Origin: Oscillospiraceae bacterium
Lineage (GTDB): Bacteria; Bacillota; Clostridia; Oscillospirales; Ruminococcaceae
Reading direction: 5' to 3'
Assembly (NCBI GenBank): GCA_014799385.1
Contig: JAAVIC010000027.1
Span: forward strand, 124,001-188,000
Length of the DNA stretch: 64,000 nucleotides
Shown: in pieces, positions 1 to 64,000 of the stretch
Numbering within the stretch: the first letter of the stretch is position 1
Layout of the letters: every line of letters begins with the position of its first letter
Made by a program: the position numbers and the translations under genes
Notes under the pieces: model-generated
Database searches by the model: none
Told to the model about the DNA's origin: nothing
Seen by the model: the letters and a program-made list of their open reading frames with translations, nothing else

Positions 1-1
1 A

Positions 2-403
2 AAAGAATCGTCGGGCAATATGGGCACTGTTGCGCAGATTTCGGCTTACACCGATCTGGATATCTACTCCGGCAACGATGACGAGGCTCTATGCTGTCTG
101 GCTCTCGGCGGTAAAGGTTTGATTTCCGTAACCGCCAATGTTGCTCCGCGTGAGAAGCACAACGAGATTATGAAGTTCCTTGAGGGCAAGCACAGCGAGG
201 CTCTTGAGATTCAGAAAAAGCTGCTTGCGCTGGATAAGGCGATGTTTATGGACGTAAACCCGATTCCCGTAAAGGCGGCGCTGAACATTATGGGATTTTC
301 CGCAGGCGAATGCCGTCTGCCGCTGTGCACAATGACGGTTGAGCAAGTTGAAAAGCTCACCCGTATTATGACGGAGCTTGGTTTGGCGGGAACGATTTCG
401 TAA
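2..403 (+). CDS. dapA: 4-hydroxy-tetrahydrodipicolinate synthase, C-terminal part
   Basis: Partial gene entering from the left edge; the reading frame is open from base 2 to a TAA at 401-403. The first visible residues are KESSGN, the motif by which DHDPS of the DapA/NAL aldolase family continues after its Schiff-base lysine, followed by the typical sugar-phosphate-like loop SGNDDEAL and a helical C-terminal domain. The enzyme condenses pyruvate with aspartate semialdehyde, the first committed step of lysine/diaminopimelate synthesis in the cytoplasm. It lies 19 nt upstream of dapB, so the two are surely cotranscribed. About 134 C-terminal residues are present of the usual 290-300. The upstream half lies outside the window. 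Confidence 0.95.
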   Translation, partial: KESSGNMGTVAQISAYTDLDIYSGNDDEALCCLALGGKGLISVTANVAPREKHNEIMKFLEGKHSEALEIQKKLLALDKAMFMDVNPIPVKAALNIMGFSAGECRLPLCTMTVEQVEKLTRIMTELGLAGTIS

Positions 404-422
404 TTTTGAAAGGATTGTTAAA

Positions 423-1181
423 ATGGTAAAAATCGCCATAACAGGTGCCTGTGGGCATATGGGAAAAGTCATTGCGGAGTTGATTTCCGAGCGCGCGGAC
501 TGTACGGTCTGCGCGGGAATCGACACTGCGGGCGAGCAGTACGGCGAATTTCCCGTTATTAAAAGCGTGTTCGATTTGCCCGAAAAGCCCGATGTGATTA
601 TTGATTTTTCGCACCCCTCGGCTCTGCCCGACTTGCTGTCCTATTGCAATATGAACAGCGTTCCGCTGGTTATCGGAACTACGGGATATTCGGACGAGGA
701 AAAGTCCAAAATTACTGCCGCCTCCGCGCAGATTCCGATTTTCTTCACATTTAATATGTCGCTCGGAATCAATCTGTTAGCGGAGCTTGCAAAAAAAGCG
801 GCTCAAGTGTTGGGCGGACAGTTCGATATCGAAATTGTGGAAAAGCACCACAACCGCAAAAAGGACGCTCCCTCGGGCACGGCAATTATGCTGGCGGACG
901 CTATCAACGAGGAGCTTGGCAACAAGAACCGCCTGGTTTACGACCGTCACTCCGTGCGCAAGCCGCGCGACAAGGACGAAATCGGTATGCACTCAGTGCG
1001 CGGCGGCACGATTGTCGGCGAACACGAGATTATTTTCGCGGGGCACGATGAGGTGATTACGCTGTCACACTCGGCTCAATCACGCGAGGTGTTTGCGGCG
1101 GGAGCGGTAAACGCGGCGGTTTTCCTCAGCGGCAAGTCTGCGGGAATGTACGATATGAGCAATCTCATTAAGGAGGACTGA
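423..1181 (+). CDS. dapB: 4-hydroxy-tetrahydrodipicolinate reductase
   Basis: Predicted 252 aa, usual for the family. The N-terminal Rossmann motif GACGHMG (residues 8-14) binds NAD(P)H, and the signature HHNRKKDAPSGT (142-153) carries the catalytic His pair and Lys146 plus the substrate-binding SGT. It reduces the DapA product in the diaminopimelate/lysine pathway. The ATG at 423 is preferred over an in-frame start at 378 because AAAGGA lies just upstream, because the protein then begins MVKIAITG like its homologues, and because the longer form would overlap dapA. It is followed after 3 nt by the ACT-domain gene, so product formation and putative amino-acid sensing are coupled in one operon. 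Confidence 0.96.
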   Translation: MVKIAITGACGHMGKVIAELISERADCTVCAGIDTAGEQYGEFPVIKSVFDLPEKPDVIIDFSHPSALPDLLSYCNMNSVPLVIGTTGYSDEEKSKITAASAQIPIFFTFNMSLGINLLAELAKKAAQVLGGQFDIEIVEKHHNRKKDAPSGTAIMLADAINEELGNKNRLVYDRHSVRKPRDKDEIGMHSVRGGTIVGEHEIIFAGHDEVITLSHSAQSREVFAAGAVNAAVFLSGKSAGMYDMSNLIKED

Positions 1182-1184
1182 ACA

Positions 1185-1631
1185 ATGAAGATTGAAGTTA
1201 CCGAAAACGTCTCTGCGGTTTCTTTCAACAACATTCCGCTTAACAAGACAATTATGGAGGACACACTGAAAATCGTTGCGGACGCGGAAATCAATGTGGA
1301 TATGATTTCCATGACTGCGCCGACCTCGGAGATTTTCAGTTTCGGGTTCACGATGAACGATGAGGACACTCCAAAGCTGTTGGGAGTTATGCCCAAGTTG
1401 CGCGAAAAGGAATCCGTTGTGCCGATGATCAACAGCTCCAACCGCAAAATCGTTATCAAAACCAATGAGATGACCGAAACTATCGGTTTTGCGGCGCGCG
1501 TTTTCGAAATTCTCAACCGCCTTGACGCGATGATTCTGCTTATTACCACGGGTGTTGACGAAATCTCCGTGCTGATTCGCGACGCAGATGCCGATGCGGT
1601 TGTAGCGGCATTCGAGAAGGAGTTCGGCTGA
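1185..1631 (+). CDS. Free-standing double ACT-domain protein
   Basis: 148 aa with two beta-alpha-beta-beta-alpha-beta units (about residues 1-70 and 80-148), resembling the C-terminal regulatory half of aspartokinase without any kinase domain. The second unit has the helix after TNEMTETIGFAARVFEIL. No catalytic motif is visible. ACT domains bind amino acids, and since the gene sits directly after dapA-dapB, lysine or another aspartate-family amino acid is the natural candidate ligand; that is inference. AAGGAGG precedes the ATG. Its stop is 1 nt before the mscS start, so translation of the two is probably coupled. It could act as a regulator in trans of a separately encoded aspartokinase. Confidence 0.8.
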   Translation: MKIEVTENVSAVSFNNIPLNKTIMEDTLKIVADAEINVDMISMTAPTSEIFSFGFTMNDEDTPKLLGVMPKLREKESVVPMINSSNRKIVIKTNEMTETIGFAARVFEILNRLDAMILLITTGVDEISVLIRDADADAVVAAFEKEFG

Positions 1632-1632
1632 T

Positions 1633-2574
1633 ATGATCACAAAGTTGATTTGGCTCGCCGAGTCCGCCGTGTCTTCGGTATCGGAGGCGGTCTCCGACAC
1701 CGAAGGCCACGAGCCAACGCTGGGCGACGCAGTTACGGGAATCGTGGACAATCCCGAAGAAACCATCTCAGCGCTGAACGAGTTCTTCGGAAATATCGGC
1801 AAAGCGATGTTGGGAATGGTCCCGAAAATCATTTTCGCCGTAATAATACTGATTATCGGACTGATTATCACCAAGCTGTCGCTGAAGCTGCTTTCAAAGG
1901 GGCTGTCGAAATCCAAAATGGAAGTGACAGTCACCAAATTCACCACGCAGCTCCTTAAAATCATTATGTACGTGCTGTTGATAACGATCGTGCTGTCGAT
2001 TCTGGGGATTCCCGCGACTTCTATCATTACCGTAATTGGCACGGCGGGAGTTGCAATCGGTCTTGCCTTGCAGGACTCGCTTTCCAATGTTGCGGGCGGT
2101 TTTCTGCTGATGGTTTCAAAGCCGTTCAAAATAGGTGATTACATCATCTCAAACGGTGTGGAGGGCACGGTTTCGGCGATTTCGATCCTGCATACGCGGC
2201 TTAATTCCGCGTCAAATCAAGCGGTTTTCATTCCGAACGGTCAAGCGATAAACGCCACAATAATCAACAACAATGGCAATGATACACGGCGCGTGGATTT
2301 GATGTTCTCGATAAGCTATAACGATGATTTCAGCGAGGCGCAGAGTATTATCCGTGAGATTATTGATAAACACGAAAAGATTTTGCACGAAATCCCCGCA
2401 ACAGTACGTATGAAGGAGCATGGCGACAGCGCGATAATTATTGTTGCGCGTCCGTGGTGTAAGACCGAGGACTATTGGAGCGTCTACTTCGACCTCACCG
2501 AACAGGTTCGCGCCGCCTTTATCGAGCATGAAATCGAAATTCCGTTCAATCAGTTGGACGTACATATGATATAA
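1633..2574 (+). CDS. Small-conductance mechanosensitive channel, MscS family
   Basis: 313 aa. After an acidic N-terminus of about 50 residues come three membrane segments (about 55-77, 96-118, 122-150); the third contains the small-residue pore pattern AGVAIGLALQDSLSNVAGG typical of MscS TM3. A beta domain follows (FKIGDYIISNGVEGTVSAI) and a C-terminal alpha/beta vestibule. Such channels open under membrane tension to release solutes on hypo-osmotic shock. It is the last gene of the dap operon and ends 39 nt before a strong hairpin terminator. Linkage of mscS to dap genes is contextual only; no functional link to lysine synthesis can be read from the sequence. Confidence 0.92.
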   Translation: MITKLIWLAESAVSSVSEAVSDTEGHEPTLGDAVTGIVDNPEETISALNEFFGNIGKAMLGMVPKIIFAVIILIIGLIITKLSLKLLSKGLSKSKMEVTVTKFTTQLLKIIMYVLLITIVLSILGIPATSIITVIGTAGVAIGLALQDSLSNVAGGFLLMVSKPFKIGDYIISNGVEGTVSAISILHTRLNSASNQAVFIPNGQAINATIINNNGNDTRRVDLMFSISYNDDFSEAQSIIREIIDKHEKILHEIPATVRMKEHGDSAIIIVARPWCKTEDYWSVYFDLTEQVRAAFIEHEIEIPFNQLDVHMI

Positions 2575-2599
2575 TAAAGTTGGTTTAATTCACATCCAT

Positions 2600-2616
2600 A
2601 GACTGTCGATAAACCC
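2600..2616. repeat. Solo end of the AGACTGTCGA-type repeat
   Basis: The 17-nt word AGACTGTCGATAAACCC occurs here and again exactly at 38899-38915, where it forms the left terminal repeat of a large palindromic element. In both places it touches a terminator hairpin at the end of a gene. No matching inverted partner is visible within the next few hundred bases here, so this looks like a decayed or truncated copy. Confidence 0.6.
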
Positions 2617-2645
2617 CAAAGGTTTTAACCTTTGGGGCTTTTTTC
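2614..2645 (+). terminator. Rho-independent terminator after mscS
   Basis: An 11-bp stem (CCCCAAAGGTT pairing with AACCTTTGGGG) with a 2-nt loop is followed by CTTTTTTC. It ends the dapA-dapB-ACT-mscS operon. It abuts the stop of the convergent gene at 2646 and may also stop that transcript. Confidence 0.9.
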
Positions 2646-2930
2646 TTATCCGAAAAGCACCTCTGTCAGCCATACGTGCGCCGTGTCAAGTGCCTCATAA
2701 AATCCAACATATTCGCCCTTTCGAGCCTTTGCCATTCCCTCTTTGTTGCCCATATCTGTGGGAAGCATCTGAACCATAATCTTATTGGGGACATCTTTAT
2801 CGGCGACTTTTTTTGTGTCCTTGATCGTCAACAGGGTCGCGAACTCGTCACCGGCACTGCCGTAATAAATTTTGTCGCCGCTGCGAATCAGCGGAAAACC
2901 TCTGTAATAAAATAGCTTCTTGTCAGACAT
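2646..2930 (-). CDS. Conserved hypothetical small protein
   Basis: 94 aa, not recognised. The protein starts MSDKKLFYYRGFPLIRSGD and reads as a small soluble alpha/beta fold, with neither signal peptide nor membrane segment. AGGAGG at proper spacing supports the ATG at 2930. It follows the Gld-type ABC operon on the same strand after a 71-nt gap and may be its last gene or an independent unit. Nothing in the sequence indicates a reaction or ligand. Confidence 0.7.
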   Translation of the reverse strand: MSDKKLFYYRGFPLIRSGDKIYYGSAGDEFATLLTIKDTKKVADKDVPNKIMVQMLPTDMGNKEGMAKARKGEYVGFYEALDTAHVWLTEVLFG

Positions 2931-3001
2931 TGTGAACCTCCTATTTCCGCCTGTGTCGGTTTAATTCCCCGCGAACCACAGGCAGTTTGCGGAGAAATAT
3001 T

Positions 3002-4549
3002 TTACCATTCTGTATTTACATCTTCGCCGTTGTTCAGCGCGGAGATGTTCTCCAAAAGGCGCGTTACGTAGGCGTCTTTCACCTTGTAGAGCGTCTTTCC
3101 GTTGAGATTTACCTTGCATTTTCTGCCATCGGACGGGAAAAACTCCAACGTGTCAACGATTTCATTATAAACCGCGATATAGTCGTCCTTATACGTGAAT
3201 TTCACGGAAACCTCCGGGGACTGCTCCTCGGAAACCTGCGTCATATACACTTCCTCGCCGATCTCACCGATAAGCTGGCGGTAAAACTCGCGGAAATTAT
3301 CCGCGTTGATGGGAACTCCATTACAAGTAAACGTCTTATTCCGACTGTCAATTTCGTATTTGTAGGTGACTTCACCGGTAGTTATCTCAATGTTGTCCAC
3401 CGAATAGATGTAAGGAGACAGCGGTCTTATGGGAAGCAGATTTTCGAGTGTAAATGTACACCACGGAGCGTCCTCGCGCGATATGGAATAAATTCCAGGA
3501 ACGCCGTCAACCGCCGCGTAGTAGACCTTTCGCTCGGTATCCTCAGCGCTGAACGAAATGAGATACTCCTTACCGCCATATTTGAATGCCACCCGCGCGA
3601 ACGGATTATCCAAGCCGTAAGTCTTAAACGTTTCGTTGGTCTTATCAAAACTTTCGCAAGCGTTCATTGTCAGACTGTAAACACCATAACAGAGCGTTTT
3701 TCCGCTTACCCCGTTTCCCCTGCCGGCGGAATTTACCTCGGCATTTATCGGAGAGATGAAATAGTGGGTGTTGCGTGTGGCAAGCTCGAAATTCTCATCG
3801 ATTTTCTGCGCCTCATCAACGGACATATATTCTATTTCCACCGGATTCTCCATATCGGAGCGGGTTATACGCAGATAATTCAGCTCGTTCTTTTTGTCGG
3901 AACTGTATGGCTCGGTCAATGTGAGTTTCGAGAATTTCCGCACGTCTGCGAACACATTTGCCACGGCATAGTAATTCACAAGGTACACCTTATTGCTGTC
4001 GGCAAGGCGGAAATAAACCGTCTGCTCGTTCGCGGGGTTTCTGATACCAAACAGCATTGTGAGCTTTGTTCCATCGCTGATGTCAGCCTCAACGGTTGCC
4101 TCGGCGGATTCCAATCCGTACTTTTCCAGATTCTCCGCATTTTCCTCAACAACGCTTACTCCCGAAAGCTGCGCCAAACCCGATATAAACGCGCGGACAG
4201 TGCTGTCGTCCTGCGGGACTTCACCCATCTCTTCGCTCGTCCAATAAAACTCCTCTTTGTTTATGGTTTCGCCGCTTTCGGTGTCAAGCTTCGTTGTGCG
4301 TTTCTGCCGCGTAAACGAGAACGTTCCGTTTTCGTTGCTTACCGAGATGTAATTTACATCATCGGTATTTTTGGTATTTATCGGAACGATCTGCTCTTCA
4401 ACCAAATCTAAGCCGAGCGAAACGTTTCCGCCCACATCGTAATTTGCTTTGGGCAGGGTTATCAGCAGAATCACCGCGACCGCCGCCAGAACAAACGGCA
4501 CGACAACGGCAATTATGACCGTTTTCGCGGTTTTTGAGAGCTTTTTCAT
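3002..4549 (-). CDS. DUF4340-type membrane-anchored protein of a Gld-like ABC operon
   Basis: About 515 aa from the ATG at 4549, which has AGGAGG upstream and overlaps the preceding stop as ATGA. One N-terminal membrane helix (about residues 10-32) precedes a long extracytoplasmic region with repeated segments that alternate short beta strands with phrases like YYLVNYYAVANVF and YKYEIDS, the pattern of DUF4340 repeats. Proteins of this kind are encoded beside GldA/GldF/GldG-type exporters in many bacteria; their role is unknown but probably periplasmic or wall-side support of the transporter. An in-frame start at 4615 lies within the upstream gene and is less likely. Confidence 0.8.
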   Translation of the reverse strand: MKKLSKTAKTVIIAVVVPFVLAAVAVILLITLPKANYDVGGNVSLGLDLVEEQIVPINTKNTDDVNYISVSNENGTFSFTRQKRTTKLDTESGETINKEEFYWTSEEMGEVPQDDSTVRAFISGLAQLSGVSVVEENAENLEKYGLESAEATVEADISDGTKLTMLFGIRNPANEQTVYFRLADSNKVYLVNYYAVANVFADVRKFSKLTLTEPYSSDKKNELNYLRITRSDMENPVEIEYMSVDEAQKIDENFELATRNTHYFISPINAEVNSAGRGNGVSGKTLCYGVYSLTMNACESFDKTNETFKTYGLDNPFARVAFKYGGKEYLISFSAEDTERKVYYAAVDGVPGIYSISREDAPWCTFTLENLLPIRPLSPYIYSVDNIEITTGEVTYKYEIDSRNKTFTCNGVPINADNFREFYRQLIGEIGEEVYMTQVSEEQSPEVSVKFTYKDDYIAVYNEIVDTLEFFPSDGRKCKVNLNGKTLYKVKDAYVTRLLENISALNNGEDVNTEW

Positions 4550-5988
4550 TTGTGCCTCCTGTAAACCCACACGCCGATTCCAAGCGCAATCACCGCAGCG
4601 GGAATCGCTATACACAGAACCACAGCGAGAGTGTTTGCGGTTTTGGCATTCATTTCAAAGGTTATGGCGGTACTCTGCTTGGGATTTACCGTAATGGTTT
4701 CCGCCTTGCCCGAAACGCTGCCGAACAACTCCACGAACAGATCCGCGTTGACGCTGTTGGAATAGGACGTCAGCACGCTGCCCGTAAAGCTCTCCGAGCC
4801 GACCGCGCAGACCTTACTTTTGCCGTTATCCGCGATTACAATATCGTTGAAAATTCCGCTCTCGGCTTTATCGGAATCAAAAGGCTCGTTCTCGCCGAGA
4901 TTCAGCGGATACAAAAACGCCTTATCATACGTCTTGACGAGCGGAGTGAGCGTGATTCCAGCGCGGTCTGCCGTGATTATCGGACGCAAGTCCGCACCGG
5001 GCATATACAAATTCTTTCCATATGCGGAATGGGTGTACTCAGTGTCGAAAACCTGTTGTAAGTGCGCGTACAGCGTGATGCTGCTCATCAGGTACTGCGT
5101 GTCGTGCTGACCGATTACCGAATACCCCGCGGAAAGCCCCCAATCGCTCAGGAACGCCTCGATATTCGGGGTTTCGGGCTGCATGGTTGACGCAAAGCAG
5201 AACGCGGTTTTTCCCTCATTCTCAAGAAATCTGTCCAACTTCTTAAGCTGTTCGGTATCTATATCAATGGTCGGCGCAAAAATCACCGCAATATCCGCGT
5301 CCTCGGGGATTTCCGAAGTGGTAAGATTCACCGTTTCCACCTCGAATCCGTTCTTGGTTAGCAGATTTTGCAGCGTGGAGCTGTCGCGCTCACCATATCC
5401 CGCCGTGAACACGACCTTCACAAGCTTTTCATCGGTCGCGTAGATCATCGCGGAGAGCATTTCCTGCTCGATGTAATAGCCGCCGACTATTCCGTAATAG
5501 TAATAATATGCCGCCGCTTGGTCGTCCTTTATCCCGAAATAATCATACGGAGTAATGATCCGGTGGCGGTTGTTTTTTTCACTCTCCACCACGATGTAAT
5601 TCGCGGCGAGAGTTTCCCCCTTGAACCGTGATGTGTAATTCGGATTTTGGTTCAAGTCCAGATAGTTCAGCTTGACGTGACTGTTCAGGCGCGCCATTTC
5701 TTTTAGAATTTCGCTTACCTGACGGTTGTTTTTGTCTTCCTCGAATGCCTTTTCGGAGCTTAATACCGTGACGGTTACATCGGAATTTAACACCGTTTTG
5801 ACATACAGCTCCGTTTGTTCGTCAAGGGTGTAGACGCTGTTCGCGGACAAGTCGGCGGAGATGTTCACACGCTCGGAGATGATTCCGACGATTACATTCA
5901 GCAGAACCACCGCCGCTATAAACGAAATCGTCACGATTACCGACACCGTACCATACTTCAGCTTTCGGGGATTGGGTTTCTTACTCAT
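4546..5988 (-). CDS. GldG-like ABC transporter auxiliary protein
   Basis: 480 aa with a membrane helix near each end (about 15-38 and 453-475) and a large outer domain between them. The start of that domain, containing LSANSVYTLDEQTELYVKTL-like sequence and a 'VTVTVLSS' strand, matches the ABC_transp_aux/GldG family, whose members pair with a GldF permease and GldA ATPase. The ATG at 5988 lies 12 nt after the permease stop, with a GGGGGTGA site. The next gene overlaps its stop by 4 nt. The substrate is unknown; in Bacteroidetes the system supports gliding, which is not expected here. Confidence 0.85.
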   Translation of the reverse strand: MSKKPNPRKLKYGTVSVIVTISFIAAVVLLNVIVGIISERVNISADLSANSVYTLDEQTELYVKTVLNSDVTVTVLSSEKAFEEDKNNRQVSEILKEMARLNSHVKLNYLDLNQNPNYTSRFKGETLAANYIVVESEKNNRHRIITPYDYFGIKDDQAAAYYYYYGIVGGYYIEQEMLSAMIYATDEKLVKVVFTAGYGERDSSTLQNLLTKNGFEVETVNLTTSEIPEDADIAVIFAPTIDIDTEQLKKLDRFLENEGKTAFCFASTMQPETPNIEAFLSDWGLSAGYSVIGQHDTQYLMSSITLYAHLQQVFDTEYTHSAYGKNLYMPGADLRPIITADRAGITLTPLVKTYDKAFLYPLNLGENEPFDSDKAESGIFNDIVIADNGKSKVCAVGSESFTGSVLTSYSNSVNADLFVELFGSVSGKAETITVNPKQSTAITFEMNAKTANTLAVVLCIAIPAAVIALGIGVWVYRRHK

Positions 5989-6000
5989 ACCGTCACCCCC

Positions 6001-6720
6001 TTAGCTCCAGCGGCGGCGTTCGGTTACCCGCGCTGTCAAAAACAGGAAAATCATTATAATGCTCACGAAGAACAGAATATTTTTTATGCTGAACAATCCG
6101 TAAGTAAACTCACTGTATTTATTGAAGACCGTCAGCGCGGAAAGTACATTTTTCACCGCGTCAACGGGAATATACGCTGAAATTATGTCGAACATACACA
6201 GCGCGATGTTTGCGCCAATGCTGCCGATTGCGGCAATCATCTGATTTTCGGTGAGGTTGGATATGAAAATCCCCACAGAGATAAACACTCCGCCCATCAG
6301 AATCAGACCAACAAAGTTTCCCCAGAATGACTGCCACGCAAACGCGTTTCCCGTATCGCTTACCGCTTTTGCGATAAATAACGCGTAAATCAGCAGCGAC
6401 ACCGCCGCACACAGGAACACGAAAAACGCCGCGAGAAACTTCCCCGCTATCAGTCCAAACAGGCTTATTGGGCTTGTGAGGGTCAGTTGGTCGGTTTTAC
6501 GATGCTTTTCTTCCGCCATTGTGCGCATTGTCAGCACCGGAATAAGTATCACAATGATGAAAAACATCATCATAAACACACCGCTCATATCCGCAGACCC
6601 CTGAACCAGACAGTTCATCCACAGAAACAGCCCCGAAAATCCGTAAAACACTGCCAAAAAAACATATCCCAACGGCGAGGTGAAATACGAGGAAATTTCA
6701 CGCTTTAATATGCTAAGCAT
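6001..6720 (-). CDS. ABC-2 type permease, GldF-like
   Basis: 239 aa with six hydrophobic segments, starting MLSILKREISSYFTSPLGYV, the characteristic opening of GldF/ABC-2 permeases, and containing RTMAEEKHRKTDQLTLTSP, the cytoplasmic coupling segment of the family. It would form the membrane channel for the ATPase encoded just upstream. The ATPase stop and this start share one base (TAATG), so the two are translationally coupled. The substrate is not inferable. Confidence 0.9.
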   Translation of the reverse strand: MLSILKREISSYFTSPLGYVFLAVFYGFSGLFLWMNCLVQGSADMSGVFMMMFFIIVILIPVLTMRTMAEEKHRKTDQLTLTSPISLFGLIAGKFLAAFFVFLCAAVSLLIYALFIAKAVSDTGNAFAWQSFWGNFVGLILMGGVFISVGIFISNLTENQMIAAIGSIGANIALCMFDIISAYIPVDAVKNVLSALTVFNKYSEFTYGLFSIKNILFFVSIIMIFLFLTARVTERRRWS

Positions 6721-7682
6721 TACTTCTCCCCCTTTTCGGTTTTGCCATAAGAATCATCGGCGGTGAGCCTTAGGAATATCTCTTCCAATGTCAGCTCACT
6801 GCCGCGCATCATCAGAATCGGGAAGCTCCGCGCCGCCATTCGTTTGAACACCTCGCGGCGAACGTCTTTTCCGCTCTTGGGATCAACCTCAAACTCCGAA
6901 ACCGTCTTGTCCACCGCGCGGACAAAACGTACACTCTTCACATCGGGAATCTGCCGCAGCAGCTCCGCAACTTCCTTTGCTGCTCCTTCAATCTGTACCG
7001 TCAGCTTATGGTCGGCGGAAAGGTCGCGAGAGAGGTTATCCGCAGTATCGTTTGCTATCAGCCGTCCGTGGTCGATCACCACTACCCTGTCGCACACCGC
7101 CTGAATCTCGGAGAGGATATGCGACGACAAAATCACCGTGTGATTCTCGCCAAGACGCTTTATCAGCTCACGAATCTCGATTATCTGCTTGGGATCAAGC
7201 CCGACTGTCGGTTCGTCCAGAATCAGCGCGGAGGGATTTCCAACCAGCGCCTGAGCCAATCCCACACGCTGACGATAACCCTTGGAGAGGTTACGGATAA
7301 CGCGTTTTTCCACATCGGCAATACCCGTAAGCTCCATAATTTCGCCGAGATGCGACCTTTTCGGGAGCTTGCACTTCTTAAGTCCGTAGACAAAATTCAG
7401 GTACTCCCACACCGTCATATCAAGATACAGCGGCGGCTGTTCGGGCAGATAGCCGAGATTCATCTTTGCCTCAATAGGGCTTTCGAGAATATCCGCGCCG
7501 TTTATGCGCGCGGTTCCTCCGGTCGCGGAAAGATACCCCGTGATGATGTTCATCGTGGTGGTTTTTCCCGCGCCGTTAGGTCCCAGAAATCCCAAAATTT
7601 CACCATCGTTAGCGGTAAAGCTGATGTTATCAACGGCGAGCTTGCTGCCGTAGCTTTTGGTTAAATTTTCAACCTCGATCAT
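6720..7682 (-). CDS. ABC transporter ATPase, GldA-like
   Basis: 320 aa. Walker A GPNGAGKTT (about 34-42), Q-loop YLPEQPP, signature LSKGYRQRVGLAQAL, Walker B ALILDEPTVGLD and switch His in SSHILSE are all intact. A C-terminal domain of about 100 residues follows, as in GldA and other ABC-2 exporter ATPases. It drives export through the adjacent permease. It is first of a four-gene unit (ATPase, GldF, GldG, DUF4340) with overlaps at each junction. GAGGGGAG precedes the ATG. No confident promoter was found in the 92-nt gap to gltX. Confidence 0.93.
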   Translation of the reverse strand: MIEVENLTKSYGSKLAVDNISFTANDGEILGFLGPNGAGKTTTMNIITGYLSATGGTARINGADILESPIEAKMNLGYLPEQPPLYLDMTVWEYLNFVYGLKKCKLPKRSHLGEIMELTGIADVEKRVIRNLSKGYRQRVGLAQALVGNPSALILDEPTVGLDPKQIIEIRELIKRLGENHTVILSSHILSEIQAVCDRVVVIDHGRLIANDTADNLSRDLSADHKLTVQIEGAAKEVAELLRQIPDVKSVRFVRAVDKTVSEFEVDPKSGKDVRREVFKRMAARSFPILMMRGSELTLEEIFLRLTADDSYGKTEKGEK

Positions 7683-7774
7683 AGCAAACTCCCCTCGCCG
7701 TTAATTTGAATAACAATTCCTACTGATAATATTGTATCATACACCCGTGACAGCCGCGTGAAATGCGTATGAAA

Positions 7775-9223
7775 TTACTGTGCCAACAGCTCTATTCCCT
7801 TGCGGATTCTCGACAGCGCGTCCTCTTTTCCGAGGATTACCGACAACTCTACGCCGCCGCCCGGAGTGAACTGCTTTCCCGAGAGCGCAACGCGCAGCGG
7901 GAACAAAATCACGCCGTTCTTTACGCCAAGCTCCTCAATGAGCTTGAACAGTGCCGAGTGAACTCCCTCTTGTGTGAAGTCCTTGAGATTTTCAAGCACG
8001 GGCAGAATCTTTTGAAGCGTGTCCAACGAGGTTTCCGCAGTGGTTTTCATCTTCTTGTTGACATACAGATCCGTGGAATATTCGGGGAGAGAGTCAATAA
8101 AATCCACCTGCTCGGGAATATCGGTGAACAGCTCACAGCGCGGCTGCAGAACGCTGCACAGCAGCTTGATGTCAACATCCTCGCGCTTACAGGTTTCACG
8201 GATATACGGTGTAGCGATTTTCTCAAATTCCTCCGGCGAAAGTGCGCGAACGTAATGCGCATTTATCGCCTTGAGCTTCTGCGGGTCGAAAATCGCGGGG
8301 GACTTGGAAATTCCGCTCAGGTCGAATGCCTCAATCATTTCGGGAAGTGAGAAAATCTCGTTTTCGCCCTTTGGCGCCCAACCCAACAGCAGAATATAGT
8401 TCAAAATCGCCTCGGTCATATAACCCTTAGTTAGCAAATCCTGGAATGACGCGTCGCCGTCACGCTTGGCGAGCTTGTGCTGCGCGTCCTTCATAATGTG
8501 CTCAACGTGGATATAGATAGGTGGCTCCCAACCGAATGCCTCATACAGCAGATTGTATTTGGGCGCGGAGGAAAGATACTCATTTCCGCGTACAACGTGC
8601 GTGATTTTCATTGTATGGTCGTCCACAACATTCGCAAAATTATATGTCGGCATTCCGTCTGTTTTCAGCAGAATCTGGTCGTCAAGAATGGTGTTTTCAA
8701 CTGTAATGTCGCCGTAAATCTCATCGTGGAACGTGGTCGAACCCTCCTCGGGAATCGCCTGACGGATTACATACGGAACGCCCTCGGCGAGATTCTTGTC
8801 TATCTCCTCTTGTGAAAGATGGCGGCAGTGACGGTCGTACATCGGGGAGATGTTGCTCGCTTTCTGCACCGCCGCAAGCTCTTCAAGACGCTCCTTGGTG
8901 CAAAAGCAGCGGTATGCCTTGCCTTTTTTTACCAATTCCTCGGCGTAATCCTTGAACATTCCCATACGCTCACTCTGAACATAAGGTCCGTAGTCGCCGC
9001 CCACATCGGGACCCTCGTCCCAATTCAGACCGCAGGTGCGGAGCGTGTTGTAGATTACGTCCACTGCGCCCTCAACATAACGCTCACGGTCTGTATCCTC
9101 AATACGGAGGATAAACTTTCCGCCGTCCTTTTTTGCCAACAGATAGGTATACAGTGCCGTTCTGAGGTTTCCGATATGCATATAGCCCGTTGGACTGGGC
9201 GCGAATCGTGTTCTGACTTCCAT
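7775..9223 (-). CDS. gltX: Glutamyl-tRNA synthetase
   Basis: 482 aa class I synthetase that charges tRNA-Glu. The HIGH box reads HIGN (16-19) in the usual context [14 protein letters not shown], and the KMSKS box reads KLAKR (250-254), with Ala where Ser is usual. The zinc-like segment [11 protein letters not shown] is present. AAAGGA precedes the ATG at 9223. It follows ribF after an 18-nt gap, at the end of the ribosome-maturation block, so it is probably cotranscribed with it. Whether it is discriminating or also charges tRNA-Gln cannot be told from the window. Confidence 0.95.
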
Positions 9224-9241
9224 TTATTTACAATCCTTTCA

Positions 9242-10132
9242 CTATTTAATAACTTCCCGAATATCTTCATCGATTTGAGATTTTAGCTCATCGATCCCCG
9301 AAAACTTTCTCTCGGGGCGAATGAATTTACACAGCGACACCGCGATTTTCTCGCCGTAAAGGTCGCCGTCAAAATTCAGAATGTGCGTTTCCATAACCGT
9401 TTCGCCGCCGCTAACCACGGTCGGACGGATTCCGATGTTGGTTATCGCGCGGTAATGATGCCCGTGAACCTCCGCATAGCTTTGGTATACACCGAACCGC
9501 GGAATTATGTTGGTTTTCGGGATTATCTGGTTGATGGTCGGAAAATTCAGCTCCCGCGCAAGCTCGTTTCCGTGAATCACGGGCAGCCTGAACCACAACT
9601 CATAACCCAACAGCCTGTTCGCTTGTTCGATTTCGCCGCGGCGGATAAGCTCGCGGATATGAGTGGAGCTAATCAGTTCCCCGTCAAGGCAGATGTCCTC
9701 AACTATTTCCACGGAGATTCCGTATTTTCCACCCAGCTCCCGCAATCGTTCGGGAGTTCCCCGACCGCCAAGTCCGAAGCGGAAATTCCGTCCGCAGCAC
9801 ACAAATCCCGCATTCAGGCGAGCTGCCAGAACCTCCCGAACGAAATCCTCATCGGTCAAGCTGCAAACCTCCGCGAAATCGGGCGCGAACAGATATTCCA
9901 CGCCGATTTTATCCAACAGCTCGCACTTGTTCTCGAACGAGATAATGTCCTCGGGGCTGCGGAATTTCGGCAGCGTGGTGTCACAATTAAACGTGAACAC
10001 CGCCGGGCGCAAATCGGTTTGCAGCAGAGCAGCCGCAATCACTCCAACGTGACCGAGATGCAGTCCGTCGAAATAGCCCAGTGCCGCAGCGGTTTTTTCG
10101 CGCGGCATCGGACCGTATGTTATATCAATCAA
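9242..10132 (-). CDS. ribF: Bifunctional riboflavin kinase / FAD synthetase
   Basis: 296 aa. The N-terminal nucleotidyltransferase half has GYFDGLHLGHVGVI (about 19-32) and SSTHIRELI; the C-terminal half has the flavokinase signature GRxLGY-like LLGYELWF, FPTINQII and a terminal HILNFDGDLYGEKI. It makes FMN and FAD from riboflavin. The start at 10132 is a TTG with GGTGA 7 nt upstream; an internal ATG eight codons later has no better site. It follows truB after 2 nt, the standard truB-ribF linkage. Confidence 0.94.
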   Translation of the reverse strand: MIDITYGPMPREKTAAALGYFDGLHLGHVGVIAAALLQTDLRPAVFTFNCDTTLPKFRSPEDIISFENKCELLDKIGVEYLFAPDFAEVCSLTDEDFVREVLAARLNAGFVCCGRNFRFGLGGRGTPERLRELGGKYGISVEIVEDICLDGELISSTHIRELIRRGEIEQANRLLGYELWFRLPVIHGNELARELNFPTINQIIPKTNIIPRFGVYQSYAEVHGHHYRAITNIGIRPTVVSGGETVMETHILNFDGDLYGEKIAVSLCKFIRPERKFSGIDELKSQIDEDIREVIK

Positions 10133-10134
10133 TG

Positions 10135-11019
10135 TTATTCACCGTTATTTATCGTAAAACGCTTTACCGATACCAATTCATCGGCTGAAATTTTTGCTAT
10201 GCCGAGAAACTCTCCAGCATACACACGGCAAAGCTGCCCGTCCGCAGGCGCGTTTCCCAAACGATTTACGTCCAGTCGAACTCCGTTAAGGTACAGCGTT
10301 TTCTGCCGCTCGTCAAGGTGAACTTCGGGATACTCCGAAAACACCTCATCAATCGGCTTGATCAGACCTTGAAGCTCCTCCGGCGGCATCGCTTTAAGCT
10401 GTTCGAGCGTGTACCCATCGGTAAATCCGCAGGCTCTTGTACGCCGCAGCGATGTCATAACCGCGCCTGTTCCGAGCGCCGCACCAATGTCATCAATCAG
10501 CGTTCGGATATACGTCCCCGAGGAACAGTCAATGTCGATTATTCCCTCCGCGCCGCCGCGGAAATCCATAAGCTCCAGGCGCGATATTGTTACGGGGCGC
10601 GGCTTGCGCTCCACCTCGATTCCCTTTCGCGCAAGGTCGCAGAGCTTTTGTCCATTCACCTTAAGCGCAGAATACATCGGCGGAATCTGCTCAATGTCGC
10701 CCGTGAACCGCTCCAACGTTCGGAGCATCATTTCCGTGGAAATATTCACGTTTCTCGGCTCTGTACAGTTCCCCCAGATGTCGAGCGTGTCGGAGGTCTG
10801 ACCCAATCTGAATCCCGCGCGGTAGCTCTTGTTTGAATCGGGCAACAGCGAGATCGCTTTGGTCGCGCTGCCTGTAAAAATCGGCAGGATTCCCGTAGCC
10901 ATCGGGTCGAGCGTGCCGCTGTGACCCACCTTCTTGGTATGCAAAATTCCGCGCATAACCGCCACAACATCAAACGATGTGAACTCTTGGGGCTTATCCA
11001 CCACAATTACACCGTTCAT
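10135..11019 (-). CDS. truB: tRNA pseudouridine55 synthase
   Basis: 294 aa. It opens with MNGVIVVDKPQEFTSFDVV and has the catalytic motif GHSGTLDPMATG (about 33-44), whose Asp attacks U55, then SGTYIRTLIDDIG of the TruB family. It forms the universal pseudouridine in the T loop of tRNAs. Its ATG overlaps the upstream DHH gene stop as ATGA, which implies coupled translation. Its length is normal for a bacterial TruB with a short C-terminal PUA-like end. Confidence 0.96.
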   Translation of the reverse strand: MNGVIVVDKPQEFTSFDVVAVMRGILHTKKVGHSGTLDPMATGILPIFTGSATKAISLLPDSNKSYRAGFRLGQTSDTLDIWGNCTEPRNVNISTEMMLRTLERFTGDIEQIPPMYSALKVNGQKLCDLARKGIEVERKPRPVTISRLELMDFRGGAEGIIDIDCSSGTYIRTLIDDIGAALGTGAVMTSLRRTRACGFTDGYTLEQLKAMPPEELQGLIKPIDEVFSEYPEVHLDERQKTLYLNGVRLDVNRLGNAPADGQLCRVYAGEFLGIAKISADELVSVKRFTINNGE

Positions 11020-11981
11020 TTGATACCCGATTCTTCGAGTGTTTCACAACACGCTTTAACAATCGCAAGCTCCGCATCGGCTAGCGTTCCGCCCTCAAAC
11101 GAGCAGCCCGCCGCTCTTGCGTGACCGCCGCCGCCGAACCGCTCACATATCTTCGCCGCGTTGATACGTTCGCTCGAACGGAGCGACACCTTAAATATGC
11201 CGTTTTTCTTCTCTTTCAGGCAAATTCCGATGTCCACGCCCTTGATTTGACGCGGGAAATCCGATAATGCGCCAACGTCCTCTTCATCTATGTCGGAAAT
11301 ACTTTTGATCAGTGAAAGCGGCACGGTTATCAGCGCGATATGACCCTCCGCGAAATACGCGATGTTCTCGCGGACAGCCTGTTCGAGCTTTATTCGCCCG
11401 CGTGTTTTTAGATCGAAATTCACATAATTTATCCGCGCGAAATCCGCTCCGCATTCAATCATTTCGGCAGCGATTCGGTGGGTTTTGGAAGTGGTGTTCG
11501 AAAACTTAAAGCACCCCGTATCGGTCGCCACACTCGTGTATATACAATCCGCGAGAGGCTTATCAAACGGCACATACAAAGCCTTGATCACCTCATAGAC
11601 AAGCTCTGCGGCAGCCGCGCACTCGGAGTCGAGCAGCGTCATTTCCGCATAGTCGGTGTTAGTTTGGTGATGGTCGATACACAGCCTTGCGGTATCGCCG
11701 ACCGACTTCATTTTGTTCAGCAGCTTGGTATCAGCCACATCAACGCAGATGACTGTTTTCGGCTCAAAATCCTGAGCCTCCACGGCGCGGAGCATATAAT
11801 CAAATCGGTGTGGAATCTCGTCCGGGCAGACTGCGCGAGCGTTCTTTCCCATTCGCTGCAAAGCACCGCACAGCGCGTGCCCGCAGCCCACGGTATCTCC
11901 ATCGGGGCTTGCGTGCATTAATATCAAGTAATCGTTGTTTTCCATCAAGAAGTTTGCCGCTGTCTTAACGTCAATCCTCAT
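11016..11981 (-). CDS. nrnA: DHH/DHHA1 phosphoesterase, NrnA-like
   Basis: 321 aa. The DHH domain has HASPDGDTVGCGHAL (about 21-35), VDVADTKL and the family motif DHHQTN; the C-terminal DHHA1 domain has RFGGGGHARAAG. These proteins hydrolyse short RNA oligonucleotides (nanoRNase) and pAp using Mn2+. The ATG at 11981 with AGGAGG 7 nt upstream is chosen over a GTG at 12002. This gives an 11-nt overlap with rbfA. The rbfA-DHH-truB order is standard in Firmicutes. Exact substrate preference is not readable. Confidence 0.92.
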   Translation of the reverse strand: MRIDVKTAANFLMENNDYLILMHASPDGDTVGCGHALCGALQRMGKNARAVCPDEIPHRFDYMLRAVEAQDFEPKTVICVDVADTKLLNKMKSVGDTARLCIDHHQTNTDYAEMTLLDSECAAAAELVYEVIKALYVPFDKPLADCIYTSVATDTGCFKFSNTTSKTHRIAAEMIECGADFARINYVNFDLKTRGRIKLEQAVRENIAYFAEGHIALITVPLSLIKSISDIDEEDVGALSDFPRQIKGVDIGICLKEKKNGIFKVSLRSSERINAAKICERFGGGGHARAAGCSFEGGTLADAELAIVKACCETLEESGIK

Positions 11982-12360
11982 CGGAATCCTCCTTTTCCTC
12001 ACGGCTGTCCGAAACGTGCGGTGGCAAATGAGCTATGATATCCTCGATGTGCTCGCTGTATTCCAAAGAATTATCGGGCTGAAAAATCAGCTCGGGGATT
12101 TTGCGCATACGAATCCGAGCGGCAATCTGCCGCTTGAAATATCCCGCAGCCGCGTTCATTCCCTCCACCGCCTTCGCGGTGCGCTGTTCGCCGCCCATAC
12201 ACGCCACACGCACCTTGCAGTATGACATATCGTTTGTCAGCTCGCAGCCTGTTATCGTCACGAATCCCTCGGAAACTCGCGGGTCTTTCACTCCGCTTAC
12301 AGCGGAGGAAAGCTCCCGGCGAATATCCTCGTTCAGTCGTTTTATATTAAAGTTGGGCAT
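11971..12360 (-). CDS. rbfA: 30S ribosome-binding factor A
   Basis: 129 aa KH-fold protein that helps late maturation of the 16S rRNA 5' end. It contains the family segments RLNEDIRRELSSAVS, DPRVSEGFVTITGCELTNDMS and the GYFKRQIAARIRMRKIPEL signature. The extreme C-terminus is acidic (EEKEDSDED). It lies 17 nt downstream of infB in the conserved nusA-infB-rbfA block. Confidence 0.95.
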   Translation of the reverse strand: MPNFNIKRLNEDIRRELSSAVSGVKDPRVSEGFVTITGCELTNDMSYCKVRVACMGGEQRTAKAVEGMNAAAGYFKRQIAARIRMRKIPELIFQPDNSLEYSEHIEDIIAHLPPHVSDSREEKEDSDED

Positions 12361-12377
12361 ATCCGACCTCCTTCTGA

Positions 12378-15095
12378 TTAGTCCTGATATTCCTCCATCA
12401 TATATGCCTCGAAGATGTCACCCTCCTTGATGTCGGTGAACTTTTCAAGACTTATGCCGCACTCGTATCCCGCAGCAACCTCTTTCACGGAGTCCTTGAA
12501 ACGCTGGAGTCCCGAAATCTTGTCATCTCCGACTACGATTCCGTCACGGACAATACGCACTTGACCGTTTCTCGCGACCTTGCCGTCCAGAACATACGAA
12601 CCCGCAACAATGCCGACTCCGGTGATTTTGAACACCTGACGAACCTCAACGCGTCCGAGGTCAACCTCGCGGAACTTCGGCGCGAGCATTCCCTTCATCG
12701 CAGACTGAATATCCTCTATCGCATCGTAAATTACGCGGTACAAGCGAATTTCCACGCCCTCGCGTTTTGCGGAATCCTCTGCGGACGGGTGCGGACGAAC
12801 GTTGAATCCAACGATTATCGCGCCGGAAGCCATCGCCAGCATTACATCGCTCTCGCTTACCGCGCCAACGCCGCCGTGGATCACCTTTACACGAACTTCC
12901 TCGTTGGTGATCTTCTCCAGTGACTGCGTAACCGCCTCCACAGAGCCTTGAACGTCCGCTTTGACGATAATCGGAAGCTCCTTGATTTCACCCTGTTCAA
13001 TAGATGAGAACAGATTGTCAAGCGTTACCTTCTGATAGCTCTTGAACTGCTCTTCCTTTGCTTCGTGCTTGCGCTTTTCAACCAACTCACGTGCGAGCTT
13101 TTCATCCTCGACAGCCGCGAACGTATCACCCGCAGACGGAACCTCGGAAAGACCCATAATCTCCACGGGTACAGAGGGTCTCGCGCTTGTTACAGTCTTG
13201 CCCTTATCATCGCGCATTACGCGCACTCTGCCGACTGATGTTCCGGCAATCAGCACATCGCCGGTGTGGAGAGTTCCGTTCTGAACCAACAGCGTTGCAA
13301 TCGGTCCTCTGCCCTTATCCAGACGAGCCTCGATAACCGCGCCCTTCGCCAGTCTGTCGGGATTCGCCTTAAGCTCCATAACATCGGCGGTAAGACCAAC
13401 CATCTCAAGCAGGGTGTCCATACCCTCGCCTGTCTTTGCGGATACGGGAACGCAGATAACGTTTCCTCCCCAATCCTCGCATACAAGGTCGTACTTGGTA
13501 AGCTCCTCCTTGACTTTATCGGGGTTTGCGCCCTCTTTATCCATCTTGTTTATCGCCACGATGATCTGTACTCCCGCAGCTTTAGCGTGGTTGATTGACT
13601 CAACTGTCTGCGGCATAATACCATCGTCCGCCGCGACTACAAGAATCGCAATATCGGTAATCATCGCTCCGCGCGCGCGCATAGACGTGAATGCCTCGTG
13701 TCCGGGGGTGTCGAGGAACGTGATGTCGTGGTCTGAAAGATGAACACGATATGCGCCGATATGCTGTGTGATTCCGCCAGCCTCGGTGGTTTGTACGCTC
13801 GCGTGACGGATATAGTCCAGAATGGACGTTTTTCCGTGGTCAACGTGTCCCATTACCACAACAACAGGGGAGCGCGGTTTCAGGCTTTCGGGAGCATCGG
13901 GAGTATCCTCGAACAAACGCTCCTCAATCGTAATGATTACCTCTTTTTCAACCTTTGCACCCAACTCCTCGGCAACGAGCGACGCGGTATCGAAATCAAT
14001 GATTTCGTTGATACTCGCCATTACACCCAACCCGAACAATTTCTTTATTACTTCGGAGGCTGTTGCCTTCAGTCGTGTTGCCAGTTCTCCGACAGTAATC
14101 TCATCGGGAATTTGAACCTTAAGCTGCTGTTTTCTCGCGCGCTCAAGCTCAAGCCGTTTGAGCTTCTGAGCTTCGGTTTCGCGCTTATTGCCGTACTGCT
14201 TGCCCTTTTGCTGCGACTTCTGCTGAATCTTCTGCTTCGAGCGGAAGTTGTCGTTATTCATCTTCCCGGCGGGAGCGATGGTTTCATAACGCTCATTGTA
14301 CTTGTCAAGCTCGACATAGCTTCCGCGCGTGTCAACGGTCTTGGTGACTTGCTCACCGCGCTGAACAGCCTCGCCCTTTTGCTTCTGCATGGGCGGATTG
14401 TTCACCTTGATCTTACTGGAGTCGATAACCGGCTTCGCGGGATTAATTTTCGCCGCAGGAGCGGGCTTGGGCTTGCGATTCTGATTATTGTCGCGATTAT
14501 CACGATTTTGCGGCTTGTTGTCGCGGTTATCGTTATTACGGGGCTTATTCTCCGGCTTTGCGGGGCGATTTGCCTTATTATCGCGATTCTCGGGCTTTTG
14601 CTCCTTTTTAGGTTCGGGCTTTGGCTCGGGCTTAACCTCAGATTTAGCTTCCGGTTTAACCTCCGGCTTAACTTCGGGTTTATCCTCAGCCTTGATCTCG
14701 GGTTTAACTTCTTCCTTAACCTCGGGCTTGGATTCCGCCTTAACCTCGGGTTTAATCTCCGACTTAACCTCGGGCTTAGCCTCCGATTTCACCTCGGGTT
14801 CCTCATCCTTCTTAGGAGCAGCTTTTTTCTTGGTGGTTTTCTTTTCGGGCTCTGCGGGCTTTTCGGTCTTGATGCCCTTGGTGGCTTGGAATGCCGCGCC
14901 CAAATTATCGGTCTCGTTCTCTCTGGTATATTTTTCCAGAATGTAAGCGACCTCATCGGAAGTCAGCGAGGCAGTGGATTTCCTCGGATTCTCCTGCGGA
15001 AAGACACTATCCAACAGCGCGATAAGCTCCGATTTATCTACGCTTAAATCTTTCGCGATTTCCTGAAGTTTATATTTTATCTGTTTACTTGGCAA
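12378..15095 (-). CDS. infB: Translation initiation factor IF-2
   Basis: 905 aa. An IF2-N helix (1-60) is followed by a low-complexity linker with eight tandem octapeptides of the form PEVKxExK (about 100-163), an Asn/Arg/Lys-rich stretch (about 165-212), a second IF2-N module (about 330-380) and the GTPase domain: G1 GHVDHGKT (416-423), G3 DTPGHEAF, G4 NKMD. Domains II-IV complete the factor, which places fMet-tRNA on the 30S subunit. The start is a TTG with GGAGG 9 nt upstream, and the protein begins as homologues do. The linker is longer and more regular than usual. Confidence 0.96.
14607..14798 (-). repeat. Tandem 24-bp coding repeats in infB linker
   Basis: Eight consecutive octapeptide units (residues about 100-163 of IF-2), such as [16 protein letters not shown] and PEVKAESK, later drifting to PEPKPEPK. 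The DNA copies have diverged at third and some second positions, so the array is old rather than a fresh slippage product. It is a charged, probably disordered spacer between the N-terminal and GTPase modules. Confidence 0.85.
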
Positions 15096-15135
15096 TGTAA
15101 ATTTCCTCCAAATCAGATTGATTCCGCTTTTGCGG

Positions 15136-15426
15136 TCATATGTTGTTTGAGCCGACTATGCTTTTGAATAAACCCTCATCGCTTATCAAAAACACGCCCG
15201 CCCGTTTTCCGACTGCGTTTTGCGCATCCTCCATCGAGAACTGCGCCTTGATTACCTCCCGGTTGTGCTTTTCGGCGTGAAAACGCACCTCTTTTTCGGT
15301 CTTTGCGCTTACATCGCTTGCCAGAACAACACCGCCGAATTGACTGTCGCTCATCGCGGAAATCACCGCGTCAAAGCCGATGATCAGCTTAGAGGCTCTC
15401 CTGCACAGGCAGATTGTGGACAGCAC
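15136..15426 (-). CDS. L7Ae-family RNA-binding protein YlxQ
   Basis: 96 aa with the L7Ae/L30e fold pattern: the basic opening [15 protein letters not shown], a central [15 protein letters not shown] strand-helix and a C-terminal [14 protein letters not shown]. Proteins of this family (YlxQ/RplGA) bind kink-turn RNA. The start is a GTG only 1 nt after the ylxR stop, with no ribosome site at normal distance, so reinitiation after ylxR is likely. Position between ylxR and infB is the standard Firmicute order. Confidence 0.9.
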
Positions 15427-15427
15427 T

Positions 15428-15697
15428 TTATTTATCGGAAGTCAGCTCCTTTTCTATGGTTTCGTATATTTCCGCGGGGATTTGGCACTTTAACGAACGT
15501 TCGAGCTTTCTGCCCTTTTGGGCTTGCTCCAGACAGCTCTTGTCCTTGCAAATATATGCGCCGCGCCCCGATTTTTTTCCCGTTGGATCTATGGAAATAT
15601 TTCCGTCCTTGTCACGGACTATGCGGACTGCTTCCTTTTTTCCGATCATTTCGCCGCAGCCCACACATTTTCTTAGTGGAACACGTTTCTCGGGCAT
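15428..15697 (-). CDS. rnpM: YlxR / RnpM RNA-binding protein
   Basis: 89 aa DUF448 protein: RKCVGCGEMIGKKEAVRIVR near the N-terminus and the GRGAYICKDKSCLEQA signature. Members bind RNA, and in B. subtilis the protein (RnpM) modulates RNase P. AAGGAG precedes the ATG. It sits between nusA and ylxQ in the infB operon. Confidence 0.93.
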   Translation of the reverse strand: MPEKRVPLRKCVGCGEMIGKKEAVRIVRDKDGNISIDPTGKKSGRGAYICKDKSCLEQAQKGRKLERSLKCQIPAEIYETIEKELTSDK

Positions 15698-15706
15698 TTT
15701 CGCTCC

Positions 15707-16963
15707 TTACTCCGCATTTTCGGAGGTCTGCTCGGAATTTGTGTTCTCGCCCTCCGAAACAGGCCCTTCGCTTTCCTCTTCAGGCTGAACTTCAAGCGGA
15801 ACTACCTCGAAATCTTCGGGGCGAACGTTGCTCTCCGACTTAATATCGATTTTGTAACCGGTGAGCTTAGCTGCAAGCCATGCGTTCTGACCTTTGTTGC
15901 CGATAGCCAGCGAGAGCTGATTATCGGGTACGACCACCTTGCACGCGCGTTTATCGGGATTGGGGTTAGTGATGACCACCTTAACCACCTCGGCGGGCTT
16001 TAGGGCTTGCTTGATGAACTCCTCGGGGTTTTCATCGTACAACACAACATCTACCTTTTCGCCGCAGATCTCTTTGGTTACGGCATTGATACGGCTCTTT
16101 TGCGGACCTATGCACGCTCCCACCGCGTCAACATTCGGATCGTTGCTCCAAACGGCAATTTTACTGCGGCTTCCGGGAGCGCGGCTTACCGCCTTGATTT
16201 CCACCGTTCCGTCATAAATTTCGGGACATTCAAGCTCGAAAAGACGCTTTATCAGCCACTTATCGGTACGGGATACTTTCAGGTACTGGTTCTTGTCGCC
16301 CTCCTTGTACTCCTTGGAAACGCCCGAGATGTATACCTTTACCACCTGACCGACCTTGAAAACCTCATTCGGAATCTGGTCATCTTTAAGGAGCAGCACC
16401 TCGTTATTGTTGATTTCCAGTATTGCGTGGTGAGTGCCGGGCTCGATTTTGGAAACAGTCGCGGAAACGGCTTCGTTTTCGTACTGACCCCAGATTTCGC
16501 TCAGCTTTTGCCGCTCGGCGTTGGAAAATCCTTGACGAATCAAGTCCTTGGCGTTCTTCGCGGCAATTCGCTTGAACATCTTGGTATCGATCGGGCAGCG
16601 AACCATATCACCTACTTGCAGCGATGGGTCGATAGCGCGCGCCTCCTCAAGGGTGATCTCCTTTTCCGGCTCGTAAAGCGAGTCCACGACTTCGATTACC
16701 TCTTTCATAATCGAAACGTCCATCTTGCGGTTCTTGATATCGATATCAACGATTACCTTGTTCTCCTTTGCCTCGTCATAGAACGGACTAAGCTTGTCTT
16801 TCTCCTCATCAATATGAAGATTGGATTTCAGGCTCTTTTCGATTGCGAACTTGATTTTCTCCGCGAGAATTTCGATATCGATTCCCTTCTCCTCGGCGAG
16901 CTTGGCGAGATTTTCGTAGAAATCGCCGTAATCCTCGCCCTTTGCTGTCTTTCTCTTAGCCAT
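15707..16963 (-). CDS. nusA: Transcription termination/antitermination factor NusA
   Basis: 418 aa. The N-terminal RNA-polymerase-binding domain (1-150), an S1 domain (about 150-215), and tandem KH domains with the motif GACIGPQKSRINAVTKEICGE and the second KH near AIGNKGQNAWLAAKLTGYKIDI are all present. The protein ends in an acidic Glu/Ser tail and lacks the C-terminal acidic repeats of proteobacterial forms, as expected for a Firmicute. It acts at pauses, hairpin termination and antitermination. GGAGGAG precedes the ATG. Confidence 0.96.
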   Translation of the reverse strand: MAKRKTAKGEDYGDFYENLAKLAEEKGIDIEILAEKIKFAIEKSLKSNLHIDEEKDKLSPFYDEAKENKVIVDIDIKNRKMDVSIMKEVIEVVDSLYEPEKEITLEEARAIDPSLQVGDMVRCPIDTKMFKRIAAKNAKDLIRQGFSNAERQKLSEIWGQYENEAVSATVSKIEPGTHHAILEINNNEVLLLKDDQIPNEVFKVGQVVKVYISGVSKEYKEGDKNQYLKVSRTDKWLIKRLFELECPEIYDGTVEIKAVSRAPGSRSKIAVWSNDPNVDAVGACIGPQKSRINAVTKEICGEKVDVVLYDENPEEFIKQALKPAEVVKVVITNPNPDKRACKVVVPDNQLSLAIGNKGQNAWLAAKLTGYKIDIKSESNVRPEDFEVVPLEVQPEEESEGPVSEGENTNSEQTSENAE

Positions 16964-16968
16964 TTTCG

Positions 16969-17472
16969 TTACTCCTCCATCAATTCATCAAAATCGTCAA
17001 AGTCATCGTAATTTATGGTTGAAACTTCACCAACGGAAATTTGAGCTGTGCCAAACTCCCCTTTTACCATAATTTTGTCGCCGTCAAAGCTCTCCAATAC
17101 GCATTTCACAGACTTTTCAGGCAATCCCTCGCAGAGCTTATAGGTCTTTAACTTGATTTTCCGCCCGATTGACGCGGATAGCTGCTCCACGCGCCTTACC
17201 GCGCGCTCCAGACCTGCCGAGCCGATTTCGAGGTAATCTATTTTGTCCACGAAGTCCTGTTTGTCGATTTCCGCGTTGATCAACCCGTCAATCGAAGTGC
17301 AGTCATCAATGGATATGCCTTGCGGTTTGTCAATCAGTACGCGCAGGTACCAACACGCGCCCTCCTTGATAAACACCACGTCCCACAGCGAATAACCGTG
17401 TTCCTCGACAATCGGACGCACAGCCTTTTCCGCCGCCGCCTCAACTGCGCCAAATCCCTTTGCAAGCGCCAT
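16969..17472 (-). CDS. rimP: Ribosome maturation factor RimP
   Basis: 167 aa from the ATG at 17472, which has GGAAGGTG at good spacing; in-frame starts at 17487 and 17532 lack one. Motifs include VRPIVEEHGYSLWDVVF, the DDCTSIDGLI helix and EIGSAGLERAVRRV, the equivalent of the conserved SPGLxRPL loop. The C-terminus is very acidic. RimP assists assembly of the 30S head. It is first in the nusA operon, with a promoter 70 nt upstream. Confidence 0.94.
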   Translation of the reverse strand: MALAKGFGAVEAAAEKAVRPIVEEHGYSLWDVVFIKEGACWYLRVLIDKPQGISIDDCTSIDGLINAEIDKQDFVDKIDYLEIGSAGLERAVRRVEQLSASIGRKIKLKTYKLCEGLPEKSVKCVLESFDGDKIMVKGEFGTAQISVGEVSTINYDDFDDFDELMEE

Positions 17473-17544
17473 TTTTACACCTTCCATTCCCGCTATAAAA
17501 ACAACCGGAGCTTCAAACCCCGGTCTTGTCAACTATCTTAGTAT

Positions 17545-17573
17545 ATTATACCACATAGATTGACAAAAATCAA
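17545..17573 (-). promoter_or_regulatory. Promoter of the rimP-nusA-infB operon
   Basis: On the minus strand: -35 TTGATT (17568-17573), a 17-bp spacer, and an extended -10 TGGTATAAT (hexamer at 17545-17550). It is placed about 70 nt upstream of rimP and about 30 nt downstream of the previous gene's stop, so it should drive the rimP-to-ribF/gltX block. Confidence 0.8.
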
Positions 17574-17601
17574 GAGGTTTTTTGGAATTTATTGAAATTT
17601 T

Positions 17602-18372
17602 TTATATTTCATTTACAGCGAACAACAGTGCCTTACGAATCTGAATAAACAGTTCGTCCGAAAAGCGGTTGTACTCGTCCGCAAGTCCCTTTTCCTTGGC
17701 AGAATAAGGCGGCGAGTCGTTCCACGAACCCATTGCCCCGAACACGTCCGACTTTGCCGCTGCACAATACAAACGCAGATTTCGTTCGGGAAGATTCGGC
17801 AAATCCGTATTTTCACATTCTCGGCTGCCGTCCAACATTCCCAATGCCTCGCGGAAAATTTCCGCCCAGAAATTCTGATCTATCTTTTCGGCAAGCTCCG
17901 CGATGTTCGAAAGCGCGGACATAAATTCTTCCGTATTATCGGAGAAACGCGGTTTTTCTTGTGGCGGATTTTCCCACTCATACTCGGTAAATCCAACGTT
18001 CCAACTGCGTTTTTCCTTATTGAACCCCCACGCGGAGGTAAAATATGTCACTTCACCCGAATCAAAAAGGCACAGGATACAACCGCCGTTTGTATTTACG
18101 AACCCGCTCCGTTCGCGGTTCTTCGCGGTCTGTGGCAGCAGCATAAAAACATCAGCAACTCCGAGTCGTTTAAGCTGCACGAACCATTTTTCGGCAGAGT
18201 CCTCAATAACCTTGATTTTCCGCGGCAGAAAAAAGGACCTCATTTTCCGCGGCAGAAAAACGAACCTCTCGGAATTGATGTATTCTCGTATGGTGTGGTT
18301 CATTACACCGTTCTTCAGCGCACAACGCGCGTTTGCTGTTAAAGCGCACAGTTCGATGATTTCACCGTTCAT
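17602..18372 (-). CDS. Unrecognised protein with a tandem 9-residue duplication
   Basis: 256 aa, soluble, family not recognised. Residues about 39-56 contain FLPRKMRSF followed at once by FLPRKIKVI, encoded by a 27-bp direct repeat. Later segments are rich in Trp and Asn (WGFNKEKRSWNVGFTEYEW). The start overlaps the CPCC gene stop as ATGA, so the two are made together. Pairing with a CPCC protein recalls immunity gene pairs of polymorphic toxin loci, but no toxin is nearby and this is only a suggestion. Confidence 0.65.
   Translation of the reverse strand: MNGEIIELCALTANARCALKNGVMNHTIREYINSERFVFLPRKMRSFFLPRKIKVIEDSAEKWFVQLKRLGVADVFMLLPQTAKNRERSGFVNTNGGCILCLFDSGEVTYFTSAWGFNKEKRSWNVGFTEYEWENPPQEKPRFSDNTEEFMSALSNIAELAEKIDQNFWAEIFREALGMLDGSRECENTDLPNLPERNLRLYCAAAKSDVFGAMGSWNDSPPYSAKEKGLADEYNRFSDELFIQIRKALLFAVNEI
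18215..18267. repeat. 27-bp tandem duplication inside a gene
   Basis: The 19-nt block ATTTTCCGCGGCAGAAAAA occurs at 18215 and again 27 nt later at 18242, each followed by a variant of GGACCT/CGAACCT. It keeps the frame and adds nine residues to the encoded protein. The near identity of the copies suggests a recent slippage event. Confidence 0.85.
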
Positions 18373-18701
18373 TTTTTCCTCCGTTTTTCGTTGTCGGGAA
18401 GTTCCCTCTTCTTTGGCTTGCGCACGTGAGGAATCATTTCCTCCTCACACGCGCCGAATTTCCGATAATTCTCGCGACCCTCACGCAGCGTAAGCCCGTG
18501 ATTCGCCCCGGACGGAATATCGAGCAGATCTTCGTCCGAAACGTCATGACTTACCCTCACCGCCTCGATTTTGTCCTCATAGAAAATAAGATAAGCATCA
18601 TCTTCCCAAAAACAGACAGGGCAAATATCATACCCGCCTCGATCGTCCAAGGTAAGGCAGCCGCAGCACAAGCACTCAACCTTTTTTCTCTTGCCAAACA
18701 T
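18369..18701 (-). CDS. Cysteine-rich CPCC family protein
   Basis: 110 aa. CLCCGCLTLDDRGGYDICPVCFWEDD (residues about 10-35) is the CPCC-family metal-binding signature, here with Leu in place of Pro in the first knuckle, followed by the usual SGANHGLTLREGRENYRKFGACEE. The four Cys likely bind zinc. The family is often found near polymorphic toxin genes as a putative immunity or accessory protein; its biochemical role is unproven. AGGTG precedes the ATG. The next gene overlaps its stop. Confidence 0.85.
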   Translation of the reverse strand: MFGKRKKVECLCCGCLTLDDRGGYDICPVCFWEDDAYLIFYEDKIEAVRVSHDVSDEDLLDIPSGANHGLTLREGRENYRKFGACEEEMIPHVRKPKKRELPDNEKRRKK

Positions 18702-18733
18702 TCAGCACCTCATACAATTACAATCTGTACCGC

Positions 18734-18762
18734 AAAAACCGCTCGGACAACTCCGAGCGGTT
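18734..18762 (-). terminator. Terminator after rplA
   Basis: On the minus strand a 10-bp GC-rich stem (ACCGCTCGGA with TCCGAGCGGT, 4-nt loop) is followed by TTTTTG. It lies 24 nt downstream of the rplA stop and closes the rpmG-secE-nusG-rplK-rplA operon before any rplJ/rplL. Confidence 0.88.
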
Positions 18763-18785
18763 ATAACTATCCTGTTGTGAACGGA

Positions 18786-19478
18786 TTACACACCGAATTT
18801 CAGTGTGTTAACCTTAACGCCGGGACCCATAGTGGAAGATACGGTGCAGCTCTTGATATACTGACCCTTTGTAGCCGCAGGCTTAGCCTTAGCTACTGCT
18901 TCCATAAGAGCGTTAAAGTTCTCTTCGAGCTTCGCAGGGCCGAAAGAAGCCTTACCGATCGGGCAGTGAATGATGTTCGCCTTGTCCAGACGATACTCGA
19001 TCTTACCTGCCTTAGCCTCCTGAACAGCCTTAGCAACATCGGGAGTAACAGTACCCGCCTTGGGGTTAGGCATCAAGCCGCGCGGACCGAGAACCTTACC
19101 AAGACGACCAACAACGCCCATCATATCGGGAGTTGCGATTACGACCTCAAAATCCATCCAGCCGCCCTGAATCTTGGCAACCGTGTCATTATCCGCAACA
19201 TAATCCGCGCCCGCTGCCTTAGCGTCCGCTTCCTTTTCAGGCTTGCAGAATACAAGCGTTCTTACGGTCTTACCTGTGCCGTTGGGCAGAACAACCGCGC
19301 CGCGAACCTGCTGATCAGCGTGACGGGAGTCTACACCCAAACGAACGTGAAGCTCAACGGTTTCGTCAAACTTAGCCTTCGCGGTCTTGCAAACCAGATC
19401 CAGTGCCTCCGCAGACTCGTAAACCTTTGCGGAATCTATCAGCTTTGCGCTTTCAACATACTTCTTACCGTGTTTCAT
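18786..19478 (-). CDS. rplA: 50S ribosomal protein L1
   Basis: 230 aa from the ATG at 19478 with AAGGAGG upstream; a longer in-frame start at 19520 would run into rplK. Contains the L1 core [12 protein letters not shown] and the signature [28 protein letters not shown]1 forms the mobile stalk near the E site. Last gene of its operon, followed by a terminator. Confidence 0.97.
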
Positions 19479-19525
19479 AATATCCTCCTTGTGGTCAAGC
19501 GGAAATAATCCTCCCACCAAATATT

Positions 19526-19951
19526 TTAGTCAACAACTTCTACGCCCATCGAGCGGCATGTGCCCGCAATCATAGAGATGGCGGTATCAATATTAGCCGC
19601 GTTAAGGTCTGGCATCTTGGTTTCCGCGATTTCCTTGAGCTGAGCCTTGGTAATCTTCGCAACCTTGGTCTTGTTGGGAACACCGGAACCGCTTTCAATC
19701 TTGCAGGCTTTCTTAATCAGAACGCTTGCGGGCGGAGTTTTAGTGATGAACGAGAAGCTTCTGTCTGCGTAAACCGTGATAACAACGGGAATAATCAAGC
19801 CCGCCTTATCCTTGGTGCGCTCATTGAACTCCTTGGTGAACGACATAATATTTACACCGTGCTGACCCAAAGCGGGACCAACAGGGGGAGCCGGCGTTGC
19901 CTTGCCGGCAGGAATCTGCAGCTTTATAAATCCTACTACCTTCTGTGCCAT
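19526..19951 (-). CDS. rplK: 50S ribosomal protein L11
   Basis: 141 aa, full length. N-terminal [25 protein letters not shown]-type domain (proline-rich thiostrepton-site segment) and C-terminal rRNA-binding domain ending [12 protein letters not shown]. It forms the base of the GTPase-associated stalk. GGAGGG precedes the ATG; rplA follows after 47 nt. Confidence 0.97.
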
Positions 19952-19993
19952 TTTAATTTCCCTCCATAAAAAACAAATTTGAAGAATACGCGG

Positions 19994-20521
19994 TTAAATC
20001 TTCTTGATGCCCGACATATCAACTGTTGTCGGCGTTATCTCGCCGAACATATTGTTGACATTTACGACAACACGGCGATTCTCCGCGTCGATTTCAACGA
20101 TTTCGCCCTCGAAATCTTCAAGAACACCCTGCTTGAGTACAACTCTGTCGCCGACTTCAAATGTGGCTGTCGGCTCTCTTCTGTCTTTCTCAAGCTCGCG
20201 AACCTCTTCCTCACTCATCGGGGTTGGCTTCGTTTCGGGACCTACAAATCCCGTTACGCCTCTGGTATTTCTGCAAATCTGCCACGTTTCATCGGTCTTA
20301 ACCATCTTCACGAACACATAGCTGGGGTAAACCTTTTCCTCAACCTCTTTCACCTCGCCGTTGTCCTTTTGGATAGTCTTGGTTACGGTGGGAACCATTA
20401 CATCCTCGATCATATCCTGGAAGTTCCTGTTTTCAACGAGCTTCTTGATATCCGCCATAACCTTGTTCTCGTAACCCGCGAACGTGTGAAGAATATACCA
20501 TTTTGCCTCTGAGTCAGCCAT
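19994..20521 (-). CDS. nusG: Transcription antitermination factor NusG
   Basis: 175 aa from the ATG at 20521 (GGAGGGG upstream). NGN domain starting AKWYILHTFAGYENKV, with YPSYVFVKM and the NTRGVTGFVG loop, then the KOW domain FEVGDRVVLKQGVLEDFEGEIVEID. It binds elongating RNA polymerase and links it to the ribosome. The acidic insertion DNGEVKEVEEKV is usual for Firmicutes. Confidence 0.96.
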   Translation of the reverse strand: MADSEAKWYILHTFAGYENKVMADIKKLVENRNFQDMIEDVMVPTVTKTIQKDNGEVKEVEEKVYPSYVFVKMVKTDETWQICRNTRGVTGFVGPETKPTPMSEEEVRELEKDRREPTATFEVGDRVVLKQGVLEDFEGEIVEIDAENRRVVVNVNNMFGEITPTTVDMSGIKKI

Positions 20522-20538
20522 AATTTCCCCTCCGTGAA

Positions 20539-20877
20539 TCAGTGGAACAGCATGCTGTTCAAAAAGCCGAATAACGAATCCAGACCAAACACCACCAACG
20601 TTGCAACCAAGCACGTTGCGATAACGACGATGGTATTACGCGTGGTTTCCTTTGGTGTGGGCCAGACTACCTTTTTGAACTCGCTTCTGGCATCCTTAAA
20701 ATACTTAACGATGCCCTTTTTGGGCTTCTTCGCAGACTTTGCGCCTTTACTGCCCTTGGCGTCCTTGGTGTCTTTTGACTTTACGTCATTAGACTTTTTC
20801 TTGTTCGCCTTGGATTCCTTTGCGCTGTCCTCGGAAGCCTCGGGAGAGTTTTTTTCAAGCTCTAAATCCTTAGCCAT
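20539..20877 (-). CDS. secE: Preprotein translocase subunit SecE
   Basis: 112 aa. A Lys/Ser/Asp-rich N-terminal extension of about 50 residues precedes the SecE core: KYFKDARSEFKKVVWPTPKETTRNT and a single membrane helix. It is the small essential subunit of the SecYEG channel. The charged extension is longer than in the minimal 60-residue Firmicute form. Located between rpmG and nusG as usual. Confidence 0.94.
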   Translation of the reverse strand: MAKDLELEKNSPEASEDSAKESKANKKKSNDVKSKDTKDAKGSKGAKSAKKPKKGIVKYFKDARSEFKKVVWPTPKETTRNTIVVIATCLVATLVVFGLDSLFGFLNSMLFH

Positions 20878-20892
20878 CCTAAATCCTCCCTA

Positions 20893-21042
20893 TTACTTGG
20901 TTTCCTTGTGAAGCGTGTGTTTCTTGCAGAATCTGCAGTACTTGTTCATTTCAAGTCTGTCGGGATCGTTCTTCTTGTTCTTCATGGTGTTGTAATTGCG
21001 CTGTTTGCACTCCGAACACGCCAATGTAATCTTTACTCTCAC
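20893..21042 (-). CDS. rpmG: 50S ribosomal protein L33
   Basis: 49 aa beginning [19 protein letters not shown] and ending [14 protein letters not shown]. Two CxxC pairs mark the zinc-binding (C+) form. The start is GTG with GGAGG 8 nt upstream. It is the first gene after the operon promoter and lies 15 nt upstream of secE. Confidence 0.95.
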
Positions 21043-21175
21043 TTTCGGCACCTCCTACTTTCTTGCCCGTTTCGGGCATTATTGCCTCCCTCGACGCGGA
21101 ATTGCGATTTAACAGGACAATGTTTCACGCTGTAAAAAGCAGCGCAAAAAAATACACCCCATTCGAGGTATTTTT

Positions 21176-21204
21176 ATTTTACCATATTTTTTTGGGTTTG
21201 TCAA
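21176..21204 (-). promoter_or_regulatory. Promoter of rpmG-secE-nusG-rplKA
   Basis: Minus strand TTGACA (21199-21204), 17-bp spacer, TAAAAT (21176-21181) preceded by TGG. It lies about 135 nt upstream of rpmG, leaving a long leader. The leader contains GCTGTAAAAAGCAGC (21130-21144), which could pair into a small stem-loop. Confidence 0.85.
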
Positions 21205-21222
21205 GTACTTTTTGAAATTTTT

Positions 21223-21825
21223 TCAGGTTTTTTCGATATTTTCACCTTCGGGAGTTTCCTCGAACAAAACATCACAGAAATGCTCCTTGCTTTCGACAAA
21301 GCAGCAGCTATCCTGCATATAGATTACGATCACCTCGCAGCCCTTTGGCAGCGGTCTTTCGTTGGCGGAAATCGCGCGGAACAGATAGCTTTTGTTTCCG
21401 TGACGCACGGAAATCACCCCAAAACTGTCCTCCGCAATATCCTCGATGACCTTTGCGGAAAGTCCCTCAAGTTCTTCGGCATTTGGCTCGCCGCTTTTGT
21501 GGAGCTTGTCATAAAGCGGCACAATCACGGTACTTATCAGGAAATTCACCGCCAGTCCCGCTACCGCACCCAGCGGCATAGAACTCCACCCCGCAAATCC
21601 CGCCGCGTCCAGCAGCAGCCCCGCAACGCTTCCGATGAAGATAAAGATCACCAATCGGAGCATATCTTTCGGGAAAACCGTTTGCCAAAGGTTTTTGTCT
21701 TTCTTATTGGTAAACAGTTCCCCTGAATCGGGAAAAAAACGCTTTCCGTAAAAAATCTGCGCGACAAGCTGAACAGCGAGGTAACCCCCGGACAGCATAA
21801 TCAGAATTACATAGAAAGTCCTCAT
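21223..21825 (-). CDS. NfeD-like membrane protein
   Basis: 200 aa. About three hydrophobic segments in the first 105 residues precede a compact beta-rich C-terminal part (KVIEDIAEDSFGVISVRHGNKSYLFRAIS... GCEVIVIYMQ) that resembles the OB-fold of NfeD proteins, which work with flotillins in membrane organisation. The match is by architecture, not a firm signature. Starts inside the CNNM gene end (ATGA overlap) with GAGGA upstream. Last gene of a four-gene unit. Confidence 0.55.
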   Translation of the reverse strand: MRTFYVILIMLSGGYLAVQLVAQIFYGKRFFPDSGELFTNKKDKNLWQTVFPKDMLRLVIFIFIGSVAGLLLDAAGFAGWSSMPLGAVAGLAVNFLISTVIVPLYDKLHKSGEPNAEELEGLSAKVIEDIAEDSFGVISVRHGNKSYLFRAISANERPLPKGCEVIVIYMQDSCCFVESKEHFCDVLFEETPEGENIEKT

Positions 21826-23084
21826 TTTTCGTCCTCTTGCAGTTTATTTTTAAGCTCGACTCTTACCTTGTTTACGCGAAGTCCCTCGGTTTCAAGCACG
21901 GTAAGAACACAATCATCGGTTTCTTGTTTTTCGCCGTTTTCGGGAAGTTTTCCAAACAACTCCAGAACCCACCCTGCAATGGTATGAGCCTCGCTTTCGA
22001 TTTCCAATTCAATGTCATGATTTTCAAAGAACCTCCGCAGCGAGTTAAGCGAGCTGTCGCCGTACACCTCAAATTCCCTGTCGGAGCGCGCGGTTATCGG
22101 GCTTTTTACCTCATCGCTCTCGTCCCAGATTTCACCGACAAGCTCCTCCAACAAATCCTCGAGCGTGACGATTCCCAATGTTCCGCCGTGCTGGTCGAGA
22201 ACCACACTCATATGGCACTTTTTCTTCTGCATTTGCCGCATAACTTCGGATATCTTCACCGTACTCGGCAGGTAGATTGTTTCCTGAATCAGTTCGCGCA
22301 CTGTCAGCTCATCGCGGCGCTGTTCATATGCCTTGATGAAATCTTTTTCATTGATTACGCCAACGATATTATCAAGATTTTTCTCATATACGGGCATTCG
22401 CGAATATTCCTCGCGGAGGAATTTTTCACGAACATCTTTCGCGGAGTCGGTAATATCAACCGCGGTTATCCGCACGCGCGGCGTGATTATCTCATCAACG
22501 GTGATTTCATCGAACCGAAGTGCGCTGCGGACGAGGTTGCTCTCCTGTTGTTCAAGGACGCCTTCGTCCTCGATTTCATCGATTATCGCAATCAGCTCCT
22601 CCTCGGTGACGCTGACGCTCTCCTTCTTGCGGCATAAACGGGCGATTCCGTTTTTCATCAAGATGAACAATGCCGAAAAAGGGGTAAATATTATCATCAA
22701 GAACGAAATTATCCCGGAAATACCGATACAGACGCTTTCCGCGAAATCCTTTGCGAGGCTTTTGGGCATTACCTCGCCGAAAATCAGCACCACAAGCGTT
22801 GTTGCGACTGTCGCCGCTATCGAACCGTACTGCTCTCCCACCAGCTTTATCGCAAGGATAGTTGCGATTGATGAGGTCGCGATATTCACTATGTTGTTGC
22901 CGATGAGAATGGTGGTCAATGCCTTGTCATACTTTTTGAGTATGTTTAACGTGCGCGCGGCGCCCTTAGAGCCGTTATCCGCCATATTTTTCAGGCGGAT
23001 TCGGTTGACGCTTGACAGTGCCGTTTCCGACGCTGAAAAAAACGCGGACATCAATATCAGAACCACCAATATTACTATGTTCAT
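21822..23084 (-). CDS. CNNM/CorC-HlyC family membrane protein with CBS pair
   Basis: 420 aa. The N-terminal DUF21/CNNM membrane domain (about 1-150) has the ASETALSSVNRIRL opening and VLIFGEVMPKSLA. Two CBS domains follow (about 205-330; MTPR-like IITPRVRITAVD and SVVLDQHGGTLGIVTLEDLLEEL) and then a CorC/HlyC C-terminal domain. Relatives are Mg2+ efflux or homeostasis proteins, though often annotated as haemolysins. It overlaps the HAD gene upstream by ATGA and the NfeD-like gene downstream in the same way. Confidence 0.93.
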   Translation of the reverse strand: MNIVILVVLILMSAFFSASETALSSVNRIRLKNMADNGSKGAARTLNILKKYDKALTTILIGNNIVNIATSSIATILAIKLVGEQYGSIAATVATTLVVLIFGEVMPKSLAKDFAESVCIGISGIISFLMIIFTPFSALFILMKNGIARLCRKKESVSVTEEELIAIIDEIEDEGVLEQQESNLVRSALRFDEITVDEIITPRVRITAVDITDSAKDVREKFLREEYSRMPVYEKNLDNIVGVINEKDFIKAYEQRRDELTVRELIQETIYLPSTVKISEVMRQMQKKKCHMSVVLDQHGGTLGIVTLEDLLEELVGEIWDESDEVKSPITARSDREFEVYGDSSLNSLRRFFENHDIELEIESEAHTIAGWVLELFGKLPENGEKQETDDCVLTVLETEGLRVNKVRVELKNKLQEDEK

Positions 23085-23881
23085 AGGTTCTCCTCAAACA
23101 CAACTTTCTTGATACATTCGGTAACGCCATTGTGGTTACAATCCACGCAAATCAGCTTGCTCATTTGTTTAATCTCATCGTGTGCATTTTCGGGGCAAAC
23201 GCTGAACTCCGCGTTTTGCAGCATTTCCACATCATTGAAATAATCGCCGAACGCCATAGTTTCGGCTCTCGTGATTCCCATAGACTTTTGCAGTGCCGTC
23301 AATGCCTCGCCCTTGCTCACCCCGGAAGCCATTATGTCAATCCAGACATCGCCCGAAACCTGTATATTCAGCCTATCGCCGAAGATTTTGTCCAGCGCGG
23401 GCTTTCCGTTGATCATAGGACCCAGATCGTCACGCACCGTAAACTTGTAAATCGGGTCGGGAACTACATACAGATTCTCTACCGCAGAATGGTGCAAGTA
23501 ATATCGGCTTACGTCCGCGCGGAAATCCTCGGAATATCCGAGGTGGAAGATTCCGCTCTCGGCGCAGACAATCGGTTTCAAACCGCCAATCTCCGCGCAA
23601 GCCGTCAGAAGCTCCTCATAGGTTTCCCTGTCAAGAGCCTTGGTATGTAAGGTCTTTCCGTTTTTGATTACGCACGCGCCGTTGTCACAGATGAATGTGA
23701 TTTTCGAGCGATACTCCTCGGGGAACAGATGCCCCACTGCGCTGTAAGTGCGTCCGCTTGCCACGGCGAATTGTATTCTGCGGCGCTCCAGCTCGTCAAA
23801 AACCTCAAAAAAATCGCTTGGGAGATGTTTTTCATCGTCCAACAGCGTGCCGTCCAAGTCACTCGCTATCAGTTTTATCAT
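23081..23881 (-). CDS. Cof-type HAD-IIB phosphatase
   Basis: 266 aa. Motif I SDLDGTLLD (about 8-16) with the two catalytic Asp, motif II VASGRTYSAV, Lys in GVSKGEAL and motif IV GDYFNDVEML place it in the Cof/HAD-IIB family, phosphatases of sugar phosphates, pyridoxal phosphate or flavin nucleotides. The physiological substrate is not identifiable. AGGAG precedes the ATG. It lies 14 nt after the DRE-TIM-like gene. Confidence 0.93.
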   Translation of the reverse strand: MIKLIASDLDGTLLDDEKHLPSDFFEVFDELERRRIQFAVASGRTYSAVGHLFPEEYRSKITFICDNGACVIKNGKTLHTKALDRETYEELLTACAEIGGLKPIVCAESGIFHLGYSEDFRADVSRYYLHHSAVENLYVVPDPIYKFTVRDDLGPMINGKPALDKIFGDRLNIQVSGDVWIDIMASGVSKGEALTALQKSMGITRAETMAFGDYFNDVEMLQNAEFSVCPENAHDEIKQMSKLICVDCNHNGVTECIKKVVFEENL

Positions 23882-23895
23882 AAAGATTTTTCTCC

Positions 23896-24870
23896 TTAGT
23901 TTAGGAATCCCGTATGTTTGTCGCAGTTCAGCAGGTCGGAACTGTAAAAGCTGTCACCGAACCGTTTTAGAGTGTCGGTTATCATTTTGTAATCCTCGGG
24001 CTGCCAATTATCTCTCCGCGCGAGGGATTCCAGCGCGGTCACATATTGAGTTCTCATATTGTGCCGCTTTCGGACGATTGCTTTCAGATTAACCTTTTTG
24101 CCCGTATCGGCATTTACCAAAAGCTGAGAATCGCGGTCGATTATGTTCAGCAGCCGCGAAATCCCCACAGCATTCCCGTTTCGGAAGATGGCGTTCTGAT
24201 ATACCGAGGCTTTGCACAGCGCGTTAAGGTCATAGTTGGGCGGAAGCGCGTCAAATACGGTCATCAATGTGATAATGTATTCCTCCATAGAGCAGTATCG
24301 CTCAGGAGAACCCATAGTAAGCGTAAGGCTGTCAACATTCTCTTTGGTGAACTTCAAAGCGGTATCCAGTGCCGTTCTGCCTTCGTTCATCGGGCAGATG
24401 TCCATCGGAAGCATTATTGCGTTACGCGCGGCTATCCGCCAATCGCGCGAGCCTTGAACGCTCAACATCGGGAAACTCTTCCGCAGACGAACCGCTGTGA
24501 TTTCGCCGTCCACCATCTGCATTGCCACGCGCGTGATTCTCCCCGCAGCAACTCCGTCATCGGTCTGGCATTCAAGCATTATGGGTATGTCGCTCTGAAT
24601 GCCTTTTTCCAAATCGGTAGTGGTGATCAGTAAATAATCAAACTTCAACTCTTTCGCAAGACCCACGAACATCGGGTCCATCAGACGAAATATATATCCG
24701 ATACCCTCGGGCAAGCGGGCGTCCATCTTCATTATCGCACGGAAATCCAGCTCCACATACCGCACGCCCGCATCGCGCAAAGCCTCTATATAGTCGTAGA
24801 TAAGCCCACCGGAAACACTATCCTTAAGCGTATAGACGCACAGGCTGTTATCAATCAAAACTGTACTCAT
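23896..24870 (-). CDS. DRE-TIM metallolyase-like protein lacking the catalytic motif
   Basis: 324 aa. The opening VLIDNSLCVYTLKDSVSGG with ALRDAGVRYVELDF and the later NVDSLTLTMGSPERYCSMEEYIITL run parallel to 2-isopropylmalate/homocitrate synthases (vlI-DTTLRDG, GVdyIE, GxGERxGN-LE). The canonical RDGxQ motif and the metal-binding HxH are absent. It is therefore either a non-catalytic relative or a divergent enzyme. Assignment rests on pattern similarity only. AAGGAG precedes the ATG and a good promoter is 60 nt upstream. First gene of the unit with HAD, CNNM and NfeD-like genes. Confidence 0.45.
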   Translation of the reverse strand: MSTVLIDNSLCVYTLKDSVSGGLIYDYIEALRDAGVRYVELDFRAIMKMDARLPEGIGYIFRLMDPMFVGLAKELKFDYLLITTTDLEKGIQSDIPIMLECQTDDGVAAGRITRVAMQMVDGEITAVRLRKSFPMLSVQGSRDWRIAARNAIMLPMDICPMNEGRTALDTALKFTKENVDSLTLTMGSPERYCSMEEYIITLMTVFDALPPNYDLNALCKASVYQNAIFRNGNAVGISRLLNIIDRDSQLLVNADTGKKVNLKAIVRKRHNMRTQYVTALESLARRDNWQPEDYKMITDTLKRFGDSFYSSDLLNCDKHTGFLN

Positions 24871-24927
24871 TTGAAAAGCTCCTTATGCTTACGGCATGGA
24901 AAACCGCAAGTCTGTCAGTCTGAATTA

Positions 24928-24956
24928 ATTATAACACACTCCCGCGGATTTTTCAA
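24928..24956 (-). promoter_or_regulatory. Promoter upstream of the DRE-TIM-like gene
   Basis: Minus strand TTGAAA (24951-24956), 17-bp spacer, TATAAT (24928-24933), about 58 nt before the ATG at 24870. It should drive the four-gene unit down to 21223. Confidence 0.85.
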
Positions 24957-24961
24957 CTGTT

Positions 24962-25000
24962 TTTCGCAAAAATTTCGGCGCGAACGCCAAAAAACGTCCG
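24962..25000 (-). terminator. Probable terminator after the chemoreceptor gene
   Basis: Minus strand hairpin in which GCGCGGACG pairs with CGTTCGCGC (one mismatch) around a T-rich loop, followed by CCGAAATTTTTGCG. It sits between the receptor stop and the next promoter. Confidence 0.55.
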
Positions 25001-25009
25001 CGCAGAATA

Positions 25010-26920
25010 TTATACTTTGAGTTTCTCGATTTGTTGCTTGAGGTTATCTGATTGGTTGCTCAAATCCGCGCACGCTGCCGCAGTCTGCTGCGCCGTTGCG
25101 GAATTTTGCTGAACCACCGTGGAAATCGTTTCCACACCGATTTTCACCTGTGCGACAAACTCCGCCTGCTCTGCGGAAGCCGCCGAAATGTCACGTATAT
25201 GCCGGTTCGCGAGGGTCGCGAGTTCGGTAACCTCCTTCATCGTTTCGGCGGTTGCCTGTGCGATTTCCGTTCCTCGGTCTACGGCGGCGATGGTCGCGTT
25301 GATCAAATCACCTGTCAACTTTGCGGATTCCGCGCTCTTGGACGCGAGATTACCCACCTCATCGGCGACAACCGCGAACCCCTTGCCCGCAGCTCCGGCA
25401 CGCGCCGCCTCGATAGACGCGTTAAGCGCTAGGATATTGGTCTGAAACGCAATATCGTCTATTGCCTTGATGATGTTGCGAATCTCATCGGATTTCTGCT
25501 TTATTTCGCTCATAGCGTCCATCATCTTGTTGACTTCGCCGTTTTGCAAGGTAATTTCCTCGGCGCTTTGCGCGGAGATATTCCCCGCCTCCGCCGCGTT
25601 TTCGGCGCTCTGCTTGATTTTGACCGAGATTTCGTTGATGGACGCGGACAACTGCTCTATTGACGCTGCTTGGCGGGTCGCACCCTCCGCCAATGCGCGG
25701 CTGCCCTCGGAAATATCCCGGGATTCCAAAAGAACCTCTCCGGAAGCGTTATCGATGTTGCTGATGATGTCCTTGAGTGATATGTTGATCTGCGCGAAAG
25801 AATCCTTTATTGCCGCGAAATCGCCCTCGTACTCAATCGCGGGCTTTGCGGTGAAATCGCCCGTTGCCATTCTCGCCAGAACGTCCTTGATGTCGGTTAT
25901 ATATGTGTTTATGGTGGACTCGGTTCGGACAAGCGTCTTCACGAACTCTCCCATTTCGTCGTTGCTCGCCTTGTAGCCGGTTTCTGTATGGAGCAGACCG
26001 CGATTGAGGTCATCGGCAATTTTTCTCCCCGCGCGCAGAGCATTAAACACGGGGGTCAGCGTAACCCTTATGCAGACGATACTCGTAATCGCCAGTGAAA
26101 TCACACCGATAACCACCGAAGCGATCGCCACCATAATAAGAACATTACGAAGATTATCATCGGACTCCTCGGAGGATACCCCCACAAGCATTGCGCCGAC
26201 AATACTATTGTTGATGTCTACAATAGGCTTACAGGTCACAAAGTGGTTCTGTCCGAGAATATTCGCTGTTCCTCCATACACCTCGCCGTTTTCCAGAACC
26301 GTTTGCTTGAGTATGTTGGGCATCTCCGAACCGACAGCCCGTGTTTCATCGTCAGCGATTGTGGTGACGTAAATGGAAGAACCGTTGTACAGCGTAAACT
26401 CTGCATTTGTTTCCGCTTTCAGCTCGTCAAGCCACTTGGAGCTGTCGAGGTGCATACCGATAACCGCACAAAAGCCCAACGGATTGTAGCGCACGGTTTC
26501 AATAATCAATCCCGCGGCAGAATCCACTCTCACGCCGCTTCGTTGCTCGCCATCGAAAAAGTCAAAATCTGCGATGTCAAAATTCTCACTCGCCCAGATA
26601 AGCTCGCCTTCGGATGTGTAAGCCGCGCAGAAATCCTCTTCCGAGGCGCTCTGCAATTGAAAGATTGTGCGAACCTCATTAGTACCGCCCCGCTTCAGTG
26701 CGCCATTCATTGTTATAGCTTCGTAAATCTGATTCGGGCGTGCTTTTTCTCGTTCAAACTCTCTCGACAGAATATTCAGGTATGTACGCGCGTTGTTGAT
26801 CATTATCTCCTCGGTGTAATTTGACGTCTGCGTAAGCATAAACACGCATACGCACACAACCGTAAACACCAGACATACAAATATTGCCGCTACCATTTTT
26901 CTTCTGAGCTTCAGTCCCAT
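25010..26920 (-). CDS. Methyl-accepting chemotaxis protein
   Basis: 636 aa from the ATG at 26920 (AAGGTG upstream). A first membrane helix (about 10-32), an extracytoplasmic Cache-like sensor (about 35-285, with the [20 protein letters not shown] strand pair), a second helix (about 288-312), a HAMP-like segment, and the signalling domain with the conserved tip [19 protein letters not shown]. It would relay a ligand signal to CheA/CheW. No other chemotaxis or flagellar gene is in the window. Single gene with its own promoter and terminator. The ligand is unknown. Confidence 0.94.
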
Positions 26921-27003
26921 ATAATCACCTTCTATTATGGTTTTACACCATTTCACCGTTATTTTCAACAATTTTACAAAACAAACCAATGCCTCTTTTG
27001 TAT

Positions 27004-27032
27004 ATTATAACACAAATCTTACTCTTTGTCAA
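27004..27032 (-). promoter_or_regulatory. Promoter of the chemoreceptor gene
   Basis: Minus strand consensus TTGACA (27027-27032), 17-bp spacer, TATAAT (27004-27009), about 85 nt upstream of the start at 26920. Confidence 0.88.
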
Positions 27033-27041
27033 TAGACATCT

Positions 27042-27080
27042 AAAAAAATTTGCGCCTTTTCACTCTGAATGAAAAGACGC
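27042..27080 (-). terminator. Terminator of the pilus operon
   Basis: Minus strand: GCGTCTTTTCA pairs with TGAAAAGGCGC (one mismatch, 7-nt loop), followed by AAATTTTTTTA. It begins 28 nt after the sortase stop and lies 10 nt before the chemoreceptor -35 box. Confidence 0.85.
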
Positions 27081-27107
27081 AATAATCTCAGTTGGTATAA
27101 GCCGTAT

Positions 27108-28016
27108 CTAATCTTCAATGTGGTCGGTGAATGTTTCCCGATACAGCTCCTCGTTGCCATCGGTCACTACGGACTTCGGGTCGCTGTGCGGGAAATACCG
27201 CGTTCTGCCGCCGAAAAACCAATACGCAAACAGTGCAACTCCGACTGTCGTGCCGATAATCAGCGCGGTTTTCTTCGGGTCAATCAGAACCGCGTCTGCC
27301 GGGATAACCAGGCTTCCCGGTGTGTGCGAGTTCTTAACGCGGTGTCCTCGGATAATCAAACGATGAGAATTGACCGCATACGGCGTACAGGTAAACAGCG
27401 TCACCAGGTCCTCGCCGTCAACGATCTCAAAATGCTCCCAATCGGTCGGCAAGATGATCTCGATTTTATCAACCTCATAGGTGAGCGTTTCACCCAAAAC
27501 AGTTATCGTGAATCTATCACCGATTACCAGTTGGTCGAGGTCGGTGAACAACCGCGCGGAGGGCAATCCACGGTGACTTGTTATTACCGCGTGCGTGGAT
27601 TCTCCGCCAACGGGCATGGACGAACCTTTCAGATGTCCCGCGCCGACCGCCAGAACCTCGTCACTTGTTCCGTGATAAATCGGCAAATGAACATCTATTT
27701 TGTCAATCGTGATATATCCCATAATATCCGTACCGCCGATTTTCAGCGTATTGTCATAATCGCCCGCGGGATCGGGATAATACAGCCCGTTCGGTAGAGA
27801 TGCAAGCCGCTTGTTGTACTCATGAGCCTGTCGCAAAATCTCCTTGTATTGCGTGTTGTCAAGCGCGTTTACGTTTCGGTCGTAAACAGTGAGAGCCTGC
27901 TCATTTTCGCGGCGGTTGAGAATATCGCTGTAAATTGGATAAAGCATTATCGCGAAACCCAGCAGCAGCATCACAAACAGCATTATGGTGACGGCCATAT
28001 TCTTTTTTCGTTTCAC
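27108..28016 (-). CDS. Class C (pilus) sortase
   Basis: 302 aa with a membrane helix at each end (about 8-28 and 252-270). Catalytic residues His148 (ITSHRGLP), Cys210 (TLFTCTPYAVNSHRL) and Arg219 are in the TLxTCTPY...RL context specific to pilin-polymerising sortases. The segment PDPAGDYDNT (81-90) stands where class C enzymes carry the active-site lid. It would link the LPxTG proteins encoded just upstream into a pilus. The start is GTG with GAGGTG 7 nt upstream, 19 nt after the previous stop. Last gene of the pilus operon. Confidence 0.95.
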   Translation of the reverse strand: MKRKKNMAVTIMLFVMLLLGFAIMLYPIYSDILNRRENEQALTVYDRNVNALDNTQYKEILRQAHEYNKRLASLPNGLYYPDPAGDYDNTLKIGGTDIMGYITIDKIDVHLPIYHGTSDEVLAVGAGHLKGSSMPVGGESTHAVITSHRGLPSARLFTDLDQLVIGDRFTITVLGETLTYEVDKIEIILPTDWEHFEIVDGEDLVTLFTCTPYAVNSHRLIIRGHRVKNSHTPGSLVIPADAVLIDPKKTALIIGTTVGVALFAYWFFGGRTRYFPHSDPKSVVTDGNEELYRETFTDHIED

Positions 28017-28035
28017 TAACCGTCACCTCGCTGAA

Positions 28036-28710
28036 TTATTTTTTCCTGTTCTTAAACCGTGCAATCAACATCGCTGCGGAAACGGCTATCATTGTTCCGC
28101 CGACTATGTAAAATACTCCCGTTCCGATACCGCCCGTATCGGGGAGGTCAAGATTCTTACTCGCGTAATCAAGCCCCAGGTCGGCGATTTCGGCGGGTCG
28201 CTCCGCCTCATCGGAATATTCGTCCGAATTGATTTCCGCAGGTGAAATCGTGAACTCATACTCCCCTGCACCGACCAGAATATAGTCCTGTTTTTCCCCG
28301 CCGTTTTCAACCGTAAAATCCTTATCCAATGGAATGAGTTTATAATCGCCGTGCGGCAAATCGACAATCTCAAACGTATCGGAAACAACTGATAAAACCA
28401 CGCTGTTGTCCGATTCAGGGTCGGTTTCGGGCGGTTTCCAATCCGTAACCCGGAAAACAGAATCCTCCTCAGAAATCGACCCAAATTCCGCGAATTCATC
28501 ATCGCCGTTTTTCAAAGCGAACCGCAACTCCACGGTATTTTCGGAATTGGTGCGTACACGAACGCGCAGACTTCCTACGGATTCCTCCTCCGAAACACCT
28601 ACAACCTCCCCCGAGGGGGAGGTCGAGGTTTCTGCGAATGTACTCGGCGCGAACAGCACCATAGCCGTCAAAGACGCGCCAATCGAGAATTTAATCAGCT
28701 TACGCATCAT
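28036..28710 (-). CDS. Small LPxTG surface protein, probable minor or basal pilin
   Basis: 224 aa. Signal peptide (about 1-26, ending FAPSTFA), a Ser/Glu-rich segment, one beta-sandwich-like region with FEIVDLPHGDYKLIPLDKDF (a SpaA-like closing strand) and a terminal LPDTGGIGT sorting signal, membrane helix and RFKNRKK tail. Only one pilin-like domain fits, so a tip or basal role is plausible; this is inference. The start ATG overlaps the major-size pilin stop (ATGATG) and the ribosome site is weak, so coupling is likely. Confidence 0.85.
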   Translation of the reverse strand: MMRKLIKFSIGASLTAMVLFAPSTFAETSTSPSGEVVGVSEEESVGSLRVRVRTNSENTVELRFALKNGDDEFAEFGSISEEDSVFRVTDWKPPETDPESDNSVVLSVVSDTFEIVDLPHGDYKLIPLDKDFTVENGGEKQDYILVGAGEYEFTISPAEINSDEYSDEAERPAEIADLGLDYASKNLDLPDTGGIGTGVFYIVGGTMIAVSAAMLIARFKNRKK

Positions 28711-31226
28711 AACCGCTCACGCTTCATGCGGAACTTGGTCACGATAGCCACTGTCGAGATGACTACCAGTGCGCCGCCGACCGCAAAGAAAATCAACGTA
28801 CCGATGCCGCCCGTTACGGGGAGTGTCAAACCTTTCTTGATGTAGGTAACACGCATTGACATCAAGCCAACATTGTTTTCCGAACCGAGGAACCAATCCG
28901 GCTGTGTTTTGATTTCGGTATCACCGTCATACCACTTAAGGTTGTAATTTTTAATCATTGTTCCCACAACAATGTCACCTTCGGTTACCGAAGCCGGGGC
29001 ATAGTGGGTATTATAATCCTGCTTTCCAATCTCCTGGTTAAGCTCGGGATTAAACGAGAACCTGTAGTCGGTCTTAGGCTTGTTGCCCTCTCTTGGAAGC
29101 TTGTATTCCTTGGCGGTGCTTGCATTAGTGCTGCCCACATAAGTATCGTTTGTTTTGATTGCCTCATCCAAAACAACTACCGTATAATCACCGGGGGCTA
29201 TGCCGACAACTTCAAAACGTGCGGAGTTGCTGTTTCTGTAAATACCATTCACAGGATCACTACCATATGTACGGAGTAAAATATCTTCCGAAACATTACC
29301 ATCTTCGGGCTGATCAACCCAACCAATAATTTTATAAACCCCAACATTTCCATAACTACTAGGTGTTGAAGAAAATTCGTAACCCGTAGGATAATCATCC
29401 GGACGAAGATATTCACCATCAACCCTATCATATGTCGCGGCAGAAGTACTAAACTTTTCTACCTTCGCATATTTACCTTCACTGTTTTTTATAGCAAAAC
29501 GAACATGTTCAATTCCGCCCGCTTGACATATTTTAACAAGGTCTTCCGTTGTTGCATGAACACGCAGTCTGTAAGTTACAATATTCGCGGAAACATGACC
29601 CTTCGTCACGGTTACAGGGTTATAAAGCGTGCCGGGGGTTTTAGTGGTGTCCAGATAGAGCTTTACACCATCCGTATTGTCGGTTTTATCGTATGCCGTT
29701 TCATCTTCCTTAAGTGCTTTAAGGTTCGGGTTGTTGGAATATACCAGCTTTGCGGAGATATAGTTCTTCATAAGAAGATCATCGCCCCAAAGAGCTTTTG
29801 TATCATATCCGAGGTTAGATACGCCGTAGGTAGCAGCAGCAGAATCATTCAATCTACCGCTGTCGAAGCGTTCAAACTTTACAGGAAACTCGATACAGAA
29901 CTTCTGCGCATCATTTAATCCCGTAATCTTCTTAATATCGCTGATTACAAACGTTTCATGTGCCTTAAAAAAATTTGCACTACTTAGAGTGGTCAAAATA
30001 GTCTCATCCGCATAAGTATATGTTGTTTCGATTGTAAGAGCGGGATTACTGATTTCGGTTTTATTGCCGTTATCGTTGTCAAGGGAGTAAACCTTAATGT
30101 ACTGTAAGGGGTTCTCATCGTCCCCTTTAACCCTTGTTACGCTCTTTTTTTTGCCATCAAATACAGCTGATATGTCAAGATTATACCCATACATAATCGG
30201 CACAGCGAGGTAGTATTGGTCATAAGCCTCGAGATTGCCGGGCAGTGTAACCACCACGCGGCAGTTTACATAGTCGCCGTTTCCTGCAGAAACGTTTTTC
30301 TGCCACTTGCCTTCGGTTTTATTTCCATAGCCGAAAGTGCCGTCTTCGCCCTGTACAAGCAGCGTCTCGTTGAACTGAATGTCTATGCTTGCAACGTTTT
30401 CGGTATCCTTAGAGTTTATCGTCGCCGAAAAGTCATCACCCAGGCCAACCAGAACCAGCGCACGTCTTACAGCTTTCGGGGTTTCGTCGTATGACGTATC
30501 CGTACCTTCGGGCGTATACTCAACCAGATAATATCCCGCTTTGTCAACTTCAATTTCGGCTTTGCCACCGGTCGGAGCGGCTGATACAACGTCAGTCAAA
30601 GTGCCCGGATTATCGGCAATTTTATCCACCATAAACTCTCTCGCCGCCTCGGCAAAAGCAGAATAAAACGCAGCACTGCCTACTCCGCTGATAATATTGC
30701 CTGCAGAGCTACCGTTCGTTGAGGTGAGATTCAGCAGATTCGCGATTGCCTCGGCGGCATCTTTGTTGGATGATCCTCTGCCTCCAATGCTGTTAATAGA
30801 AACATTCGCGCTTGAATCGTATTCTTTCATTAATGCGCCAAAGGTTTTTCCATTCAATTCAATGCCGGCATTATCGAGATAGCGATACAGTCCATAATAA
30901 CCCTCATAATTTTGAGCGTTTTCTGTTACTCTGGCTATAACATTTCCACTCATGTAACCAAATGCTGTCTCCAAATTCGGATGGAACATAGGGGTGTCGA
31001 TAACCAGTCTGCCGGTTGCCTTTCCCTCATCATCCTCTTCCTTTTCAACATTGCCCACAAAAATCGGGTATGCTGTGTATGTACCGCTCGGAGCAGCATG
31101 GTTGATGATGATTTTGCCTTTCGCTGAATCTTCGTCATCGTTTCCTGCTGCCGAAACAGGCGCAGCTATGACCGCTATGGACATAATCGCCGCTAAAACT
31201 CCCGAAATGAATTTCTTCATTTTCAT
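28707..31226 (-). CDS. Large LPxTG pilin-like protein B
   Basis: 839 aa from the ATG at 31226 (TAAGGAGG upstream). Signal peptide (about 1-27, ending PVSA), several Ig-like pilin domains with AGYYLVEYTPEG and a last SpaA-like domain containing VVGIAPGDYTVVVLDEAI, then LPVTGGIGT, a membrane helix and KFRMKRERL. Length and domain layout are close to the upstream pilin, and the C-terminal 40 residues are nearly the same. It could be a shaft or adhesive subunit. Starts 33 nt downstream of the preceding stop. Confidence 0.9.
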   Translation of the reverse strand: MKMKKFISGVLAAIMSIAVIAAPVSAAGNDDEDSAKGKIIINHAAPSGTYTAYPIFVGNVEKEEDDEGKATGRLVIDTPMFHPNLETAFGYMSGNVIARVTENAQNYEGYYGLYRYLDNAGIELNGKTFGALMKEYDSSANVSINSIGGRGSSNKDAAEAIANLLNLTSTNGSSAGNIISGVGSAAFYSAFAEAAREFMVDKIADNPGTLTDVVSAAPTGGKAEIEVDKAGYYLVEYTPEGTDTSYDETPKAVRRALVLVGLGDDFSATINSKDTENVASIDIQFNETLLVQGEDGTFGYGNKTEGKWQKNVSAGNGDYVNCRVVVTLPGNLEAYDQYYLAVPIMYGYNLDISAVFDGKKKSVTRVKGDDENPLQYIKVYSLDNDNGNKTEISNPALTIETTYTYADETILTTLSSANFFKAHETFVISDIKKITGLNDAQKFCIEFPVKFERFDSGRLNDSAAATYGVSNLGYDTKALWGDDLLMKNYISAKLVYSNNPNLKALKEDETAYDKTDNTDGVKLYLDTTKTPGTLYNPVTVTKGHVSANIVTYRLRVHATTEDLVKICQAGGIEHVRFAIKNSEGKYAKVEKFSTSAATYDRVDGEYLRPDDYPTGYEFSSTPSSYGNVGVYKIIGWVDQPEDGNVSEDILLRTYGSDPVNGIYRNSNSARFEVVGIAPGDYTVVVLDEAIKTNDTYVGSTNASTAKEYKLPREGNKPKTDYRFSFNPELNQEIGKQDYNTHYAPASVTEGDIVVGTMIKNYNLKWYDGDTEIKTQPDWFLGSENNVGLMSMRVTYIKKGLTLPVTGGIGTLIFFAVGGALVVISTVAIVTKFRMKRERL

Positions 31227-31258
31227 ATTAAACGCCTCCTTATGTTGTCTAAGCGGAA

Positions 31259-33958
31259 TCAAAGCCGCTCCCGCTTAATGCGGAATCTTGTAACTATCAG
31301 CACAGTAGCCGCCACAACGATTGTACCGCCGATGATAAAGAATATTGTCGTGCCGATGCCGCCTGTTTCGGGCAGCCAAATAAGCTTCTGAGATTTATGG
31401 GTGATCAGCACCTCAACAACGCCGTCATCGGTTGCAGCTTCCGTATCCGTAAGATTTCTGACGATGCTGTTCTTGCTTGCATCAGTCGCCCCCTCATTAG
31501 GTACGGGTTTCAAGATTTCCGCGGAAATTGTGCGGTCTTTGGTTTCCAACTGGTCGAAATCCACGCTCAGCTCACCGATAAGATAATTCTTATTTGCAAC
31601 ATCAAAAGGAGTAGCCGAGGGAAGATTTAGATTGTATTTCTGACCTACTACAAGCTCAAACGGCTGTGTAGCTGCCGAATAGTTATATGTCTTAATATTG
31701 GGTTGGGTTTCTGTGCCGATTGAAAGCTCCTCGATGTAATATGTGCCCGGGGCAAGCCCGTCAATGGTTCTGTACCATGAAACAGTTTTGCCATCCACCT
31801 TTTTGGTATTATGAACGGTAAAGTTCAGATAATAGTAGGTATTGATTGCCTTGTTACCAGATGCTATCGTTGCACTATCACCCTCACCATTAAGAACACC
31901 ACCGCTGCCATAAGCAGAGAAATATTCTCTTATCTGCGGTATGGTGTACCAACCTACACAGGATGCAACATCATTGCCGCTAACTCGAGCGTTGTACAAT
32001 AATGCATATTCCTTTTCACCATCATCATTAATTCTGTACAAGGTATAATCAGAATAACCAATATCAAATTTCTTACCATCTGAATCCTCAAATTCGCCGG
32101 TAACATTCACCGTAAGAGAGTAGGTGTTGATGTTGGTTTCGGGAACCGAAGAAATTCCCACATCGCCGCAGTTAACATGACCGTTTATTATATAACGACC
32201 TTTTGCATCACTTGCGCGTGAAACTCCACCGTTGGCTTTTTCCGTTGAGTGGGGATTGTTGGAATAAACCGCCCAAGTGTGAGCAGGCTTTATCAAACGG
32301 GTGCTGTCTGTGAGTGTAATATCACCTCTAAAATACGCAGGGAAGTAAATGTAGATATGGTCGCCGCCCTTAAACGGAATGGTTCTTTCATCTACATCTG
32401 TAGTTTCGGGGTCATCTTCACCTTCGCCATACACATCCTTGTTGAACAAATCACCCAGATACATAGTATCTTTCGCGGCATAACCACCGTTCTTTATATA
32501 CAGATCGTTATTGCCAAGCGGATTACATTCTCCTACATTATAGTTGATGGAAGAATGCGAAAAACCTTTCCCTTTTGCATCGCTCATATCATAACCTATC
32601 TCACAAATCTTTTCGGGTGTGCCATCCTTATGTTTTACATAAACAACCGGTCTGCAGGACATTTCACGAGAAACGCCCGGATTAGTGCCGCCTCTATTCC
32701 AGTCGCCCAATACCGCCAGGAAATATCCGACATCTTCATAGCTTTCAAAGTTCTCCGGGAGGGTCACATCAATTCGATAGAGAACAAATTCATCAAATTT
32801 ATCTATAGAGTCCACAGTGTATTGATTAGGTTTGTTATCTTTATTACTAATTGAACGCCGCAGATTACCGTATGAAGCGCGGTCAAGCCATTTGTCGTCT
32901 GCGAATATATCAGAACCTTCAGCATCAGACCAAGTCATTTTCTTGGTGACAGAGTTGCCAAGTTTATCCTCATCAGCAAGATCATCCAAACCAATTGTTT
33001 CATGGAACATCTTTAAATCAACCGTTGCCACAGATGTTGTGTTTTTTCCAACGATTGTGTTTGCTTCTTCATTAGGACCAACCAACAGCAGCATAGCAGA
33101 TACGGGTTTGGGTTTTGTCTTGCCATCGTTTGTGAGCTTGCCGTTTTCATCTACACAGGCAATCAAATAATAGCCGGGTTCAACAAGAACGGTAAGTTCC
33201 TCGGTACCGGTAATGGCAACCTCTGTCGGAGAATAGGCGGGGTCAAGGAATTTGATCTCCGGCTGAACATCCGATGCTTTTCCGGCGGGTATACCGTTGT
33301 AAAGCAAGTCCGTGAATGCCTTTAATATCGAGCTGTTAGTCGCGTATTTGTTAAGCATTTCGGTAAAGCCGGCAGCAGTACGCGGTAATGCACCACTAGT
33401 GGGGTTACCTACATAATAAAACTTATTTTTGGATTCTACAGTGCTTTTGTCCCCGCCATAAAGTTGATATAAACCGTCTATTTTGTTTTCTCCGGAAAAA
33501 TAGTAGTACAGATTCATTATTGCGTCCTGCAAATCGCTCGAATATGCCCCTCTACCATCTTGAACATTTGAGTCAAACGAAGTAATCAAAATCTGATCCT
33601 TTGTTAATTTCAGATCTGCCGCTTCGCTTGTTTCGTCAGCATCATGATGTGCAATGAGTACCTTATCGGTAGTAAACGCGTTGCCAAAAGCATCGCCCCA
33701 TTGCGCATTCGCAATGATGTTCTTGCCGTCGTTATCTTCAACTTCACCCTGTATTATCCGATAGAACTTGTAGGTGTATGTACCCGTGCTTGGCACATCG
33801 GGCGAAACGATCGTCACCTTGTACTTTCCATCGCCCCCCTCGTTGCCCTCGGCAAACGCAGGCAAGCCCGCGCCGCTGTTTGTAATCAGCGTCGTTGCCG
33901 TTACCACAGCGGCAAGAGCCGCCGCGAAAATCCTTGAGAAAAGTTTTGTCTTTTTCAT
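31259..33958 (-). CDS. Large LPxTG pilin-like protein A
   Basis: 899 aa. Signal peptide (about 1-36, LPAFA before the mature EGNEGG), repeated pilin-type beta domains including LVEPGYYLIACVDENG, a closing SpaA-type domain with the E-box sequence GLAPGTYYIEELS, whose Glu promotes intramolecular isopeptide bonds, and LPETGGIGT plus membrane helix and RFRIKRERL tail. As the first and largest structural gene it is the best candidate for a main or tip pilin. Size is unusually large for a shaft subunit. Confidence 0.9.
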   Translation of the reverse strand: MKKTKLFSRIFAAALAAVVTATTLITNSGAGLPAFAEGNEGGDGKYKVTIVSPDVPSTGTYTYKFYRIIQGEVEDNDGKNIIANAQWGDAFGNAFTTDKVLIAHHDADETSEAADLKLTKDQILITSFDSNVQDGRGAYSSDLQDAIMNLYYYFSGENKIDGLYQLYGGDKSTVESKNKFYYVGNPTSGALPRTAAGFTEMLNKYATNSSILKAFTDLLYNGIPAGKASDVQPEIKFLDPAYSPTEVAITGTEELTVLVEPGYYLIACVDENGKLTNDGKTKPKPVSAMLLLVGPNEEANTIVGKNTTSVATVDLKMFHETIGLDDLADEDKLGNSVTKKMTWSDAEGSDIFADDKWLDRASYGNLRRSISNKDNKPNQYTVDSIDKFDEFVLYRIDVTLPENFESYEDVGYFLAVLGDWNRGGTNPGVSREMSCRPVVYVKHKDGTPEKICEIGYDMSDAKGKGFSHSSINYNVGECNPLGNNDLYIKNGGYAAKDTMYLGDLFNKDVYGEGEDDPETTDVDERTIPFKGGDHIYIYFPAYFRGDITLTDSTRLIKPAHTWAVYSNNPHSTEKANGGVSRASDAKGRYIINGHVNCGDVGISSVPETNINTYSLTVNVTGEFEDSDGKKFDIGYSDYTLYRINDDGEKEYALLYNARVSGNDVASCVGWYTIPQIREYFSAYGSGGVLNGEGDSATIASGNKAINTYYYLNFTVHNTKKVDGKTVSWYRTIDGLAPGTYYIEELSIGTETQPNIKTYNYSAATQPFELVVGQKYNLNLPSATPFDVANKNYLIGELSVDFDQLETKDRTISAEILKPVPNEGATDASKNSIVRNLTDTEAATDDGVVEVLITHKSQKLIWLPETGGIGTTIFFIIGGTIVVAATVLIVTRFRIKRERL

Positions 33959-34069
33959 ATTGATTACTCCCTTCTTGGAATTTAAGAAATCGCCGATTAA
34001 ACCCTAAGGCTCTATTTTATGTGGGTTTCCCCGCCTGCAGCGGGAATCCCGCCATCTATCGGCGTTCCA

Positions 34070-34651
34070 TTAATTTACTAAGCCAAAATCCTTTAATTTC
34101 CAGATTCTGAACACCACGCGCCCGATAACCTTTTCGTCAACCACGCAGCCAATCAGCGTTGAGCGGCTGTCTATCGAGATTTCGCGGTTATCGCCAATCA
34201 CAAAGTATTGCTTTTCCGGAACTACAAACGGATACTTAATATCGCTCTCACCTAGCGCAAGACTTCGGACATACGGCTCATCGAGCGGCACATCATTTCG
34301 GGTTACATTACCTTCTCCATCAATGTTTATCACATCGCCCGCCTTGCCGATTATACGCTTGACCAGAATAACATTGTTGTAATAGAACGCTATTATATCG
34401 CCGTATTGAGGCTCGCCCCAGTTGCAGCAGACGACCAGTTGGTCGCGCGAGAGCGTAGGCTCCATACTGTCGCTGGTAATTCGGTGAGTCGGAAAAAATA
34501 TCGTGAATATCAGCACCGCAATAGCCGCCGCGACAATCAGCGACAAAATCGTATTTTTCAGGATTCTTCGGAACGTTTCCCATTTCTTGGTTCGCCAAAG
34601 CTCCTGTTCAACCTCCTCTTTGGACGGCAGAGGCTGCCCGTTTAGCATCAT
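34070..34651 (-). CDS. Signal peptidase I
   Basis: 193 aa. One N-terminal membrane helix (about 32-54), catalytic Ser62 in TSDSMEPTL, Lys98 in VKRIIGKAGD, and the GDNREISIDSR box. It cleaves Sec signal peptides on the outer face of the membrane. Placement between the coiled-coil gene and the pilins suggests a dedicated pilus signal peptidase. ATGA overlap with the upstream gene. The 111-nt gap to pilin A contains a small GCGGG/CCCGC hairpin but no U-run. Confidence 0.94.
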   Translation of the reverse strand: MMLNGQPLPSKEEVEQELWRTKKWETFRRILKNTILSLIVAAAIAVLIFTIFFPTHRITSDSMEPTLSRDQLVVCCNWGEPQYGDIIAFYYNNVILVKRIIGKAGDVINIDGEGNVTRNDVPLDEPYVRSLALGESDIKYPFVVPEKQYFVIGDNREISIDSRSTLIGCVVDEKVIGRVVFRIWKLKDFGLVN

Positions 34652-35004
34652 TTATTTGTTACCTCATCGGCATACCTGTCAAACACGCTTTCAAACGATG
34701 GCTCGGCATACTCCTCCACCGGAGCGTTTTCTTCGACGCTGTAAGTGCTCTCAAACGCGCCATACTCCTGCCACGCACCGTCCTGCGCGTTTTCCGCTTG
34801 ATAATCCGCATCATATGTACCGTGTTCGATTCGCTCCAGTGTGTCGGTGATCTCTTGAAGATCGTGCTCGAGCTTGTGTTTGATCGTTTTAAGCCTAAGA
34901 TTCTCCATCATCAGAATATCATTTTCACGTTTCAACGCGAGCATGACCTCCAACAACTCAGAGCGGCTTAACTGCTTTAATCGTTTCAGTTGAGTCTTTT
35001 CCAC
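34648..35004 (-). CDS. Coiled-coil protein of the pilus operon
   Basis: 118 aa from a GTG at 35004 with AGAGGTG 7 nt upstream; a GTG at 35013 is the alternative. Residues about 5-65 have heptad-like Leu/Ile spacing (KRLKQLSRSELLEVMLALK...), predicting a coiled coil; the rest is acidic and Tyr-rich. It has neither signal peptide nor membrane helix, so it is cytoplasmic. The function is not recognised. It is the first gene after the operon promoter and overlaps signal peptidase, so it may be specific to this pilus locus. Confidence 0.7.
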   Translation of the reverse strand: MEKTQLKRLKQLSRSELLEVMLALKRENDILMMENLRLKTIKHKLEHDLQEITDTLERIEHGTYDADYQAENAQDGAWQEYGAFESTYSVEENAPVEEYAEPSFESVFDRYADEVTNK

Positions 35005-35105
35005 AGAAATCACCTCTTAACTCAGAATCGCAAATTTATATACAGTCTGAAAGTCCGGCTTACGCCGATTTTTATACAAAACGATATATACAGCCTGTTT
35101 ATTTT

Positions 35106-35134
35106 ATTATACACTATTTTTCCCATTATGTCAA
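35106..35134 (-). promoter_or_regulatory. Promoter of the pilus operon
   Basis: Minus strand consensus TTGACA (35129-35134), 17-bp spacer, TATAAT (35106-35111), about 100 nt upstream of the coiled-coil gene. Confidence 0.88.
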
Positions 35135-35263
35135 CCTAATTTCAATTAAAAGGCGGAAAAGTTGAAAAAAATTATGCAATATGCACAAATCAGATTGTAT
35201 ATTTTAACGGCATAATGTTTCAAAACGGAAACAAAAATCGTATAAATTCCAAAGCATGCTTTC

Positions 35264-35292
35264 TTGAAATCTGTCGAATTTTGCGGTATAAT
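35264..35292 (+). promoter_or_regulatory. Promoter of the xre gene
   Basis: TTGAAA (35264-35269), 17-bp spacer, TATAAT (35287-35292), 24 nt before the start codon. Confidence 0.85.
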
Positions 35293-35316
35293 GTAACATA
35301 GTTTGGAGGTGATACA

Positions 35317-35580
35317 ATGGACAGCAGAAAAGTTTTCGGAGAGATGATGCGATATGAGCGAAAAAACCGCGGTATAACTCAGGAGAATTTCGCCAAAAGC
35401 ATTGGTATAAGCCCGCTGTACTGCCGCGAGCTTGAACATGGAAGATACACTCCCACTTGGATTATCTGGCTGCGGATTTGCACGGAGCTTGGTCTTGATA
35501 TCAAGAAACTACGCGATGAATGCATAGTGCCATCGCTTATTGAAACGGCTGATATTCTGGGTTATAATCTGAATCTGTAA
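35317..35580 (+). CDS. XRE-family helix-turn-helix regulator
   Basis: 87 aa. A Cro/CI-type HTH covers about residues 5-65 (MMRYERKNRGITQENFAKSIGISPLYCRELEHGR), with a recognition helix at LYCRELEHGRYTP. GGAGGTGA precedes the ATG. There is no ligand domain. It is divergent from the pilus operon, with promoters about 130 bp apart, so it is a candidate regulator of that operon; this is inference from position only. Confidence 0.88.
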   Translation: MDSRKVFGEMMRYERKNRGITQENFAKSIGISPLYCRELEHGRYTPTWIIWLRICTELGLDIKKLRDECIVPSLIETADILGYNLNL

Positions 35581-35585
35581 AAAAG

Positions 35586-35609
35586 TCCCAATGCTTCTAT
35601 GCATTGGGA
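35586..35609. terminator. Hairpin after the xre gene
   Basis: TCCCAATGC pairs perfectly with GCATTGGGA around a 6-nt loop. On the plus strand it is followed by TTCTCCTT, on the minus strand by CTTTTTT. It probably ends the xre transcript. Confidence 0.6.
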
Positions 35610-35624
35610 TTCTCCTTAACAAAG

Positions 35625-35653
35625 TTGATTTTTAAGCGTAACTGTGATATAAT
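35625..35653 (+). promoter_or_regulatory. Promoter of the WYL regulator gene
   Basis: TTGATT (35625-35630), 17-bp spacer, TATAAT (35648-35653) with TGA before the hexamer (extended -10). The likely RNA start near 35660 supports the ATG at 35681 rather than the one at 35663. Confidence 0.75.
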
Positions 35654-35680
35654 GGAATAAAAATGAATGGAGTAAAGCAA

Positions 35681-36589
35681 ATGAAAATCAACAGACATAT
35701 CGGAATTTTATCGTTACTTTTGCAAAAAGACAAAGTAACCGCCGCAGAGCTTTCGGAGAAATTCGAGGTATCCCGCAGAACCATCGCGCGAGATATTGAC
35801 GACATCTGTATGGCGGGGATCCCTATTGTAACAACACAAGGCAAGGACGGCGGGATTTCGATTATGGAGGGCTACAAAATCGACCGTATTCTGCTGTTAA
35901 TGGAGGATTTGAAAGCGATTTTTACGGGTCTGAAAGGTCTTGACAGCGTAAGCGACAGCCCGAGTTACCGACAGCTTATGGACAAGCTGTCCGCCGAAAA
36001 TTCGGAAATATCCGGTTTTGGAGACGAGATTATAATAGACCTCGCCGCGTGGGATAAATCGGCGGTTTCCGGGAAAATCGAACTTATAAAAAACGCCGTC
36101 AAAAACGGCGAGAAGATAACGTTCAAATATTACTCGCCAAACGGCGAGAGCGTCCGCACTATCGAACCGTATCACCTTATTTTTCAGTGGTCGAGCTGGT
36201 ATGTGTGGGGTTATTGCACGACCAGACAGGATTACCGCTTATTCAAATTAATGCGTCTTTTCGATTTGAGGAGCACGGGTGAAAAGTGCGAGCCGCGAGA
36301 TGTTCCGCCTTATAAATGCGAGCGTTTATGGCACCTCAACGGTCAAATCACAGCGACGGTGCGGTTTGACAGTTCAATGAAATGGCGCGTCATTGACGAG
36401 TACAGTACGGAGCTTCCTCGCTTTAACGAGGACGGCAGCAGCGAGCTTACCATCACTTGGTCGGATAAGCAGACTTTTTTCGGAATGATTTTGAGCTACG
36501 GCGACAAGGCGGAAATAATTTCTCCGCCCGAATTGCGCGATGAATTTTCGAAGCTTGTAAAAAAAATTTCGGAAATCTATAAAATATGA
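35681..36589 (+). CDS. WYL-domain DeoR/YafY-type regulator
   Basis: About 302 aa. N-terminal winged HTH (KINRHIGILSLLLQKDKVTAAELSEKFEVSRRTIARDID), then a WYL domain with the eponymous WYVWGYCTTRQDYRLFKLMRL stretch, and a C-terminal WCX-type dimer region. Such proteins sense nucleotides or small ligands and repress or activate neighbours. GGAG at 8 nt supports this ATG. A 16-bp dyad overlapping its stop codon lies in the promoter of the next gene, a plausible target. Confidence 0.9.
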   Translation: MKINRHIGILSLLLQKDKVTAAELSEKFEVSRRTIARDIDDICMAGIPIVTTQGKDGGISIMEGYKIDRILLLMEDLKAIFTGLKGLDSVSDSPSYRQLMDKLSAENSEISGFGDEIIIDLAAWDKSAVSGKIELIKNAVKNGEKITFKYYSPNGESVRTIEPYHLIFQWSSWYVWGYCTTRQDYRLFKLMRLFDLRSTGEKCEPRDVPPYKCERLWHLNGQITATVRFDSSMKWRVIDEYSTELPRFNEDGSSELTITWSDKQTFFGMILSYGDKAEIISPPELRDEFSKLVKKISEIYKI

Positions 36590-36620
36590 CATACAGTTGT
36601 CACATTTAGTATGCTATAAT
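36587..36620 (+). promoter_or_regulatory. Dyad operator and extended -10 promoter of the GyrI-like gene
   Basis: TGACATACAGTTGTCA (36587-36602) is an inverted repeat TGACA-6-TGTCA lying where a -35 box would be. It is followed 12 nt later by the extended -10 TGCTATAAT (36612-36620). The lack of a -35 hexamer and the centred dyad suggest control by a DNA-binding protein, perhaps the WYL regulator. Confidence 0.6.
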
Positions 36621-36683
36621 AACCTTAAAGCAACACCGGACAAAAATACGGTATTGCTTTAACAACAAAATTCGGAGGTTATT

Positions 36684-37148
36684 ATGGATTACAAAATTGT
36701 GGAACTGGCAGAGAAAACAGTGGTTGGAATCGCGGCTCGGACGAACAATTCCTCGCCCGAAATGAGCGCGGTCATCAGCGGACTATGGAAACGTTTTTTT
36801 GAGGAGGCATACGGAAAAATCTCCGACAAGGCGAATCCGTATACATTGGGAATCTACACGGATTACTCCTCGGACGAAAAAGGCGATTACACAATTATGA
36901 CCGCCTGCGAAGTCACCTCGGAAAACGGAAACGAGATGTTTGAGGTTCGGAAAATCCCCGCGGGAAAATACGCGGAATTTGAAATAGTCGGAGATATGGA
37001 TACCGAAACGCAATTCAAGGAGATCGACCGACTTTGGCGGGAATTGTGGGAAATGGACTTAGAACGCTCGTTTGTATACGATTTCGAGGAATACCGCAGT
37101 GCCGACCCAAACAAAGCGGACGTTCATATTTACATTGGATTGAAATAA
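36684..37148 (+). CDS. GyrI-like / AraC-effector-binding domain protein
   Basis: 154 aa made of a single GyrI-like small-molecule-binding domain: MDYKIVELAEKTVVGIAART start, GIYTDYSSDEKGDYTIMTACEV, then IPAGKYAEFEIVGD and FVYDFEEYRSADPNKADVHIYIGLK at the end. Lone domains of this type bind hydrophobic ligands and act as sequestering or effector proteins. GGAGG precedes the ATG. It sits right after the WYL regulator. Confidence 0.85.
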   Translation: MDYKIVELAEKTVVGIAARTNNSSPEMSAVISGLWKRFFEEAYGKISDKANPYTLGIYTDYSSDEKGDYTIMTACEVTSENGNEMFEVRKIPAGKYAEFEIVGDMDTETQFKEIDRLWRELWEMDLERSFVYDFEEYRSADPNKADVHIYIGLK

Positions 37149-37160
37149 TGGGGGGGAACA

Positions 37161-37649
37161 ATGCAGAATAAGGCGTTTGTTGTTATTGACATTCAAAACG
37201 ATATTACCAAAAATTACAAGGAAATCATCGGCAATATTAACACTGCTATTGATTGGGCTGTTGCTCACAGTATTCATGTGGTTTATATTAAGCACAATAA
37301 TCTTTCAGCCGGAACAAGAACCTTTAAGCCGGACACTCATGGCGAAGAATTAGTTGCAGAGATGAAAATTGTGTCTGAGAACATTTTCACGAAAACCAAA
37401 GGAAATGCGCTGACAAGTGAAGAATTTGCCGATTTCGTAAGTAAAAACGAAATCAAAGAATTTTATATTGCCGGTGCGGACGCTGCAGCTTGTGTAAAAT
37501 CCACTTGCTACAATATGGCTAAAGAAGGTTACACCGTTCATGTGCTATCGGATTGTATTACCAGCTATGACAAACGGAAGATTGAAGAAATGCTTCAATA
37601 CTATGCAAGCAAGGGTTGTAGTGTTGAGAAACTTAGTGAAGTGCTATAA
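37161..37649 (+). CDS. Isochorismatase-family cysteine hydrolase
   Basis: 162 aa. Asp10 (VVIDIQND), a Lys in FTKTKGNA, and Cys111 in AGADAAACVKSTCYNM form the family's Asp-Lys-Cys triad; the cis-peptide position is present before it. Substrates in the family include nicotinamide, isochorismate and biuret; which one applies here is not clear. A G-rich ribosome site precedes the ATG. It follows the GyrI-like gene by 12 nt and is probably cotranscribed. The sequence is more AT-rich than the upstream genes. Confidence 0.88.
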   Translation: MQNKAFVVIDIQNDITKNYKEIIGNINTAIDWAVAHSIHVVYIKHNNLSAGTRTFKPDTHGEELVAEMKIVSENIFTKTKGNALTSEEFADFVSKNEIKEFYIAGADAAACVKSTCYNMAKEGYTVHVLSDCITSYDKRKIEEMLQYYASKGCSVEKLSEVL

Positions 37650-37668
37650 GAATGCTGTAACAAATTAT

Positions 37669-37695
37669 ACGCGCATTTCAAACAGAGATGCGCGT
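37669..37695 (+). other. Intercistronic hairpin
   Basis: ACGCGCAT pairs with ATGCGCGT around an 11-nt loop between the isochorismatase and flavoprotein genes. It lacks a U-run (TTAAAAATT follows), so it is more likely a partial attenuator or mRNA-stability stem than a full terminator. Confidence 0.5.
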
Positions 37696-37716
37696 TAAAA
37701 ATTAGGAGGAAATCAT

Positions 37717-38169
37717 ATGAATAATTTCGAAGGAAATTTGCCGCGGCTGTGGAAGAAAATCGGAAGTCACGGCGTAATGGTTCTGTCGACCTGCTCGGAA
37801 AACCGCGTAACATCACGACCCATAAGCGTGGTTATAATTGACGAGAAATTTTATTGCCAAACGGGCGCGGATCATCTCAAATATCAGCAGATTTTACAGA
37901 ATCCCAAGGCTGCGTTATGCGTTAAGAATTTCTCAATCGAAGGAACGTGCCGGGATTTGGGCAAGCCGCTCGATAACGCAAATTCCGCGTTTGCAAGCGC
38001 GTATAAAAAACACTTTTTGTTGGCATACAAATCATATTCGCATATCGAGAAAGAGCGTCTGCTTGAAATCACTCCGACGTTGATTTATTCGTGGAGTTAC
38101 GAGCTTACAAAGCCTTATATGGAATATTGGGATTTTGAGAACCGATCATACCGCAAGGAATACAAATAG
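37717..38169 (+). CDS. Pyridoxamine 5'-phosphate oxidase-like flavin-binding protein
   Basis: 150 aa split-barrel protein: GVMVLSTCSENRVTSRPISVVIIDEKFYCQTGADHLKY is the FMN-binding first half of the PNPOx-like fold. It lacks the extended C-terminus of true PdxH, so it is one of the many small flavin reductase or F420/FMN-binding relatives. GGAGGA precedes the ATG. Last gene of the WYL-GyrI-isochorismatase neighbourhood. Confidence 0.85.
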   Translation: MNNFEGNLPRLWKKIGSHGVMVLSTCSENRVTSRPISVVIIDEKFYCQTGADHLKYQQILQNPKAALCVKNFSIEGTCRDLGKPLDNANSAFASAYKKHFLLAYKSYSHIEKERLLEITPTLIYSWSYELTKPYMEYWDFENRSYRKEYK

Positions 38170-38172
38170 TTT

Positions 38173-38212
38173 TTCGGCGCTGCGTCAAAACAGCGCCGAA
38201 TTGCTTATTCCC
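38173..38212 (+). terminator. Terminator after the flavin-binding protein gene
   Basis: TTCGGCGCTG pairs perfectly with CAGCGCCGAA (8-nt loop), followed by TTGCTTATTCC. The stem is strong but the U-tract is imperfect. Confidence 0.7.
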
Positions 38213-38309
38213 CATTTTCGCGTATTTTCGCAAAAACTTTTTCAAAACAGTCATAAACTCCCGAGTGCGGCGAATATATTATTCATCGGACAAAGAACGG
38301 GAGGTTTTT

Positions 38310-38867
38310 ATGATAAGAACATTAGCAATTACCATCTCCGCAGGACTTATTCTCGGAGGACTGACAACGCCTATAAAACGGGCAGCGCATCAGATCGAAA
38401 GGAAGAAAGCCGTCACCGAATGCATTTTGCAGAGAAACATCGATTCTGCGGAGATTCGCTACGAATTTGACAAGCTCAAAAGCGAAGATTATATCGAAAA
38501 TCCGTTTTTCTATGATGATTCATACGAGCTGACGCCCGAAGAGCGCGACCTTATAGAGCGCACGGTAATGCACGAGGCGGGCTGGCACCCCGATTATCGG
38601 ATATTGATATTGACCGCTCAATGCTTCCGGAACGACTGCGAGCTGAACGGCTGGAAACCCGCCGAGGTATACTCGAAATGCGGCTATGCGGCGATGAGCT
38701 ACTCAAATCCGCGCAGCCGAAAGGCTGTAAGCGATGTGTTCGACCGTAACATAAAATGCGTCGAGGAGGATATTTTCTGCTTCTATAACCGCAATCTGGT
38801 AAGCTCCCCCATGCACGAGTCAAATCATCTTGCCATTGATATTGGCGGAAACAGATTCTTTTATTAA
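38310..38867 (+). CDS. SleB-like cell-wall hydrolase
   Basis: 185 aa from the ATG at 38310 (GGGAGG upstream). An N-terminal hydrophobic helix (about 3-20) suggests export or anchoring. The domain from about 75 has ERDLIERTVMHEAGWHPDYRILILTAQCFRNDC and ends HLAIDIGGNRFFY, matching the Hydrolase_2/SleB pattern in which the Glu of the HEAG segment is catalytic. Relatives cleave peptidoglycan during spore germination or growth. No other spore gene is in the window, so its role is open. Confidence 0.7.
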   Translation: MIRTLAITISAGLILGGLTTPIKRAAHQIERKKAVTECILQRNIDSAEIRYEFDKLKSEDYIENPFFYDDSYELTPEERDLIERTVMHEAGWHPDYRILILTAQCFRNDCELNGWKPAEVYSKCGYAAMSYSNPRSRKAVSDVFDRNIKCVEEDIFCFYNRNLVSSPMHESNHLAIDIGGNRFFY

Positions 38868-38873
38868 ACGCCG

Positions 38874-38897
38874 AAGCCCCCTGTTAAAGGGGGCTTT
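38874..38897 (+). terminator. Terminator hairpin after the SleB-like gene
   Basis: AAGCCCCC pairs with GGGGGCTT around a 7-nt loop and runs directly into the palindromic repeat element. The tail TTTCAGACTG is short, so the element itself may complete termination. Confidence 0.65.
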
Positions 38898-39050
38898 CAG
38901 ACTGTCGATAAACCCTCGCACCGAACCGCCGCTTTGCGGCGGTTCTTACTTCGTCAAGCGACTTGCGGCAGGCATAAAGCCTAGCCGCAAGCCGAGGTTG
39001 ACCGCAAGGTGGTCATTCGTCCTCGTCTGCGAGTGTTTCTCGACAGTCTG
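38898..39050. repeat. 153-bp palindromic element with three or more internal hairpins
   Basis: Terminal inverted repeats of about 23 bp (38898-38920 and 39028-39050, CAGACTGTCGAtAAACcCTCGCA against its complement with two mismatches). Inside are a perfect 9-bp stem AACCGCCGC-TTT-GCGGCGGTT (38924-38944), a stem CTTGCGGC...GCCGCAAG (38962-38991) with an inner GGC/GCC, and a small GACC...GGTC (39000-39014). No ORF fits. It lies between convergent genes. The left end recurs at 2600. It resembles a MITE or structured intergenic repeat. Confidence 0.75.
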
Positions 39051-39076
39051 GAAAATGCGAATTAAATTGACTTTTT

Positions 39077-40450
39077 CTATGTATTTTCAAGCCTTTTCTT
39101 TATTTTTTTGAAGCAAACAAAAAACGTTGGAATCAGGAACAGATCCGCGAAAATCCACGCAATGGGATTCGCGAAGCAGATTGCCGTATATCCGAGCGAG
39201 GGAGCAAGAATCAAAGCGACAATACCGCGCGCGGCAAGCTCCGAAACACCCGCGTAAACCGCGATTTGCGAGAATCCCATTCCCTGAATCAGAAACCGCA
39301 CGATATTTACAAATGCCAACGGGATATAAAATGCCGCGTTTGTTATGAGAAATTGCCGCGCGAGTTCAAGGATTTGGTTCGGATCAAGTCCCGATTCTAT
39401 GTCCTTGGTGTCCACAAACAGCATAGCCAGATTCCCGCCGAACAGCAGAGCCACTGCCAACGCAATCAGCGCGTAGCCGATACCCAGTGCCGAACAGCAA
39501 ATCAAGCCCTTGCGGATTCGGTCGGGTTTTCCCGCGCCAACATTCTGTCCGCCGTAGGTAGCCATAGTGCTTCCCATTGCGTCAAACGGGCAGCACATAA
39601 ACTGCCCCACCTTGCTGCCCGCCGTCACAGAAGCCATATACAGCGCGCCGAGTCCGTTCACCGCCGTTTGAATCAGAATCGTTCCGATTGCCGTAATCGA
39701 GTACTGCAAACCCATAGGCAATCCAACCGCGCATAATCTTCCCATATAATACGGATTGAATTTCAAGTCGCTCTTGGAAATATGCAGCAGTTCGAATTTC
39801 TTGATGATGAAAATCAAACACAGAATCCCCGAAACAAGCTGCGAAATCACCGTTGCCCAACCCGCGCCCGCAACTCCCATATTAAGCACAACGATCATAA
39901 ATATGTCCAAGGCAATATTCAGCAAACTGGAGATTACCAGAAAGATTACGGGAGTTTTTGAGTCGCCGAGCGAACGGATAAACCCCGAAAGAATGTTGTA
40001 CAAAAACGTTACGGGAATCCCAAGGAAAATCACGAAAATGTAGTCGTAAGCCTCGTGAAACGCGTCATCGGGCGTATTCATCCATGTAAGGATTTGCCCG
40101 CAAAGGAGTGTTGTCGCAAGCGTTACAACAGCCGCGAATCCTATCGCGATCCATACTGTAGCTCCAACGTATTTCTTAAGCTCGGCGTAGTCGCCCGAGC
40201 CGAACTTCTGCGCAATCGGAATCGCGAAACCCGAACACAGCCCGATAACGAATCCCAACACGAGAAAATTTATCGACCCCGTAGAGCCTACTCCCGCCAA
40301 GGCGAGCGATCCGAGATACTTTCCGACTACCATTGTATCCACCATATTGTAGAACTGCTGGAAAAGCATTCCCAACAGCAGCGGCAGCATAAATCCCAGA
40401 ATCAGCCTCATCGGCGAACCCTTGGTTAGATCCTTGACAGTGCCCGACAT
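39077..40450 (-). CDS. MATE-family multidrug/toxin efflux transporter
   Basis: 457 aa with about twelve membrane helices. Start MSGTVKDLTKGSPMRLILGFMLPLLLGMLFQQFYNMVDTMVVGKYLG is the hallmark N-terminus of DinF/NorM-like MATE exporters, and the second half repeats the pattern (LPMGLQYSITAIGTILIQTAVNGLG). It probably exports cationic compounds using Na+ or H+. The ATG at 40450 is chosen because the protein then aligns with family starts. It has its own promoter and is convergent with the SleB-like gene. Confidence 0.94.
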   Translation of the reverse strand: MSGTVKDLTKGSPMRLILGFMLPLLLGMLFQQFYNMVDTMVVGKYLGSLALAGVGSTGSINFLVLGFVIGLCSGFAIPIAQKFGSGDYAELKKYVGATVWIAIGFAAVVTLATTLLCGQILTWMNTPDDAFHEAYDYIFVIFLGIPVTFLYNILSGFIRSLGDSKTPVIFLVISSLLNIALDIFMIVVLNMGVAGAGWATVISQLVSGILCLIFIIKKFELLHISKSDLKFNPYYMGRLCAVGLPMGLQYSITAIGTILIQTAVNGLGALYMASVTAGSKVGQFMCCPFDAMGSTMATYGGQNVGAGKPDRIRKGLICCSALGIGYALIALAVALLFGGNLAMLFVDTKDIESGLDPNQILELARQFLITNAAFYIPLAFVNIVRFLIQGMGFSQIAVYAGVSELAARGIVALILAPSLGYTAICFANPIAWIFADLFLIPTFFVCFKKIKKRLENT

Positions 40451-40491
40451 AATTCCGCCCCCATTTTTGGTGTTGCCATATTTCACGAATA

Positions 40492-40520
40492 ATTATACTA
40501 TTTCTTTATCGGATTTTCAA
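40492..40520 (-). promoter_or_regulatory. Promoter of the MATE gene
   Basis: Minus strand TTGAAA (40515-40520), 17-bp spacer, TATAAT (40492-40497), about 42 nt before the ATG at 40450. Confidence 0.8.
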
Positions 40521-40605
40521 GCGTAAAGTTTCACAATATATCTTCGGTATTACTGTACAAATTTGTTCATTTTGACGAGATTTGGATAAATCATTGTGGC
40601 ATTTG

Positions 40606-40634
40606 TTGACTTTTACACGTAATTATGTTATAAT
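40606..40634 (+). promoter_or_regulatory. Promoter of CHAP lipoprotein 1
   Basis: TTGACT (40606-40611), 17-bp spacer, TATAAT (40629-40634). The leader to the ATG is about 85 nt and AT-rich. It resembles the promoters at 43456 and 43997. Confidence 0.85.
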
Positions 40635-40723
40635 AAGGTGTATCATTGTTTTAGAATCCATATGTATCAATTTGGCTTTTTATTTTAATAAATTTATAAT
40701 ATTTCTTCAAGGAGAACAACACC

Positions 40724-41983
40724 ATGAAGCACCTGAAACTTATTTCGACTATTCTGGCGGGAGCAATTTTGCTGTCGGGCTGCGCAAAAACAACCGATGA
40801 AATCGCGCATAATTCCACGGAAATTTCCGTGGAATCCACAACTAGCACGGAGTCCTCTTCGAGCACGGAAAGCTCCGTTGAATCTACTGTCGAATCGACC
40901 TCAAGCACTACCAAATCATTCCCGATGGAATCCGTTCCAACGGTAAATCCCAACGTGCTGACCAATCTCGGTGATGTCGTGGACGAGCATCCGAAAGGCG
41001 AAATCGAGGTATGCAGCGTCAGTCAGGCTTTAAGCAGGTTCAACGAAATTTCCGCGAGCGTTCCCGATGGTACTCCCGAAGAGATTGTGAAAACGCTTAT
41101 GGAGCGTAATGTTCTGTGCTTTTCCGTGATGTACCGCAAGTGTTGGACGCGTGACGATGGCGAAATAATCAAGGGGCAGAATTGGGCGCGTTACGCTCCG
41201 ATGAAATCCGGTTACATAACAAGCGTTGATCAAGTTAAACGACTGTTCAGCGGCACTTACACATGGCAGGAATCATACCTTTTGATGAACCCGTTTGGTG
41301 ATGATACGATTATAGACATGGACAGCAGACTGTATTTTGACGTAAGCCAAAGTTGGAGAATCCACGCGGATTCGTTCGCTCAGCCGACCCGCGCCACTAT
41401 CGTTTCCGCAACGAACGATGAAATTACGTTCGGACGTGTTGGCGGAACGAACAATTTCCTGTTCAAGGCGGTAAAGCAAAACGGCAGATGGGGGCTTGAA
41501 AACCTTGTCATGGACGCTCCCGCGTATTCGCCGGTGTACACTAAACTCTTGCCCACCAAGCGCGCAGGAAATCCGAAGTTTATGGAGATGGTCGAAACTC
41601 AGGTCGGAGCAGTCGGAGGAATGAAATACTGCGAGTGGTATGGAATTGTCGGCAGAACCGAGTGGTGCGCGATATTCGTTTCATGGGCATATAACGAAGT
41701 TGACGCAGACGGACCGGTGTTCGCGCGGTGCGATTCCGAGGGGAGAAGATGGTTCACCAATAAAGGGCGGTGGCAGCCGCGTGGCTACGAGGATATAGCT
41801 CCCGGCGACAGCATTTTTTTCGATTGGGATTACGATGACAGCGCCGACCACGTGGGATTTGTAGTCGGCAGAGATGAGGAGTATGTCTACACCGTTGAGG
41901 GAAACCGCTCGGATACGTGCATTGCGAACAAATACAAGCTCGATTGCCCGGAAATCCTCGGATATGGTTTAATGGAATGGTGA
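40724..41983 (+). CDS. CHAP-domain lipoprotein 1
   Basis: 419 aa. Lipobox LLSGC (about 15-19) after a short signal peptide marks a lipoprotein; a Ser/Thr/Glu linker (about 25-70) and an unassigned middle domain (about 85-270) follow. The C-terminal part has Cys315 (TEWCAIFVSWAY) and His376 (SADHVGFVV), the CHAP amidase/endopeptidase pair, suggesting peptidoglycan hydrolysis outside the cell. AAGGAG precedes the ATG. The neighbour at 42130 is a paralogue with a nearly identical C-terminal 140 residues. Confidence 0.88.
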   Translation: MKHLKLISTILAGAILLSGCAKTTDEIAHNSTEISVESTTSTESSSSTESSVESTVESTSSTTKSFPMESVPTVNPNVLTNLGDVVDEHPKGEIEVCSVSQALSRFNEISASVPDGTPEEIVKTLMERNVLCFSVMYRKCWTRDDGEIIKGQNWARYAPMKSGYITSVDQVKRLFSGTYTWQESYLLMNPFGDDTIIDMDSRLYFDVSQSWRIHADSFAQPTRATIVSATNDEITFGRVGGTNNFLFKAVKQNGRWGLENLVMDAPAYSPVYTKLLPTKRAGNPKFMEMVETQVGAVGGMKYCEWYGIVGRTEWCAIFVSWAYNEVDADGPVFARCDSEGRRWFTNKGRWQPRGYEDIAPGDSIFFDWDYDDSADHVGFVVGRDEEYVYTVEGNRSDTCIANKYKLDCPEILGYGLMEW

Positions 41984-42129
41984 TTCCCGTAATTTCAGTC
42001 ATAGTTATAAATATCATAAAATCTTAAGCAATTCGTAATATAAAACGCAGAAATTCTCCTCCAAAAAGTTGTATAATAAAAATATGGGGCACCAAAGCTA
42101 TTTGTAAATTAAAAAACAGGAGAATGAAA

Positions 42130-43362
42130 ATGAAACATTTGAAATTTATGACCGCCATTCTGGCAATAACAATCGCGCTGTCCGGCTGCACAAAAACGGA
42201 CATCGGCTCCTCCTCCGAATCTACGGGATCTGAGGAATCTACATCGAATACGGGGTTTCATATAGAATCCACCGTACCCGATTCAACTCCCTCCGCAGTC
42301 GATGAGCCGATTGCGCTGACCTCACTCGGAAAGGTAATTGATGAATCCCCGATCGGCGAAATCGAGGTTTGCAGCGTAGAACAGGCGCTGAGCAAGTATA
42401 ATGAAATCATCTCGGAAAAACCCACGGGCACTCCCGAGCAAATCGTAAAGGCGCTTATGGAGCGCAATGTGCTGTGTTTCGCCATAATGCACGGCAAGTG
42501 TTGGGAGCAGGACGGCGAGGGTTACGGCACGAAATACGATACGACATCCCCGAGGTATATTCCGATAAAATCAGATTACATAAGGAACATCAATCAAATT
42601 CAAGACCTGTTTGACGGAACATATACCGAGGCGGAATCATCGCACTTGCTGCATCCGTATGACGTTTATGATTATTGCGACACCTTCTTCTATAAAAACG
42701 GATACCTCTACTACGACCTTGACCAGCTTCGGGCGTTCCACGGGGATTCGTTTGCCGAGCCGACCAGCGCTACTATCGTTTCCGCAACGGATACCAAAAT
42801 TACGTTCGGACGCGTGGGAACTCCAAACAACTTTCTGTTTACGGCGGTAAAGGAAAACGGAAAATGGGTTCTGGAAACCTTTGTCACGGACGCTCCCGCG
42901 TATTCGCCGATGTACACCAAACTCACGCCTACCAAACGTGCGGGAAATCCGCAGTTTATGGAGATGGTCGAAACGCAGGTCGGAGCGGTCGGCGGAATGG
43001 AGTATTGTAATTGGTACGGATTTGATTTCAGAACCGAGTGGTGCGCGGTATTCGTTTCATGGGCATACGATGAAGTTGGCGCAGACGGACCGGTATTCGC
43101 GCGGTGCGATTCCGAAGGGAGAAGGTGGTTCACCGATAATGGGCGGTGGAAGCCGCGCGGCTACGAAGATATAGCTCCCGGCGACAGCATTTTCTTCGAT
43201 TGGGATCACGATGACAGCGCCGACCATGTTGGATTGGTAGTCGGCAGAGATGAGGAGTATGTCTACACCGTTGAGGGAAACCGCTCCGATACGTGCATTG
43301 CGAATAAATACAAGCTCGATTGCCCGGATATTCTCGGCTACGGGCTGATGAACTGGGATTAA
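42130..43362 (+). CDS. CHAP-domain lipoprotein 2, tandem paralogue
   Basis: 410 aa from the ATG at 42130, which has GGAG at 7 nt; the ATG at 42124 is too close to it, and the chosen start gives MKHLKF like the MKHLKL of its paralogue. Lipobox ALSGC, Ser/Glu linker, middle domain, then Cys305 (TEWCAVFVSWAY) and His366 (SADHVGLVV) of the CHAP site. The middle part carries an insertion (DVYDYCDTFFYKNG) absent from copy 1. A -10-like TATAAT at 42072 lies upstream with a poor -35. Ends at a strong terminator. Confidence 0.87.
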   Translation: MKHLKFMTAILAITIALSGCTKTDIGSSSESTGSEESTSNTGFHIESTVPDSTPSAVDEPIALTSLGKVIDESPIGEIEVCSVEQALSKYNEIISEKPTGTPEQIVKALMERNVLCFAIMHGKCWEQDGEGYGTKYDTTSPRYIPIKSDYIRNINQIQDLFDGTYTEAESSHLLHPYDVYDYCDTFFYKNGYLYYDLDQLRAFHGDSFAEPTSATIVSATDTKITFGRVGTPNNFLFTAVKENGKWVLETFVTDAPAYSPMYTKLTPTKRAGNPQFMEMVETQVGAVGGMEYCNWYGFDFRTEWCAVFVSWAYDEVGADGPVFARCDSEGRRWFTDNGRWKPRGYEDIAPGDSIFFDWDHDDSADHVGLVVGRDEEYVYTVEGNRSDTCIANKYKLDCPDILGYGLMNWD

Positions 43363-43370
43363 GGCAACAT

Positions 43371-43411
43371 AAAAATCCCCGCGCGGAGAAAACTCCGTGC
43401 GGGATTTTTTT
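43371..43411 (+). terminator. Terminator after CHAP lipoprotein 2, repeat copy 1
   Basis: ATCCCCGCGCGGAG...CTCCGTGCGGGAT stem with AAAA loop followed by TTTTTTTATC. It is one of three similar hairpins between 43.3 and 44.8 kb. Confidence 0.9.
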
Positions 43412-43455
43412 ATCTTTCTATTGCTGCGCTTTTTTCAAAATTATGCTATATAGGG

Positions 43456-43484
43456 TTGACATTTATAAGTACATAGTGTATAAT
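43456..43484 (+). promoter_or_regulatory. Promoter of the TIGR04076 gene
   Basis: TTGACA (43456-43461), 17-bp spacer, TATAAT (43479-43484). The block from GTTGACATTT to GTATAATAAA is close to that at 43996-44028. Confidence 0.88.
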
Positions 43485-43527
43485 AAATATCAAAGCGACA
43501 AATTAAAATTTAACGGGAGATATGAAT

Positions 43528-43920
43528 ATGAAACACAAAGTGAAAATAACCGTAATAGACAAGAAATTATACCCCGATTTACAGCGTCAATATTGTGCCG
43601 ATCCAAATTCGGGAGAGTGCCCTTGTTATAATATCGGCGATGAATTTATTTTCTATCGCGATGATGAGAGAGATGACTTCTGGCATCTCGGAATAAACAC
43701 GCTCGTTAAAACAAACGCAGACCCGAATACCGTTGCGGGCGGTCCTAAATTACCGTTTTGCTCCGAAGCGTGGGACGCTATTTCCCGATATATCTACACT
43801 GGGTTACAGGGCGGCTCTGTTATGCGTGGTTGGATGAATGACGAAAGGATAATGATTGCCTGCTGCTCCGACGGAACACGACCCGTGATTTTCAAAATCG
43901 AACGGATTGACTATGACTAA
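43528..43920 (+). CDS. TIGR04076 family protein
   Basis: 130 aa from the ATG at 43528 (GGGAG 8 nt upstream; an ATG at 43522 is too near the site). The sequence KVKITVIDKKLYPDLQRQYCADP, CPCYNIGDEFIF, FCSEAWDAISRYIYTGLQGGS and DGTRPVIFKIERID fits this small clostridial family of unknown function. Several conserved Cys (CADP, CPC, CSEAW, ACC) suggest metal or redox chemistry. It stands alone between its own promoter and a repeat hairpin. Confidence 0.8.
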   Translation: MKHKVKITVIDKKLYPDLQRQYCADPNSGECPCYNIGDEFIFYRDDERDDFWHLGINTLVKTNADPNTVAGGPKLPFCSEAWDAISRYIYTGLQGGSVMRGWMNDERIMIACCSDGTRPVIFKIERIDYD

Positions 43921-43933
43921 TAAAGCGACCGTT

Positions 43934-43996
43934 ACGGTTTATAAACAGTTAAAGAAACCCAAAAATCCCCACACGGAGAAAATTCCGTGCGGGGAG
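43934..43996 (+). repeat. Terminator-type hairpin, repeat copy 2
   Basis: Hairpin CCCCaCACGGA...TCCGTGcGGGG (43967-43994) with about 30 nt of flank (CGGTTTATAAACAGTTAAAG) that is almost the same as the flank of copy 3. The U-run is missing: TTGACA of the next promoter starts 2 nt after the stem. Confidence 0.8.
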
Positions 43997-44025
43997 TTGA
44001 CATTTGTAAACATATGGTGTATAAT
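43997..44025 (+). promoter_or_regulatory. Promoter of the DinB-like gene
   Basis: TTGACA (43997-44002), 17-bp spacer, TATAAT (44020-44025), directly abutting a repeat hairpin. Confidence 0.88.
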
Positions 44026-44065
44026 AAACATTAGTAAAATATACTGAAATTTGAGGTGACCCATA

Positions 44066-44722
44066 ATGAATAAGAAATGGTCTGAACTTAATAAAATAAT
44101 GCAAACACAAATCAAGAAAAAGGATACCTATAAAATGGGTATTGAAACATTAATTGAGTTGCGAGATGATTTAATGCAGTCATTAATGTTATTCAACAAT
44201 GAATTAAACAGAGAGGATTTTGATGCAATTCCATTTATAAATGCAGACGGTTACCATAGCAAAACAATTGCTTATTCAATATGGCATATTTTTCGTATTG
44301 AGGATATAGTTGCGCATACATTGATAAGCGAAGATGAGCAAGTGTTTTTTACGGGTAACTATAAAGAGCGTATCAATTCACCTATAATCACAACAGGAAA
44401 TGAACTCGTAAAACAACAAATTGCAGACTTTTCAAAGCAGCTTGATTTGAAGGAACTTTATTCATACATTTTTGAAGTAAAGGAAAGCACCGAGAATATA
44501 GTAAAAAAATTATCTTATGACAAATTGAAACAAAAAATATCGGAGGAAAGAAAAGAATACTTAAAATCGTTAAATGTGGTGAGTACAGATGAAAATGCAA
44601 TTTGGCTGATTGATTATTGGTGTAATAAAGATATTCGAGGACTAATTCAAATGCCCTTTTCAAGACATTGGATCATGCACATAGAGGCGAGCTTGCGTAT
44701 TAAAAATAAAATACATTCATAA
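44066..44722 (+). CDS. DinB-like helical protein, AT-rich
   Basis: 218 aa, mostly helical. SIWHIFRIEDIVAHTLIS, with a His near the middle of a long helix, and the C-terminal FSRHWIMHIEASLRI resemble the metal-binding helices of DinB/YfiT-type proteins, some of which are thiol transferases. The assignment is by pattern. Codon use is clearly richer in A/T than that of the surrounding genes (many AAA, ATT, TTA), suggesting transfer from elsewhere. GAGGTGA precedes the ATG. Confidence 0.6.
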   Translation: MNKKWSELNKIMQTQIKKKDTYKMGIETLIELRDDLMQSLMLFNNELNREDFDAIPFINADGYHSKTIAYSIWHIFRIEDIVAHTLISEDEQVFFTGNYKERINSPIITTGNELVKQQIADFSKQLDLKELYSYIFEVKESTENIVKKLSYDKLKQKISEERKEYLKSLNVVSTDENAIWLIDYWCNKDIRGLIQMPFSRHWIMHIEASLRIKNKIHS

Positions 44723-44730
44723 ACATAAAT

Positions 44731-44803
44731 TCCGGTTTATTAACAGTTAAAGCAACAAAAAAATCCCCGCGCGGAGAAAATTCCGTGCGGGGGTTTTATT
44801 ATC
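44731..44803. terminator. Bidirectional terminator, repeat copy 3
   Basis: Stem CCCCGCGCGGA...TCCGTGCGGGG (44765-44792). On the plus strand GTTTTATTATC follows; on the minus strand ATTTTTTTG follows. It serves the DinB-like gene and overlaps the pheT stop codon from the other side. Flank matches copy 2. Confidence 0.85.
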
Positions 44804-47204
44804 TTCTTACTGCGCCGAGCTTTTCTTTCAGCGCAACGGCGATGTCCTCCGTTTCCTTATCGGCGGTTTCGTCCGTAATATCGGCATTGTCCGCGAAAGT
44901 CAGCGTGAACGTCAGCGACTTCTTATCCGCACCCAGCTTTTCGCTCTCAAAGCTGTCAATCAAACGGATTTCCGCGCAGAGAGAACTTGTTTCACGGATT
45001 ACGTCCTCGATTTCCACACACAGCGTTTTCTTTTCGCACAGCAGCGAAATGTCGCGGCTTGCCTTAGCGAATCCGCTCGGCGCGGAATACTTCATCTCGC
45101 ACTTGTATTGCCGTTCGATTTCGGAATAGTCAATCTCCGCGATGATGATATTGAGGTCGGATTTCTTACCCTCGGCAATGTTCAGATTCTCTACGATCTC
45201 GTAACGCAGCTTTCCGAGTTGTCCTATTTTCTTGCCGCCGCAGAAAATATCCGCGCAGATTCCGGGGTGCATAAACGAGCATTCCCCACGCTCAAAGCGG
45301 AACTCCAGACCGTTCGCTGCCGCGAAAATCTCCAATGTTTCCTTTACCGCAAAGAAGCTCTCCTCCGTGCCGAATGCGCCAAGGCAGAGCGTTTTACGCT
45401 CCACGGGCGGCTCGGTAAGCGGCAGCGACTTCGGCAGATACACGTTGGCAATCTCAAAGAACCGCCCCGCCGCTTGGTCGGATTTCACGTTGTCGGCAAT
45501 CACGTTTATCATACACGGTGCCATCACGGTACGCATTATGGATAGGTTCGCAGTTATCGGATTGAGCAGCTCCACCGCTGTTCTTTCGGGGGCGTTTTCT
45601 GGGAGCAGAATCATATCCAGCTCGCGCGTGGAGTACATCGCCAGCGTCTGAACCTCGAAATATCCCTCGCCGCAGAGGAGCTTTTTCGCAGCAAGCTCCT
45701 TATCCTGAAGGAATGTCAATCCGCCGTTTGTAACCTTTGCGCTGTCAAGGAATCTCGGAATCACGTGAGAATATCCGTACTCGCGGATCACCTCCTCGGC
45801 GATGTCTTGGTAATTCTCCACGTCAGTTCTCCAACGCGGCACGGTGATAGTGAGATTCTCGCCGTTCTCTGCAACGCCGAATTGCAGCGACTTCAGAATC
45901 TTCACGATTTCCGCCTGCGGAACGTCGATTCCCAATACGGAATTCACCTTGGATACCGTCACGTCAAACACCGCGCTGCCCTTGTCCTCGCCCGCGGAAA
46001 CGTCAAAATGAGAGCTGCCGATTTTCGCGATTCCGAGCGTCTGTACAAGATTCAATGCGCGAGCCATTCCGCACTCAACGCCGTATTCGTCAACGCCCTT
46101 TTCAAACCGTGCTGCCGCGTCCGTGTGCAGACCCAACGCGCGGGAGGTTTTACGAACATTATCACGGCGGAATTTCGCCGCCTCCAACAGAATCTCAGCG
46201 GTTTTCTGCTCGATTTCGGAGTTAAGTCCGCCCATAATTCCCGCAAGTCCAACACCCTTTGACTTGTCGCAAATCAAGAGATTTTCGTGTGTCAATACGC
46301 GCTCTTTTTCGTCCAGGGTGGTGATTTTCTCATTGTCATTCGCGCGGCGGACGATTATCGACTTGCCCTCGAGAGTGTCCAAATCATACGCGTGCATCGG
46401 CTGACCGATTTCCACAAGCACGTAGTTCGTCACATCGACAATCGCGTCAATTGCCGCGAATCCGCACACTGAAAGCCGCCGTTTCATCCACACCGGGGAT
46501 TCAAAATGCTGCACATCGTAAATATAATGCCCCAGATAACGCGGACAGAGATCCAACGCGTCCACCGCAACAGAAATTTCGGGCTTTGTCACCTCGGTGC
46601 AGTTGTACAAATAATCCGGCTCTTTAAGCGGCTTGTTGAGGAACGCAGCCACCTCACGCGCGATTCCGAGAACACTCTGACAGTCGGGGCGATTGGCGGT
46701 GATAGAAATATCGAGCACATAATCGTCCAGAGCGAGGGTTTTCTTAATATCCTCGCCGACCTTCGCGTCCTCGGGGAGTATCAGAATCCCGTTGACCTCC
46801 GCGCCTTTTTGCCAGTTCTCGTCAATGCCAAGCTCTCCGCCGCTGCACAGCATTCCGTAGCTCATCATATCCGCCATTTTGCGCGGAGCGATTTCGATGT
46901 TGCCTGGGAGTTTCGCTCCTACCACAGCCGCGGGAACCTTTGCACCCTTGAACACATTGTCCGCGCCTGTGAGAATCACGTTGTCCGCTCCGAACTCGCC
47001 ACAATCTACGTGACATATATGCAAGTGCGTTCCCTCATACTTCTCGATGGACTTTACCTCGCCCACGACCACTTTTTCAATATCCTGACCGAGATACGTA
47101 ATCTCCTCGACCTCGAACCCCGCGCCGAACAGCTTGTCCACAAGCTCCAAAGGCGCGCACTCTATATCAACATAATCTTTAAGCCAACTAAATAAAATCT
47201 TCAT
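44799..47204 (-). CDS. pheT: Phenylalanyl-tRNA synthetase beta subunit
   Basis: 801 aa, full bacterial length. The N-terminal EMAP/OB tRNA-binding domain (about 40-150) contains VGEVKSIEKYEGTHLHICHVDCG, then B3/B4 editing domain segments, the B5 domain (FEKGVDEYGVECGMARAL region) and the C-terminal FDX-ACB anticodon domain beginning YSAPSGFAKASRDISLLCEK. It pairs with PheS as an alpha2-beta2 enzyme. AAGGAG precedes the ATG. It is separated from pheS by 225 nt that hold a large palindrome, much more than the usual few bases. Confidence 0.95.
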   Translation of the reverse strand: MKILFSWLKDYVDIECAPLELVDKLFGAGFEVEEITYLGQDIEKVVVGEVKSIEKYEGTHLHICHVDCGEFGADNVILTGADNVFKGAKVPAAVVGAKLPGNIEIAPRKMADMMSYGMLCSGGELGIDENWQKGAEVNGILILPEDAKVGEDIKKTLALDDYVLDISITANRPDCQSVLGIAREVAAFLNKPLKEPDYLYNCTEVTKPEISVAVDALDLCPRYLGHYIYDVQHFESPVWMKRRLSVCGFAAIDAIVDVTNYVLVEIGQPMHAYDLDTLEGKSIIVRRANDNEKITTLDEKERVLTHENLLICDKSKGVGLAGIMGGLNSEIEQKTAEILLEAAKFRRDNVRKTSRALGLHTDAAARFEKGVDEYGVECGMARALNLVQTLGIAKIGSSHFDVSAGEDKGSAVFDVTVSKVNSVLGIDVPQAEIVKILKSLQFGVAENGENLTITVPRWRTDVENYQDIAEEVIREYGYSHVIPRFLDSAKVTNGGLTFLQDKELAAKKLLCGEGYFEVQTLAMYSTRELDMILLPENAPERTAVELLNPITANLSIMRTVMAPCMINVIADNVKSDQAAGRFFEIANVYLPKSLPLTEPPVERKTLCLGAFGTEESFFAVKETLEIFAAANGLEFRFERGECSFMHPGICADIFCGGKKIGQLGKLRYEIVENLNIAEGKKSDLNIIIAEIDYSEIERQYKCEMKYSAPSGFAKASRDISLLCEKKTLCVEIEDVIRETSSLCAEIRLIDSFESEKLGADKKSLTFTLTFADNADITDETADKETEDIAVALKEKLGAVRR

Positions 47205-47224
47205 CTTTACTCCTTATCTTGATA

Positions 47225-47395
47225 GCAAATCGCGAACCGTGCAAATGAGCTTTGCTCATCTGCACTAGCCGAGCGTCACGGCACACCGCTTCGCTGAGCG
47301 ACCGCCTCTGTTGCGCGGCATCCTTGCCGCGCTTTGGGCGGTCGCCCTGCGACTTCGTGTCGCGGTATGCCGCGCCGCTCGCTTTCGCGATTTGC
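47225..47395. repeat. 171-bp multi-arm palindromic element between pheS and pheT
   Basis: Perfect 12-bp terminal inverted repeats GCAAATCGCGAA / TTCGCGATTTGC. Inside, reading left to right: GTGCAAATGAGC-TTT-GCTCATCTGCAC (47239-47265); CGAGCG near 47270 pairing with CGCTCG near 47377; a long nested stem GCGACCGCC + GCGCGGCA with TGCCGCGC + GGCGGTCGC (47298-47345); and GCGAC-TTCGT-GTCGC. Together they give a multi-branched fold. It is transcribed inside the pheST mRNA and shares termini with the element at 61104. Confidence 0.75.
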
Positions 47396-47429
47396 ATGTC
47401 ACCCCAATAGGTTATAGTGAATTTGCAGC

Positions 47430-48449
47430 TTATGCCTTAAACTGCTCTAAGAAATCCATATCGTTAGCGAAGAACATTCCCATATTCGTGATACCGTATT
47501 TCAGCATGGTGATTCGCTCGATTCCGATTCCGAATGCCAGACCCGAATACACCTCAGGGTCGATTCCGCAGTTTTCAAGCACCTTTTTATTTACAACACC
47601 GCCTCCGAGAACCTCGATCCAACCCGTTCCCTTGCACAGTGAACAGCCCTTGCCGCCGCACTCGAAGCACGATACATCGACCTCCACGGACGGCTCGGTG
47701 AACGGAAAATATGACGGGCGCAGACGTGTTTTCGCTCCATCGCCGAAAATCTGCCGCACAAACTGATCAAGCATTCCTTGCAGATCGCACAGCGTAATGC
47801 CCTTATCCACGACCAGTCCCTCCATCTGCATAAACATCGGAGAGTGCGTAGCGTCGCTGTCCGAGCGGAAAACCTTTCCCGGAATCAACACCTTAATAGG
47901 CGGCTTTTCTCTATCCATAGTGCGAATCTGCCCGGGTGAGGTGTGCGTTCTCAGCAGCAGATCCTCCGTCAGCCAGAATGTATCCTGCATATCGCGCGAG
48001 GGGTGATCCTTAAGCACGTTCAACCGTGTGAAGTTGTGGTCATCGTCCTCGATTTCGGGATACTCGGCAATCTCGAAGCCCATTCCCGCAAACACCTCGA
48101 TCATCTGCTGCTTTACCAGCGTCAGCGGGTGGAGGTTGCCCGGCTTGCGCTTCAGCGCGGGCATTGTAACGTCCACAGATTCGCGCTCGTAACGCTGCTC
48201 CAGCTCGATTCGCTTGATCTCCGCCTGTTTTTCGCTGTACAATCCCTGCGCCCATTCGCGCACTTCGTTTACTGCCTTGCCGAACAGCGGTTTTTCCTCG
48301 GGCGGAACAGACTTCATTTCTTTCATCAGTCCCGAAATTACGCCCGTTTTGCCGAGGTAGCTCTGCCAGAACTCCGACAGCTGCGCGCCATTCTTAACCT
48401 CGGCGATTTTCGCCTTGACTTGTTCCTTGATTTCACTAAAATCTTTCAT
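47430..48449 (-). CDS. pheS: Phenylalanyl-tRNA synthetase alpha subunit
   Basis: 339 aa from the ATG at 48449; a longer in-frame start would extend into the T-box. N-terminal coiled coil (about 1-85), then the class II catalytic core: motif 2 [24 protein letters not shown] and motif 3 [14 protein letters not shown]. The phenylalanine-binding [10 protein letters not shown] segment is present. Expressed under T-box control with pheT downstream. Confidence 0.96.
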
Positions 48450-48462
48450 TTGTATTGTCCCC

Positions 48463-48737
48463 CAATAAAAATAAAATCCGCCCCATAATTGGGGCGGAAT
48501 AATCCGCGGTACCACCCAAATTCGAGGGATTCTCAGAATCCAATGCTCTCCCCCGCACTCTCGCGCCTTAATGCGGCGCATACAGCCATGCTTAACTCGA
48601 AACGATTTTCACACAGCGACTCCAATGCCGAAATTCACGATTGAAGCGGAGAAACGCTCACAGCCATTGACGTTCCTCTCTGAATCCGCCGAAACAAACG
48701 CTACTTATGCATATTCAACGTCATTGTGTTCATTATA
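48463..48737 (-). promoter_or_regulatory. T-box riboswitch of pheST with its promoter -10
   Basis: On the minus strand the T-box sequence GGGTGGTACCGCGGA (48503-48517) is followed by a terminator (TCCGCCCC-6-GGGGCGGA, then TTTTATTTTT, down to 48463). The same T-box bases would form the antiterminator. Upstream, stem I sequences (about 48560-48725) include GTGAATTTCGGCA, in which UUC (48630-48632) is a plausible Phe specifier codon. Uncharged tRNA-Phe would pair with both and allow readthrough into pheS. Confidence 0.88.
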
Positions 48738-48760
48738 TCACAAATTTTCGGATTTGTCAA
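48732..48760 (-). promoter_or_regulatory. Promoter of the pheST T-box transcript
   Basis: Minus strand consensus TTGACA (48755-48760), 17-bp spacer, TATAAT (48732-48737). The -35 and spacer lie inside the last codons of the EamA transporter gene, and the -10 begins right after its stop. Confidence 0.88.
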
Positions 48761-49634
48761 CCCCTTTTTTGTTGTACAGGAACATAGCCAATGCCGCACC
48801 GATTATTATCGCGTAACCGATAAAGCTCAACACATCGGGAATTTGACCCATCACGAAAAATCCCAACAGACCCGCGAAGATGATCTGCGAATAATCGTAA
48901 ATCGACACCTCACGCGCGGGAGCGTAGGAGTAGCTCGCGGTTATCGCAAACTGTCCGCCAGCAGCCGCAATTCCCGCGCCAATCAAGAACAGCCACTGCG
49001 CAAGCGTCATCGGCGAGTAGGCGAATATTATTGCGGGGGCGGCACAAAGAGTCGAGAACGCGCTGAAAAAGAACACAACATAATACCCCGCCGTTCCGCC
49101 GCTTGTCAGCTTCCGCACGAACGTATATGCCAGTCCGGCGCACGCTCCGCCGATAAATCCCGCACAGGACGGCAGCAAATCCGCGTTGGCGAAGGTCGGC
49201 TTTAATACGAACATCGCCCCGATAAATGCCGTCACAATACACAGAATCTGTATCCGATTCGGACGTTCTTTCAAAATCCAGATCGAAAACAGCACCGCGA
49301 AAAACGGCGACATCTTGTTCAGTAATGACGCGTCCGCGACCGCCAGATGTGACAACGCATAGAAATTGCACAGCATTCCGCCGAATCCGAACACCGAACG
49401 CAGTATTATTCCCGCGCGTTCACCCTTTTTCGGGAGAATATGGTGACGGTTCTTTATCATTGCAAAACTCGCTATGATCATTGCGAAAAAATTGCGGAAA
49501 AATGTCTTCTGTATCACGGGAACATCTCCCGACATTGATACACACAAATTCATCGCCGCAAAGCAAAACGTGGAGATGATTATCAAAATTATTGCCTTTG
49601 TAAGGCGGTTGTTTTGGCTTTTTATTTGTATCAC
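48738..49634 (-). CDS. EamA/DMT-superfamily transporter
   Basis: 298 aa with ten membrane helices in two EamA halves (about 12-140 and 155-290); the first half has FRNFFAMIIAS and ALSHLAVADASLLNKMSPFFAVLFSIWILKE, typical of the family. Likely exporter of amino acids, sugars or metabolites; the substrate is unknown. The start is a GTG; no better ATG exists upstream of the first helix. Its 3' end encodes the pheS promoter. Divergent from ldhA with 59 nt between starts. Confidence 0.9.
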   Translation of the reverse strand: MIQIKSQNNRLTKAIILIIISTFCFAAMNLCVSMSGDVPVIQKTFFRNFFAMIIASFAMIKNRHHILPKKGERAGIILRSVFGFGGMLCNFYALSHLAVADASLLNKMSPFFAVLFSIWILKERPNRIQILCIVTAFIGAMFVLKPTFANADLLPSCAGFIGGACAGLAYTFVRKLTSGGTAGYYVVFFFSAFSTLCAAPAIIFAYSPMTLAQWLFLIGAGIAAAGGQFAITASYSYAPAREVSIYDYSQIIFAGLLGFFVMGQIPDVLSFIGYAIIIGAALAMFLYNKKGVDKSENL

Positions 49635-49693
49635 CTCTTGAATAATTCCTCAATTTTTACGCAATATAATCAAAAATCTTCGGAGGAAAATTT

Positions 49694-50674
49694 ATGGATA
49701 AAATTGCTTTCTTTGACGCCAAGCCCTATGACAGGGAGTGGTTTGACAAAATAAATAATAACAAGTACGAAATCCACTACTACGAGAGCCGTCTGCGGCC
49801 CGAAAGTGCGCGGCTTGCCGAGGGCTGCACGGCGGTCTGCGCGTTCGTCAACGATGTGATCAACACCAAGACCATCGAAACACTTGCGGAGCTTGGCGTC
49901 AAGGTAATTCTTATGCGGTGCGCGGGGTTCAACAACATCGCGCTGTCCGCCGCCAAGGACAAGCTGAAAATTCTGCGCGTGCCCGCGTACTCGCCGTATG
50001 CCGTTGCCGAACACGCAATGGGACTGATTCTCGCGCTTAACCGCAAGATTCCCCGCGCGTATATCCGCACCCGCGACTTCAATTTCAGCCTGAACGGACT
50101 TACGGGATTCGACCTTCACGGCAAGACCGCCGGAATTATCGGTACGGGAAAAATCGGGCGCGTGTTCATCGACATCTGCCGAGGGTTCGGTATGGACGTT
50201 ATCGCGTATGACCCGTTCCCCGTTGAGAACAGCGGTATTCGGTACGTTTCGCAAGAGGAGCTGTTCAAACGCTCGGACATTATTTCGCTTCACTGTCCGC
50301 TCACCCGCGAAACGCGCTACATCATCGATGAACAGGCAATCGCGCTGATGAAAAAGAGCGCACTTATCGTCAACACCTCACGCGGACAGCTAATTGACAG
50401 CGAGGCGTTGCTCTCTGCGCTGAACGATAAGCGAATCGGCGGCGCGGCTCTGGACGTTTATGAGGAAGAAAGCGGCTTGTTCTTTGAGGACAATTCGGAC
50501 AAAATCGTCACCGATGAAGTGATTTCCCTCCTCGTTTCCCGTCCGAACGTCATTATCACCTCGCACCAGGCGTTCCTCACCGAGGAGGCACTCCGCAACA
50601 TCGCCGAAGTCACCCTTAAAAACTTCGATGATTTTCTCAATGGAAAAGAGCTTGTCAACGAAATTAAATCATGA
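49694..50674 (+). CDS. ldhA: D-2-hydroxyacid dehydrogenase, D-lactate dehydrogenase-like
   Basis: 326 aa. NAD-binding GTGKIG (about 150-155), substrate-binding RCAGFNNI loop, catalytic Arg in NTSRGQLIDSEAL, Glu in LDVYEEESGLFFEDNSD and His in TSHQAFLT. The FFEDxSD segment and overall pattern are those of fermentative D-lactate dehydrogenases (LdhA/DdH). It would reduce pyruvate to D-lactate to recycle NADH. GGAGG precedes the ATG, and a TATAAT at 49665 is a possible -10. Its stop directly abuts the mutS2 stop from the other strand. Confidence 0.9.
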   Translation: MDKIAFFDAKPYDREWFDKINNNKYEIHYYESRLRPESARLAEGCTAVCAFVNDVINTKTIETLAELGVKVILMRCAGFNNIALSAAKDKLKILRVPAYSPYAVAEHAMGLILALNRKIPRAYIRTRDFNFSLNGLTGFDLHGKTAGIIGTGKIGRVFIDICRGFGMDVIAYDPFPVENSGIRYVSQEELFKRSDIISLHCPLTRETRYIIDEQAIALMKKSALIVNTSRGQLIDSEALLSALNDKRIGGAALDVYEEESGLFFEDNSDKIVTDEVISLLVSRPNVIITSHQAFLTEEALRNIAEVTLKNFDDFLNGKELVNEIKS

Positions 50675-53053
50675 CTATTTCAAGTCAACAACGGTAACGC
50701 CAGCTTCACCCTCTCCATATGCGCCAAGCCGAAAGCTCTTCACTGCGGGATTTCTCCTTAAAGCTCTGTGGATAGCCTCGCGGAGCGCGCCCGTGCCTTT
50801 GCCGTGAATTATCACCACCTGTGACAATCCCGACATTATCGCGCCGTCCAAAAAACGCTCCATTTCCATTACACCGTCATCGCCCATATACCCGCGAATA
50901 TCCAGCTCCATTCCGCCGCGGCGGTTGAGGTTTGACGTTACGGATTTCTTTACTTTCCCCGCTCCGTTTTGCTGCGGGGATTTTTGTTTCTCGATCAAAC
51001 GCAGATTCTTGGCATTTGTTTTAACTTTCATAGAACCCGTCTGCACATAGCATTGCCCCGACATATTCGGAACGGTCAGCAGCGTTCCCTCGCGGTTGGT
51101 ATCGGCAAGCCGCACGGAATCCCCCTGCTTGAACGGGCGCGGAGGGACATAACTTTCCACCCTGCGCTCCACCACGGGATTCACATCGTCCTGCATACGG
51201 TTCAGGCGGCTCGTAGTCTTGGATTTCGCCTCAGACAAGCCCTTTCGCAGTTCCTCCTTGTCCTTGGTCTTTTTCAGCTCCGTAAGCTCGTCAATCAGCC
51301 TGTTTGATTCTGCGCGGGTCTGCTCGATAATGGACAACGCGCGCTGTCTTGCGTTTTCAAGCTCCTTTTCCTTTTGCTGCTCCAACTCGGAGAGTTTTTG
51401 TTTTAGCTCGCTTTCGGTAAGTTTAGCGTTTCTCTCGGATTTCGCAACGCTCTCACGCAGTTCCTCAAGCTCCTTGCGCGATTGCTCCAGCCGCTCGATA
51501 ACTTGCTCAAATCGGCGGTTTTCGGAGCTTACAAGACTCTCAGCGCGGGAAATCACATAATCGCTCATTCCCAACTTTTTGGTAATCGCGAACGCGTTTG
51601 ACTTGCCCGGAACTCCCACTATCAGACGATATGTGGGTTTAAGCGTTTCCACGTTAAACTCACAAGACGCGTTCTCCACACCGTCCGTTTCCAACGCGAA
51701 CATTTTAACCTCCTGATAGTGCGTGGTCGCAAGCACCTTCGCGCGATAGCCCTTTAGCTGTTCGAGAATCGATACGGCGAGAGCCGCGCCCTCTACGGGG
51801 TCTGTTCCGCTGCCAAGCTCGTCAATCAGCACCAGCGAGTTTTCGTCTGCGCTGTCTAGGATTTTAATCACGTTGGTCATATGCGAGGAGAACGTGGAAA
51901 GGCTCTGCTCGATGCTCTGCTCGTCGCCGATGTCCACAAAGATACGCTCAAAGCAGCCAATAACGCTGCCGTCACCTGCGGGAATCATCAATCCGCACTG
52001 CGTCATCAGCGTCAGTAAACCCACCGTCTTGATTGCCACGGTTTTACCGCCCGTGTTTGGACCCGTGATAATCAGGCAATCATAGTCCCCTCCGATTTCC
52101 ACGGTTATCGGCACAGCAAGGTCGCGGTCGAGCAAGGGGTGACGAGCGTTATTCAGCACAACCTTGGGAGTGTTTACGATTTTAGGCGTAACCGCGCGCA
52201 TTTTCGCGCCAAGATTCGCTTTCGCGAAGTACAGCTCCAGAATCCCCGCAAGACGGAAATTCTCCGCGATTGCCTCGGAATTTCCGCCTATTTCCGCAGA
52301 CAGTTCCCGCGTGATTCGCTCGATTTCAGCCTGTTCGCGCGATTTAAGCACGCGAATCTCGTTGTTCGATTCAACCACGTCCATCGGCTCGATAAAGAAC
52401 GTCTGCCCCGTTGCCGATGTATCGTGCACCAATCCCGGAACATCGCCCTTATGCTCGCTGCGGACGGGCACTACATACCGCCCGTCACGCATCGTAACCA
52501 CCGCGTCTTGGAGATAGGAGCGCGTGTTTTTGTTCTTTATCATACTGTCCAGCTTGTCGCGGATATTCTGCCCTTGCCGCGCGATTCTGCGGCGGATTTG
52601 CGCCAGTTCCGCGCTTGCCGCGTCCGACATTTCCTCCTCGGAAATTATCGCCTCGGAGATTCGACGCTCCAAGGGTTTCAGCGGCACAAGTCCACGGAAA
52701 TACTCCGCGAGCGTGTTCTCAATGTTCTCACACTGCGAGTACCAATCGCACAACGCGGCTGTTTCGCGCAATACCGCCGCCGCGTCCAACAGCTCCCGAA
52801 ATGACAGCATAGAGCCTGTCTCCGCGCGCTTCAGACTGCCCGAAATATCCTTTATTTTCCGAAACGCGGGAGTTCCGAATTTTGCGGACAGCGTAAACGC
52901 GTCGTCCGTTTTTTTCAGCTCCTCGGTTATGGTTTCATAGTCCGTTACGGGCTTGATGTTCAAAGCCTTTTCACGACAGGAGTCGCTGACGGTCTGTTCC
53001 GCAAGCAGCTCCAGAATTTTATCCAATTCCAATTTCTTATAAAATTTGTTCAT
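50675..53053 (-). CDS. mutS2: MutS2 family ATPase / ribosome-collision factor
   Basis: 792 aa from the ATG at 53053 (AGGTG upstream; a TTG two codons earlier is less likely). MutS-like core and clamp (about 1-310), ATPase with Walker A GPNTGGKT, Walker B LVLIDELGSGTDP and the following ATTHY, a long coiled coil (about 510-620), a KOW-like segment and a C-terminal Smr domain (LDIRGYMGDDGVMEMERF... IIHGKGTGALR). In Firmicutes MutS2/RqcU splits collided ribosomes; anti-recombination roles are also known. Convergent stop with ldhA, no gap. Confidence 0.95.
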   Translation of the reverse strand: MNKFYKKLELDKILELLAEQTVSDSCREKALNIKPVTDYETITEELKKTDDAFTLSAKFGTPAFRKIKDISGSLKRAETGSMLSFRELLDAAAVLRETAALCDWYSQCENIENTLAEYFRGLVPLKPLERRISEAIISEEEMSDAASAELAQIRRRIARQGQNIRDKLDSMIKNKNTRSYLQDAVVTMRDGRYVVPVRSEHKGDVPGLVHDTSATGQTFFIEPMDVVESNNEIRVLKSREQAEIERITRELSAEIGGNSEAIAENFRLAGILELYFAKANLGAKMRAVTPKIVNTPKVVLNNARHPLLDRDLAVPITVEIGGDYDCLIITGPNTGGKTVAIKTVGLLTLMTQCGLMIPAGDGSVIGCFERIFVDIGDEQSIEQSLSTFSSHMTNVIKILDSADENSLVLIDELGSGTDPVEGAALAVSILEQLKGYRAKVLATTHYQEVKMFALETDGVENASCEFNVETLKPTYRLIVGVPGKSNAFAITKKLGMSDYVISRAESLVSSENRRFEQVIERLEQSRKELEELRESVAKSERNAKLTESELKQKLSELEQQKEKELENARQRALSIIEQTRAESNRLIDELTELKKTKDKEELRKGLSEAKSKTTSRLNRMQDDVNPVVERRVESYVPPRPFKQGDSVRLADTNREGTLLTVPNMSGQCYVQTGSMKVKTNAKNLRLIEKQKSPQQNGAGKVKKSVTSNLNRRGGMELDIRGYMGDDGVMEMERFLDGAIMSGLSQVVIIHGKGTGALREAIHRALRRNPAVKSFRLGAYGEGEAGVTVVDLK

Positions 53054-53234
53054 AATCAATCACCTGCAAAGTGTTTCTATCAAACAATCCAACGTGTTTT
53101 TCAATACCCCAAATCACGTAAAACCGCTCTGTGAGCCGATTTAGCAGCTATTGAAAAACACCCTGGAAAACGCTGCGATTTTCGGTCAAATTCAACGGCA
53201 CTCAAAACAGCTCTGAGAAACGTTTTGAGCAACT
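53054..53234. other. Structured gap between mutS2 and MmcQ gene
   Basis: 181 nt without a gene. A perfect 13-bp inverted repeat GTGTTTTTCAATA (53094-53106) / TATTGAAAAACAC (53149-53161) brackets a 42-nt segment, and CTCAAAAC/GTTTTGAG (53202-53229 region) forms a second stem with a 12-13 nt loop. Neither has a U-run. It would form part of the mutS2 leader if transcription starts beyond it; no good promoter was seen. Confidence 0.6.
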
Positions 53235-53897
53235 TCACCTTGCCAAAATCCAGCTTTCGTCAATACGTTCGCACAACTCATCGAACGGGATCGAGCCGTC
53301 CAGAATCATTGTGTACCAATGCTTTTTGTTCATATGCCAGCCGCCAAAGTAACATTTTCCGTCTACGAGAGATTCCATCTGTTCGGGCGGCAGCCGTAAA
53401 TCGATAATCTCCGCAACCTCATCGGACTTCAGTCCCAGTTTTCGTAATGATACGGTAAGCACCGCCGCGAACCACTTGCCCGTGTCCGCGCGCCGCCACA
53501 CCGCGTTATCCGAAAACTTCTCCCACAGGAACTCCAACTCGCACCCGTATTTTTCACGGACGTACTCTATCAGCTGCTTTGTCATCTCCGACTTGAACAC
53601 ATCTGGAACAAAACACCTGTCCGCGATTTCGTTCAGCGTTTGTTCATACTCCGCGCGGACTTGCCCCACGAAACTGCCCGCACTGTCCGTCAAATGGAGC
53701 GTGTATTCGCCGACTTCAGGTTCTGTCACCTTTGCGGATATTTTGCCGCTCTCGGTTATCGTCACTGTCATTTCAAAACCGCTCTCCGAAAGGGTTCGCG
53801 CGTATTTATAGGATTTGCCGCGCTTGACAAATCCATACTCCGACAGCTTGGAAAAATCCGCCTTGCGGTTCTTGAAAATTGCGTTAATCGCGTTCAT
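53235..53897 (-). CDS. MmcQ/YjbR-family protein
   Basis: 220 aa. The C-terminal half has the family pattern: FSDNAVWRRADTGKWFAAVLTV, then DLRLPPEQMESLVDGKCYFGGWHMNKKHWYTMILDG and a terminal ESWILAR. The fold is a CyaY-like/double-wing domain thought to bind DNA; function is unknown. The N-terminal half (about 1-90) is an additional beta-rich domain beginning MNAINAIFKNRKADFSKL, longer than minimal MmcQ. An AGGAGG-type site precedes the ATG. Confidence 0.85.
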   Translation of the reverse strand: MNAINAIFKNRKADFSKLSEYGFVKRGKSYKYARTLSESGFEMTVTITESGKISAKVTEPEVGEYTLHLTDSAGSFVGQVRAEYEQTLNEIADRCFVPDVFKSEMTKQLIEYVREKYGCELEFLWEKFSDNAVWRRADTGKWFAAVLTVSLRKLGLKSDEVAEIIDLRLPPEQMESLVDGKCYFGGWHMNKKHWYTMILDGSIPFDELCERIDESWILAR

Positions 53898-53990
53898 TCA
53901 ATATCCTCCTATGCTTATTATCGGGAAGATTATCCTTTTCATAGAGAGTTCCTTCCTGCTACCTACTTAAATCGCTTTTGCTCCAACACG

Positions 53991-54647
53991 CTAACAAAAC
54001 GATTTGTAAAAACCATCTTCGTTTTCAAATTCGCTTTCATTTGTAAAAATGGTGCTACTGCCTTTACATATTATAGTAACTGTGTATCTTGGAATATTGA
54101 CGTTCTCTTTGCAATAACAGTAAAAATCGTACAGCCACCCTAAAGATTTTGGGTTTGTGCTTGAATCGTTGTTGTGTAATAGAACTACAAAATCTACACT
54201 ACCATCAAATTGTGAAATGTTTGCCTTGGGATTGTTTCTAAAGAACTTCTGCAAATCTGAGGCAATGTAATTAAATTTTGCAGTAATGTTTCTCGATTCT
54301 TCAAACGGCTTGATATAGGTATTGTAGAGTTGATATTCCGCAAATGCCTTCCAATAAAAATCATTTGCAATTCGACCATGCTCGGCAAAAATTGGAAACC
54401 TTATCCCATCCTGCTCAAAAACAAATTGATCATGTCCGGGATTTCCAAGATTAATTTGTGTTGTACGATAGTATGACCGTATAAATTTGGCGTCGGGATA
54501 ATTTACATTTACATATTCAAAAACAGCACGTTTGTTTTTTCGAGCCTCTTTCTGCCATGGAAAGAGAAGGTTTGCATTGAGAATCAGCACAATTCCAACC
54601 GCTGCTAACACTGATAACAAAATTTTAATTAAAACCGTTTTCTTCAT
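53991..54647 (-). CDS. Membrane-anchored hypothetical protein, AT-rich
   Basis: 218 aa, not recognised. One N-terminal membrane helix (about 7-28), then an extracytoplasmic region rich in aromatic residues and Asn (YVNVNYPDAKFIRSYYRT, DFYWKAFAEYQLYNTYIKPF). It has no lipobox and no Cys pattern. Base composition is more A/T-rich than the neighbours, hinting at recent acquisition. AGGAGG precedes the ATG. A stand-alone gene between MmcQ and the acetyltransferase. Confidence 0.7.
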   Translation of the reverse strand: MKKTVLIKILLSVLAAVGIVLILNANLLFPWQKEARKNKRAVFEYVNVNYPDAKFIRSYYRTTQINLGNPGHDQFVFEQDGIRFPIFAEHGRIANDFYWKAFAEYQLYNTYIKPFEESRNITAKFNYIASDLQKFFRNNPKANISQFDGSVDFVVLLHNNDSSTNPKSLGWLYDFYCYCKENVNIPRYTVTIICKGSSTIFTNESEFENEDGFYKSFC

Positions 54648-54669
54648 ATGCCCTCCTGTTATGTAACAT

Positions 54670-55314
54670 TCAGCCGCGTTTATTCAACATTCTCCTCAAC
54701 TCGGATTTCACATTTTCAAGGTCACTTGATGTCAGCAGCGGAATCAGCGCGTTGATTTCCTCGATTTCCTTATCCCACCAACGGAACTCCAGCAGCAGAG
54801 AAGTAAGCTCCTCGTCAAACCTCCGACGAATCAGCCGCGCGGGATTACCAGCGACAATCGTGTACGGCTCCACATCGCTCGCGACCGTGCTGTTCAAGCC
54901 GATAATCGCGCCATCGCCGATATGAACGCCGGGCAAAATCGTCACGTTCTGTCCAATCCACACATCGTTTCCCACAACGGTGTCGCCCTTGAGCGGCAAA
55001 TCCGAGAGCGAAGGTACATCCTCGTCCCATCCCTCGAAGATGTAAAACGGGAACGTTGAAACAGCGTTCATCTGATGATTCGCGCCGTTCATCACGAAAT
55101 TCACTCCTGCAGCAATCTGACAGAATTTTCCTATAATCAGCTTGTCACCATTAAAGTCATAGTGATGTGTAACGTGCGACTCAAAATCGCGGTCGCTGAA
55201 ATAGGTGAAATCTCCAACGGAAATGTTCGGATTCGTTATCGTGGGCTTGACATAAGTCACCATATCGCTGTTCGGCGCGGGGAATATATTATTCGGATTC
55301 GGAATTATTTTCAT
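54670..55314 (-). CDS. Vat/XAT-type hexapeptide O-acetyltransferase
   Basis: 214 aa left-handed beta-helix protein. FVMNGANHQMNAVSTFPFYIF with His80 is the active-site region of xenobiotic acetyltransferases (CatB and Vat enzymes), followed by hexapeptide repeats VVGNDVWIGQNVTILPGVHIGDGAIIG and AGNPARLIRRRF. Family members acetylate chloramphenicol or streptogramin A, but many chromosomal ones have unknown acceptors, so resistance should not be assumed. The start overlaps the recO stop (ATGA). Confidence 0.88.
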   Translation of the reverse strand: MKIIPNPNNIFPAPNSDMVTYVKPTITNPNISVGDFTYFSDRDFESHVTHHYDFNGDKLIIGKFCQIAAGVNFVMNGANHQMNAVSTFPFYIFEGWDEDVPSLSDLPLKGDTVVGNDVWIGQNVTILPGVHIGDGAIIGLNSTVASDVEPYTIVAGNPARLIRRRFDEELTSLLLEFRWWDKEIEEINALIPLLTSSDLENVKSELRRMLNKRG

Positions 55315-56096
55315 ACTGTACCTCCGACAAGCATTTTATAGTACTCCAGTGCCGTGAACGTCCGCTCGGTGCGGTAAAGGAAGTAGTCCTCGGCAATGGC
55401 GGCGAGCTGTTTTTCGGGTTCGCCGCTTATTGTGAACTTAAACGCGCTCTCTATGGGGGAAAACACAATGTTTCGCATCGCGTGGAGCGTTTCATAATAC
55501 AGGTTCACACGGATTCCGTCATAGTCGGGATTCAGGCAGTCCGCACACATAAGCTGACCCTTTCGCGGGAGGAAATACATTCCGTTGTCGCAGGTGTAGC
55601 GTCCGCAGTTTTCGCACGCGACCAAGTTGGGCGAAAAGCCCAGAGCCGCGCTGTAACGCAGCTCAAATGCCGATTTCACCGCCGCAAGAGAACGATTTGT
55701 TTTTTCGGTGTTCAACGTTTCGTACATTGCGATTGCCATAAATCGCACAAGGCTGTCGTGATTGTCTTCGAGCTGATTCTGTTCCGAAGGTGTGCAAAAT
55801 CTCACGCTCTGCGCGAAATATGACGCGAGAGCCAGCTTTTCAATGTCGCTGCCCAATCCGTGAAAGCTGAACTTCGGTTTCGCGGAATTTACCGTGTAGC
55901 GCCCCTTGGATTTATTCAGACAGAACGTTGCATACGAAAATATTGCCGCCGAGGACATCAGGGAACTATTCAGCTTTTTGACGCCGTGCGCAGAGGCTTC
56001 CACAATGCCCTGCTCGTCTGTAAGGATGTCGATAAAGCAACTGTTTTCGCCGACTCCTCGCCGACCGACAACAATTCCGTCATATGTCACAAGCAT
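55311..56096 (-). CDS. recO: DNA repair protein RecO
   Basis: 261 aa. N-terminal OB-fold (YDGIVVGRRGVGENSCFIDILTDEQGIVEASAHGVKK), helical middle, and a zinc site with two Cys pairs (CENCGRYTC and CADC), then HAMRNIVFSP of the C-terminal helix bundle. It loads RecA with RecR in gap repair. GAGGTGA precedes the ATG. It follows the mgsA terminator and is translationally coupled to a Vat-like acetyltransferase, an unusual partner. Confidence 0.93.
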   Translation of the reverse strand: MLVTYDGIVVGRRGVGENSCFIDILTDEQGIVEASAHGVKKLNSSLMSSAAIFSYATFCLNKSKGRYTVNSAKPKFSFHGLGSDIEKLALASYFAQSVRFCTPSEQNQLEDNHDSLVRFMAIAMYETLNTEKTNRSLAAVKSAFELRYSAALGFSPNLVACENCGRYTCDNGMYFLPRKGQLMCADCLNPDYDGIRVNLYYETLHAMRNIVFSPIESAFKFTISGEPEKQLAAIAEDYFLYRTERTFTALEYYKMLVGGTV

Positions 56097-56122
56097 TGTT
56101 TCACCTCATTCCGTATAACGCG

Positions 56123-56145
56123 AAAAATGCGCCCGATTGGGCGCA
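56123..56145 (-). terminator. Terminator after mgsA
   Basis: Minus strand TGCGCCC-AATC-GGGCGCA stem followed by TTTTTCG, about 25 nt after the mgsA stop. It closes the mre-pbp2-minD-mgsA block. Confidence 0.85.
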
Positions 56146-56170
56146 CTTTCCCCGCAATAAACGCGGATTT

Positions 56171-56566
56171 TTACCGCATATACTCGCGCCAGTCGAGGTC
56201 GCCGCGCTCCAGCGCGTGAATCAGCGCCTCGGCAGTGGCAATGTTCGTAGCAACGGGAATATTATGCACATCGCATAGCCGCAGAATGTTGATGTCGTTC
56301 GGCTCATGAGATTTCGCGTTAAGCGGGTCACGGAAGAAAAGCAGCAAATCAATCTCGTTACAGCTAATGCTTGACGCAAGCTGTTGGTCGCCGCCCTGTG
56401 AGCCGCTCAAAAAACGCTGAATGTGCAGTCCCGTAGACTCGGAAACCAGCTTACCTGTTGTTCCCGTGGCACAAATGTTGTATCTGCTCAGAATGCCGCA
56501 ATAGGCAATACAAAATTGAACCATAAGCTCCTTTTTGGAATCATGGGCGATCAGAGCAATGTTCAT
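56171..56566 (-). CDS. mgsA: Methylglyoxal synthase
   Basis: 131 aa. Family motifs IALIAHDSKKELMVQF, ATGTTGKLV (phosphate-binding), and SGSQGGDQQLA with the catalytic Asp, then FFRDPLNAKSHEPND. It converts dihydroxyacetone phosphate to methylglyoxal, relieving phosphate limitation in glycolysis. It lies 25 nt after the MinD-like gene, the common clostridial position at the end of the mre/min cluster. Confidence 0.95.
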   Translation of the reverse strand: MNIALIAHDSKKELMVQFCIAYCGILSRYNICATGTTGKLVSESTGLHIQRFLSGSQGGDQQLASSISCNEIDLLLFFRDPLNAKSHEPNDINILRLCDVHNIPVATNIATAEALIHALERGDLDWREYMR

Positions 56567-56591
56567 ATACCATACCCCCTGTTCGTGCGGT

Positions 56592-57329
56592 TTAATTGAT
56601 CTTTATCGTAAGCGGAACGTCCTGTCCGTCAACACGCTTGGCAATGGCAGTGTATGCCTTGTATCCGCCGCAATTGGGCGGAAGCGCCTCACCTTTCGCG
56701 CCGCAGATCTTGATGTTCATATCCTCGGGAACCACACCTATAAGCGGGATTCCCACGCTGTCCATAACCTCGTCAAGATCGTAAAGAATATCCTCTTTCT
56801 TGAAATTCTGACTTACCTTATTGATAACCAGACGCTGGTTAGTGCAATTTTTCACATACAGGAAGTCCGAAAGCATTTGACCATCGCGAACGCAGACGGT
56901 ATCGGGTGTGGTGACCATCAAAATCAAGTCTGCCGCTTTGATTACGCTGAACACGCTGCTTCCGACACCCGCAGTGTCGATGATTATGTAGTCAAAGTGC
57001 TCACGCATTTCCTCGCACACGCCCATAATCTTTTCGGGATTTATATCTATAAACGGGTTTCTGGTCGCGCACACAAGGTACAGGTTCTCAACTCTCTCAA
57101 CCTTGGTTGTTGCCGTCAAAATATCAATTTTCCCCTCAAGGTACTCGCCGATGTCGTGCTTAACTTTATCTTTAATGCCAAGCATTATATCCAGGCAGCG
57201 AAGACCGAAGTCCAACTCTACCAATAGCGTCTTATGCCCCAACTGAGCAAGACCTGTCGCAACATTGGCAGATGTGGTGGATTTTCCCGTACCACCCTTG
57301 CCTGCTGTAACCGCAATAATTTCTGACAT
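56592..57329 (-). CDS. minD: MinD/ParA-like ATPase without a recognisable C-terminal membrane helix
   Basis: 245 aa. Deviant Walker A GKGGTGKST (10-18) with the signature Lys, an LVELDFGLRCLDIMLG switch segment and Walker B DYIIIDTAGVGSS place it in the MinD/ParA class. True MinD ends in a short basic amphipathic helix; here the end is AIAKRVDGQDVPLTIKIN, which does not look amphipathic-basic. MinC and MinE genes are absent from this cluster. Function as division-site MinD is therefore likely but not certain. AGGGG precedes the ATG. Confidence 0.8.
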   Translation of the reverse strand: MSEIIAVTAGKGGTGKSTTSANVATGLAQLGHKTLLVELDFGLRCLDIMLGIKDKVKHDIGEYLEGKIDILTATTKVERVENLYLVCATRNPFIDINPEKIMGVCEEMREHFDYIIIDTAGVGSSVFSVIKAADLILMVTTPDTVCVRDGQMLSDFLYVKNCTNQRLVINKVSQNFKKEDILYDLDEVMDSVGIPLIGVVPEDMNIKICGAKGEALPPNCGGYKAYTAIAKRVDGQDVPLTIKIN

Positions 57330-57506
57330 ATTCTACCCCTCTCTGTTCCAAAATTTCGGAACAATACAGCAATGCCATGATTGATTAAAATCATCTATAT
57401 CTATTTTAGCACAAAAAGTCCAATATGAAAAGGGCTTTTTTCCATATTCACAAATATTTGTGAGTTTTTTCGATTTTAAGAGGTTAATTTTGTGCAGTTT
57501 GCACAA
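57330..57506. other. Gap between pbp2 and minD
   Basis: 177 nt. A weak minus-strand promoter for minD (extended -10 TGCTAAAAT near 57403-57411, poor -35) and a perfect palindrome TCACAAATATTTGTGA (57448-57463) are visible. The palindrome has a T-run only on the plus strand, where no gene precedes it, so it may be an operator rather than a terminator. Confidence 0.45.
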
Positions 57507-59570
57507 TCACAAAATACTTGCAGGCTTATTATCCTCGTTGTAATGAGTTGAAATTGTTCCGTTTGCGTAGGCATTTATGATATTTGTGCCAATAATCTTT
57601 GCCATTGTTCCCTTTTCGGTCATTACCGCAAACGCGATTTCGGGATCGTCCGCCGGATAAAACCCAACTACGGCACTGTTGAATACCTTCGGCGCGGATT
57701 GCGGAGAACCCGTCTTCATCGCAACATTTTCGTGTCCTACGCCGATGTAATCGTTGCTGTTGACATACCCCGCACCCGATATGGAAACATAGCTGTCCGC
57801 AGAAACGAGCTTCATTCCCTCGCGAATATTCTCCATATACACGTCCATATTCGGTTCGTTGGAGAAATCCTCGGCGATTACGGTTTCTTTGTCGTACTTC
57901 TTCTCGGTGAAGTTGTAATCGTAAACGCTCTTGACAATGTGCGGCTCGTATCTCACACCCTTGTTCGCGATAGTCATCGCTACTACCGCGAGATGCATCG
58001 GTGTAACGGCGGTTTCACACTGACCGATTCCCGCCTGAACCACGTCACCCTCGTTCCACGTAAGACCCAGACTCTCATACAGCTCCAATGAGCTCATTTG
58101 CCCGGTCGCCATCGGAAGGTCGAATCCCAGATCCTTGCCGATTCCGTATCTGCCCGCCCATTTCGCGAGATTGCTGATACCCATACGGCGCGCGGTTTCG
58201 TAAAAGTAAATATTGCATGATTTGCGCAATCCCCCGCGGACATCAAGACTTCCGTGCGCACCAAGACAAGTAGGCAGGTAGCTTGGCGCGAAATATGTGT
58301 AGACCCCGCCGCAGCTTATTCCGGTTTCGGGGGTAATTACACCCTCCGCAAGACCGGCGGTGGCAGTGATGGTTTTGAACGTTGAACCGGGGCGGTACTC
58401 ACCAAACAGCGCACGGTTCAGCAGCGGCGCGCCCTCGCGGTTCAGCACGTCTATATAATCCTTTGCCTCGTCATTGATGTCAAAGGTTGGGTAGCTTGCC
58501 GCAGCGAGAACCCCTCCCGTTTTGCAGTCCAGCACCACACACGCGCCGGCAGTCGAGCCTTCCTGACCGTAGAGGCTCTTGCAGGAATCAGTATTAGTGT
58601 AGTCGATGTGGTATTTCAGCGCGTCCTGTACCAACTTCTGGAGGTCGCTGTCGATTGTAAGCATAACGGAGTTTCCCGCCTTGGGCTGGGTTGTTACCTC
58701 GTCTTTTATTGCCATTCCATCGGCATTACGGGTAATGGAGCGCACTCCGCGAATACCGCGCAGTTCACTTTCCAACGCGTATTCCACACCATCGCGCCCG
58801 ATAATATCATTCAGATTGTATCCCTTATCTTTAAGCTCGTTGTATTGTTCATCGGAAATAGAACCCATTGTTCCCCGAAGATGAGGGGCGATTGTTCCGT
58901 CAAGGTATTCGCGCTCCCAACTTTCGGTGATGTCTATCCCCGTAAGCAGCGAGGCAAGCTCTTTAAGCTCCAACACAGTCCCCTCGGAAATTCCGCTTGC
59001 CAATACAAACTCATTTCTCGCAGAGAAATCCATACGGTCCATTTCATATCGAACACCGGCGATATACCGTTTCATCTGCTCGTCATATTTATCATCGATT
59101 TTATAGGTTTTGTAGAGCTGAAATATACAATTATCCACAGTCGCGTAACTGCCCACATTAAGACGCTTTTTCAGCTCCGCAACCTCGGATTCCTTTCCGG
59201 AGAGGAACGAATACGGCTGAGTTTTGGTGATTGGAAGACTGTCGTTCCACTTTTCACCGTTCTTGCGGAGAACCGTCAAAACACGGTAAATAATAGTGTT
59301 TTGCGTTCCATATTCGAGAAAGCTGTCTTGAAGATTGACATTATACGTGATTTTACTTGTATTCAGTACCTTGCCGTTGCAGTCAACGATCTGCCCGCGC
59401 ACAGCGTCGATTTCCTGGTCGACAACGTTCGTTTCGCGGGTCATTTTCAAGTACTTTTCACCGTCTACGATTTGCGTCTGAAGCAGCTTGATTCCGCAGA
59501 AAAATGCCGCAACAACAACTATTGCCGCCAGTGTTATTGAGCGGATATAAGGAGAGATTTTCTGAAACAC
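57507..59570 (-). CDS. mrdA: Class B penicillin-binding protein 2 (elongation transpeptidase)
   Basis: 687 aa. One N-terminal membrane helix (about 10-30), dimerisation domain with RGQIVDCNGKVLN, and the transpeptidase domain with SxxK at Ser396 (PGSTFK), SCN and KTGS near 660 residues from family comparison. It crosslinks lateral-wall peptidoglycan with the MreBCD complex. The start is a GTG with GGAGGA 8 nt upstream, 4 nt after mreD. A mid-domain insertion (about 120-210) is longer than in E. coli PBP2, as is common in clostridia. Confidence 0.93.
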   Translation of the reverse strand: MFQKISPYIRSITLAAIVVVAAFFCGIKLLQTQIVDGEKYLKMTRETNVVDQEIDAVRGQIVDCNGKVLNTSKITYNVNLQDSFLEYGTQNTIIYRVLTVLRKNGEKWNDSLPITKTQPYSFLSGKESEVAELKKRLNVGSYATVDNCIFQLYKTYKIDDKYDEQMKRYIAGVRYEMDRMDFSARNEFVLASGISEGTVLELKELASLLTGIDITESWEREYLDGTIAPHLRGTMGSISDEQYNELKDKGYNLNDIIGRDGVEYALESELRGIRGVRSITRNADGMAIKDEVTTQPKAGNSVMLTIDSDLQKLVQDALKYHIDYTNTDSCKSLYGQEGSTAGACVVLDCKTGGVLAAASYPTFDINDEAKDYIDVLNREGAPLLNRALFGEYRPGSTFKTITATAGLAEGVITPETGISCGGVYTYFAPSYLPTCLGAHGSLDVRGGLRKSCNIYFYETARRMGISNLAKWAGRYGIGKDLGFDLPMATGQMSSLELYESLGLTWNEGDVVQAGIGQCETAVTPMHLAVVAMTIANKGVRYEPHIVKSVYDYNFTEKKYDKETVIAEDFSNEPNMDVYMENIREGMKLVSADSYVSISGAGYVNSNDYIGVGHENVAMKTGSPQSAPKVFNSAVVGFYPADDPEIAFAVMTEKGTMAKIIGTNIINAYANGTISTHYNEDNKPASIL

Positions 59571-59574
59571 GTTA

Positions 59575-60195
59575 TTATTCCTCCGGATTGTTCTCCAATG
59601 CCGATTCCTCGGCGTTCTGCGCGGATTTTTCGAGCCTCTGCTGTTCTTTTGGCATGAGCTTTTTGCGAATCACCGCAACAAGCCAATATATGGGAATCGA
59701 AAACAGTACCGCTCCTCCGTATTCGGGAAGTATCACGCGGACGAACGAAATCCCGCTCTGGGAGCGCTCCCATACCCAATGCAGGAAAAGCATATCCATT
59801 CCCGCCATCACAAAGCAAACTATTAAATTCATCACAAAGTGCGACAGGGTGTTGGCTTTTACCCAAAACCGCGTTGAAAGCGAGATTATCGGACACGCAA
59901 TCAACAGCCACAGCGATGAAAATCCGAGTAGTGTTACGCCGTTGGCGATGTCTATCATAAGTCCGCAGAATACACCGAAAATCCCGGCGGCAAGATCGCC
60001 CTCGCGCATTGCTACGGCGGTCGCCAACGGGATTATCAAAAGCGGACAAAATCCACGGATAAGCGGATTTCCCATAAAAAGGTAAAATATCAGCAAAACC
60101 GCAGAAAACAGCACCCACCGCAGAACCGCGCGGATTGCCGCCGCGCGCGTCCGCGAGATGCGATGCTTGCGGTATACGCTCCAATTATTCTTCAT
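59575..60195 (-). CDS. mreD: Rod shape-determining protein MreD
   Basis: 206 aa from the ATG at 60195 (GAGG upstream; a TTG at 60216 would overlap mreC). Five or six membrane helices, with GIFGVFCGLMIDIANGVTLLGFSSLWLL, the family's central signature. The C-terminus is charged (KEQQRLEKSAQNAEE). It bridges MreC and the elongation complex. It lies 7 nt after mreC. Confidence 0.88.
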   Translation of the reverse strand: MKNNWSVYRKHRISRTRAAAIRAVLRWVLFSAVLLIFYLFMGNPLIRGFCPLLIIPLATAVAMREGDLAAGIFGVFCGLMIDIANGVTLLGFSSLWLLIACPIISLSTRFWVKANTLSHFVMNLIVCFVMAGMDMLFLHWVWERSQSGISFVRVILPEYGGAVLFSIPIYWLVAVIRKKLMPKEQQRLEKSAQNAEESALENNPEE

Positions 60196-60202
60196 ACGCG
60201 CC

Positions 60203-61069
60203 TCAATCGTCGTCAATCTCGAACGGGATTCCCTTGCCTGTAAAGTCGGTGACTATAAATGCCGATGTAACCGACCTCACGTCCTCGGCGGGCTTTATCA
60301 GCGCGTGCTTGGACAGACCGTTCGGGTCGTCATAGACCTCCGTCACCGTACCGACAAGAATATCTCCGGGGAACAACCCGCTTTTACCCGAGGTGAAGAT
60401 TATATCTCCCTCGCGAATATCAGCGTCCTTGAAGATTCCGCTCATCAAGCACAGCCCTTTTTCGGCGGAGCTTAGGTCGTTTTCGATAACTCCGGTTGCC
60501 TTTGAACGCATTGTGTACACACCCACATTAATGTGCGGGCTGAGAATCGTTGTGACCTTAGCGTAATTATCCGCGATGGTCGTGATCCTGCCAACCAAGC
60601 CCTTTGACGTCATTACGGGGTCATTGAGCTGAAGTCCGTCGCTGCTGCCCGAGTTGATCGTAAATCCGCCGTAGAGGTCGTTTGTGTTGTGAGCGATTAC
60701 ATTACACGGTTCGGAAAACATAAAATCCTCGTGCTTTTCTTTAAGCTCCAACATCTCGCGCAGACGCTCGTTCTCCTTTTTAAGCTCCTCATAATCCAAA
60801 GTATGCTTGTACATCTCGGTAAGCTGCGCGGAAAGCTCATCGTTCTGCGACTTGTATTTGTCGGCGTTTACAATTTTGTCGATAAGACCCGAAACGCCGT
60901 CCGAAACCGCGTTCGCGGCGGTCACAAATGGGTAGGTCAAAGTGTTCAGGATCTGCTCGGGTGTGGTGGACTGCCCCGCCGCTACCGCGACATACGTCAT
61001 CAAACCAAGCAGCAGTGCGCCAATGCCCAGAAGTATCTTGAATTTAACGCTGTGAAAAAATTCTTTCAT
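60203..61069 (-). CDS. mreC: Rod shape-determining protein MreC
   Basis: 288 aa. N-terminal membrane helix (about 10-30), a coiled coil (about 65-110, DELSAQLTEMYKHTLDYEELKKENERLREML), and two beta-barrel domains with the signature GLVGRITTIADNYAKVTTILSPHINV. MreC scaffolds PBP2 outside the membrane. The start ATG has no clear ribosome site (TTTAAGAT only); the region upstream is a palindromic repeat that separates it from mreB. Confidence 0.92.
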   Translation of the reverse strand: MKEFFHSVKFKILLGIGALLLGLMTYVAVAAGQSTTPEQILNTLTYPFVTAANAVSDGVSGLIDKIVNADKYKSQNDELSAQLTEMYKHTLDYEELKKENERLREMLELKEKHEDFMFSEPCNVIAHNTNDLYGGFTINSGSSDGLQLNDPVMTSKGLVGRITTIADNYAKVTTILSPHINVGVYTMRSKATGVIENDLSSAEKGLCLMSGIFKDADIREGDIIFTSGKSGLFPGDILVGTVTEVYDDPNGLSKHALIKPAEDVRSVTSAFIVTDFTGKGIPFEIDDD

Positions 61070-61074
61070 ATCTT

Positions 61075-61113
61075 AAATTTGCAAACCGCATTATCTCAAA
61101 TTTGCAAACCGCA
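61075..61113. repeat. Direct repeat upstream of mreC
   Basis: The 16-mer AAATTTGCAAACCGCA occurs at 61075-61090 and 61098-61113, 23 bp apart. The second copy forms the left end of the palindromic element at 61104-61204. This looks like a partial duplication of the element end. Confidence 0.75.
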
Positions 61114-61204
61114 AACCGTCAACATTGCCTTTCGGCAATGTTGACTATCCGAACACCTTGTCACACTCAAAGAGTGTGACAAGGTACTCGATTTTGCGGT
61201 TTGC
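61104..61204. repeat. 101-bp palindromic element between mreB and mreC
   Basis: Terminal inverted repeats GCAAACCGCAAA / TTTGCGGTTTGC (perfect 12 bp). Two perfect internal hairpins: GTCAACATTGCC...GGCAATGTTGAC (61118-61145) and CCTTGTCACACTC-AAA-GAGTGTGACAAGG (61156-61184). It fits a three-way junction. Termini and junction bases match the element at 47225, while the arms differ in sequence. It lies inside the mre operon. Confidence 0.78.
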
Positions 61205-61269
61205 CTTGCTTCCTAATAGGGCTGATATGGACTCAAAACAGTTTACTCGTTCTCCTTAGCGTGATAGAA

Positions 61270-62289
61270 TTAATAAATCGTTTCGTCCTCACTGAGCACA
61301 TCTTCGAGCTTATCAATATTTTCCAGAACCTTGCCCGTGCCGTCCGCAACACAGTCCAGCGGACGCTCGGCGATCTTGACAGGCATTCCCGTTTCCTCGT
61401 GGATCAATCTATCCAACCCGCGCAGCAACGCTCCGCCGCCCGCAAGCATAATTCCGCTTTCGATGATGTCCGCGGCAAGCTCGGGCGGGCACTTCTCCAA
61501 TGTGGTCTTTACCGCGTCGATTACGTGTGAAAGCGGCTCGGAAAGCGCATCGCGGATTTCCTCGGAGGTGATGGTGATGTTCTCGGGCAAGCCGTTGAGC
61601 AGATTTCTGCCCTTGATGTCCATTACAGGCTCGTTTTCATCGGTCTTGAACGCAGAACCTATGCCGGTTTTGATATTTTCGGCAGTGCGTTCACCAACAA
61701 GAAGATTGTATTTCTTCTTGATATAGTTGATTATCGCGTTATCGAACTCATCGCCCGCAACCCTTACAGAGCGCGCAGTTACGATACCGCCGAGCGAGAT
61801 AATCGCGACCTCGGAGGTTCCGCCGCCAATATCAACGATCATACTGCCCATCGGATCCGCAACGGGAAGTCCCGCGCCGATTGCCGCTGCCATAGGCTCC
61901 TCAATGATGGACACTCGCTTTGCGCCTGCCTGCTGTGCCGCTTCCTTAACGGCTCTGCGCTCTACCTCGGTTACACCGGACGGAATGCAGATGATTACAC
62001 GCGCCTTGCCCTTTCCCTTAAGTGCCTTTTTGATAAACTGCGACAGCATAATGCTTGTCATATCAAAGTCCGCGATAACGCCGTCCTTAAGCGGTCTGAC
62101 GGCAACGATCGACCCGGGTGTACGACCGATAACGTCCTTCGCCTCCTGACCGACATAGCGAACCTGTCCCGCCTTTTTGTCTACCGCAACAACAGACGGC
62201 TCGCGGATTATAATTCCCTTACCGCGCATATAAACCAACGTATTCGCCGTGCCGAGGTCGATTCCGATATCCCTGCTCATTCCAAACAT
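61270..62289 (-). CDS. mreB: Rod shape-determining actin-like protein MreB
   Basis: 339 aa. Actin-fold motifs: phosphate 1 [13 protein letters not shown], phosphate 2 [17 protein letters not shown], adenosine loop [13 protein letters not shown], and [15 protein letters not shown]. It polymerises under the membrane and guides lateral wall synthesis, so the cell is probably rod- or ovoid-shaped. GGAGG precedes the ATG, and a promoter lies about 70 nt upstream. First gene of the mre block. Confidence 0.97.
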
Positions 62290-62356
62290 TACAAAAATCC
62301 TCCGAAAAAAATAGTTATATACAATTCAATTTTTTGAACATTATATACCAATCTAA

Positions 62357-62385
62357 ATTATACCATTATTTTTAACGGATTTCAA
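62357..62385 (-). promoter_or_regulatory. Promoter of the mreB operon
   Basis: Minus strand TTGAAA (62380-62385), 17-bp spacer, TATAAT (62357-62362) with TGG before the hexamer. Confidence 0.82.
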
Positions 62386-62443
62386 TATAATATTTATCCA
62401 ATTTTTCGGAAAATTTCGCGGATTTTTGGGCAATTTTAACAAT

Positions 62444-62474
62444 AAAGCCGCAAAGCGTTCATCTCTGCGGCTTT
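62444..62474 (-). terminator. Probable terminator after ackA
   Basis: Minus strand AAAGCCGCA pairs perfectly with TGCGGCTTT around a 13-nt loop; the following tail is ATTGTTAAAATTG, so the U-run is short. It begins 11 nt after the ackA stop. Confidence 0.65.
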
Positions 62475-62485
62475 CTGATATTCAA

Positions 62486-63691
62486 TTATTTAAGGGATTC
62501 AACAAGAGCCTTGGTATCGCGGGCAATCAGAAGCTCCTCATTGGTGGGAACGACCCACACCTCCACCTTGCTGTCCAGCGTTGAGATTCGCGCCAATTTG
62601 CCGCGCAGACCCTCATTTACCGAGTCATCGAGCTTGATTCCGAGATATTCCATATTATGGCAGACGTCCGCGCGGAGGTCATCGGAGTTCTCGCCGATTC
62701 CGCCCGTGAACAGAACAGCGTCCAGACCGTTCATAATCGCCGCATACGAGCCAATGAACTTCTTGATTTCATAACGCAGCATCTCGCCCGCCAGCTTAGC
62801 GCGCGAATCTCCGTGAGAAGCCGCTGCGGTAATGTCGCGGTTGTCGGAGGAGATTCCCGAAACGCCGAGGAATCCCGACTGCTTGTTAAGGTAATCGCTC
62901 ATCTGAGCGGCATTAAATCCCATTTTCTTCGCTACAAACGTAACCGCCGACGGGTCAACGCTGCCCGAGCGCGTTCCCATTATTACACCGTCCAAGGGCG
63001 TGAATCCCATTGAGGTATCAATAGATTTTCCGCCATCAACCGCCGTGATGGACGAGCCGTTGCCGAGGTGACAGGATACGATCTTCATATCCTTGATGTC
63101 GCGGTGAAGCGCGTCCGCGAGAGCCTGCGTGACAAATCTGTGCGAAGTGCCGTGGAATCCGTATTTGCGAACGTGGAGTTTCTCATAGCATTCAAAGGGC
63201 ATACCAAACATATATGCTTTAGGTGGCATTGTCTGATGGAAAGCAGTGTCAAACACAGCGACCTGAGGTGTTGTTGGTGTAATCACTTTCTTGCAAGCCC
63301 TGAGAGCCAACGCATGGGGGTGATTATGCACCGGCGCAAGCTCGGAAAGGTCATCGATCTGCTGAATGACTTCATCCGTTACAAGCGTGGTCTTGTCGAA
63401 AATTTCCGCGCCCTGAACGATTCTGTGTCCGACTGCCGAAATCTCCTCCATCGACTTCACAACGCTTGCATCGCCCATGGTAAGCACCTCTACGAGCTTT
63501 TCAAACGCCTCTGTATGCGTTGGGAACGGGCAGTCCGTATCAACCGTTCTGCCGTCAAAGGTAGTGTGCTTGATATGTCCGTCAATGCCGATTCTGTCGC
63601 AGTTTCCCTTGGCGATAACGCTCTCGTCCGCCATATCCAGAAGCTGATATTTCAGCGAAGAGCTGCCCGCATTAATAACCAAAATTTTCAT
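62486..63691 (-). CDS. ackA: Acetate kinase
   Basis: 401 aa from the ATG at 63691 (GGAGGA upstream); an in-frame start at 63808 would add an implausible AT-rich leader. Motifs MKILVINAGSSSLKYQLL at the N-terminus, VFDTAFHQTMP and HGTSHRFV, and GTRSGSVDPS are those of AckA. It makes ATP from acetyl phosphate, a sign of fermentative metabolism. No pta gene is adjacent here. Confidence 0.97.
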   Translation of the reverse strand: MKILVINAGSSSLKYQLLDMADESVIAKGNCDRIGIDGHIKHTTFDGRTVDTDCPFPTHTEAFEKLVEVLTMGDASVVKSMEEISAVGHRIVQGAEIFDKTTLVTDEVIQQIDDLSELAPVHNHPHALALRACKKVITPTTPQVAVFDTAFHQTMPPKAYMFGMPFECYEKLHVRKYGFHGTSHRFVTQALADALHRDIKDMKIVSCHLGNGSSITAVDGGKSIDTSMGFTPLDGVIMGTRSGSVDPSAVTFVAKKMGFNAAQMSDYLNKQSGFLGVSGISSDNRDITAAASHGDSRAKLAGEMLRYEIKKFIGSYAAIMNGLDAVLFTGGIGENSDDLRADVCHNMEYLGIKLDDSVNEGLRGKLARISTLDSKVEVWVVPTNEELLIARDTKALVESLK

Positions 63692-63796
63692 ATGTAAAAT
63701 CCTCCGTGAATAAATATTTACAAAACATGGAATTTGTAATTCACCAAAAACAAACAGTATGAACTTGTGAAACGTTACATTCCATAATCTGTATAT

Positions 63797-63825
63797 ATTA
63801 TAAAACATTTTTCAAAAAAAATCAA
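63797..63825 (-). promoter_or_regulatory. Promoter of ackA
   Basis: Minus strand TTGATT (63820-63825), 17-bp spacer, TATAAT (63797-63802), about 105 nt upstream of the ATG. Confidence 0.75.
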
Positions 63826-63843
63826 GTATTTTTGTAAAATTTA

Positions 63844-63872
63844 TTGATTTTTCCGAAAAAATGTAGTAAAAT
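63844..63872 (+). promoter_or_regulatory. Promoter of tmcAL
   Basis: TTGATT (63844-63849), 17-bp spacer, TAAAAT (63867-63872), 35 nt before the ATG. It is back-to-back with the ackA promoter. Confidence 0.65.
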
Positions 63873-63907
63873 ATAGTTAATATGACATATTTTGTTGGAG
63901 GGCAGCT

Positions 63908-64000
63908 ATGAAAATCGCGGCGATTATTGCGGAATACAATCCGTTTCATTACGGGCACAAATACCTGATAGAACAGGCGCGCGCGGCGGGCGCAACTCAT
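63908..64000 (+). CDS. tmcAL: tRNA-Met cytidine acetate ligase, N-terminal part
   Basis: Partial, 31 codons before the window ends. MKIAAIIAEYNPFHYGHKYLIEQAR is the nucleotidyltransferase HxGH start of the TmcAL/YlbM family, which uses acetate and ATP to make N4-acetylcytidine at the wobble base of elongator tRNA-Met. TTGGAGGG precedes the ATG. Divergent placement next to ackA, an acetate enzyme, is common in Firmicutes. Confidence 0.9.
   Translation, partial: MKIAAIIAEYNPFHYGHKYLIEQARAAGATH

Follow-up and report, generated by a model that had tools for sequence, protein, structure and literature searches.

What is recognised in the attC sites of integrons is the shape, not the sequence, of folded single-stranded DNA, and one strand is preferred. 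In Streptococcus pneumoniae, BOX elements are described as short modular repeats, present in about 100 copies per genome and assembled from boxA, boxB and boxC modules (PMC3049150). Palindromic REP sequences are thought, in the account given by PMC8266576, to be non-autonomous and moved by a transposase (TnpA-REP). DNA template switching, described in PMC8794818 as a mutational process in RNA genes, can generate compensated multi-base changes in stems. Here we describe a family of branched elements, two copies of which lie in the window, i.e., the stretch of 64,000 nucleotides of an Oscillospiraceae genome (assembly GCA_014799385.1, contig JAAVIC010000027.1) analysed here. A search of the open PMC literature found no published description of such a family.

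Two elements in the window

A preliminary description of this DNA reported two palindromic elements with the shared left motif GCAAA[T/C]CGC[G/A]AACCGT and a right-hand partner, and both motifs were recovered exactly where it had placed them. The closing stems of the two elements differ at position 6 (T-A versus C-G) and position 10 (G-C versus A-T) with pairing kept, and the arms between the stem halves are self-complementary in both, as had been reported. Their placement in operons, both on the minus strand and pointing the same way, is supported by the ORFs and Pfam matches, which put one element between pheS and pheT and the other between mreB and mreC (Table 1). The 2.69-Mb genome contains 7 copies of the left motif and 0 of the reversed pattern; the flank TTATTTTAATAGCAAA, with up to two mismatches, is found 112 times versus 7. 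These counts far exceed the controls, thus the window elements are not a product of chance. Absent from the preliminary description were the three-way junction, the Shine-Dalgarno (SD) leader as part of the element, and a palindrome nested in arm P2 of element 1. A regular expression for this palindrome finds 3 copies in a 460,682-base sample of the same genome (the own genome in what follows), each within an element.

Table 1. Parts and neighbours of the two elements, in window positions
Feature	Positions	Strand	Evidence or remark
Element 1, three-way junction, pheS-pheT gap, closing stem to closing stem	47225..47395	-	model match 47210-47395, 108.9 bits
Element 1 P1 5' arm GCAAATCGCGAA	47384..47395	-	perfect 12-bp arm
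Element 1 arm P2, starts AGC, ends GGCT, contains nested palindrome	47267..47383	-	sequence
Nested palindrome within element 1 P2	47298..47345	-	regular expression match
Element 1 junction linker A	47266..47266	-	A in 24/26 cross-species rows
Element 1 arm P3 (GTGCAGATGAGC-AAA-GCTCATTTGCAC)	47239..47265	-	
Element 1 junction linker GG	47237..47238	-	cross-species rows: first G 26/26, second G 23/26
Element 1 P1 3' arm TTCGCGATTTGC	47225..47236	-	
Element 1 SD leader TATCAAGATAAGGAG, part of repeat	47210..47224	-	
pheT, 3' of element 1, ATG start at 47204	44799..47204	-	Pfam B3_4, tRNA_synthFbeta, B5
pheS, 5' of element 1	47430..48581	-	Pfam tRNA-synt_2d; mechanical ORF, true start possibly further in
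Element 2, three-way junction, mreB-mreC gap	61104..61204	-	model match 61087-61204, 77.4 bits
Element 2 P1 5' arm GCAAACCGCAAA	61193..61204	-	
Element 2 arm P2, starts ATC, ends GGAT	61147..61192	-	sequence
Element 2 junction linker A	61146..61146	-	
Element 2 arm P3 (GTCAACATTGCC-GAAA-GGCAATGTTGAC)	61118..61145	-	
Element 2 junction linker GG	61116..61117	-	
Element 2 P1 3' arm TTTGCGGTTTGC	61104..61115	-	
Element 2 leader, degraded, stem end repeated, without SD	61070..61103	-	
mreC, 3' of element 2, ATG start at 61069	60203..61069	-	Pfam MreC
mreB, 5' of element 2	61270..62289	-	Pfam MreB_Mbl

Fold and covariation

The element is built of a closing stem P1 of 12-13 bp, an arm P2 with a bulged base, a linker A, an arm P3 and a linker GG, after which comes the leader TTTAAATAAGGAG; the left flank of the unit takes up roughly 25-35 nt. 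P1 measures 12 bp in 55 of 56 stems of the own genome, and 12 bp (67/94) or 13 bp (27/94) in those of other species. P2 starts with xGC/GCx and carries one or two bulged bases, mostly purines, on its 3' side. Across 26 cross-species rows, from copies in 13 genomes, the junction letters are conserved while the stems vary, and the conserved unpaired core consists of the bulge, the A and the GG, with nothing beyond. The predicted fold is very stable.

Pairing is maintained across species despite differing stem sequences, and the arms vary freely from species to species. Among 44 elements chosen by their flanks only, and hence with no lean to structure, 288 of 352 inner stem positions are complementary (shuffle mean 218, maximum 249 in 10,000), all elements being counted, including a few with a misplaced left border. 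The covariation score is 0.440 versus 0.156 in alignment A1, which leans to structure and whose P1 figures are partly circular because its GCAAA-type rows were chosen with stem pairs 6-10 complementary; across species it is 0.659 versus 0.169, in a model-based alignment that likewise leans to structure. Compensatory changes exceed shuffle and slide controls, and covariation of the closing stem, a test that the preliminary description had proposed, lies far above both. Its further reading of the pairing as the mark of selection on a folded RNA goes beyond this result: the covariation was found, but it is insufficient to prove such selection, given the nearly exclusive Watson-Crick pairing, possible template switching and high turnover between species.

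In P1, 56 of the 59 own elements yield 651 Watson-Crick, 9 G-U, 7 A-C and 5 other pairs, and 94 of the 101 sampled from other species yield 1088, 16, 6 and 18, respectively; poor stems (3 own, 7 other-species) were excluded from this recount, and the model matches lean to structure. The notion that G-U pairs are absent from P1 was dropped, as the GCAAA-type rows of A1 had been preselected for complementarity and the recount finds G-U. Some closing stems are decayed or chimeric.

Near-exclusive Watson-Crick pairing, with the own G-U count close to that of A-C, would be expected of passive palindromes, i.e., insertions kept perfect by template switching and lacking function or dedicated mobility, and template switching is described as producing such changes (PMC8794818). 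We regard this explanation as very unlikely, since the 12-13 bp stem and the fixed junction recur in copies of 13 genomes and the stem changes between nearest pairs are mostly one-sided (12, versus 6 two-sided). One-sided changes between near relatives lead to G-U more often than to A-C (26 versus 7, in non-independent pairs). This excess, along with conserved junction letters beside free stems, fits a cis-regulatory RNA: the junction would bind a protein or ligand that controls a large regulon at the level of translation, and selection would keep the copies as functional leaders. Such a role appears rather unlikely to us; the restriction of the conserved unpaired core to bulge, A and GG is one point against it.

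Family size and distribution

The family proposed from the window is real: a covariance model made from 61 copies (alignment A1) identified 59 elements in the 460,682 bases of the own genome and matches in 15 of 43 genus genomes, the own genome included, with up to 99 copies per genome. A1 left out two of 63 compact elements (one own, one from genome G020) without a given reason, and in four of its rows from G020 the right arm of P1 is wrongly aligned. Most elements from other species are the best-scoring matches in their genome. The standard junction is not seen in L183 (G019) and L197 (G013), both low-scoring matches. The outcome named beforehand as fatal to the proposal, that further copies would be missing or their stems uncompensated, did not occur as a rule, as copies are abundant and most stems are paired.

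As in interspersed repeats, the copies are many and dispersed, mostly shorter than 200 bp, and bounded by terminal inverted repeats; a few with nested palindromes reach ~200 bp, and 7 of the 59 own elements are tandem copies. Chimeric and nested copies would suit passive palindromes, whereas copy numbers of up to 99 would not. The tandem copies argue against a cis-regulatory RNA.

In the scans made, the family is restricted to the genus. The covariance model had 0 matches in 196 genomes of the order, 99 of the family and 290 of the class, in shallow scans that scored 18, 35 and 12 candidates per genome, respectively, so that low-copy families could be missed. Exact copies of a 20-base leader pattern occur in the own genome and in one of 40 relatives (24 of the 40 belong to the genus), versus covariance-model matches in 15 of 43 genus genomes; thus, repeats conserved mainly in shape evade ordinary repeat searches. 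The absence of a known RNA family, noted in the preliminary description, agrees with Rfam. A search of the window at gathering thresholds identified only a T-box elsewhere, relaxed thresholds gave nothing convincing, and the best match to element 1 (Mahella-1) scored 17.7 bits versus a cut-off of 70.7. Eleven further loci gave one unrelated weak match.

Position before genes and strand bias

The elements are typically placed before start codons. An SD and start codon directly follow 38 of 59 own elements, versus 159 of 20,000 random places (a null that supersedes a looser one for start codons, with 1443 of 4000 random places), and 58 of the 101 elements sampled from other species. The pattern [AT]A[AG]ATAAGG[AG]G has 39 sites in the own sample, 35 of them directly after a stem end; therefore, the leader with its SD is part of the repeat in the own genome. 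The remaining four sites resemble degraded elements by eye. This location immediately in front of an SD and start codon favours a cis-regulatory RNA, but many copies in genomes G022 and G006 do not lead into a gene (SD and start after only 3/13 and 3/10 sampled copies, respectively).

Of 56 own copies, 6 have a TTTT no more than 2 nt beyond P1, as do 29 of 94 other-species copies but neither window element. The other-species count and the very stable predicted fold could indicate operon transcription terminators or integron-like attC recombination sites, the latter of which likewise keep structure over sequence. Both readings were put aside on genomic context and we hold them to be extremely unlikely: the window elements lie between ordinary operon genes, TTTT is infrequent in own copies, and the leader runs into an SD and ATG in most of these.

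The elements show a sense-strand bias. RNA energies give the sense strand the more stable fold in 54 of 57 own and 84 of 92 other-species elements, and DNA energies do so in 52 of 57 and 90 of 92 (the 92 may include two opposite-strand matches). GNA loops outnumber TNC loops 37 to 3 in the own genome and 28 to 6 in other species; a terminator-like control comprises 11 hairpins, too few for comparing loop types. RNA prefers GNRA loops. GNA and GNNA loops are given in PMC4686876 as typical of ultra-stable DNA mini-hairpins. The preliminary description had offered folded RNA or cruciform DNA. The predicted fold and the family stand, but a symmetric cruciform is unsupported because the sense strand folds better and the loop sequences are strand-biased. 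The bias is consistent with a cis-regulatory RNA and speaks against passive palindromes, although the occurrence of the same arms with loops in both orientations would favour the latter.

Turnover between sister species

Sites were compared between the own genome and that of a sister species at ~90% DNA identity, in a sample centred on filled sites; the counts are of distinct sites determined by hand, the script classes having held duplicates. Of 17 sites intact in both, 13 have a different stem (inner) allele and 4 the same. One of the 13 differences is due to a second copy in between. Five further sites (one of them labelled a relic by the script) are filled in one of the two species only, with both flanks alignable in 3 and the upstream side unalignable in 2. 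Empty sites, as expected for an interspersed repeat, thus exist. No clean target-site duplication emerged when filled and empty sites were compared: one site has an AT repeat at best, and the others show nothing clear. One empty site, on the minus strand of the window at ~32,757 from its 5' end, may be a loss, as a short piece resembling the left flank remains.

Arms are also exchanged between copies, for which the preliminary description had proposed a test. In the last 85 nt of the elements, 13 arms (two resembling P2 arms) were found at least twice, and 6 of these are combined with at least two closing-stem alleles. Empty orthologous sites and allele replacement among genomes this similar argue against a cis-regulatory RNA.

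Proposed nature of the elements

We conclude that the elements are probably a genus-specific, non-autonomous and fast-turning interspersed repeat, with its identity in sense-strand shape, that installs a structured 5' leader bearing an SD of its own. The unit would consist of left flank, three-way junction and leader TTTAAATAAGGAG, would be quickly gained, lost and replaced, and would be best tolerated, or preferentially inserted, right before start codons. There the SD of the gene would come from the unit and lie in AU-rich sequence, preceded by a very stable fold. Copies may spread via a trans-acting recombinase or transposase that reads the fold in the form of RNA or single-stranded DNA. 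In cis, the fold may insulate the translation start against decay and against the sequence upstream. A mobile ribosome-binding-site cassette, recognised by shape, spreading as folded sense single-stranded DNA, in a three-way junction with GNA and GNNA loops of the mini-hairpin type, and rewiring translation via its own SD leader, is an unlikely version of events.

Counting against a mobile repeat are the decayed or chimeric P1 stems, an element 2 without SD, the low share of G022 and G006 copies that lead into an SD and start, the TTTT after P1 in 29 of 94 other-species copies, the lack of a clean target-site duplication, the possible loss at the empty window site, and the lack of a mobilising enzyme in searches for Y1_Tnp and RVT_1. 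The Y1 transposase domain (Y1_Tnp) has 0 matches in the own genome, so the TnpA-REP expected with REP/REPIN elements was not found there. Reverse transcriptases (RVT_1) are encoded in 17 of 43 genus genomes, including 9 of the 15 family-bearing ones, and in none of the copy-rich G050, G022, G006 and G052; because of these four genomes, a reverse transcriptase was rejected as the general mobiliser.

A repeat that carries an SD, and whose copies replace one another at shared start sites from one sister species to the other, would offer a natural and rapid way to alter translation initiation. The family further cautions that element turnover or template switching, as well as RNA function, might produce strong covariation in repeats.

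Comparison with known systems

The elements resemble BOX, as described in PMC3049150, in their paired terminal modules, variable inner modules and strong predicted RNA fold, in the insertion of repeats into one another, and in being frequent in close relatives only. Unlike BOX, which that description defines by sequence modules and reports as over-represented between convergent genes, they conserve the fold with the closing stem free, and mostly end in an SD at a start codon. High copy number and palindromic sequence are shared with REP elements as presented in PMC8266576, but those are simple palindromes rather than three-way junctions, and the own genome has no Y1 transposase domain match. 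The compensated multi-base stem changes recall the template-switching hairpins of PMC8794818, to which are added here a dispersed multi-copy family and a conserved junction. In contrast to attC sites, the elements are branched and placed before genes, with no sign of a mobile cassette at the two window sites. Among dispersed genetic elements the family is unusual: a three-armed shape is kept while the letters are free, and in the part examined most copies lie right in front of a gene and supply its ribosome-binding site.

Elements of the window and their surroundings

Both branched palindromic elements of the preliminary description are present in the window as claimed, and the operon setting is correct: element 1 lies between pheS and pheT, and element 2 between mreB and mreC. 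The closing stem (P1) is 12 bp in both, and wherever the copies differ there, a change on one side is matched on the other so that pairing is kept. Agreement extends to the absence of a known RNA family, as the sole Rfam match in the whole window at gathering thresholds was a T-box leader 5' of pheS (RF00230, 101.4 bits). In the pheST operon, pheS is thus preceded by a T-box and pheT by a junction element.

Nested in P2 (with P3, one of the two arms of the three-way junction) of three elements is a further palindrome, G[C/T]GACCGCC ... GGCGGTC[G/A]C, which itself encloses a hairpin; a reversed version was recognized by eye at locus L015. The window also has two promoter-like blocks of repeated sequence (GTTGACATTT ... 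TATAATAAA), spaced by roughly 540 bp, with three terminator-like repeats nearby, and a 300 bp direct repeat (81% identity) that perhaps represents tandem paralogous genes.

Coordinates of the elements and of other features (L-numbers are individual loci within genomes)
Feature	Sequence	Position	Strand
Element 1	window	47225-47395	-
Element 2	window	61104-61204	-
T-box leader	window	48487-48727	-
Nested P2 palindrome	window	47298-47345	
Nested P2 palindrome	L038	9921-9968	
Nested P2 palindrome	L049	3496-3543	
Left-flank units	L049	3226-3445	+
Left-flank units	L047	17089-17308	-
Promoter-like block	window	43455-43518	
Promoter-like block	window	43996-44059	
Terminator-like repeats	window	43342, 43932, 44730	
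Direct repeat, 300 bp	window	41361-41660 and 42737-43036	
Reverse-transcriptase domain	own genome (G000), contig C1	145207-146025	
Relic	L148 (G041)	near 1500	

Family size and distribution

The observation holds, and its extent exceeds what the preliminary description claimed. Searching the genome for the left motif gave 7 occurrences, and 0 for the reversed pattern; with up to 2 mismatches, its flank is present 112 times versus 7 reversed. A covariance model trained on 61 of the 63 compact copies found in this genome, a sister species (G041; identical places suggest that G053 and record CAMWMN01 represent one and the same assembly) and G020 (likewise taken as the same assembly as CAMNXF01), gave 77 matches in 460,682 bases of the genome (contig C1, most of C27 and the window). 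After removal of 18 weaker opposite-strand matches to the same copies, 59 elements remained. The proposed search of relatives returned matches in 15 of 43 genomes of the genus, with 1 to at least 85 copies each where up to 85 candidates were scored per genome; raising the limit to 150 gave 99 copies in G050, 64 in G022 and 46 in G052. Beyond the genus, shallow scans, which scored few candidates in each genome and would overlook rare copies, gave 0 matches in 196 further genomes from the order, 0 in 99 from the family (one belonging to the same genus) and 0 in 290 from the class.

Anatomy and covariation

Oriented with the downstream gene, the unit consists of left flank, P1 5' arm, P2, A, P3, GG, P1 3' arm and a leader, TT[TA]A[AG]ATAAGGAG. 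The first three pairs of P2 are xGC with GCx, and one or two bases, most of them purines, bulge out on the 3' side. In an alignment of 26 rows (13 genomes), conservation is 24 for the linker A, 26 and 23 for the first and second G of the GG linker, 24 for the G-C pair that closes P3 and 26 for the final P1 pair, A-T. P1 is not extendable outward in 55/56 stems of this genome and 67/94 of other species (the rest gain one pair), and its sequence diverges widely across species (e.g., GCAAAATACGCA, GAAATTTCAAAA, AAAATTTGCGAA, AAATTTTTCGCA). Predicted minimum free energies of 27 copies from this genome are -54.9 to -85.6 kcal/mol. Many elements have degenerate units of some 45 bp (..GTTATAACCAAAAGCAAGTTATTGGTGATTAGT) repeated in their left flanks, sometimes in tandem and sometimes behind long G/C-rich repeats.

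The closing stem covaries. Among 44 elements chosen by their flanks alone, the inner P1 is complementary at 288 of 352 positions, compared with 218 on average and 249 at most when the right arms were shuffled 10,000 times. In alignment A1, in which P1 rows were partly chosen for pairing, 95.2% of cells pair (29-44% with slid partners) and the covariation score is 0.440 (0.156 shuffled). The cross-species alignment A5, which is model-fitted, scores 0.659 versus 0.169, with both sides changed somewhere in 41 of 44 pairs. Among the closest copies one-sided stem changes outnumber two-sided (12 to 6), and among copy pairs with up to nine differing bases two-sided changes predominate (71 to 40), the pairs in neither case being independent; ordinary mutation and paired change thus both occur.

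The folded strand

The predicted sense fold is more stable than the antisense in 54/57 copies of this genome and its sister and 84/92 of other species using RNA energies, and in 52/57 and 90/92 using DNA energies. The 59 elements have 96 hairpin tips whose loop is 3 or 4 nt long, and 79 of these are triloops. Here GNA loops outnumber the reverse-complement class TNC 37 to 3, and AAA outnumbers TTT 22 to 4; the counts are 28 to 6 and 19 to 12 for the 101 elements from other species, and 67 hairpins elsewhere in the sample of this genome include 8 GNA and 6 TNC. GCGCAGC (29 versus 1 reversed; 52 versus 3 in other species) and GCGAAGC (14 versus 3; 69 versus 4) are oriented throughout, whereas GCAAAGC is biased in the elements of this genome (23 versus 5) and unbiased in those of other species (17 versus 16).

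The main rival to a mobile repeat is that the elements serve as regulatory RNAs. GNRA tetraloops are common in RNA, and constitute 2 of the 17 tetraloops here. Ultra-stable DNA mini-hairpins have GNA and GNNA loops with G-C closing pairs (PMC4686876). The loop types lean toward single-stranded DNA as the folded form, without deciding the matter because purine loops could serve RNA too. The same arms carry loops in both orientations, which hints at inversion at the DNA level. A mobile repeat and a regulatory RNA could both be true if copies were co-opted.

The Shine-Dalgarno leader

Every one of the 39 matches to [AT]A[AG]ATAAGG[AG]G in the sample is tied to an element: at 35 a stem end (TTTGC, TTTGT or CTTGC) lies no more than 12 nt away, and 4 were assigned by eye to degraded copies. 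In this genome the repeat thus brings the Shine-Dalgarno sequence (SD) with it. An SD and start codon follow within 32 nt of 38 of the 59 elements, versus 159 of 20,000 random places, and another element is next in line for 7. Element 2 is the exception in the window, its SD lost or never present. Other species have SD and start after 58 of 101 sampled elements, among them 18/20 in G050 but 3/13 in G022 and 3/10 in G006. Many copies in the latter two end in TTTAAATAA without an SD, and their low shares indicate that the link is not universal.

Turnover and proposed mechanism

The sister species shares about 84-95% of bases with this genome in long aligned stretches. A hand count gave 17 distinct start sites that are intact in each species; the inner P1 allele (the stem sequence carried at that site) differs at 13 and is the same at 4. 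At five other sites just one of the two species has an element; both flanks align in three and the upstream sequence is unalignable in two. At the clearest empty site (L053 versus L097) the left flank is missing along with the element. At one relic (L148) the junction is wholly gone, GGTGA being joined to TTTGCTATTTAGATAAGGAG, with flank and SD leader remaining. The suggested exchange of arms between copies is borne out, in that 6 of the 13 arms with more than one occurrence are combined with two or more P1 alleles, although 2 of the 13 look like P2 arms picked up by the script.

We propose a non-autonomous repeat that would be recognized through its sense-strand shape and that spreads or is replaced fast. 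It would persist where least harmful or somewhat useful, ahead of a start codon and bringing an SD of its own within an AU-rich stretch. A search of the genome for a Y1 transposase was negative. Reverse transcriptase was rejected as the general mobilizer: it occurs in 17 of 43 genomes but in none of G050, G022, G006 and G052, and its distribution does not track the family. One reverse-transcriptase domain, with a TGA inside, is present in this genome.

Relationship to known repeats

We found no printed account of the family in the open PMC literature. We regard the elements as a new variety of bacterial interspersed palindromic repeats; that they are a categorically new mobile translation-initiation cassette is a possibility. 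The nearest described elements that we found are the pneumococcal BOX repeats, which are likewise modular, tightly folded and inserted into one another but, unlike the junction elements, are defined by sequence; BOX repeats are over-represented between convergent genes (PMC3049150).
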